Positions 1-22,715 of a stretch of 22,715 nucleotides of DNA are shown one piece after another. The position numbers and the translations under genes are program-made. Within the stretch, counting starts at the first letter, position 1. Each line of letters begins with the position of its first letter. Origin of the DNA: a virus; the IMG/VR virus record IMGVR_UViG_3300031974_001059, positions 1 to 22,715 of that record; one strand, written 5' to 3'. The notes beneath the pieces were generated by a model, which was given only the letters and a program-made list of their open reading frames with translations, was not told where the DNA came from and did not search any database.

Positions 1-59
1 CCATCTAAAATGCTATTTCTTACTAAATCTTCCCTTTTTATAAATAACGCAGTAGCCAT
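1..59 (-). CDS. head-tail connector/adaptor protein, N-terminal fragment
   Basis: The ATG is at 59 and the frame stays open to the window edge, giving 19 complete codons that begin MATALFIKREDLVRNS. This opening (short polar start, then LFIKREDLV) is, from memory, typical of a Bacteroidota phage connector family found next to portal genes (DUF6712-like). The gene starts 3 bases after the portal stop, so it is probably translated from the same mRNA. The family assignment rests on a short N-terminus only; that a gene starts here is fairly secure. Confidence 0.65.
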   Translation of the reverse strand, partial: MATALFIKREDLVRNSILD

Positions 60-62
60 ATC

Positions 63-1835
63 TTATTTATTTACAAATCCTTTCTTTGGCATATCAGTTG
101 GCATAATAGAAACATCTTTAGGATTTCTTACCCGATAACCTTCTCTTTCGCCTTGTGCCGTACTAATTTGGTCTGAAGCACCAATACTTCCAATTCCTTC
201 ACCTACATATCTGTAAGTTTCCCTACGCCATCTATGGTGGCAATTACCACCGCCTTTATATAACCAAATAGAATAAGTATCTGCACCACCTAATCCCCAT
301 CCTGGATTAACTGCTCTATTGTCCATTGCGATAATATCTTCTTTTCTGTAAAGTTTATTTGCTCTTGTCATTACAGTACAAAATCTTCTTTCATCACCCG
401 TTTTAGATTCTTTACCCCTATCGTATCTGTATCGTACTTTATACTTTACACCATCTATTTCTTTATCTTGTTCGCTTTTTCGGTTTGGTCTTGCAGTACC
501 ACTACTTACAAAATTCCATACTTTAGATAAAAGTGATGTTTCACCTTCATTTAGCTTTTGTATTTCGGCATCTAATTCTTCTTCTGTGTCATAGTCTACA
601 AGTCGTGAATCAGTAAGTTCCCAATCACCTAATTCTTCATCAGTTTCGCCTAAATCTAAAAATTCTTGTAAGGCTTCAGGGATTTCTTCATCTGCACTTA
701 ACTTCTGACCAGTTTCTTCTTCTACTTGTTCTTTTGTTAAAGCGTTTTCCAAGTCTACAAATTCAAGCGGCTGTAAGGTCTTAAAATATAGATTTAACGA
801 AGCATTATTAAAAGCAAGTACTTTGTTAAAGGAAGTTATTAAAAGGTCTTGAAATGGCTTAATAACAGTATTATCGAATAGAATAGAAGCAGTCTTTAAT
901 TCGTCTGCGTTGTTTCCTAATCCCGTATTGTCTTTAATCCCTAATAACATCGGTGAAATAATCCTATGCGCCACCATAATCTTACGCATACTTTCATCAC
1001 TCAAGAACTGGTACTGATTATGTGCATCACTTAATTGTACTGTTTCAATACTTGCTTGTGAATCTACATTATCATTAAAAGATAGTATAAACTTACCTGC
1101 GTTACTTGTACCGCTAAACTTCTGCTTAATCTTTCTTTCTATCATATCCTGTGTTTCCTCATCAGGAACACCATTAGAAAAATTAATAAGCATAGATGGC
1201 GCAAGACCATTCTTAATATTGTTTAGGTGATAGTTAGATATTTCTTCCTCTAATTCTGCGTATTGTAAACCACCTTGATAATCTACGGGAGAATAATAAT
1301 AATATCCTGCGCGATAAGGTTTAACACATAAAATCTCTATTTCGTCTTTAGAAGAACCAAACGCACTAAACTTAATTGGCTTTTCACTTGGCTTTTTACT
1401 TGACCAATCAGCCGAATAATAGTAAGTATCAATATCTCCGTTTTTGTTTGCCTTACCTACTCTTAATGTTTCAATAGGAAAGTGTGCTACTTCTATAATT
1501 CTTTTGTGTGGCTTATCATAAACAACTTGCATCGCACATTGTCCCATCAATTTTAAATCATAAGATAGCTTTCTTACGCAGTCATCGTGAAACAAAGACT
1601 TCATCATTGCATATTCTTCCAACTTTGTAGAAGAATCAGTAGCATCTAAACCTCTACCAAATATCATCTGACTGATTCCGTTAATTGCCGCGTTATTAGT
1701 AGGCGATGCATTATATAAATCAATCAAATGCTGATAGTAATTATTATCCGCACCATAGTTTACCCATTCGTCTTTCTTACTCTCGGTAATAAGAGGCGCA
1801 GTATAAGATGCTAATTCAACTATTTTTATACTCAT
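63..1835 (-). CDS. portal protein with a C-terminal Cys/His extension
   Basis: A 590-residue protein. Residues 1 to about 385 look like a PBSX/phage_portal-type portal: an early YGADNNYYQHLIDLYNASP region, a central stretch with HRIISPMLLGI, and a helical end. Portals form the dodecameric DNA gate at the capsid vertex and bind terminase. An acidic linker follows (about 385-435). The last 150 residues are a separate domain with FCTVM, LYRKEDI and GGGNCHHRW, resembling C-terminal modules on Bacteroidota phage minor head proteins. A plain portal is usually 400-500 residues, so the extension is real extra material. The ATG overlaps the stop of the upstream gene by four bases (ATGA), a sign of translational coupling. 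Portal role: confident. Function of the tail domain: unknown. Confidence 0.85.
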   Translation of the reverse strand: MSIKIVELASYTAPLITESKKDEWVNYGADNNYYQHLIDLYNASPTNNAAINGISQMIFGRGLDATDSSTKLEEYAMMKSLFHDDCVRKLSYDLKLMGQCAMQVVYDKPHKRIIEVAHFPIETLRVGKANKNGDIDTYYYSADWSSKKPSEKPIKFSAFGSSKDEIEILCVKPYRAGYYYYSPVDYQGGLQYAELEEEISNYHLNNIKNGLAPSMLINFSNGVPDEETQDMIERKIKQKFSGTSNAGKFILSFNDNVDSQASIETVQLSDAHNQYQFLSDESMRKIMVAHRIISPMLLGIKDNTGLGNNADELKTASILFDNTVIKPFQDLLITSFNKVLAFNNASLNLYFKTLQPLEFVDLENALTKEQVEEETGQKLSADEEIPEALQEFLDLGETDEELGDWELTDSRLVDYDTEEELDAEIQKLNEGETSLLSKVWNFVSSGTARPNRKSEQDKEIDGVKYKVRYRYDRGKESKTGDERRFCTVMTRANKLYRKEDIIAMDNRAVNPGWGLGGADTYSIWLYKGGGNCHHRWRRETYRYVGEGIGSIGASDQISTAQGEREGYRVRNPKDVSIMPTDMPKKGFVNK

Positions 1836-2164
1836 AATATGATGTAATCGTTATCGTATGAATTTTCGGTAGTGTATTGACCTTCATTTACTGTGTAATT
1901 AGCTACTACTTGGTCAGTACAGAAGATTTTATCCTTGTAAATAACATCACTACCAAATTTGCAAGTCATATCGTAAAATCTGTTTTCTACTAACGACAAA
2001 GTTAAGTCAAAAGTCATATAATCACCACTTGTAGAAGTAGAAACTGCATATGTCGTGCTTTCGTTTGTGCTATTATCCCGTAAAATAACATCAATGTTAC
2101 TTTGATAATCTCTTGGAATAATTTTTAGCGATTGAGCAGAAGTACTTGTCGTTAGAATCTTCAT
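1832..2164 (-). CDS. small conserved phage virion-cluster protein
   Basis: A 110-residue, probably beta-rich protein with a conserved-looking centre (ENRFYDMTCKF, then KDKIFCTDQ, then VNEGQYTTEN). This family accompanies portal genes in Bacteroidota phages, from memory, but has no established function; a virion or connector role is inferred from position. It is the first gene after a terminator and has its own promoter-like element, with the -10-like box ending three bases before its ATG. Its stop overlaps the portal start, so it heads a short operon with the portal and connector genes. Confidence 0.75.
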   Translation of the reverse strand: MKILTTSTSAQSLKIIPRDYQSNIDVILRDNSTNESTTYAVSTSTSGDYMTFDLTLSLVENRFYDMTCKFGSDVIYKDKIFCTDQVVANYTVNEGQYTTENSYDNDYIIL

Positions 2165-2167
2165 ACT

Positions 2168-2194
2168 TATAAAACGAATTTATTTTGAATTTTG
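2168..2194 (-). promoter_or_regulatory. phage promoter candidate A (bipartite AAAAT / TCGTTTTATA)
   Basis: On the minus strand AAAAT (2193-2189) is followed after 11 bases by TCGTTTTATA (2177-2168), then only AGT before the ATG at 2164. It is one of five sites with the same architecture, all in the virion half. It lies just after a terminator, where a new transcript would have to begin. It lacks the host TAnnTTTG box. The leader would be zero to a few bases. Confidence 0.6.
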
Positions 2195-2197
2195 CGT

Positions 2198-2229
2198 AAA
2201 AAAAAAGCCACCTAATTAAAGATGGCTTT
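2198..2229 (-). terminator. Rho-independent terminator after the tail-tube-like gene
   Basis: On the minus strand AAAGCCA (2229-2223) pairs with TGGCTTT (2210-2204), with a partly pairable AT-rich loop, and leads into a run of nine T. It begins 18 bases after the stop of the gene at 2248-2772 and directly precedes promoter candidate A. Confidence 0.85.
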
Positions 2230-2247
2230 GATTTGTAATCAAACTAC

Positions 2248-2772
2248 TTATGGTGCAATTTGAGTAGCTTCCGTATTATCTGTTACAACAGTTGAAGTAG
2301 TAAAGTAAGCAGGAAGTGTTTCTTGTGCAGAGAATACTAAAGTAAACCCTGACAAATCACCCATAGCAGCACCAGTTACGATTGTTCCACCAGAAACATC
2401 CGCGCCGTGAACTGCACCTATCAAGAAATAGTTACCATTGTAATCCTCAACAAAGATATGTGGTCTTGCTTTGGCAATAGTTATGATTTCTGTTTGAGTT
2501 GCTAAATCTAATTTAGTTAAGGTCAAGTTTAAAGTTTGCTCATAAAAAGTAGTTCCGTTTTCGCGGCTACTTGTAATCGCTTGTTCGAGGTTTGAATTAC
2601 CCTTTACATCGAATTGATATAAGTCAGGAGTACCAGCAATAGCAGTCAATTCACCCGAAGCATCTACTGTCAAAGCACCTAAAGTGCCAAAGTCTGCCAT
2701 ATAAACTGCCTTAATACCACCGACTGAATCCTTACAAGGTAATTCACGACCAGTTGTTAATGTACACGCCAT
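2248..2772 (-). CDS. major tail (tube) protein, putative
   Basis: A 174-residue, Gly/Thr-rich, beta-predicted protein with no coiled coil. Landmarks are TTGRELPCKDSVGGIKAVY at the N-terminus, ITSSRENGTTFYEQTLNLTL in the middle and GAAMGDLSGFTLVFSAQE near the end. From memory this pattern belongs to an abundant virion protein family in Bacteroidota siphoviruses, best interpreted as the tail tube subunit. It sits between two strong terminators, one after the capsid gene and one after itself, with no promoter element visible in the 68-base gap, so it is probably transcribed by read-through from the capsid operon. Being a high-copy protein next to the capsid gene fits. It could also be a capsid decoration protein. 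Confidence 0.65.
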   Translation of the reverse strand: MACTLTTGRELPCKDSVGGIKAVYMADFGTLGALTVDASGELTAIAGTPDLYQFDVKGNSNLEQAITSSRENGTTFYEQTLNLTLTKLDLATQTEIITIAKARPHIFVEDYNGNYFLIGAVHGADVSGGTIVTGAAMGDLSGFTLVFSAQETLPAYFTTSTVVTDNTEATQIAP

Positions 2773-2788
2773 ATTTTATGTTTTAAAT

Positions 2789-2816
2789 AAAAAAGGGTGG
2801 GCAGTTGCGCCCACCC
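2789..2816 (-). terminator. strong Rho-independent terminator after the major capsid gene
   Basis: A perfect 8-bp GC-rich stem: GGGTGGGC (2816-2809) and GCCCACCC (2802-2795) around a six-base loop, then six T (2794-2789). It begins 25 bases after the capsid stop. It probably releases most transcripts, letting a minority read into the tail-tube-like gene. Confidence 0.95.
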
Positions 2817-2840
2817 CTTCTTAAGATTAATAATTAATTA

Positions 2841-3845
2841 TTAGTTGTAAAGTACACAATCTTGTGTAACACCTACTTGCGCACCTGCGGTGAATCTAAG
2901 GATAACGCGGACATTCTGGTCACCTAAAGTTTCAGAAGTATCAATCAAACGAACTTCGTTGTGGTCTTCTAAAAGTCCAGTCCCAAAGAACAAGTTAGAT
3001 TTCTGTGCAGCAACTGCTGTGTTATCAGGTAGTCCGTTAGCAACAAATACTTTTACACCATCAAAAGAAAGTGCGCCACCATTGTACCAAGTAGTACCTA
3101 AACTGTTTACACCATTTGCTCCGATGTCGCTTACATTTTCTGCACCAGCTACATTTTGTAAAGCAGCGAAACCACCTAAAGCACGAACATAAGCACGACC
3201 CATATTCTGTGATACATAAAGGTAAAGGTCATCTTTTCCGTAAACGGCTGCTGGTATTGCATCTACAATTTTACCCATTTCTTCGATAACATTAGCAGAA
3301 GTTACAGTGGCAGCAGTTACATCGTTAGTTGTAGATGCTTCAAGGATAGTAGTAATACCATCAAATTCTCCTGCGGTTGCAGTTGTTCCTTGCCATAGTG
3401 AATTCTCAACTGATTCAGCAACTTTAGAAGCAACTTGTGCAATCAAGAAGTCAGCGAAAGAAGCAGGTAGGTCAGCGTAAGCACTCATAGCCATTTCAGC
3501 ACCGATGTAGTCAGAATAGTAATCAGCTTTACACATTTGTAGATTTACTTGGAATTCTTCTACTGTAAGAACACGCTCACTCAAAGTGATAACATCATCT
3601 GAAGCAGAGAAATCACAAGAACCATCAGCAACAATGCTTCCCCAATCAAGTTTCTTAACTACTTGCTTGTATTTAACATTTGGTTTAATTGTAATTACAT
3701 CACTTGCTAAAGTGTTTCCAGAAAGAATTGCAGCAGCAATATACTCCCCTGCGAAAGAACCTTCGTAAGTAGTAGTAATTGGTGATACAACTGAAGTACT
3801 TGCGCCTCCAGGTGTAATGTCTCGTAAATTTACTTTATTACTCAT
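2841..3845 (-). CDS. major capsid protein
   Basis: A 334-residue protein, of a length usual for HK97-fold capsid subunits. It is Ala/Gly/Val-rich with very few Lys/Arg clusters, no membrane span and no catalytic motif. Family-like stretches are LTVEEFQVNLQMCKADYYSD, AQVASKVAESVENSLWQG, and a final FGTGLLEDHNEVRLIDTSE with GDQNVRVILRFTAG. The gene directly follows the scaffold-like gene (17-base gap) and is followed by the strongest terminator in the window, matching a highly expressed structural gene. The promoter would be element E upstream of the scaffold. Whether the N-terminus is cleaved by the protease at 5177-6064 cannot be told from sequence. Confidence 0.85.
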   Translation of the reverse strand: MSNKVNLRDITPGGASTSVVSPITTTYEGSFAGEYIAAAILSGNTLASDVITIKPNVKYKQVVKKLDWGSIVADGSCDFSASDDVITLSERVLTVEEFQVNLQMCKADYYSDYIGAEMAMSAYADLPASFADFLIAQVASKVAESVENSLWQGTTATAGEFDGITTILEASTTNDVTAATVTSANVIEEMGKIVDAIPAAVYGKDDLYLYVSQNMGRAYVRALGGFAALQNVAGAENVSDIGANGVNSLGTTWYNGGALSFDGVKVFVANGLPDNTAVAAQKSNLFFGTGLLEDHNEVRLIDTSETLGDQNVRVILRFTAGAQVGVTQDCVLYN

Positions 3846-3862
3846 TTTTTAAAATTTATTTA

Positions 3863-4519
3863 TTATTTATTTGAAATTCGTTGAAATACTCTTTGTAAAG
3901 TTGTGTTAGCAACACGACCGTTATTGAATCGTGGTGTAACTTTTTCTCCTTTTACTTCAGGACTATGCTTGAAGGTTTTTGAAAGTTTTTCTTCTTTTAC
4001 ATCAGCAGAAAGTTTTTCTTCTACTTCCTCTTGAACTTCTTCTACTTCTTCTATGGATAGTTTAGCTTCAAGTTCATTTACTTTGTTTTGTAATTCCTCA
4101 ATGATAGGATTTACACTTGATAAAATAGCTTCTACAAGTTCGCTTTTTTGTTCTTCAGAAAAATGCGTTTCTACAACTGTGCTTTCTACAACCTTTTTAG
4201 GTTCTTTAACATCGTTGCTCATTTCTTCTTCAACTTTAGCTTCTTCTTCTACCACTACTTCTTCTTCCTCTGCTTCGTCAGCAGCTTTGATTCCAGCAAT
4301 CACGCCTTCTTCTTCTATCATTAGCATTGAACCATCTTCCATCATATACTCTCCGATAGGCATAGGAATACGCTCATCTTCAGTAACGATAAATACTGGC
4401 TGTCCTTCTGCAAATTGGTCAGCAGAAATAACAGTACCATTATCTAACTTGCGGTCTTCAAGTTCAACACGAGTGTTAAGAAGCGTTTGGATTTGCTTTA
4501 ACATTTCTGTTGTTTTCAT
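3863..4519 (-). CDS. capsid scaffolding protein, putative
   Basis: A 218-residue, strongly acidic protein. Residues about 80-105 and 155-175 are runs rich in Glu and Val. A coiled-coil-like stretch (PIIEELQNKVNELEAKLSIE) lies near the middle, and the C-terminus is basic (TPRFNNGRVANTTLQRV). Acidic, helical, with a basic end that can hold the capsid subunit, is the usual layout of phage scaffolds, and the position immediately upstream of the capsid gene supports it. The sequence is too low in complexity for a family match, so the call rests on composition and neighbourhood. A promoter-like element lies 16 bases before the ATG. Confidence 0.65.
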   Translation of the reverse strand: MKTTEMLKQIQTLLNTRVELEDRKLDNGTVISADQFAEGQPVFIVTEDERIPMPIGEYMMEDGSMLMIEEEGVIAGIKAADEAEEEEVVVEEEAKVEEEMSNDVKEPKKVVESTVVETHFSEEQKSELVEAILSSVNPIIEELQNKVNELEAKLSIEEVEEVQEEVEEKLSADVKEEKLSKTFKHSPEVKGEKVTPRFNNGRVANTTLQRVFQRISNK

Positions 4520-4535
4520 AGATTACTTATTTAAT

Positions 4536-4562
4536 TATTAAACGATATATAAATTTATTTTG
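4536..4562 (-). promoter_or_regulatory. phage promoter candidate E (variant TCGTTTAATA)
   Basis: AAAAT (4561-4557), 11 bases, then TCGTTTAATA (4545-4536) on the minus strand. It differs by one base from the core shared by the other four sites and lies 16 bases before the scaffold ATG, giving a short leader. It is placed to drive the scaffold-capsid unit that ends at the terminator at 2789-2816. Confidence 0.5.
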
Positions 4563-4567
4563 CATTT

Positions 4568-5017
4568 TTAGGCTTTCTTCTGAATAATAAACCATTCCGA
4601 ACCATCAGACCAAATCTTGATTCCTTCGTATGATTTGTTTATTTCGTAGTAATCAGTCGACCCATCTAATTCATCACCACCAATAGGTGTAAGGCGTACT
4701 CTTGTGTTTGTGTTAAACCCACCATTACTAATAAATCGTATGGCTCGATTAATATTACTTGAGGCAGAAGGTAAATTTATTGTCATATTACCCGAATCCC
4801 CAGACCAAGTAAGTTTTATAAGCATTGCTTGTTCAAAAATTGTATCATCAAGATTTACCGTTGTATCTTTAACCACAGTTAAATTATAAGGCACTAAAGT
4901 GTTTTTTATTTTATTAACTGTTGTTTGCTTGGTAGTTCCCGATTGAACAGTTACTAAAAGTTCTGTTCCCGTTAAAGCACTTGCCGAACCTAATTGTGAT
5001 ATTTTCTTATCTGCCAT
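4568..5017 (-). CDS. virion appendage / tail-fibre-like structural protein, putative
   Basis: A 149-residue protein. The N-terminus (MADKKISQLGSASALTGTEL, then VQSGTTKQTTVNKIKN) matches the short start motif often seen at the head of phage fibre and spike proteins. The rest is Asn/Ser/Gly/Thr-rich and beta-predicted, ending in GIKIWSDGSEWFIIQKK, a small repeat-like strand motif seen at ends of fibre-like proteins. Its ATG overlaps the stop of the 55-residue gene by one base (TAATG). It is short for a receptor-binding fibre; a head decoration or neck protein is also possible. Confidence 0.55.
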   Translation of the reverse strand: MADKKISQLGSASALTGTELLVTVQSGTTKQTTVNKIKNTLVPYNLTVVKDTTVNLDDTIFEQAMLIKLTWSGDSGNMTINLPSASSNINRAIRFISNGGFNTNTRVRLTPIGGDELDGSTDYYEINKSYEGIKIWSDGSEWFIIQKKA

Positions 5018-5184
5018 TATAGAATGATTTTACTATTATCTTCTTGTAAGATTAAATCGTTGTTTTCTTGTTTTAAATAAAATTGGCTTTTTCTATCTAC
5101 ACCGATACCTTGCGCCCATAGGCTACCATCACAACAATCTATGTGATAAGTATTGGTGTCTTTACAATAGCAACCCCTACGCAT
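5017..5184 (-). CDS. small Cys-rich phage protein (55 aa)
   Basis: A short gene starting with ATG at 5184 and ending with TAA at 5017. It carries CYCKDTNTYHIDCCDG near the N-terminus, i.e. a CxC plus CC arrangement that could bind metal, then SLWAQGIG. It overlaps the protease stop by eight bases and the next gene's ATG by one base, so it fills the gap exactly as a translated gene should. The cysteines and the WAQGIG motif recall small proteins in related phages, but no function is known. Confidence 0.7.
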   Translation of the reverse strand: MRRGCYCKDTNTYHIDCCDGSLWAQGIGVDRKSQFYLKQENNDLILQEDNSKIIL

Positions 5185-6064
5185 TGTCAATTTGTTTTAG
5201 TTTACGAATTGCCCAAGCAACACCTTCATCGCCACCCCAAGCATCCCACATAAGACCACCACAACCTTCATCATAAGGAACATCTTTATATTGTTGGTGT
5301 CTTTTAAAACTTGCCATTCTTGCAATCGTATCTCGTGAAATCTTTTCGCCTTTAGCTAATTGGTTTGCTCTTTGTTTTCCTGTTGCCTCTCCGCATCTCC
5401 CCCATCCGTTCTTTTCTACCCATTTTAACGCTCTTTTAGCGTTGTTCTGTGCAGCTTTAGGGTAATCGTTATAAGTGTCAAATTGATAGCGGATAAGTGC
5501 TTGTTTTATTTCTAACAGTTTAAGACCTGCTTCTATTTCTTGTTGTTCTTCTTGTTCTTTTTCTGCAAAAAATCCCTCAATAGAAAAACCTTTAACAACA
5601 CCAGTCTTTACATAGTCTTGCCAAACTTCATCGTTTTCTACTTTAACACTTCCCATCCAAGTACCTACGGGTACATCCATTCCGTAATATGCTGACTTGT
5701 CTTTATCTTTATTTTCTACAATCCAACTTTCTACTAAAGTAAGTCCATCAATCTTATACAAATGCTCAAAAGTAGAATTATGTTGATTGCCTTTTTGTAA
5801 GAAAAGTTCCGATGCCTTACGGATTGTGTTTTTAGTAAAATAAATATAGTAATCTTCCTTTTCGTCTTTTCTATATATGGCTTTGTTAGGTACAAGCAAT
5901 GCACCCATCAAGATTCTCTTTTCTTTATCTACTTCTTGAAACTTGTATTCCTTTTTCTTATTAAGAGCAATAAAGTTTTCTTCTATGGCAGGATGTTCTA
6001 CAATACTAATGGCATCAATACCATTTTCTTGTTCTTCATCTATGATTAGTTCGATAATTTTCAT
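5177..6064 (-). CDS. XkdF-like prohead protease with extra C-terminal domain
   Basis: A 295-residue protein. Residues 1 to about 170 match the phage serine protease type of PBSX XkdF (Peptidase_S78_2): ISIVEHPAIEENF, then a His-containing segment (H95, H101), GLTLVESWIV (S113), VPVGTWMGSVKV, and VVKGFSIEGFF (S161). The catalytic pair is probably one of these His residues and S161 or S113. Such proteases mature the prohead, usually removing the scaffold. Residues about 190-295 form a second domain with AAQNNAKRALKW, a Cys-containing GRCGEATGKQRANQLAKGE, SRDTIARMASFKRH and a WGGDEG end, a module I recall from other phage head proteins. A promoter-like element ends three bases before the ATG. 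Confidence 0.8.
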   Translation of the reverse strand: MKIIELIIDEEQENGIDAISIVEHPAIEENFIALNKKKEYKFQEVDKEKRILMGALLVPNKAIYRKDEKEDYYIYFTKNTIRKASELFLQKGNQHNSTFEHLYKIDGLTLVESWIVENKDKDKSAYYGMDVPVGTWMGSVKVENDEVWQDYVKTGVVKGFSIEGFFAEKEQEEQQEIEAGLKLLEIKQALIRYQFDTYNDYPKAAQNNAKRALKWVEKNGWGRCGEATGKQRANQLAKGEKISRDTIARMASFKRHQQYKDVPYDEGCGGLMWDAWGGDEGVAWAIRKLKQIDNA

Positions 6065-6067
6065 ATC

Positions 6068-6094
6068 TATAAAACGATTTTAAATTATATTTTG
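6068..6094 (-). promoter_or_regulatory. phage promoter candidate B (bipartite AAAAT / TCGTTTTATA)
   Basis: AAAAT (6093-6089), 11 bases, TCGTTTTATA (6077-6068), then GAT and the protease ATG at 6064. It fills the 34-base gap between the tape measure stop and the protease start. The same core and the same three-base distance to the ATG occur at 2164 and 13327. Confidence 0.6.
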
Positions 6095-6098
6095 TGTT

Positions 6099-7931
6099 TT
6101 ATCCAAGTGTTGCACTTTCGACAATATTTCTATCTAAACTTTGTGCTGAACTGACTTCATTACTCACCACATAAGCCTTAACTGGTTTCTGTGAATCTTC
6201 TGCTAATAATCCTGCTAATTGATTTGTAGCACCACCACCAATAACATTAAATTGTGGTGCTTGTGTAGCGGCAGCGGTAAAGCCTGAAGCTGATGGTGTA
6301 GCACCGCCTCCTTCAGCACCTCGACCTTTAGGAACTTTTACAGATTTAATTGCTTGTATTTGTTTAAAACCAGCTGCAACTGCAACCGCCGCAGCAGCAG
6401 CACCTAAAGCGGGACCAACAATAGGAATACCAGCCAAAGATTTATAACTATCTGTTGCCGATTGATAAGTAGATATTAAAGTACCTGCGATTGCAGCGGC
6501 TTTACCTGCACTTGTTTGTTCACCTGCTAATGCAGAAAAATTCATAAGTAAACCACCTACTTTTGCTAAATTTTGTTTTTTAGCTTCGGCTTCAGCATCA
6601 TCTATTTTTTTACTTGCCTCTGCATCTTGTCTTTCTGCTTCTAATTTTTGTTCAGAATAAAAATCCCTAATAGATTGCTTTTCTTGTTCAGTAGCATTTA
6701 ATGCATCTAATTCGGCTAACTTTCTTTGTTCCTCTAATTGAACTTTTTGTAAAGCAGTTTGAACTTCTCTATCTTCTTGTTTTATTCTATAATCATTTCT
6801 GATTTTTTCAATAGCATCTAATCTTGCTTGTTCTTTTTTAACTTCTTCGGCTTGTGCTAATTCTTCTTCTTTTCTTGCAGCAGCTTCATCTCTTTGAATT
6901 TCTTTAGAAACGCGATTTAATTCCCTTTGTGTAGACCTTGCGGCATCTGCCCTTCTTGCGACTACTCTATTTACATCGGCAATAGCTTGTGCTTCTTTAT
7001 CTAAATTTTCTTTGTTACTCCTACTAAAGGTGTTTTCTAAAACCTGTGCATCCCTTCTTAATTCTAAAAATTCAGTTTCTTGCGCTAATAGTTGTTCTTC
7101 TAATTCTTGTGCATCTAATAACGCTTGTTTTCTTTCTTGCGCGCTAAATTCTTCTTCTTGTCTTGACTTTAAACGCAATAATGCTATTTCACTTTCAAGT
7201 TTTGACCTATCTACAACTAATTTTCTTTCAATTTTATCGGCTTTTGCCCTCATATCCGCAACAGATGCAGCAGCGTTTGCTTCATTTATCTGTTCTTTAA
7301 CAAATTCTTTAGTAGCTTGTGTTGCAGATTGAATTTTATCCGTAATATCTTCTACACCAAGAACAACTTTTGCCGCTGCGTTTGCCGCTACTTCTCCTGC
7401 TTCTGCAAATTCCCCACTAAATAGTAAATTAATCGCTTTTCCAAGTTGCGGAATAAGTTCAAGCATCCCTTCAAAACGATTTGTAATGTTTTCTTTTATT
7501 GCATTAGCAAAATCTGTAATAGCTTGTTTAGGATTCTCAAAGACCGATATAATACCTTCACCTAAATCAGCTAATAAATCAACAAGGTTACCCGTTAAAG
7601 CACCTATAACGGTCATTATTTTAGCAAATTTATTCTGCCCTTCTTCACTTCCAGTAAAAGCAGCAGTCAAAGCACCAATAGCAACAATAAGCGCACCTAT
7701 TCCTGTACTTAATATAGCTACCCGTAAAGACTTAAATCCACCCGTAACACCTTTTAAAGTACCTTTAAACGCATTGAACTTGGTGATTGCGCCACCAGTC
7801 ATTTTATCTAACGAACCAGTTAATTCGCCACTTACTTGTTGCGTTTGTTTTATTTCGCTATTAACACCCTGTAAACTTTGTTCAGCTTGTTTGGTGTTTG
7901 CTTTTACATTTAATATTACTTCTTGCGCCAT
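6099..7931 (-). CDS. tail tape measure protein
   Basis: A 610-residue protein with the classic layout: an N-terminal helical, Gln/Thr-rich segment, hydrophobic Gly/Ala stretches (about 70-90 and 105-125, including AILSTGIGALIVAIGALTAA), a long charged coiled coil (about 220-435) rich in Glu, Lys, Ala and Gln, and a second hydrophobic region (about 475-525, PIVGPALGAAAAAVAVAAGF). Tape measures thread the tail lumen and set its length at about 0.15 nm per residue, which would give about 90 nm here. It follows the large tail-tip gene. The 45-residue gene upstream overlaps its start by 16 bases. On the low side of usual tape measure lengths. Confidence 0.88.
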   Translation of the reverse strand: MAQEVILNVKANTKQAEQSLQGVNSEIKQTQQVSGELTGSLDKMTGGAITKFNAFKGTLKGVTGGFKSLRVAILSTGIGALIVAIGALTAAFTGSEEGQNKFAKIMTVIGALTGNLVDLLADLGEGIISVFENPKQAITDFANAIKENITNRFEGMLELIPQLGKAINLLFSGEFAEAGEVAANAAAKVVLGVEDITDKIQSATQATKEFVKEQINEANAAASVADMRAKADKIERKLVVDRSKLESEIALLRLKSRQEEEFSAQERKQALLDAQELEEQLLAQETEFLELRRDAQVLENTFSRSNKENLDKEAQAIADVNRVVARRADAARSTQRELNRVSKEIQRDEAAARKEEELAQAEEVKKEQARLDAIEKIRNDYRIKQEDREVQTALQKVQLEEQRKLAELDALNATEQEKQSIRDFYSEQKLEAERQDAEASKKIDDAEAEAKKQNLAKVGGLLMNFSALAGEQTSAGKAAAIAGTLISTYQSATDSYKSLAGIPIVGPALGAAAAAVAVAAGFKQIQAIKSVKVPKGRGAEGGGATPSASGFTAAATQAPQFNVIGGGATNQLAGLLAEDSQKPVKAYVVSNEVSSAQSLDRNIVESATLG

Positions 7932-8053
7932 TCTTTCTTGATTGTAGTTATTGCCTCTTTAAAGGTTTCTTCTAACTTATATTTGCCTTTAGCGATGTCT
8001 ATATATTCACCGCTTACATTGTATTTTAAACCTTCTAATATTGTCTTTAACAT
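7916..8053 (-). CDS. small basic phage protein (45 aa)
   Basis: ATG at 8053, TAA at 7916. The product starts MLKTILEGLKYNVSGEY and ends TIKKEWRKK; it is lysine-rich and helical. It overlaps the stop of the 819-residue gene by seven bases and the tape measure start by 16, so both neighbours are coupled to it and it leaves no unexplained gap. No family is recognised; the position suggests a tail assembly accessory protein. Confidence 0.6.
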   Translation of the reverse strand: MLKTILEGLKYNVSGEYIDIAKGKYKLEETFKEAITTIKKEWRKK

Positions 8054-10506
8054 CTGTTTAATTCTGTTAATAGATTAAAACTTTCACATTCGTTTTCGTA
8101 ATAACTTGCCCTATCTTCTAATTCATTCAAATAATAAAACAAATCATAACCTTGCGTAGCTTCACGAACTACACGCGAACCAAATTCATCATTACTTCCA
8201 TATAATGCTTGAACACCTACTGTATTGCTTGATTCAAAATCAATAGTCGTGTATTCGTAAAAAGGCGTATCTTGATTTAGTTTGGTTAAACTAACACCAT
8301 TCAAATAAACCAAATACCCATTAACACCATCCATATAATTCCAAACCAATTTTCTATCACAAGGCGTAGGCAGTTGTGTAATAACTGGTTCGGGTTTGCT
8401 TGGGTCGATTATAATATCTTCTGTGTCGGCGGGATTAGCCGATGGTGGTAAATCGTTATATAGAACTAAAGTACTTTCTTGATTTAGTAAATTAGTGTTT
8501 ACCGATTCTATCTTAAATGTGTTATACCCTATTCTAAATCTATCGTTTAGATTATAAGACAATAAAAGACCTAAAGGCAAATAAGATTTGTAGGTTACCT
8601 TTCTTGCATTTTGTGCAAATACCGAAGTGATAGAATCAAAATAGTATCTATTGTATAGACTTTGTTGCTCTAAAACTTCTGTGTATTCATTTTGCTCTGC
8701 TCCCCAATGTATTGAATTGTTATTGGCATCTATATTAGTTGGCGCGTTAAAGTCTGTTAGTGTTGCTTGTGTAGAATCGCCATTATTCCATTTTAAGTTA
8801 GGCGTAGGTGTAGACCTTAACACAATAGAATGAATCAAAGGCATCCCAACAATAGGATTCAAATCCTGGTCAATCATTACACCATATTGCACCGTACTTT
8901 CTGTACCACCTGAAGATAAAATTCTTTCAAAGTACATATGCTCAAAATCTAAACCTACATTGTAGGCTTGACCATCCATATCTTCCGTTCCAGCAGTCCA
9001 GTTTAAATCACCGAACTTGTTATTAGGAAATGCTTGGTCATAAGCCATTATAGCAGCACTTTTTCTCCCCTTATATGTAAAGTTTATTTCCTTGTAAGGA
9101 ATAAGTCTATCTACTTGTGCTGAACTTACATCTATGTTTTTTGTAATGTCGTGTGTTTCTCCCGTTGAATAGTAATCTTGTAGCGGAAGTACATTTACTG
9201 TTTCATCACCGTTTAGTTCTTTGTCAATAGATGCTGTAAGTTGGTGCATCTTAAACAAATTAATCACAAAGTCATAAACCTTCATATTAGGCATTTGACT
9301 TGGTATATCTAAATAACCTGAAACAGCAATAGCACTTGCAGTATAAGTAGCAGTTCCATCATCAGTCCAAGTATCAGAATAATTTATTTTAGTCTGTCTT
9401 TTAATGGTTACTTGTTGTGTAGGACTAATAGCAGCAGTACTGGTTATTCTAAAATCTAAAAAATATGTTTGCGCTTGACCATCTAAATATAAGTCTGTCG
9501 AAAAAGTATTTGTCCCCGTTGCGCTTGAATTATAAAGCAAAGAACCATTATCGGTAATTTGTACATCGTAAGCTGAAAGACCTGAAATATTCACTTTATA
9601 AGTTTGTACTATATATCTTGTAAATGGAAATTCACCATAAGGACTATTAAATGCAAATAAACCACCATCGGCAGTTCTAAAATCTGTACCACTTGTTAAT
9701 GCCCAAGTCGATGTGTCCGATAAATAAGTTGTTAGCAGATTCTCACTATATTGCTTCATCTCACCAGCTTCTTTGTGAAGCCACATATAAAGATTCTTGA
9801 AGTAAGTTGTGTTAAAGAAATCTTGACTAAAGGTTATACTATACTTTTCTTCTATTGCCTTAACAATACTTTTTAGTCTTAATGATGGTTTTAAATCACT
9901 TAATCCTAAATAAGTGTCAAGACCAGTTTCACCATCATAATCAGATATAACATCCACACCATCGTATCTAAATGGTCTTGAATGTGAAATAAAACTATAC
10001 TTAATGTCCCCTGCTCTTGGTGTACCTGCAAATAATTGTTGTGAATTGTTAAAACTTTTGCGTACAGTTAAATTGTTGTAAGTGTGATTATAAGTGTTTA
10101 GTCCTTCAGTACCACCTACAAGCATTGCTAAATTATCTTCACCAAATAAGTCTTTTAACGCAACTGCATTACCAAAGAAAGTAACTTGATATGATTCAGG
10201 TGAATTGTCTTTTAGTTTAACACCACTTAACCTCAACTTACCATCCTTGTATCTTATGCCGTTTACATTTAGATAAGCATCGGTTTTATAACGAGCATCA
10301 AAAACATTGTTTACTATATTATAGTTATAGTAATGTTTAAATATTCTGTTATTTGTTGGCGAAGCAGGTAAGGTAAATTGTCTTGAGTACGCAGTATAGA
10401 TTTTAGATATATCTTTGATATTGGCAATACTATCTGAAATAGTAATGCTTTCATCTTTGAACATATCTACTTGTTCACCATCTACAAAAAGTTGTACTAT
10501 CTGCAT
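8047..10506 (-). CDS. tail tip / baseplate-type structural protein, large
   Basis: An 819-residue protein, largest in the window, mostly beta-predicted with many Asn, Thr, Ser and aromatic residues and no membrane span. The N-terminus (about 1-120) has VQLFVDGEQVDMFKDESI and SRQFTLPASPTNNRIFKHYY, a pattern I associate with the tail protein placed next to the tape measure in Bacteroidota siphoviruses. A fibronectin-III-like C-terminal part is suggested around 715-790 (CDRKLVWNYMDGVNGYLVYL). The ATG directly follows the stop of the 346-residue gene with no gap. Distal tail or hub protein is the best guess; host-binding is possible but not shown. Confidence 0.6.
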   Translation of the reverse strand: MQIVQLFVDGEQVDMFKDESITISDSIANIKDISKIYTAYSRQFTLPASPTNNRIFKHYYNYNIVNNVFDARYKTDAYLNVNGIRYKDGKLRLSGVKLKDNSPESYQVTFFGNAVALKDLFGEDNLAMLVGGTEGLNTYNHTYNNLTVRKSFNNSQQLFAGTPRAGDIKYSFISHSRPFRYDGVDVISDYDGETGLDTYLGLSDLKPSLRLKSIVKAIEEKYSITFSQDFFNTTYFKNLYMWLHKEAGEMKQYSENLLTTYLSDTSTWALTSGTDFRTADGGLFAFNSPYGEFPFTRYIVQTYKVNISGLSAYDVQITDNGSLLYNSSATGTNTFSTDLYLDGQAQTYFLDFRITSTAAISPTQQVTIKRQTKINYSDTWTDDGTATYTASAIAVSGYLDIPSQMPNMKVYDFVINLFKMHQLTASIDKELNGDETVNVLPLQDYYSTGETHDITKNIDVSSAQVDRLIPYKEINFTYKGRKSAAIMAYDQAFPNNKFGDLNWTAGTEDMDGQAYNVGLDFEHMYFERILSSGGTESTVQYGVMIDQDLNPIVGMPLIHSIVLRSTPTPNLKWNNGDSTQATLTDFNAPTNIDANNNSIHWGAEQNEYTEVLEQQSLYNRYYFDSITSVFAQNARKVTYKSYLPLGLLLSYNLNDRFRIGYNTFKIESVNTNLLNQESTLVLYNDLPPSANPADTEDIIIDPSKPEPVITQLPTPCDRKLVWNYMDGVNGYLVYLNGVSLTKLNQDTPFYEYTTIDFESSNTVGVQALYGSNDEFGSRVVREATQGYDLFYYLNELEDRASYYENECESFNLLTELNRC

Positions 10507-11547
10507 CTATCGGATGTTTTGTGCTACATCATTAGCAAATTCAATATCTAAAGTGTAGTTAATCAGTTTATCATTTCGGCTTGTCTTGTAACTAATAGAA
10601 CTTGATGATATATTACAAGGTATTTCGTTTTCTTCGTAATAAATCCATACATTCTCACTTAATAGCAGTTCTTTAAAAACATCGTTATTATTCTCTGGAT
10701 AGAAACCACTATTTAAGGTTAAAGATTCGTTAGCGTTCTTTAAAACGATTGATTTTTGCGCTTGACCTAAATTGTAATTACCATTCTCAATGATATTCTT
10801 TTTGTAGTAGGTTACATTTGTGTTCATATTCCTTACAGACTTTTTAAACATTGTAAGGCTTTGTAGTGCGCCATATCTATTTACAAATGTTAGTCTATAA
10901 GGTGTATCTAAACATTCTGTTACATTCTCTACGGTGTAGGTTTGTGATTTAACACCCGTAGCTACCACAACTTCATCTACATTATCACTTGCACCTGTGT
11001 TAGAAAAGTATTCTACTTGGTCATAGCTATTAGTACTGCTTGATATTGTTTCTACATTGACATTAGAACCATCCTTTTTAAATGTAACCGTAGTCCCATC
11101 AAAATCATTATCTACGGGAAAGTATAAAGTATCGTCTGCGTTTTTTACTATATATGTATTACTTAATAATGCAGCTTGTCCAGTTAATTGTGGATTAACA
11201 CCATCTGCAATATATCCGTAACCATCAAACCCTCTTAACTGCACCATAGGTTGTGCAGAAGAAGTATTTACAAAGTATCTTGTAACCACATAATCTACCC
11301 AAACATTATTCAAAATAGATGCACTATTAACATAAGATAAAGTCATTTCAATATAATCCTTTACCAAGTCTGCTATCTCAAAATCTACTCTTGCGCTTAC
11401 TGCGTTAGAACTTAAAGTATAATTAGGACTTGCAGGTCTGTCCGTAGTCTGTACACCCGTATAAATATATATATCAATAGAAGCCGATACCATACCTGAT
11501 TGATAGGTAGAAACATAATATGGACTTCTTACATTTATTTTAGCCAT
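10507..11547 (-). CDS. tail structural protein, putative
   Basis: A 346-residue, beta-rich protein starting MAKINVRSPYYVSTYQSG, with many Tyr, Asn, Val and Ser residues, no catalytic motif and no signal peptide. Its ATG overlaps the stop of the gp10-like gene by eight bases, and its TAG abuts the ATG of the 819-residue gene, so the two large proteins are made together. It probably forms part of the distal tail along with that neighbour. Assignment is from composition and position only. Confidence 0.5.
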   Translation of the reverse strand: MAKINVRSPYYVSTYQSGMVSASIDIYIYTGVQTTDRPASPNYTLSSNAVSARVDFEIADLVKDYIEMTLSYVNSASILNNVWVDYVVTRYFVNTSSAQPMVQLRGFDGYGYIADGVNPQLTGQAALLSNTYIVKNADDTLYFPVDNDFDGTTVTFKKDGSNVNVETISSSTNSYDQVEYFSNTGASDNVDEVVVATGVKSQTYTVENVTECLDTPYRLTFVNRYGALQSLTMFKKSVRNMNTNVTYYKKNIIENGNYNLGQAQKSIVLKNANESLTLNSGFYPENNNDVFKELLLSENVWIYYEENEIPCNISSSSISYKTSRNDKLINYTLDIEFANDVAQNIR

Positions 11548-12115
11548 TTAATTGTTGTTTAGTTGTAAATTCTAAAAATGCTTCAGTATCTAAAGCAAAA
11601 GCAGATTCTAATTCAGTTGGTAAATCTTTAGCATATTTTTGAAATGCTTTTGTAAAAAACAAACTTGGTTTAATTCCTCTATTGTAAATATTGCCCGCAA
11701 TAATATGCGCTATTGACTTGTAGTTTCCTTTTGTAAATCTACCTTTTTCATCTCTTAATCTTACATTTTTTCGTTTCGCCCATTGTTCAATACTTTTTAC
11801 AAAGCCAGACCAATTACCAGTTTTACCACTACCAAACCGATAAGGACTATTTGGTGCTTGTTGTCCTTTAATTTTCGCATTAGGTGAAACTTTTGACGGG
11901 TCGTTTCCTTTAACACCTTTGTCTTGAAATACACCGTAAGGATTCATTTCAATTTCAAACTGCAAACTTCTTTCTGTTACCTTTACTTGACCGCCCTTTA
12001 TAGAATTCTCTAAACTACCCCCGCCCTTTTTTTCTTTACGCAGGTTCTTTTTAGATTCTTCTACAACCTTATCCCTAAATTGCTCTAATGCCTTTTTAAA
12101 GTTGTCTAATTGCAT
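11540..12115 (-). CDS. HK97 gp10-like tail/neck protein
   Basis: A 191-residue basic protein. Features matching the HK97 gp10/tail-completion type are an N-terminal helix (LDNFKKALEQFRDKVVEE), a central YGVFQDKGVKG, then LRDEKGRFTKGNYKSIAHII and NRGIKPSLFFTKAF, the GI-x-P-S-x-F-F pattern common in this group. These proteins act at the neck between head-tail connector and tail tube. It overlaps its upstream neighbour by ten bases. The motif is persuasive but the family is diverse. Confidence 0.65.
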   Translation of the reverse strand: MQLDNFKKALEQFRDKVVEESKKNLRKEKKGGGSLENSIKGGQVKVTERSLQFEIEMNPYGVFQDKGVKGNDPSKVSPNAKIKGQQAPNSPYRFGSGKTGNWSGFVKSIEQWAKRKNVRLRDEKGRFTKGNYKSIAHIIAGNIYNRGIKPSLFFTKAFQKYAKDLPTELESAFALDTEAFLEFTTKQQLNG

Positions 12116-12579
12116 ATATCAATGTTATTCATAGTAACTACATCAAATGTACTTGCCCATCCTGCTAATTCGTTTTCAAACCTATCATAAAACGCTTCTA
12201 AACTTGCACTACCTTCTAAATGATACCCGTCTTGGTGCGGTGTGCCTTTTCTTAATTTTTGTTGTAATCTGTTTAGTACAGATAATTGTGTGTTCAGTAC
12301 ATCTTGCCTATTATCATTTCCAACAAATACATCAGTCGTTTCGTCTTTACTTGTATCCACCAAGTCCATAGCCATAACCGAAATATTATACGATAAAGTT
12401 TGTCCATTGTCTGTTACATTGTTTATCATTATGTGTGATAAAGGAAATATGGTCTGCTTGTTTAAGTCTACTTCAGTAATATCACCAAAGGTTACCGTAT
12501 TGACATTTTCATCTGCTTGTAAGATGTCTTTTATCTTTGTGGTTAAATCGTAAAATGATTGAATCCCCCTATATGTCAT
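12106..12579 (-). CDS. tail terminator / completion-like protein
   Basis: A 157-residue protein starting MTYRGIQSFYDLTTKIKDIL, then DLNKQTIFPLSHIMINNV, a SYNISVMAMDLVD strand, VLNTQLSVLNRLQQKLRKG and a final ELAGWASTFDVV. This strand-helix-strand pattern with a late W-x-x-x-F segment recalls tail terminator proteins that cap the tube and join the neck. Its ATG shares ATGA with the stop of the -1-frame chaperone ORF, which argues that the ORF is translated up to that point. Role inferred from layout and position. Confidence 0.55.
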   Translation of the reverse strand: MTYRGIQSFYDLTTKIKDILQADENVNTVTFGDITEVDLNKQTIFPLSHIMINNVTDNGQTLSYNISVMAMDLVDTSKDETTDVFVGNDNRQDVLNTQLSVLNRLQQKLRKGTPHQDGYHLEGSASLEAFYDRFENELAGWASTFDVVTMNNIDICN

Positions 12580-12830
12580 TTCATTTTTCTTTTAAGTTCT
12601 TGCGCTTCTATGTCAGCTTTTTCTTTTTTAAACATCAACATCAATAAACAAGTATTAAAGTTTAGTTCTGTTATCTTTTCAAATTGGGTAACATCTCCAT
12701 CGGCAAGTGCATATACTGATTGATACCATCCCCATTTAGCACCGAAATTTGCTCTGCTGTCAAGTCCTCCTTGTGTTCCTGCTGTAAATAAGCTATCATA
12801 GCTTTCGACAATTCGATTCCTAAATTCCAA
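12576..12830 (-). CDS. -1-frame extension of the tail assembly chaperone (gpT-like)
   Basis: An 84-codon reading frame in the -1 frame relative to the ORF at 12671-13327 and overlapping it by 160 bases. It has no ATG at its start: it opens with TTG right after the T-run. It includes GAKWGWYQSVYALADGDV and ends KADIEAQELKRKMK, with the Trp/Tyr-then-charged-helix look of phage T-type chaperone tails. Entered by slippage at the nine-T run, it would add 84 residues after 166 residues of the 0-frame, giving a 250-residue fusion (G-T type). Its TGA overlaps the next gene's ATG, as expected for a translated frame. Independent initiation at TTG is the alternative. Confidence 0.7.
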   Translation of the reverse strand: MEFRNRIVESYDSLFTAGTQGGLDSRANFGAKWGWYQSVYALADGDVTQFEKITELNFNTCLLMLMFKKEKADIEAQELKRKMK

Positions 12831-13327
12831 AAAAAAAGCATAGAACTAACAACTGCATCCATCGGTGTATGTAACATCGCCTCGTGATAGTTATCCCCTC
12901 TATATTCCTCAATTAGATACTTTTGTTTTATCTTTTGTTTTATTGGTCGGTATAATACCGCCATTGCTTTATGTAAGTTTTTAATATCACCTATTGAATT
13001 GTCTAAATCAATATACTCGCCAAAGGTCATATCTTCTAACTTGGGTATAAAACCAAATTCTGTATCACCTATTGTAAAGTTCCTTACCAAGTCAGGTTTA
13101 TCTTCAAGTGTTTTAGCAATCATTTCTGTAACATTGTCAATGTCAGACTTACGATATTTAAGCGCATCACTCAATGGTAAATCACAAAATATTTGCAGCA
13201 TTTTTTCTTGTATAAACAAGTCGTTAGAATCTGCATCTTTGTTTATTTCTAATACCTTGTGAAATTCTTGGTATTTGTATAAAGGTATATCTGATAAATC
13301 AGTAGGTACTTTTATCTTTACTTCCAT
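12671..13327 (-). CDS. tail assembly chaperone (gpG-like, 0-frame product)
   Basis: A 218-residue protein: MEVKIKVPTDLSDIPLYKYQ at the N-terminus, FGFIPKLEDMTFGEYIDLD around 103-120, MAVLYRPIKQKIKQKY around 130-145, then MLFFWNLGIELSKA, where the reading frame could slip. The central FGFIP...TFGEY...LYRPI series is, from memory, a conserved family in Bacteroidota phages next to tail genes. With the overlapping -1 frame it has the layout of lambda G/GT, chaperones that load the tape measure with tube subunits. The tape measure here lies about 4.6 kb downstream, not next door as usual. A promoter-like element ends three bases before the ATG. Confidence 0.7.
   Translation of the reverse strand: MEVKIKVPTDLSDIPLYKYQEFHKVLEINKDADSNDLFIQEKMLQIFCDLPLSDALKYRKSDIDNVTEMIAKTLEDKPDLVRNFTIGDTEFGFIPKLEDMTFGEYIDLDNSIGDIKNLHKAMAVLYRPIKQKIKQKYLIEEYRGDNYHEAMLHTPMDAVVSSMLFFWNLGIELSKAMIAYLQQEHKEDLTAEQISVLNGDGINQYMHLPMEMLPNLKR
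12829..12837 (-). other. candidate -1 frameshift slippery site (nine T)
   Basis: On the minus strand the mRNA reads ATG CTT TTT TTT TGG in the 0-frame. The run contains T TTT TTT, which fits the X XXY YYZ heptamer, so both tRNAs can re-pair after slipping back one base. Slippage after TTT (12832-12830) re-reads base 12830 as TTG and enters the 84-codon frame. An inverted repeat AAGCT-ATGAT-AGCTT begins about 23 bases downstream, rather far for a classic stimulator. Confidence 0.7.
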
Positions 13328-13330
13328 AAC

Positions 13331-13356
13331 TATAAAACGATTTATTTTTGATTTTT
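13331..13356 (-). promoter_or_regulatory. phage promoter candidate C (bipartite AAAAT / TCGTTTTATA)
   Basis: AAAAT (13355-13351), 10 bases, TCGTTTTATA (13340-13331), then GTT and the ATG at 13327. It occupies the whole 33-base gap after the large terminase stop and would drive the tail operon. Confidence 0.6.
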
Positions 13357-13360
13357 AAGA

Positions 13361-14521
13361 CTATCGGACTGCGTATTTTCCGTAATTGGCTTTTATGCCT
13401 AAAGATTCCATCTCGTGGTATCTCAAGGCATCTATTGCGTGATTGTATTGGTCTATTGGTTTGTTTAGTCTTTGACCTGTTTTGTTTGTGTCCCAAGAAT
13501 AAGACCGAAGTTCTTTGATTAGGTTTTGACTACTCTTTGTTACAAGATAATCTTGTCTTTGCATTATGTCTATTCCGTAGTTTATAGAATCACGACCTTT
13601 TGTAACGCCTTTGATTTGTATGCCATACCTTCTTATTTCGTCTATGGATTTAGGTTCTGCTGAATCTGCGTAAACAATAACACCTTTAGGTAGTTCATTG
13701 GCAATGTCAGAATTTAGCATCCTTGTTCGGTAGACTAATTCGTTTACTATTCTTTGATTGTTGTATTTGTAAACCTCAACGATTGCCGTTGGGTCGTTAG
13801 TGTAACCAAAGTCTAAACCTATGCCCACAAGTTTTGCTTCAGGTGGTATTGTGTCGATTTGTTGCCAATTAGAAAAGATAACACCTTCTAAAGAACCTAC
13901 TTGACCAAGACCATATACATTCCACCAGTTCGCCCAGTAAGAAGATGTTTTTGCTTTTTCCTTGTTCTTTTCTATTTGTTCTACTATGCCCTTATCTAAT
14001 GCTTCGTTGTCTTTATAGGTTAAGATAATAAAGTCAGAATCTTCTTGGTCTTTTAGTTCTGAATGTACCCAAAATTCATTAGATGGGTTAAAGTCAATAA
14101 AAATTTCTTTCTTGGTACGAATCGCAAGTTCGTTATAAGCGTCTAAAGTTATTGCGTTGGCTTCGTTTAAGAATAACACATCCCTTCTTGCACCTCTTAA
14201 TTTGCTTGAATCGTCAGCACTAAAGAATTCTATGTAACTGCCGTTCTTAAATTCGTATCTTAAAAGTGATTTGTTTAGTTGGACTTCTTGGAATCTATTT
14301 GTCCACTTTAGAATTTTAAGAAAGTCTTTATATGCACCTCTGCGCAGGTGTGGGATAGATTCAGCCACTACGCTTATCTCTATTCCGTTATTCTTGATTG
14401 CTTTGTCTATTAAAATAGCCAAGATGGAAAATGTCTTTGATGACGAAGTTCCACCTTGTATAATCTTTATGCGTTTGTCTAACGCTAATATTTTATTTGT
14501 CGCTGTTGTCCTTTGGAACAT
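13361..14521 (-). CDS. terL: terminase large subunit
   Basis: A 386-residue packaging motor. ATPase half: Walker A QGGTSSSKT (22-30), Walker B VLFLNE (115-120) with catalytic Glu, and FIDFNPSNEF (141-150) as coupling motif. Nuclease half: GIGLDFGYTNDPTA with D237, VIVYADSAEP with D286, and HAIDALRY with D364, giving the three acidic residues of the RNase H-like nuclease. It is of the PBSX/Terminase_3 kind and somewhat short for it (usually 400-450) but complete in motifs. It cuts concatemers and pumps DNA into the prohead through the portal. It overlaps the small-subunit gene by 29 bases. Confidence 0.95.
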   Translation of the reverse strand: MFQRTTATNKILALDKRIKIIQGGTSSSKTFSILAILIDKAIKNNGIEISVVAESIPHLRRGAYKDFLKILKWTNRFQEVQLNKSLLRYEFKNGSYIEFFSADDSSKLRGARRDVLFLNEANAITLDAYNELAIRTKKEIFIDFNPSNEFWVHSELKDQEDSDFIILTYKDNEALDKGIVEQIEKNKEKAKTSSYWANWWNVYGLGQVGSLEGVIFSNWQQIDTIPPEAKLVGIGLDFGYTNDPTAIVEVYKYNNQRIVNELVYRTRMLNSDIANELPKGVIVYADSAEPKSIDEIRRYGIQIKGVTKGRDSINYGIDIMQRQDYLVTKSSQNLIKELRSYSWDTNKTGQRLNKPIDQYNHAIDALRYHEMESLGIKANYGKYAVR

Positions 14522-14825
14522 CTGGAAATAAAGGTTGCTCTAAAATAGTTTGTTCTACTTGTTGAACTGGTGAACCATAGCCACTATCCATTAGTGCTTT
14601 GTATGCGTTTACATCACCCTCTGAAGCCTTTTTAAGTAATGCTAAAGTAATTAAATCTTCTTGGCTTAATTCTTCAGATTCTAAAGTTAAAGGATTCTTT
14701 GCCTCTTGCATAGCTTGTAACCACTTCTTTGCAATGGTGCTTCTATTCTTTGAACCTTTAGGTCTGCCATTAGGATTCCCGCTTTGTCCTTTCTTGTAAG
14801 GTATAAGATTTTCTTCGTTAGCCAT
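14493..14825 (-). CDS. terminase small subunit, putative (DUF5681-like)
   Basis: A 110-residue protein beginning with the recognisable KKGQSGNPNGRPKGSKNRST, the DUF5681-type N-terminal motif, followed by helices (LITLALLKKASEGDVNAYKA) and an acidic end. Small terminase subunits bind the packaging start site and stimulate the large subunit. The position directly before the large subunit, with overlapping ends, supports the role; the motif alone does not prove it. A promoter-like element lies 24 bases before the ATG, making it first gene of the virion half. Confidence 0.7.
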   Translation of the reverse strand: MANEENLIPYKKGQSGNPNGRPKGSKNRSTIAKKWLQAMQEAKNPLTLESEELSQEDLITLALLKKASEGDVNAYKALMDSGYGSPVQQVEQTILEQPLFPDVPKDNSDK

Positions 14826-14849
14826 ATCTCTATGTTTTTTCTCTGTACT

Positions 14850-14876
14850 TATAAAACGAATAATTTTCTATTTTAG
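14850..14876 (-). promoter_or_regulatory. phage promoter candidate D (bipartite AAAAT / TCGTTTTATA)
   Basis: AAAAT (14874-14870), 10 bases, TCGTTTTATA (14859-14850), 24 bases before the small terminase ATG. It marks the boundary between the replication half and the virion half and overlaps the stop of the 33-residue membrane peptide gene. Confidence 0.6.
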
Positions 14877-14974
14877 GATGTAATTGCACCTATAATAATC
14901 ACAATAACACCTATAATTATAGAATAAAAAACTATTCTTGCTGAATCTTTGTACCTTTTCATTGCTTCTTCCAT
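14873..14974 (-). CDS. single-span membrane peptide (33 aa)
   Basis: ATG at 14974, TAA at 14873. After a polar start (MEEAMKRYKDSARIVF) comes one hydrophobic span of about 16 residues (YSIIIGVIVIIIGAIT). It overlaps the 46-residue gene upstream by 16 bases. A holin-like or other small membrane role is possible because no lysis gene is otherwise visible, but nothing in the sequence proves it. The reading frame's clean membrane pattern and coupling argue that it is translated. Confidence 0.55.
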   Translation of the reverse strand: MEEAMKRYKDSARIVFYSIIIGVIVIIIGAITS

Positions 14975-15099
14975 TGTACAGCACATACGGCAAGTCTTTG
15001 ATTCTTTTCAGGGTATTCTTTTACCATAGTAGGATTAGACATACATCTTTGTATAAACTTTTCTCTTGTTTCTGTTGCGGTTCTTTTAGGTAGTGGCAT
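14959..15099 (-). CDS. small conserved phage protein (46 aa)
   Basis: The ATG at 15099 lies inside the end of the DnaA-like gene (14-base overlap). Within the product, FIQRCMSNPTMVKEYPEKNQ and the Arg-Leu-Ala-Val-Cys that follows match a short motif seen in many phages, often at the ends of head or packaging proteins: Arg-Cys, Met, Glu-Tyr/Phe-Pro, Gln-Arg, Val-Cys, Trp. Here it stands alone as a tiny gene just upstream of the terminase genes. Function unknown. Confidence 0.7.
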   Translation of the reverse strand: MPLPKRTATETREKFIQRCMSNPTMVKEYPEKNQRLAVCAVQWKKQ

Positions 15100-15601
15100 A
15101 ATTTAGTTTTAAGTATGGTTTAAGTCTTGTTTGTATAAATTGGTCTAATAAGTCATCTGATAATAAATCAAAGTCTTTATACCTATCTGTTGGTCTTTGT
15201 ATTTTAAGTTGTTCTATTTGTTTGTTTTTTTCTATTAGTGTGTTAGATAGATTGACTATTCTTTTCTCTAAACTTTCTAAATAGGATATTTCTTTTAGGT
15301 TTTCTGTGGCTATTATGTCTTTGTTTATTATAACAGATGCTTTCTTATAAAGATTGATGTATTGGTTATCGTTCTTTAAGTGTTGGTCTATCATTTTAAA
15401 CATATGTATAATCGTACAATGGTCGCGATTAATTGGTTTCCCTATTTTGTGTAAAGAAAGATAAGGGAATATATCTCTGCATAGTTTAGCATATACTGCT
15501 CGTGCGGTTACATTTTCTCTTTTTCTATTCTTTGTTGTAATCTTATCTTGGTGTAGCCTTTCAATTACCCCTATAATTTGTTCTTGTATTTCTTTTTCCA
15601 T
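15086..15601 (-). CDS. phage protein with DnaA domain IV-like DNA-binding region
   Basis: A 171-residue protein using ATG at 15601; the frame extends upstream to a TTG at 15646, but ATG is the better start. Residues about 30-75 hold ARAVYAKLCRDIFPYLSLHK, IG and INRDHCTIIH, matching the DnaA C-terminal helix-turn-helix signature (…IG…RDHxTV/I). The remainder is a coiled-coil-like region (about 105-135) and a charged end. It lacks the AAA+ part of DnaA, so it cannot be an initiator ATPase. It could mark the phage origin or occupy host DnaA boxes; neither is shown. A 63-base gap separates it from the 28-residue ORF upstream. Confidence 0.75.
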   Translation of the reverse strand: MEKEIQEQIIGVIERLHQDKITTKNRKRENVTARAVYAKLCRDIFPYLSLHKIGKPINRDHCTIIHMFKMIDQHLKNDNQYINLYKKASVIINKDIIATENLKEISYLESLEKRIVNLSNTLIEKNKQIEQLKIQRPTDRYKDFDLLSDDLLDQFIQTRLKPYLKLNYATT

Positions 15602-15664
15602 TAGTGATTTGTTATCATTGTGATAGGATTTATTGCTCTGCGCCAAAATACCCTAAAATTATTT

Positions 15665-15751
15665 TCAGTTACTTTTATCTTCTTCCCTTGATAGTTCTTC
15701 TGTATCGTTTCCGTGATAGTTATGTTCCCAGAATTCCCACTCATCATCCAT
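15665..15751 (-). CDS. very small acidic ORF (28 aa)
   Basis: Starts with ATG inside the end of the 76-residue gene (eight-base overlap) and ends with TGA at 15665. The product is MDDEWEFWEHNYHGNDTEEL plus SREEDKSN, very acidic with two Trp. Overlap of its start with the neighbour's stop resembles other coupled pairs here. It is short enough to be chance, so treat as possible. Confidence 0.4.
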   Translation of the reverse strand: MDDEWEFWEHNYHGNDTEELSREEDKSN

Positions 15752-15974
15752 TAAGTTGTTTTTGTGCTTTGTGTAAATATAATGCCATATCCATAGCTTC
15801 TTCTTTAGCGTGTTGTAACCACTTGTACAGACTTAATTGATTTTCTTCTAAAGTTGTTCCGTATTTAGCAATACCCTTTATAGACCTTAATCTATATTCC
15901 TGTATAAGGCTTTCTACTATTGCATCTGAATAGGTTTCTTCTTCTAATTCAGATAATTTCTTGCGTGTGTCCAT
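15744..15974 (-). CDS. small all-alpha conserved phage protein (76 aa)
   Basis: A helical protein with KYGTTLEENQLSLYKWLQHA followed by KEEAMDMALYLHK. This KYG-TTL-E...WLQHA-EE-MD-A-YL pattern is, from memory, common among small phage proteins and slightly recalls MazG-like helical NTP pyrophosphatases (EExxD pattern), though it is much shorter than MazG. It overlaps the nuclease gene upstream by 26 bases. A role in nucleotide metabolism is only a hint. Confidence 0.65.
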   Translation of the reverse strand: MDTRKKLSELEEETYSDAIVESLIQEYRLRSIKGIAKYGTTLEENQLSLYKWLQHAKEEAMDMALYLHKAQKQLNG

Positions 15975-16434
15975 CTTTAAATTTATGTAGTTTATCTCGT
16001 TCTAAAACATAGGTATCACCATAACCTAAATCTTTTATGTTTTCCTGTTTTATAAATTCTTCTTTGAAAGCATATCCAATAAAGTCTACTTCTGTATCAT
16101 TTATAATTGCTAAAATATAAATATCTACATCTGGATTAACTTTAGTCGTGGCAATTAGCCTTCCGTTTTTATGTCTTGTTGATTTTATGTCATATCTATA
16201 ACCATTGTATAAAGCATCATAACTTCCGCTTCTTGGTCTTAAATCAAAATCTGGGAATATGTTAAAGTGTTTGCAAAATGCAAATTCAGCTAAAAATCCC
16301 TGAACATCAATATTGTTTGGCGAATCTTTACTAACCTTTGTGTCTTTAACCTTAAAGTTTCTATTAACAATATTCCTCATTCTGCCTATCATTTCACATA
16401 TAATTATGTCAATATTGTCTAATTGTACTTTCAT
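15949..16434 (-). CDS. PD-(D/E)XK-like nuclease, putative
   Basis: A 161-residue protein. Motif positions fitting the superfamily are E50 (GFLAEFAFCKHF), D73 (SYDALYNG), D82 and K84 (YRYDIKSTR), then a strand AIINDTEVDFIGYAF. The order E...D...DxKS is typical of phage and restriction-type nucleases of this fold. It shares ATGA with the exonuclease stop, so both are probably made together. Substrate unknown; a role in DNA processing during replication or host DNA breakdown is an inference. Confidence 0.65.
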   Translation of the reverse strand: MKVQLDNIDIIICEMIGRMRNIVNRNFKVKDTKVSKDSPNNIDVQGFLAEFAFCKHFNIFPDFDLRPRSGSYDALYNGYRYDIKSTRHKNGRLIATTKVNPDVDIYILAIINDTEVDFIGYAFKEEFIKQENIKDLGYGDTYVLERDKLHKFKDGHTQEII

Positions 16435-17093
16435 CGGTAGCCAAGTTTAAGTAAGTGATAACATTCTATAAAGCGTTCTCTGCCCTTTGAGCGGTATATC
16501 TTTTTAAATAGACCCAAAACCTTCTTCTTATAGCCAAAGTCCGTAGAAACGCCTTCAAATAGCTTTTTAGCGTATGCTTTACCATATCCCTTACAATAGT
16601 TTACATTATCTGCGGTGTCCCCGATTATCATTTGCTCATAGAAGTTATAAAGCGCATCTTCTTTTGACAAGGTAATAAATTTTCTTTTATTGTAATTGTA
16701 CATCGTACCCTCGAACTGTAAATAGTCTTTATCGATTGAAACTATAATACAGTTTTCGTGTCCTATCTTTTCTCTAAATATTGCTACCAAGTCATCGGTT
16801 TCACATCCGTTAGCTATTTCAGGTTCGTAATACTTTTCTACATACTTACATAAGATGTTAAAGTATTGTGGCTTTTCTTTAGACCTATTTGCTTTGTATG
16901 TCTTTGTGATGTATTTCCTGAAGTTGTTTTTAGATAGTCCAAAAGGTATTACTTCTTCTATCTCGTAAAATTCTTCAAGGTCGTTTATAGTCTTTTGAAA
17001 AAATTCATCGAACTTAAACATTGATTCTTCAGGCGAATCTACATTATAACAAGCTGAATAAAGTAAGCTATCTATGTCAAATAAGATAATCAT
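16431..17093 (-). CDS. 5'-3' exonuclease / FEN-like flap nuclease
   Basis: A 220-residue protein with the metal-binding and FEN signatures in order: ILFDIDSLLYSA (D6, D8), YKANR (66-70), ETDDLVA (E98, D100, D101), VSIDKDYLQ (D121, D123), GDTADNV (158-164) and the helix-hairpin-helix CKGYGKAYAKKL (167-178). The family (T4 RNase H, T7 gp6, Pol I 5' nuclease) removes RNA primers and flaps. The length is normal for phage forms. The ATG overlaps an upstream open frame by four bases and the TGA overlaps the next ATG, indicating tight coupling. Confidence 0.92.
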   Translation of the reverse strand: MIILFDIDSLLYSACYNVDSPEESMFKFDEFFQKTINDLEEFYEIEEVIPFGLSKNNFRKYITKTYKANRSKEKPQYFNILCKYVEKYYEPEIANGCETDDLVAIFREKIGHENCIIVSIDKDYLQFEGTMYNYNKRKFITLSKEDALYNFYEQMIIGDTADNVNYCKGYGKAYAKKLFEGVSTDFGYKKKVLGLFKKIYRSKGRERFIECYHLLKLGYR

Positions 17094-17173
17094 ATCTTGC
17101 CTATGTTATATTGATGCTTGACTGTTTCCCACCAACTGCGATGCTGGTATTCTTCTTCGGTGTAAACCTTAAT
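17090..17173 (-). CDS. possible short gene without ATG (up to 27 aa)
   Basis: The 75-base gap before the exonuclease holds an open frame ending in TGA that overlaps the exonuclease ATG (ATGA). Read from ATT at 17173 it gives YTEEEYQHRSWWETVKHQYN and GKI. No ATG, GTG or TTG is available; the ATT overlaps the previous gene's TAA. Protein-like composition and the coupling overlap suggest translation, perhaps from a rare start or by frameshift from the 68-residue gene. It may be chance. Confidence 0.3.
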   Translation of the reverse strand: MKVYTEEEYQHRSWWETVKHQYNIGKI

Positions 17174-17375
17174 TATCCCCTTCTGATTCGTTATCGTGTG
17201 TATCTGTGTTGGTAGTATCTTGTGTATCGTTTTCATTTATATCTAATTTTTCGTAAATAAATCTAAACAACCTTTCGCAAGTCTGTATGTGTACTCTTAA
17301 TTGTTGTTCAACAAAGTTTATGTGTTCTTTTAATTCGGCTATTTTTTGTGCTTGTGTTACTCTACCCTTTCGCAT
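17169..17375 (-). CDS. small coiled-coil phage protein (68 aa)
   Basis: Starts MRKGRVTQAQKIAELKEHIN, a basic end and a helix, then a Thr/Asp/Asn-rich acidic tail (about 48-68). It overlaps the 83-residue gene by 14 bases. No family is recognised. The composition (basic head, helix, acidic tail) would fit a nucleic acid-associated accessory protein, but this is speculative. Confidence 0.6.
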   Translation of the reverse strand: MRKGRVTQAQKIAELKEHINFVEQQLRVHIQTCERLFRFIYEKLDINENDTQDTTNTDTHDNESEGDN

Positions 17376-17613
17376 CCCAAAGTTCTTTTAGTTCGTTTTT
17401 AAGTTTTATGTGTTCTTCGCTTAATAAATCAAAATGGTCTTTATAAAGTTGTCGTTCTAATTCTACCATATTTGTATGCTCTACGATGTACTGAAAAGAT
17501 TTAATTAAGTCTTGTAGTTCTTTGTTGTTTGGTTTCTTTTCGTACCATTTATTCAAAATGTCTAAAGCATTATTTGTTGAATTTAAAAATATATATGAAT
17601 GTAGATTATTCAC
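17362..17613 (-). CDS. helical hypothetical phage protein (83 aa)
   Basis: Uses GTG as start: GTG at 17613 lies within the end of the preceding gene and no ATG fits as well. The product is helical and charged, with NKWYEKKPNNKELQDLIKSF and a C-terminal EEHIKLKNELKELWDAKG coiled coil. Overlaps on both sides (8 and 14 bases) support translation. Function unknown. Confidence 0.6.
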   Translation of the reverse strand: MNNLHSYIFLNSTNNALDILNKWYEKKPNNKELQDLIKSFQYIVEHTNMVELERQLYKDHFDLLSEEHIKLKNELKELWDAKG

Positions 17614-17824
17614 TTTCTATAATGTATTCTCTTAAAGCCTCAATCACTTTATCATCTAAACATTCGTATAAGTCAGTATCAGGTAAGAATCCTATAAAGT
17701 CTATATCGACTTCTGGTTGTGATGGTGCTGTGTAGTAATCGCCTTTATCACCTTCGTAATATGTAACCTTGTAATCAAAGTCTACATCTTCGTAATTAAA
17801 TGACCCTTCTATATTTTTGTACAT
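17606..17824 (-). CDS. small acidic conserved phage protein (72 aa)
   Basis: An acidic, Tyr-rich product: VDFDYKVTYYEGDKGDYYTA, then PSQPEVDIDFIGF. Small proteins with an F/Y-x-V-x-Y-Y strand followed by a P-x-x-P-E-x-x-I motif are widespread in phages with no known activity. The ATG is four bases after the stop of the 34-residue membrane peptide. Confidence 0.6.
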   Translation of the reverse strand: MYKNIEGSFNYEDVDFDYKVTYYEGDKGDYYTAPSQPEVDIDFIGFLPDTDLYECLDDKVIEALREYIIESE

Positions 17825-17827
17825 AAC

Positions 17828-17932
17828 CTAAAGATTTGAAAGCATTACGCCTAATTGATACCCTACATAAGCGAATCCAAAGTATAGAAATACCCATTGT
17901 ACTTTCTCTAATAGTTTTCCAAGTTTTTTCAT
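17828..17932 (-). CDS. single-span membrane peptide (34 aa)
   Basis: ATG at 17932, TAG at 17828. A basic start (MKKLGKLLEKVQ) is followed by a hydrophobic span of about 18-20 residues (WVFLYFGFAYVGYQLGVML). It lies just below the terminator at 17944-17962, so it is made by read-through. Four bases separate it from the next gene. Like the 33-residue peptide at 14873, it could be a membrane-acting phage protein; nothing more can be said. Confidence 0.55.
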   Translation of the reverse strand: MKKLGKLLEKVQWVFLYFGFAYVGYQLGVMLSNL

Positions 17933-17943
17933 AAGTGTAGTTT

Positions 17944-17962
17944 AAAAGGGGCTTTCGCCCCT
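17944..17962 (-). terminator. Rho-independent terminator with GAAA loop
   Basis: On the minus strand AGGGGC, loop GAAA, GCCCCT, then TTTTAAA. Six base pairs closed by a stable tetraloop, 17 bases after the stop of the 90-residue gene. The T-run is short, so some read-through into the genes below is likely. Confidence 0.8.
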
Positions 17963-17978
17963 GTTATTATTTTTTTCC

Positions 17979-18251
17979 TTATAGTTGTCTTTCGGTTACA
18001 AATAAATTAAAACCTTCACAAGCCTTTTCAATTTTTTCATATAAGCTATATGAGTTTGTGTTTGTTGATGTGGAATAAAAAACCCATCCATAATAGCTAT
18101 CTTTATTCATCCCTAATTTCTTACACTCTCTCCAATTTAAACCTCTGGCTTTTACCATTACGAAACCGGCTTCTAAATGCTCTCCTTTATGGTTTATTTT
18201 TATTTCTTCTAATTGGTTTTTTAAGTTTTGATAGTCTTGTAAAGTTTTCAT
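17979..18251 (-). CDS. unknown phage protein in its own transcription unit (90 aa)
   Basis: A 90-residue protein: N-terminal helix (LQDYQNLKNQLEEIKINHKG), then GFVMVKARGLNWRECKKLG, an aromatic-rich region (DSYYGWVFYSTS) and a helical end. No family is recognised. Unlike its neighbours it does not overlap other genes: it has a host-type promoter 28 bases upstream and a terminator 17 bases downstream. That makes it a monocistronic unit, as is common for early host-takeover genes, though this is inference. Confidence 0.7.
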   Translation of the reverse strand: MKTLQDYQNLKNQLEEIKINHKGEHLEAGFVMVKARGLNWRECKKLGMNKDSYYGWVFYSTSTNTNSYSLYEKIEKACEGFNLFVTERQL

Positions 18252-18278
18252 AATTTATAGTTTTAGTTTAATAATACC

Positions 18279-18308
18279 CAAATATACAAACTATTTTCTA
18301 ATTACAAA
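18279..18308 (-). promoter_or_regulatory. Bacteroidota-type housekeeping promoter
   Basis: On the minus strand TTTG (18308-18305), an 18-base spacer and TATATTTG (18286-18279), matching the Bacteroidota pattern of TTTG at -33 and TAnnTTTG at -7. The start would be about 20-25 bases before the ATG at 18251. The region is non-coding, which strengthens the call. Confidence 0.75.
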
Positions 18309-18325
18309 CAAAATTGTTTAAAAAA

Positions 18326-18766
18326 TTAATACCACACATCTTTATCTGTAATAGTAGACCACTCTACAACTGAAGCCAAGCGTTCAGGCAACAGATAAAC
18401 TTCTTTGTCTTTTCGTTCTTTTGACCACATAGTAGTTGTAGGGCATCTTATTGTGCTTACTTTAGGTATGTCAATTTTATTAAGCCAATAGATATATGAA
18501 CCTTTAGGGTCGTTCACATAGTATAATTTAACTACATCTTCAGGCAAAGACATTAACTTGTCGTACTTGTACTTTTCAAGCATCTTATCTTTATAATACT
18601 TGTTTCTAACCTTTACTTCAATAACACACTTATTATTGTTAGGAGTCATACCCCTTAAATCGTAAAAGGTATTTTCATCACCTACCCAATCTAATCTAAA
18701 ATTCAAATAACCATTTAGCCAAAGGCATATAGTCTTTTCGTATTTCTCTGAATCATCCTTTGTCAT
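18326..18766 (-). CDS. PD-(D/E)XK-like nuclease, second copy type
   Basis: A 146-residue protein with the D-x(n)-E-x-K signature: D36 in ENTFYDLRGM, E50 and K52 in KCVIEVKVRNKYY, followed by a helix with EKYKYDKLM. The strand LYYVNDPKGSYIYWLNK follows. This order matches small nucleases of the superfamily (resolvase or restriction-like). It overlaps its upstream neighbour by 14 bases and is the last gene before the host-type promoter. It is not obviously related to the nuclease at 15949-16434. Confidence 0.65.
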   Translation of the reverse strand: MTKDDSEKYEKTICLWLNGYLNFRLDWVGDENTFYDLRGMTPNNNKCVIEVKVRNKYYKDKMLEKYKYDKLMSLPEDVVKLYYVNDPKGSYIYWLNKIDIPKVSTIRCPTTTMWSKERKDKEVYLLPERLASVVEWSTITDKDVWY

Positions 18767-18950
18767 ATAGTTTGTTTATAGCGTTAATTCTTTTTTGCCA
18801 TACCTTACCGCTACACCCACAATCGACAGTTATTCTTTTGTTTAATTCTTCTGCAAATATCTTTACTATTAATTGTCTATCAGCTTTGGTAAGGTCATTT
18901 GATTCTACTGCCCGAAATTCAGTCCATAGGTCATAGTTCTCTTGTTTCAT
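18753..18950 (-). CDS. small phage protein with CGC motif (65 aa)
   Basis: Contains NDLTKADRQLIVKIFAEELN, then ITVDCGCSGKVWQKRINAIN. The DCGCSGKVW part, one CxC pair, resembles short phage proteins that may bind metal. It starts 12 bases after the stop of the 46-residue gene, which has its own DCGC motif. Function unknown. Confidence 0.65.
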   Translation of the reverse strand: MKQENYDLWTEFRAVESNDLTKADRQLIVKIFAEELNKRITVDCGCSGKVWQKRINAINKLYDKG

Positions 18951-18962
18951 TTTCTTGAAATT

Positions 18963-19103
18963 TTAATTTCGTCTAAACACTTTTATATTGTCTAACTTTT
19001 GTTTTCTTTCTTCACAACCGCAGTCATCACCCCATATCTTTTTTACAATCCAAGCGATTCCGGTAAACTTAAATATCTTCTCGAGTATTGTTCCAAGTTT
19101 CAT
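18963..19103 (-). CDS. small phage protein with CGC motif (46 aa)
   Basis: ATG at 19103 inside the end of the sigma factor gene (35-base overlap), TAA at 18963. Composition: MKLGTILEKIFKFTGIAWIV, a half-hydrophobic segment, then WGDDCGCEERKQKLDNIKVF. The DDCGCxxRKxKL motif recurs, from memory, in small Bacteroidota phage proteins; the neighbour downstream has a similar DCGC. Whether the two are distant duplicates is unclear. Function unknown. Confidence 0.7.
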   Translation of the reverse strand: MKLGTILEKIFKFTGIAWIVKKIWGDDCGCEERKQKLDNIKVFRRN

Positions 19104-19599
19104 AGTTATCTTTTATTTCGTTCTTAATTATTTTTACCGTGTTGTAAAGCGAATAGTAACTTATGGTAGTTTGTCTTGATAGTTCTGCTATTGATTTGTT
19201 TTCAAGCATTACTTCGTTAAACACACAAGCATTGTAAATCTTTTTTATGTTTTCTGTGTCCTCCAAGTTAAGCTGTTCTAAATTATGTTCGTTTATCCAC
19301 TTGGTTATGTATTGGCTTTTTGTTGTGTCGGTTTCTATGTATTCTTCTTCTTCTATGTGTGGTATTTCTTCTGTAAAGTAAAATCGCTTTTCTTTTTTCT
19401 TTAGGTCAAATACCATATTTCTTAAAACTAAATAGACGAAATAGAAATTAATCTTTTCGCCTATCATTATATCTTTATCGTAGTCGTGCATTTTAAGATA
19501 CAGTTCCTGAACAATATCTTTAGCGGTGTCTATGTTTACTTTAAAACTTAAAACATAACTTATCCAAAGGTCGTGATGTTTAGATAGTATTTGTAACAT
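19069..19599 (-). CDS. ECF-like phage RNA polymerase sigma factor
   Basis: A 176-residue protein with a sigma-70 layout. Region 2 (about 25-75) has AKDIVQELYLKMHDYD, then the core-binding and -10-reading helix NFYFVYLVLRNMVFDLKKKE. A short acidic linker follows (about 78-90). Region 4 (about 120-165) is a helix-turn-helix: LENKSIAELSRQTTISYYSL with NTVKIIKNEIKD. Such proteins redirect host RNA polymerase to chosen promoters. It is the only visible transcription factor in the window, so it is the best candidate to recognise the five AAAAT/TCGTTTWATA sites of the virion half. Its ATG overlaps the upstream stop by one base. Confidence 0.8.
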   Translation of the reverse strand: MLQILSKHHDLWISYVLSFKVNIDTAKDIVQELYLKMHDYDKDIMIGEKINFYFVYLVLRNMVFDLKKKEKRFYFTEEIPHIEEEEYIETDTTKSQYITKWINEHNLEQLNLEDTENIKKIYNACVFNEVMLENKSIAELSRQTTISYYSLYNTVKIIKNEIKDNYETWNNTREDI

Positions 19600-19742
19600 T
19601 ATAGGTCAAGTTCGATTGTTATAAGCAAAAGATACAACTTTAAAGTTTGATATGGAAATTCTTCTGTGGGGTACAGAACTTCCCACCCTAAAGCCATTCT
19701 TTGATGTGGTAAACTAAATATTATTCTCAATGCCCAATCCAT
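19599..19742 (-). CDS. small conserved phage protein (47 aa)
   Basis: The ATG at 19742 directly follows the helicase stop and the TAA overlaps the sigma factor ATG (TAATG). The product has RMALGWEVLYPTEEFPYQTL followed by the hydrophobic KLYLLLITIELDL. The LGW...EEFP..T....L.ITIE pattern is, from memory, typical of small proteins downstream of phage replication genes. It may associate with a membrane or with the helicase; unknown. Confidence 0.7.
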   Translation of the reverse strand: MDWALRIIFSLPHQRMALGWEVLYPTEEFPYQTLKLYLLLITIELDL

Positions 19743-20669
19743 TTACGCTTTTCTTAAAAAGGTTTTTTGTTTTTTGTCTTGTAGAACTGTCTTTAAAATG
19801 TTTTGCCCATCTATCTCAAATCCTACATTATTTACAATAGACTTTAACTTAATAGGTTCGTCTAATGGTGTAGGTCTACCACCGCTTTCTGTTTCTTTTG
19901 TTTTACGAATGTGTATATGTGATTGATTCCAATCCGATGGGTGTTGTGTGTATCGGTGAACTACCATAAAATCATCTGCTCTATTAACAAATTTTGCGCC
20001 TCCTTCTACATCCCCAGCAGTTGGTGGAATAGGATAGTTTGCGTATTCGTGTCCCATAGGATGTTTCATTCTTATAGCACCTGTGTTAGCGTGTACATTT
20101 AACCACATACTAACTTCGTTTCGTTTACAAAATTGTCGCAGTTCTGTCATCGCCTGATAATCGTAACTATGACCATCAATGTTTTTAGACATCTCTACAT
20201 CTTTAATTAAACTATTGTATGGGTCGATTAACATACCTTGATAGTCCCAAGCAGCTTTATATGATTCACCTAACTTAATCAAATCCTTATAACTATATAA
20301 CTTTTCAGGACTTATAAATTTAAAATAATTCTTAATAACCTTAATACCATACTGATAGCTTTCGTCTGTTAGTTTGTTTATTGGTTCAGCTAAAAGGTAT
20401 TCTATTAGTTTTCTTATAATCGAATATGGTTCGTTCTCACTACTAAAAACAATCCATTTAACATTGTGTCGTAACGAATACAAAAGCATTAAATACAAAG
20501 CCATTGATGTTTTACCGACATTCGCTTGTCCAAGTATTACATTAAAATTGCCTTTCTTAAATCTAAAGTATTCGTCTATTTCAGGTATTCCTAACTTATA
20601 TCCTTCTCGTATTTCACCTTTTCTGACTTTGTCAAGGTGTTGTAATTCTTTGGTGTAGTCTATTAGCAT
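19743..20669 (-). CDS. DnaB/RecA-fold replicative helicase-type ATPase
   Basis: A 308-residue ATPase. Walker A GQANVGKT (47-54), SSENE with catalytic Glu (76-80), Walker B GMLIDP (145-150), then MWLNVHANTG (188-197) as the DNA-facing H3-type motif and a late VNRADDFMVVHR, the usual DnaB/KaiC-like order. It is shorter than DnaB (about 450) and lacks an N-terminal collar domain, so it resembles compact phage helicases. It probably unwinds DNA at the fork. A terminator lies in the 37-base gap before it, so its transcription relies on read-through. Confidence 0.82.
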   Translation of the reverse strand: MLIDYTKELQHLDKVRKGEIREGYKLGIPEIDEYFRFKKGNFNVILGQANVGKTSMALYLMLLYSLRHNVKWIVFSSENEPYSIIRKLIEYLLAEPINKLTDESYQYGIKVIKNYFKFISPEKLYSYKDLIKLGESYKAAWDYQGMLIDPYNSLIKDVEMSKNIDGHSYDYQAMTELRQFCKRNEVSMWLNVHANTGAIRMKHPMGHEYANYPIPPTAGDVEGGAKFVNRADDFMVVHRYTQHPSDWNQSHIHIRKTKETESGGRPTPLDEPIKLKSIVNNVGFEIDGQNILKTVLQDKKQKTFLRKA

Positions 20670-20674
20670 AATAT

Positions 20675-20698
20675 AAAAAAGGGGGGTAAAAACCCCCC
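20675..20698 (-). terminator. Rho-independent terminator between SSB-like and helicase genes
   Basis: GGGGGG and CCCCCC arms (20698-20693 and 20686-20681) around TTTTTA, followed by six T (20680-20675). It begins eight bases after the SSB-like stop and sits six bases before the helicase ATG, so it would give more SSB-like than helicase mRNA. Confidence 0.9.
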
Positions 20699-20706
20699 AT
20701 ATTTAG

Positions 20707-21039
20707 TTAAAATGGTAAATCATCTTCTCTATCTGGTTGCTGCTCGGCATTTGTCATTTCTTTAGCAGTAAAAACCTTCCACGCATCTAATGATGTGTAG
20801 TATCTTCCTTCGTATTCACGACAATTTACATTAAAACTAACATCTACTTCTTTACCTTCTTTATTGTATTTTAAGAATGTGTCTACTTTTTCTTCTCCAA
20901 ACAAATCAAAGCAAAATAAATTATTATACTTTGCACCATTGTCTAATAAAAACGATAGCTTTTTCCATTCTCCTTTTTGGCTTGTGCCAGTTTGTACATC
21001 ATTAATTTTTTTAATTGTACCTCTTACTTTTAAACTCAT
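20707..21039 (-). CDS. single-stranded DNA-binding-like protein (DUF3127 type)
   Basis: A 110-residue OB-fold-like protein: VRGTIKKINDVQTGTSQKGE, then WKKLSFLLDNG, FCFDLFGEEKVD, VDVSFNVNCREYEGRYYTSL and DAWKVF, the order seen in DUF3127 proteins. The end is EDDLPF, close to the acidic tip of bacterial SSB (DDDIPF) that recruits repair and replication partners. Binding to ssDNA is inferred from these features. A terminator follows directly, consistent with high expression. Confidence 0.8.
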   Translation of the reverse strand: MSLKVRGTIKKINDVQTGTSQKGEWKKLSFLLDNGAKYNNLFCFDLFGEEKVDTFLKYNKEGKEVDVSFNVNCREYEGRYYTSLDAWKVFTAKEMTNAEQQPDREDDLPF

Positions 21040-21054
21040 AATTATATTTATTGA

Positions 21055-21165
21055 TTAATCTTCTATTTCAAATATTGTGTTTTCTTTACATTCGCTACAT
21101 CGACCATAAATGTCATCTAGTTCATTGTCAGGTGATGCGCTACAACAATTACTCGTATAATTCAT
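21055..21165 (-). CDS. small Cys-rich (zinc-ribbon-like) protein (36 aa)
   Basis: ATG at 21165, TAA at 21055. NYTSNCCSASPDNELDDIYG is followed by RCSECKEN, i.e. a CC pair and a CxxC pair about 15 residues apart, which suggests a small metal-binding fold. It overlaps its upstream gene by 17 bases. This CC...RCxxC pattern is common in small phage proteins of unknown function. Confidence 0.65.
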   Translation of the reverse strand: MNYTSNCCSASPDNELDDIYGRCSECKENTIFEIED

Positions 21166-21301
21166 ATTCTAATATATTTATTTCCATTATTCTTATCCAA
21201 GCATAACAATCGGCAATACTGCCTTCAAAAAGACTTTCGTCGTTTTCGTCTATAATTTGATAATGCCCTTTAAATAGTCTTTGTACTTTGTACTTATCCA
21301 T
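21149..21301 (-). CDS. small phage protein (50 aa)
   Basis: ATG at 21301 gives MDKYKVQRLFKGHYQIIDEN and an acidic end. An ATG ten codons earlier (21331) is in frame, but would overlap the upstream gene by 38 rather than 8 bases, so the later start is preferred. The product has IADCYAWIRIMEINILEYEL, helical. Function unknown. Confidence 0.6.
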   Translation of the reverse strand: MDKYKVQRLFKGHYQIIDENDESLFEGSIADCYAWIRIMEINILEYELYE

Positions 21302-21677
21302 TTTTAAAACTTTCAGATTCATCTTCACCAAATACGCCCAACTGATAAAAACCAGTCATCTTTAATACTGCCCTTGACATTGCTCTTTTTTCTGCCATTT
21401 CGGCAATATACCAAGATTGTGTATTTCCGTTTTTAAAATCGCCGTGTTTTGCAGACCCAAATGTTTCTAAATACGCTTCGCCTTTTGTTACAATAGCTTT
21501 AAATACTGCGTAGTCTGGTTCACATCTTACAACTTCATACTTTATATTTAGTTGTTCTTGACCTAATATCTTTTCAATACCTTGTCTTGTGATAATTGTG
21601 TAGTGCTGATGCTTAAAAAAGTCAGCAGGCTGCAATTCGTACTTTTGATACAATTCCCTTAATTTAGATTTGTCCAT
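21294..21677 (-). CDS. phage protein with annealing-protein-like helix (127 aa)
   Basis: A 127-residue protein. Around residues 60-105 are a Tyr/Phe-rich strand region, ETFGSAKHGDF, and the helix IAEMAEKRAMSRAVLKMTGF. The A-E-x-R-A-x-x-R-A-x-x-x-x-G helix recalls part of the Rad52/Erf-type single-strand annealing proteins and related small phage recombination factors. It is shorter than full annealing proteins. Position between a nuclease (NinG-like) and an SSB-like gene fits recombination. Assignment is suggestive, not secure. Confidence 0.55.
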   Translation of the reverse strand: MDKSKLRELYQKYELQPADFFKHQHYTIITRQGIEKILGQEQLNIKYEVVRCEPDYAVFKAIVTKGEAYLETFGSAKHGDFKNGNTQSWYIAEMAEKRAMSRAVLKMTGFYQLGVFGEDESESFKNG

Positions 21678-21864
21678 TGATTTCTAATTTAGCGGTTAAT
21701 AATTCGTTTTCTTGTTCAAGTTCTTTAATGCGTTTTTCCATAGCATCAATACGAAGCATAGGAAACTTTAAGACATCTTGCTTTAGTGTCTTAAGTTCGT
21801 TGTACATTAAAAAATTTTCTGTGTGTTTGGCTAGACCTAATAGGTACTTAAATCGTTTTTCCAT
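21664..21864 (-). CDS. small coiled-coil protein (66 aa)
   Basis: The sequence is helical, with a basic N-terminus (MEKRFKYLLGLAKH) and a leucine-heptad-like coiled coil (DAMEKRIKELEQENELLTAK). It is the first gene after a host-type promoter and terminator pair, overlapping the next gene by 14 bases. Dimerisation is expected; function unknown. Confidence 0.65.
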   Translation of the reverse strand: MEKRFKYLLGLAKHTENFLMYNELKTLKQDVLKFPMLRIDAMEKRIKELEQENELLTAKLEINGQI

Positions 21865-21890
21865 TACATATTATTTAACAATTAGTTCCT

Positions 21891-21921
21891 CAAATATAAA
21901 ACTTTTTGTTTATAAAAAAAA
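21891..21921 (-). promoter_or_regulatory. host-type promoter upstream of the 66-residue gene
   Basis: TATATTTG (21898-21891) fits TAnnTTTG exactly, 26 bases before the ATG at 21864. The -33 position 19 bases upstream reads TTTT instead of TTTG, so the match is partial. It lies after the terminator at 21930-21957, where a fresh start would be needed for the operon that includes the SSB-like gene. Confidence 0.6.
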
Positions 21922-21929
21922 ATTAGGTC

Positions 21930-21957
21930 AAAAAAAAGGAGGACATTTCTGCCCTCC
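21930..21957 (-). terminator. Rho-independent terminator
   Basis: On the minus strand GGAGGGC (21957-21951) pairs with GTCCTCC (21944-21938), one G-T pair, loop AGAAAT, then eight T (21937-21930). It lies 58 bases below the NinG-like stop and just above the next promoter. Confidence 0.9.
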
Positions 21958-22002
21958 CTAAACTACTAACCATTAAATTACAATGAAAAAAATTGCATTA
22001 AT
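21930..22002 (-). ncRNA. candidate small RNA (about 70 nt)
   Basis: A perfect host-type promoter (22036-22006) is followed by this non-coding stretch and ends at a strong terminator. No start codon with a credible reading frame lies within it. The predicted RNA begins near 22002, has an AU-rich 5' part and a terminal hairpin with a U-tail, the usual form of bacterial small RNAs. It might instead be a short attenuated leader for the operon below. No conserved RNA family is recognised. Confidence 0.4.
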
Positions 22003-22005
22003 GCT

Positions 22006-22036
22006 CAAATATAACTAAAACTTTTCTTTTTCCAAA
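22006..22036 (-). promoter_or_regulatory. consensus Bacteroidota promoter at the end of the NinG-like gene
   Basis: TTTG (22036-22033), exactly 19 bases, TATATTTG (22013-22006), the best match in the window. It straddles the 3' end and stop of the NinG-like gene. It shares the 11-base box TTATATTTGAG with the promoter at 21891. Part is in coding sequence, so composition alone may explain some of the match. Confidence 0.6.
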
Positions 22037-22422
22037 ACTTTTAAACGATTAGTAAAGTCTTGTATCATTTCTTCTATTTCAAAATCACTAAACTTTACTG
22101 TTTCTCTTGACTTAAATAATAAGACATCGGAATAACCTTCGCCATACTTTTCGTCTATAAACTTTGAAAATAGATACTGTTCCCCCTGACTATACATATT
22201 ACACTTCATACATTGTGGGTAAACATTTTCTTCATCCCACCGAGTAGCGTAGTGCCTTCTTGACATAAAATGCCCTGCTTGTATTTTATTGATAGGGTAC
22301 TTTCGGTTGCAGGTTACACATTCAACAAAGTTGTCCCTTAAATACTTTGTACGAATATATTTTGAAAATACCCTATCTAAAGCTGTGATAAGATTCTTAC
22401 GACTTCTTTTCCTTTTTTTCAA
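22015..22422 (-). CDS. ninG: NinG/Rap-like HNH recombination nuclease
   Basis: A 135-residue protein with the NinG (Rap) metal and active-site layout: CVTC (C35, C38), IQAGHFMSRRHYATRWDEEN with H51, and YPQCMKCNMYSQGEQY with C71 and C74. The order Cys pair, GH, TR-x-D-x-x-N-V, Cys pair, QG matches the family, which cuts branched DNA during phage recombination. The N-terminus is strongly basic. There is no ATG; TTG at 22422 is the best start, and the frame is open further upstream. The gene starts 16 bases after the 50-residue gene. Confidence 0.85.
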   Translation of the reverse strand: MKKRKRSRKNLITALDRVFSKYIRTKYLRDNFVECVTCNRKYPINKIQAGHFMSRRHYATRWDEENVYPQCMKCNMYSQGEQYLFSKFIDEKYGEGYSDVLLFKSRETVKFSDFEIEEMIQDFTNRLKVLEKEKF

Positions 22423-22438
22423 GTGAAAATTTTGAATT

Positions 22439-22591
22439 TTAAGGCAATATCTCGTTGTCTATTTTACCGATTAAGTAACGCAGATTCTCTTTGTCTACTT
22501 TTGTTTCTATGACTTCTTTATAAGTATATAATTTAATGTCATAAAATTCATCTGAATCTTCGTGTTGTTTTATTCTAATATCTAATTTCAT
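22439..22591 (-). CDS. small hypothetical phage protein (50 aa)
   Basis: ATG at 22591, TAA at 22439. The product starts MKLDIRIKQHEDSDEFYDIK and ends in YLIGKIDNEILP; charged, with strands then a helix. Preceded by TATAGAT, an AT-rich leader without a Shine-Dalgarno site. It fills the space to the NinG-like start. Function unknown. Confidence 0.55.
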   Translation of the reverse strand: MKLDIRIKQHEDSDEFYDIKLYTYKEVIETKVDKENLRYLIGKIDNEILP

Positions 22592-22668
22592 ATCTATACA
22601 TCAAACCCTTTACCCTGCATAATATTTATTTAGGATTTTAGGTGTATTAAACACATTTTAGCAATTTA

Positions 22669-22712
22669 TATTTCAAACATATCCCTGCGACTATGTATGG
22701 CGTATTTCAAAC
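22669..22712. repeat. ten-base direct repeat at the window edge
   Basis: TATTTCAAAC occurs at 22669-22678 and 22703-22712, 34 bases apart, in the 124 bases upstream of the 50-residue gene. The minus strand there also has TATGTTTG (22681-22674), a -7-like box without a well-spaced -33. No gene is visible in this stretch. It could be regulatory or chance in AT-rich DNA. Confidence 0.35.
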
Positions 22713-22715
22713 TTT

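Follow-up and report, generated by a model that had tools for sequence, protein, structure and literature searches.

Intergenic elements among the virion genes

The window, the whole 22,715-nucleotide stretch of viral DNA analysed here, contains exactly five matches to the bipartite pattern AAAAT-N10/11-TCGTTTWATA, all on the minus strand (2168-2193, 4536-4561, 6068-6093, 13331-13355, and 14850-14874), as the original prediction had held, although their upper ends lie 1-2 bases lower than it had placed them. The corresponding predicted late promoters, P1 to P5, are likewise on the minus strand. P1 (2168..2195, core 2168-2177) lies before a 110-aa connector-like gene (1832-2164), P2 (4536..4563, core 4536-4545) before a scaffold-like gene (3863-4519), P3 (6068..6095) before an S78-type prohead protease gene (5177-6064), P4 (13331..13358) before the tail assembly chaperone gene (12671-13327), and P5 (14850..14877) before the small terminase gene (14493-14825). 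The core is TCGTTTTATA in four copies and differs by one base in the fifth, as had been reported; this fifth copy, P2 (TCGTTTAATA), is the weakest, with altered versions in genomes G001 and G002 and an unchanged one in L077. A terminator-like hairpin with a T tail (2204..2229, minus strand) stands directly upstream of P1, and equivalent hairpins are found upstream of the connector promoter in eight other genomes, while a further terminator-like hairpin (2799..2816, minus strand) lies between the major capsid gene and a 174-aa gene.

Just 9.4% of the window is non-coding, yet every copy lies between genes: from its lower coordinate (lo) to lo+26 each falls outside the predicted genes, and in the gene calls used none runs into a stop codon, contrary to the single overlap first described. 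An equal density within coding sequence or on the plus strand, which had been named as the outcome that would tell against a promoter class, was looked for in the window, where all five copies are intergenic and on the minus strand, the replication half and the plus strand having none. The full pattern did not occur in 100 dinucleotide shuffles, and the core by itself was seen five times against 0.35 expected in the window, with two as the largest count in any shuffle; chance or a coding repeat is rejected on these counts. Site scores range from 18.9 to 41.7 bits, compared with at most 5.8 in shuffles, and each genome has such sites at only a few intergenic positions, all in its late region. 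As short, repeated intergenic sequences, the elements might be taken for operators or for replication or packaging repeats that are intergenic by accident, but this is hardly conceivable for elements that always point with the genes, stand in a constant register with the start site, have a two-part spacing like that of ECF promoters, and are absent from the replication half and the opposite strand.

The host TAnnTTTG box is absent from all five elements and, in line with the original prediction, occurs in the replication half. Gene-sense intergenic copies of TAHHTTTG are found only there, as three host sigmaA-like -7 boxes (TATATTTG, minus strand): one at 22006..22013 in early intergenic DNA that precedes the run of replication and sigma genes, one at 21891..21898 before the early gene 21664-21864, and one at 18279..18286, with TTTG 18 nt upstream, before the early gene 17979-18251. 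In the virion half, every gene-sense copy is intragenic. The description of the element as non-host holds where the primary sigma box TAnnTTTG is concerned, but Flavobacterium host ECF promoters (motif SM6) also show a CGT -10 box (PMC9723704). Those promoters serve a regulon of the cell that includes type IX secretion among other functions, unlike the phage sigma and virion genes considered here (PMC9723704). The upstream half, described as AAAAT, has that sequence in the window copies but not across relatives, where (T/A)ACAAA or AAC stands about 16 bp before CGTT; in the window clade this box has decayed into A-tracts, whereas CGTT is strict.

Register of the element to the start codon

Relative to the inferred start site, the core occupies positions -13 to -4 and the start step is always T(-1)A(+1). 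In three of the five window copies the ATG begins exactly 3 bases past the end of the core, a feature that had gone unmentioned, and the predicted start at P1 (2164), P3 (6064), and P4 (13327), all on the minus strand, is then the A of the ATG, so that the mRNA would be leaderless. The predicted minus-strand starts of P2 (4532) and P5 (14846) would instead give leaders of 13 and 21 nt. Within the close clade, all 39 distinct copies have T-1/A+1, and the distance from start to ATG is 0 in 24 of them, 13-30 nt in the other 15, and never 1-12. An ECF promoter is expected to start transcription some 10-12 nt downstream of its CGT box, and on sequence grounds T-1A+1 is invariant there.

The fixed ATG distance in three of the five copies, like the A-rich, Kozak-like start contexts of Bacteroidetes (PMC6847099), could point to a translation-initiation signal, a ribosome-binding context without Shine-Dalgarno sequence, in place of a promoter. 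That is very improbable, and the reading is rejected because the TA start step is kept but the ATG distance is not: other genes have the element 13, 19, 21, 22, or 30 nt before their start with T-1A+1 retained. The core, moreover, is T-rich with CG, unlike the A-rich context, the element comes after a terminator hairpin where it serves the connector gene, and it is missing before, for example, the capsid gene and in sigma-less relatives.

A candidate sigma factor and its distribution

The ORF at 19069..19599 (minus strand) encodes a 176-aa protein that is likely an ECF-type sigma factor, with putative sigma2 and sigma4 domains, and the likely reader of P1-P5. Taken by itself it is a weak match (Pfam E 0.1) with a middling structure model (pLDDT 70). 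Across its 35-member family, the Sigma70_r2 profile matches 19 members (best 8e-8), the ECF NCBIfam models match 31 (1e-5 for the window member), and Sigma70_r4_2 matches three, while the family profile finds PDB ECF sigmas at 1e-5. Structure matches of the sigma model are ECF sigmas almost throughout, the PDB fold matches being the full-length ECF sigmas SigL, sigmaE, and SigW. ECF type was taken to mean a protein of about 160-200 aa without sigma1.1 or sigma3; a C-terminal sigma4-like helix-turn-helix is present in the model (helices 115-172 of 176 aa) at moderate model confidence. A tblastn search of the cultivated phage collection with the window protein gave no match, and a search of cultivated phages with the L028 homolog gave weak ones (E about 0.06). 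Its predicted role, from sequence, would be to bind core RNA polymerase and initiate transcription.

In distant relatives the element still stands before connector-like, protease, and tail-chaperone genes, its sequence drifting to ACAAA...NGTTATA; the promoter sequence is clade-specific, and elements persist where packaging genes have been swapped. No element precedes capsid, portal, tape-measure, or tail genes in the clades compared. The matrix scan of relatives that had been proposed, run leave-one-clade-out, hit 30 of 643 gene starts against 2 of 12,154 other ATGs in sigma-bearing phages, with elements in 17 of 17 sigma-bearing genomes, and hit none of 644 gene starts in the 27 closest genomes lacking the sigma. 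It gave no hit in four remoter sigma-bearing loci from bacterial bins (L157, L141, L134, and L162), and none scoring above 9 in the sigma-bearing G042. This co-occurrence is partly phylogenetic, because sigma and promoters share ancestry.

Late promoters could also be read by a host alternative (ECF) sigma, or by the host primary sigma with a phage activator. The CGT -10 box of flavobacterial host ECF promoters (PMC9723704) and the lack of TAnnTTTG in the elements would fit such a reader, but a shared host factor predicts neither the variation of the promoter from clade to clade among phages nor its absence in related phages without a sigma homolog, and recognition by a host factor is accordingly improbable.

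A blind DNA-pattern search reached new lineages in which AAC stands 15-16 bp before CGTT. Of the seven checked contigs longer than 20 kb, five carry the sigma; one of these finds, G043, carries three elements, before a tail-chaperone homolog and protease-like and connector-like genes. The scan also matched contigs without window homologs, where many of the matches precede a 90-aa MSIxxSxFSAGYTG gene. Some of these contigs look T4-like by eye (UvsY-like and gp62-like proteins), and the T4-like ones were set aside as probable coincidence. Among 18 such records, the TIGR02937 profile gave a signal in only three, each below the cut-off.

The cultivated Nonlabens phages P12024S and P12024L (Inhavirus), of which P12024S was reached from the window via tail chaperone homology, similarly encode a sigma-70 region 2 protein (gp33/gp35) upstream of terminase and have start-codon-fused CGTTAATA elements before late genes. 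P12024S, with sigma homolog gp33, differs from the window in having seven copies, in which AAC-N16-CGTTAATA places a clear AAC-like -35 box within 15-17 bp upstream of the CGT-type -10. Such AAC-N16-CGTT spacing is the layout of ECF-family promoters.

Proposed late transcription and known phage systems

The five elements are very probably late promoters read by host RNA polymerase carrying the phage ECF-type sigma encoded at 19069-19599, recognition by this protein being predicted from sequence and the late timing suggested by gene content. Placement, packaging-gene swaps, the hairpin at the connector gene, and the co-occurring phage ECF sigma support the original proposal that the virion genes are preceded by late promoters of a class specific to the phage. 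The TATATTTG boxes would let host primary sigma drive transcription of the replication half, and with it production of the phage sigma. The sigma2 domain of the phage protein would then recognise CGTT(T/A)TATA, whose C is at -12, as the -10 element. Its sigma4 domain would contact a weak -35 box, A-rich and centred near -29, that in relatives is ACAAA or AAC, with transcription starting at the conserved TA step. For the connector-like, protease, and tail-chaperone genes this start would be the A of AUG, yielding leaderless mRNAs, and for the small terminase and scaffold genes leaders of 13-30 nt would be made. With a terminator immediately ahead of its promoter, the connector gene group may form a transcription unit of its own.

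T4 gp55 is also a phage sigma for late genes; its recognition is confined to TATAAATA and depends on a clamp co-activator, and neither such a motif nor such genes were seen here. A phage ECF sigma that works with late promoters is already known from phiEco32 (PMC4281155, PMC4331800). In phiEco32, SU10, and 7-11, as proposed here, a small phage sigma (gp36, annotated ECF) brings host core polymerase to short, well conserved promoters that occur in few copies ahead of structural genes, early genes being left to host promoters (PMC4281155, PMC4331800). Their promoters, unlike those described here, carry their tAATGTATAtA box 6-8 nt upstream of the transcription start, serve middle genes too, belong to phages of enterobacterial hosts, and have leaders that, so far as described, are not start-codon fused (PMC4281155, PMC4331800). 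The window element, TCGTTTTATA, is not the tAATGTATAtA motif (PMC4281155); the present promoters combine AAC/ACAAA with CGTTWTATA, occur in Bacteroidota phages, precede late genes only, and are predicted to be mostly leaderless. The novelty lies in the group of phages concerned, in the two-part promoter, and in its fusion to the start codon.

Transcription control in Bacteroidota phages is almost undescribed. The literature searches turned up no work on late promoters of flavobacterial phages and no description of the P12024S/L promoters, the phages' own paper lying outside that scope. The present analysis yields a specific sigma-promoter pair, a start site predicted to the base, and a cultivated test system (P12024S/L on Nonlabens). 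It seems probable that promoter and start codon form one unit in this late class, the phage ECF sigma placing the start on the A of the AUG of connector-like, protease, and tail chaperone genes across lineages whose sigmas share about 30% identity or less, so that these late virion mRNAs would of necessity lack a leader in hosts with few leaderless mRNAs. Only 5.5% of host (Flavobacterium) mRNAs are leaderless (PMC9723704). If the layout is true, these genes would provide a natural orthologous set of leaderless mRNAs for the study of start choice by ribosomes that ignore Shine-Dalgarno sequences, and the divergent series of phage sigma/promoter pairs may help in working out ECF specificity.

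A probable late promoter element and its predicted start-site register

Five copies of the bipartite element AAAAT-N10/11-TCGTTTWATA are present in the window, exclusively on the minus strand, and none arose in 100 dinucleotide shuffles; the core TCGTTTWATA alone is observed five times against an expectation of 0.35. Pattern matching places the copies at 2168-2193, 4536-4561, 6068-6093, 13331-13355, and 14850-14874, so that the sites of the original prediction are correct and its end coordinates are displaced by 1–2 bases. One copy had also been described as overlapping a stop codon, which does not hold, as all five are intergenic and none overlaps a predicted gene, with non-coding sequence making up only 9.4% of the window. 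The genes below the copies are of late type, as proposed, and comprise the 110-aa gene, a scaffold-like gene, a protease gene (Peptidase_S78_2, 1e-17), a gene designated here as tail assembly chaperone, and a small-terminase-like gene (DUF5681, 3e-14), referred to in this order as the genes of P1 to P5. The prediction that the host box belongs to the replication half was likewise borne out, with intergenic copies of the -7 box TAHHTTTG on the gene-sense strand found only there. The elements are real and functional-looking, and are well explained as late promoters.

Alignment of the five copies shows that conservation extends below the core, reading TCGTTTTATA-R-N-T-A, and that the terminal A is the A of the ATG in three of them (genes starting at 2164, 6064, and 13327), the ATG lying 13 and 21 nt further on in the other two. 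Across 39 distinct copies from the window and close relatives, T followed by A occurs at this step in every one, while this A coincides with that of the ATG (distance 0) in 24 copies and lies 13, 19, 21, 22, or 30 nt before the ATG in the others, never 1–12. An element held in place by the TA step, with variable spacing to the start codon, fits a transcription start site rather than a ribosome-binding site.

Two further features were observed among the window genes. Inside the chaperone gene, at the junction of ORFs 12671-13327 and 12576-12830, nine consecutive T stand at 12829-12837 (minus strand), placed so that a -1 shift would carry translation into the overlapping frame downstream (LEFRNRIVESY...). 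Relatives conserve this pair of overlapping ORFs, and the site looks like the programmed frameshift of G/GT-type tail assembly chaperones. Directly upstream of the small-terminase promoter, 15086-15646 (minus strand) encodes a phage protein with a DnaA C-terminal DNA-binding domain (Bac_DnaA_C, 2e-10).

Conservation among relatives

The large terminase identified 80 relatives in IMG/VR, and TCGTTTTATA is kept ahead of the terminase and chaperone genes in all those with a terminase at least 85% identical, where sequence was covered. A matrix trained on copies from these close relatives scores true sites at 18.9–41.7 bits, vs. a best score of 5.8 in 20 shuffled windows. Scanning the window and relatives G001 (31 kb), G002 (30 kb), and G003 (25 kb) yielded 2–5 sites above 13 bits each, all intergenic and on the virion-gene strand, with no such site in the replication half. 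Despite a swap of the packaging genes in G002 and further relatives (large terminase 41% identical, ParB-like gene first), these retain the element, now joined directly to the ATG of the incoming first gene. The new module (L104/G002, 11619-15869) carries ParB-like, glycosyltransferase-like, and other genes, named by eye, with the promoter at its start kept.

Lineages with terminases 64–76% identical carry variant elements at the corresponding sites upstream of the chaperone, protease, and 110-aa genes, with an unchanged register (core at -13 to -4 from the ATG), core variants including AGGTTATATA, TAGTTAAATA, AAGTTATTAA, CAGTTATATA, and TCGTTATATA, and an upstream box that is usually TACAAA or AACAAA at about -31 to -26. 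In this comparison, genes for capsid, portal, tape-measure, and tail proteins have no such element. Weighting by clade gives the consensus A(-30)C(-29)A(-28)A(-27) ... (A/C)(-12)G(-11)T(-10)T(-9)A(-8)T(-7)A(-6) ... T(-1)A(+1). A terminator-like hairpin, its stem sequence differing between lineages, precedes the element of the 110-aa gene in nine genomes, and a start site directly below it fits the requirement for a new transcription unit. The 174-aa gene (2248-2816, minus strand) lacks its own late promoter and lies below a GC-rich, terminator-like hairpin that is present in relatives as well; this arrangement may determine how much capsid is made relative to the downstream protein.

The cultivated Nonlabens phages P12024S and P12024L, reached via the chaperone gene, both encode a homolog of the phage sigma factor discussed below (HMM E 2e-16, annotated 'Sigma-70 region 2'). 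P12024S carries seven copies of AAAACAAA-N13-CGTTAATATA-NN-ATG, preceding gp01, gp05, gp08, gp35, gp41, gp44, and gp45; the upstream box is distinct in most of these and less so in others. Their AAC-N16-CGTT spacing is the layout classical for ECF promoters; counted from the first base of the ATG, the C falls at -12 and the AAC at -31 to -29, which is the register seen in the window. This type of element is also found on two more IMG/VR contigs.

A candidate sigma factor

The replication half contains ORF 19069-19599 (176 aa), of which almost every sufficiently long relative carries a homolog. Pfam Sigma70_r2 matches the window member alone weakly (E 0.1) and 19 of 35 family members, ECF-type NCBIfam models match 31 of the 35, and the family profile retrieves ECF sigma factors of known structure (best 1e-5). 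A structure prediction of moderate confidence (pLDDT 70) has PDB matches that are nearly all ECF sigma factors, with M. tuberculosis SigL and E. coli sigmaE ranking first. A CGT-type -10 box also marks flavobacterial host ECF promoters (motif SM6; PMC9723704). This protein is likely the reader of the elements. A second, divergent sigma-like gene directly follows the sigma gene in tandem at L017:4022-4567, and also in L100, L101, and L098; it has a sigma2-like N-terminus (DAQDIIQEFFIKM) and a C-terminal tail resembling the first copy, without a clear helix-turn-helix.

With a generic matrix (threshold 11, clade under test excluded from training), at least one gene start is marked in 17 of 17 sigma-bearing genomes, amounting to 30 of 643 gene-start ATGs vs. 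2 of 12,154 other ATGs (p = 2.5e-37), and the three predicted leaderless window sites are recovered with their own clade left out. Among the 27 nearest terminase relatives that lack the sigma, one of them Flavobacterium phage FPSV-S2, the matrix marks none of 644 gene starts. A blind IMG/VR scan for WAATCGTTTTATARNTATG returned 106 stretches, most with window-gene homologs; the sigma is present (1e-24 to 1e-32) in five of seven checked contigs of at least 20 kb with such homologs. One of these, G043, has three elements, preceding a chaperone homolog and, judged by eye, a connector-like and a probable protease gene. Matching gene-start elements are absent in the remote sigma-bearing loci L157, L141, L134, and L162 and in sigma-bearing G042, and the co-occurrence is partly due to shared ancestry.

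An AACAA box and TCGTTTTATAGAT-ATG recur at the start of a 90-aa gene with the N-terminus MSIxxSxFSAGYTG (L210, L211, L215, L216, L248, L266, L274, and others); this gene occurs in several sigma-bearing contigs (G039, G041, G044) and is likely a leaderless late gene. The WAATCGTTTTATARNTATG string also stands at gene starts in contigs L239, L273, L212, L214, L229, and L249, which look T4-like by eye (UvsY-like and gp62-like proteins), where it may reflect coincidence or convergence.

A proposed transcription program

In the proposed mechanism, host sigmaA would transcribe the replication half from TATATTTG boxes, in an order that we infer, yielding the phage ECF sigma, with which host core polymerase would then transcribe the virion genes from P1–P5. 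P1, P3, and P4 would give leaderless mRNAs and P2 and P5 short leaders, with two hairpins, one ahead of P1 and one ahead of the 174-aa gene, dividing the virion genes into units.

Other phages are already known to encode sigma factors that serve late promoters of their own, the nearest being phiEco32 (gp36) with its relatives SU10 and 7-11 (PMC4281155, PMC4331800); their motif, tAATGTATAtA, and their hosts differ from those of the window system, which is thus the same kind of system, though not necessarily of the same family. A literature search found no paper describing the present promoters. In F. psychrophilum, leaderless transcripts account for only 5.5% of mRNAs (PMC9723704), and F. johnsoniae transcripts are mostly leadered (PMC6847099); a concentration of leaderless transcripts on three conserved late genes would thus, if true, be notable.
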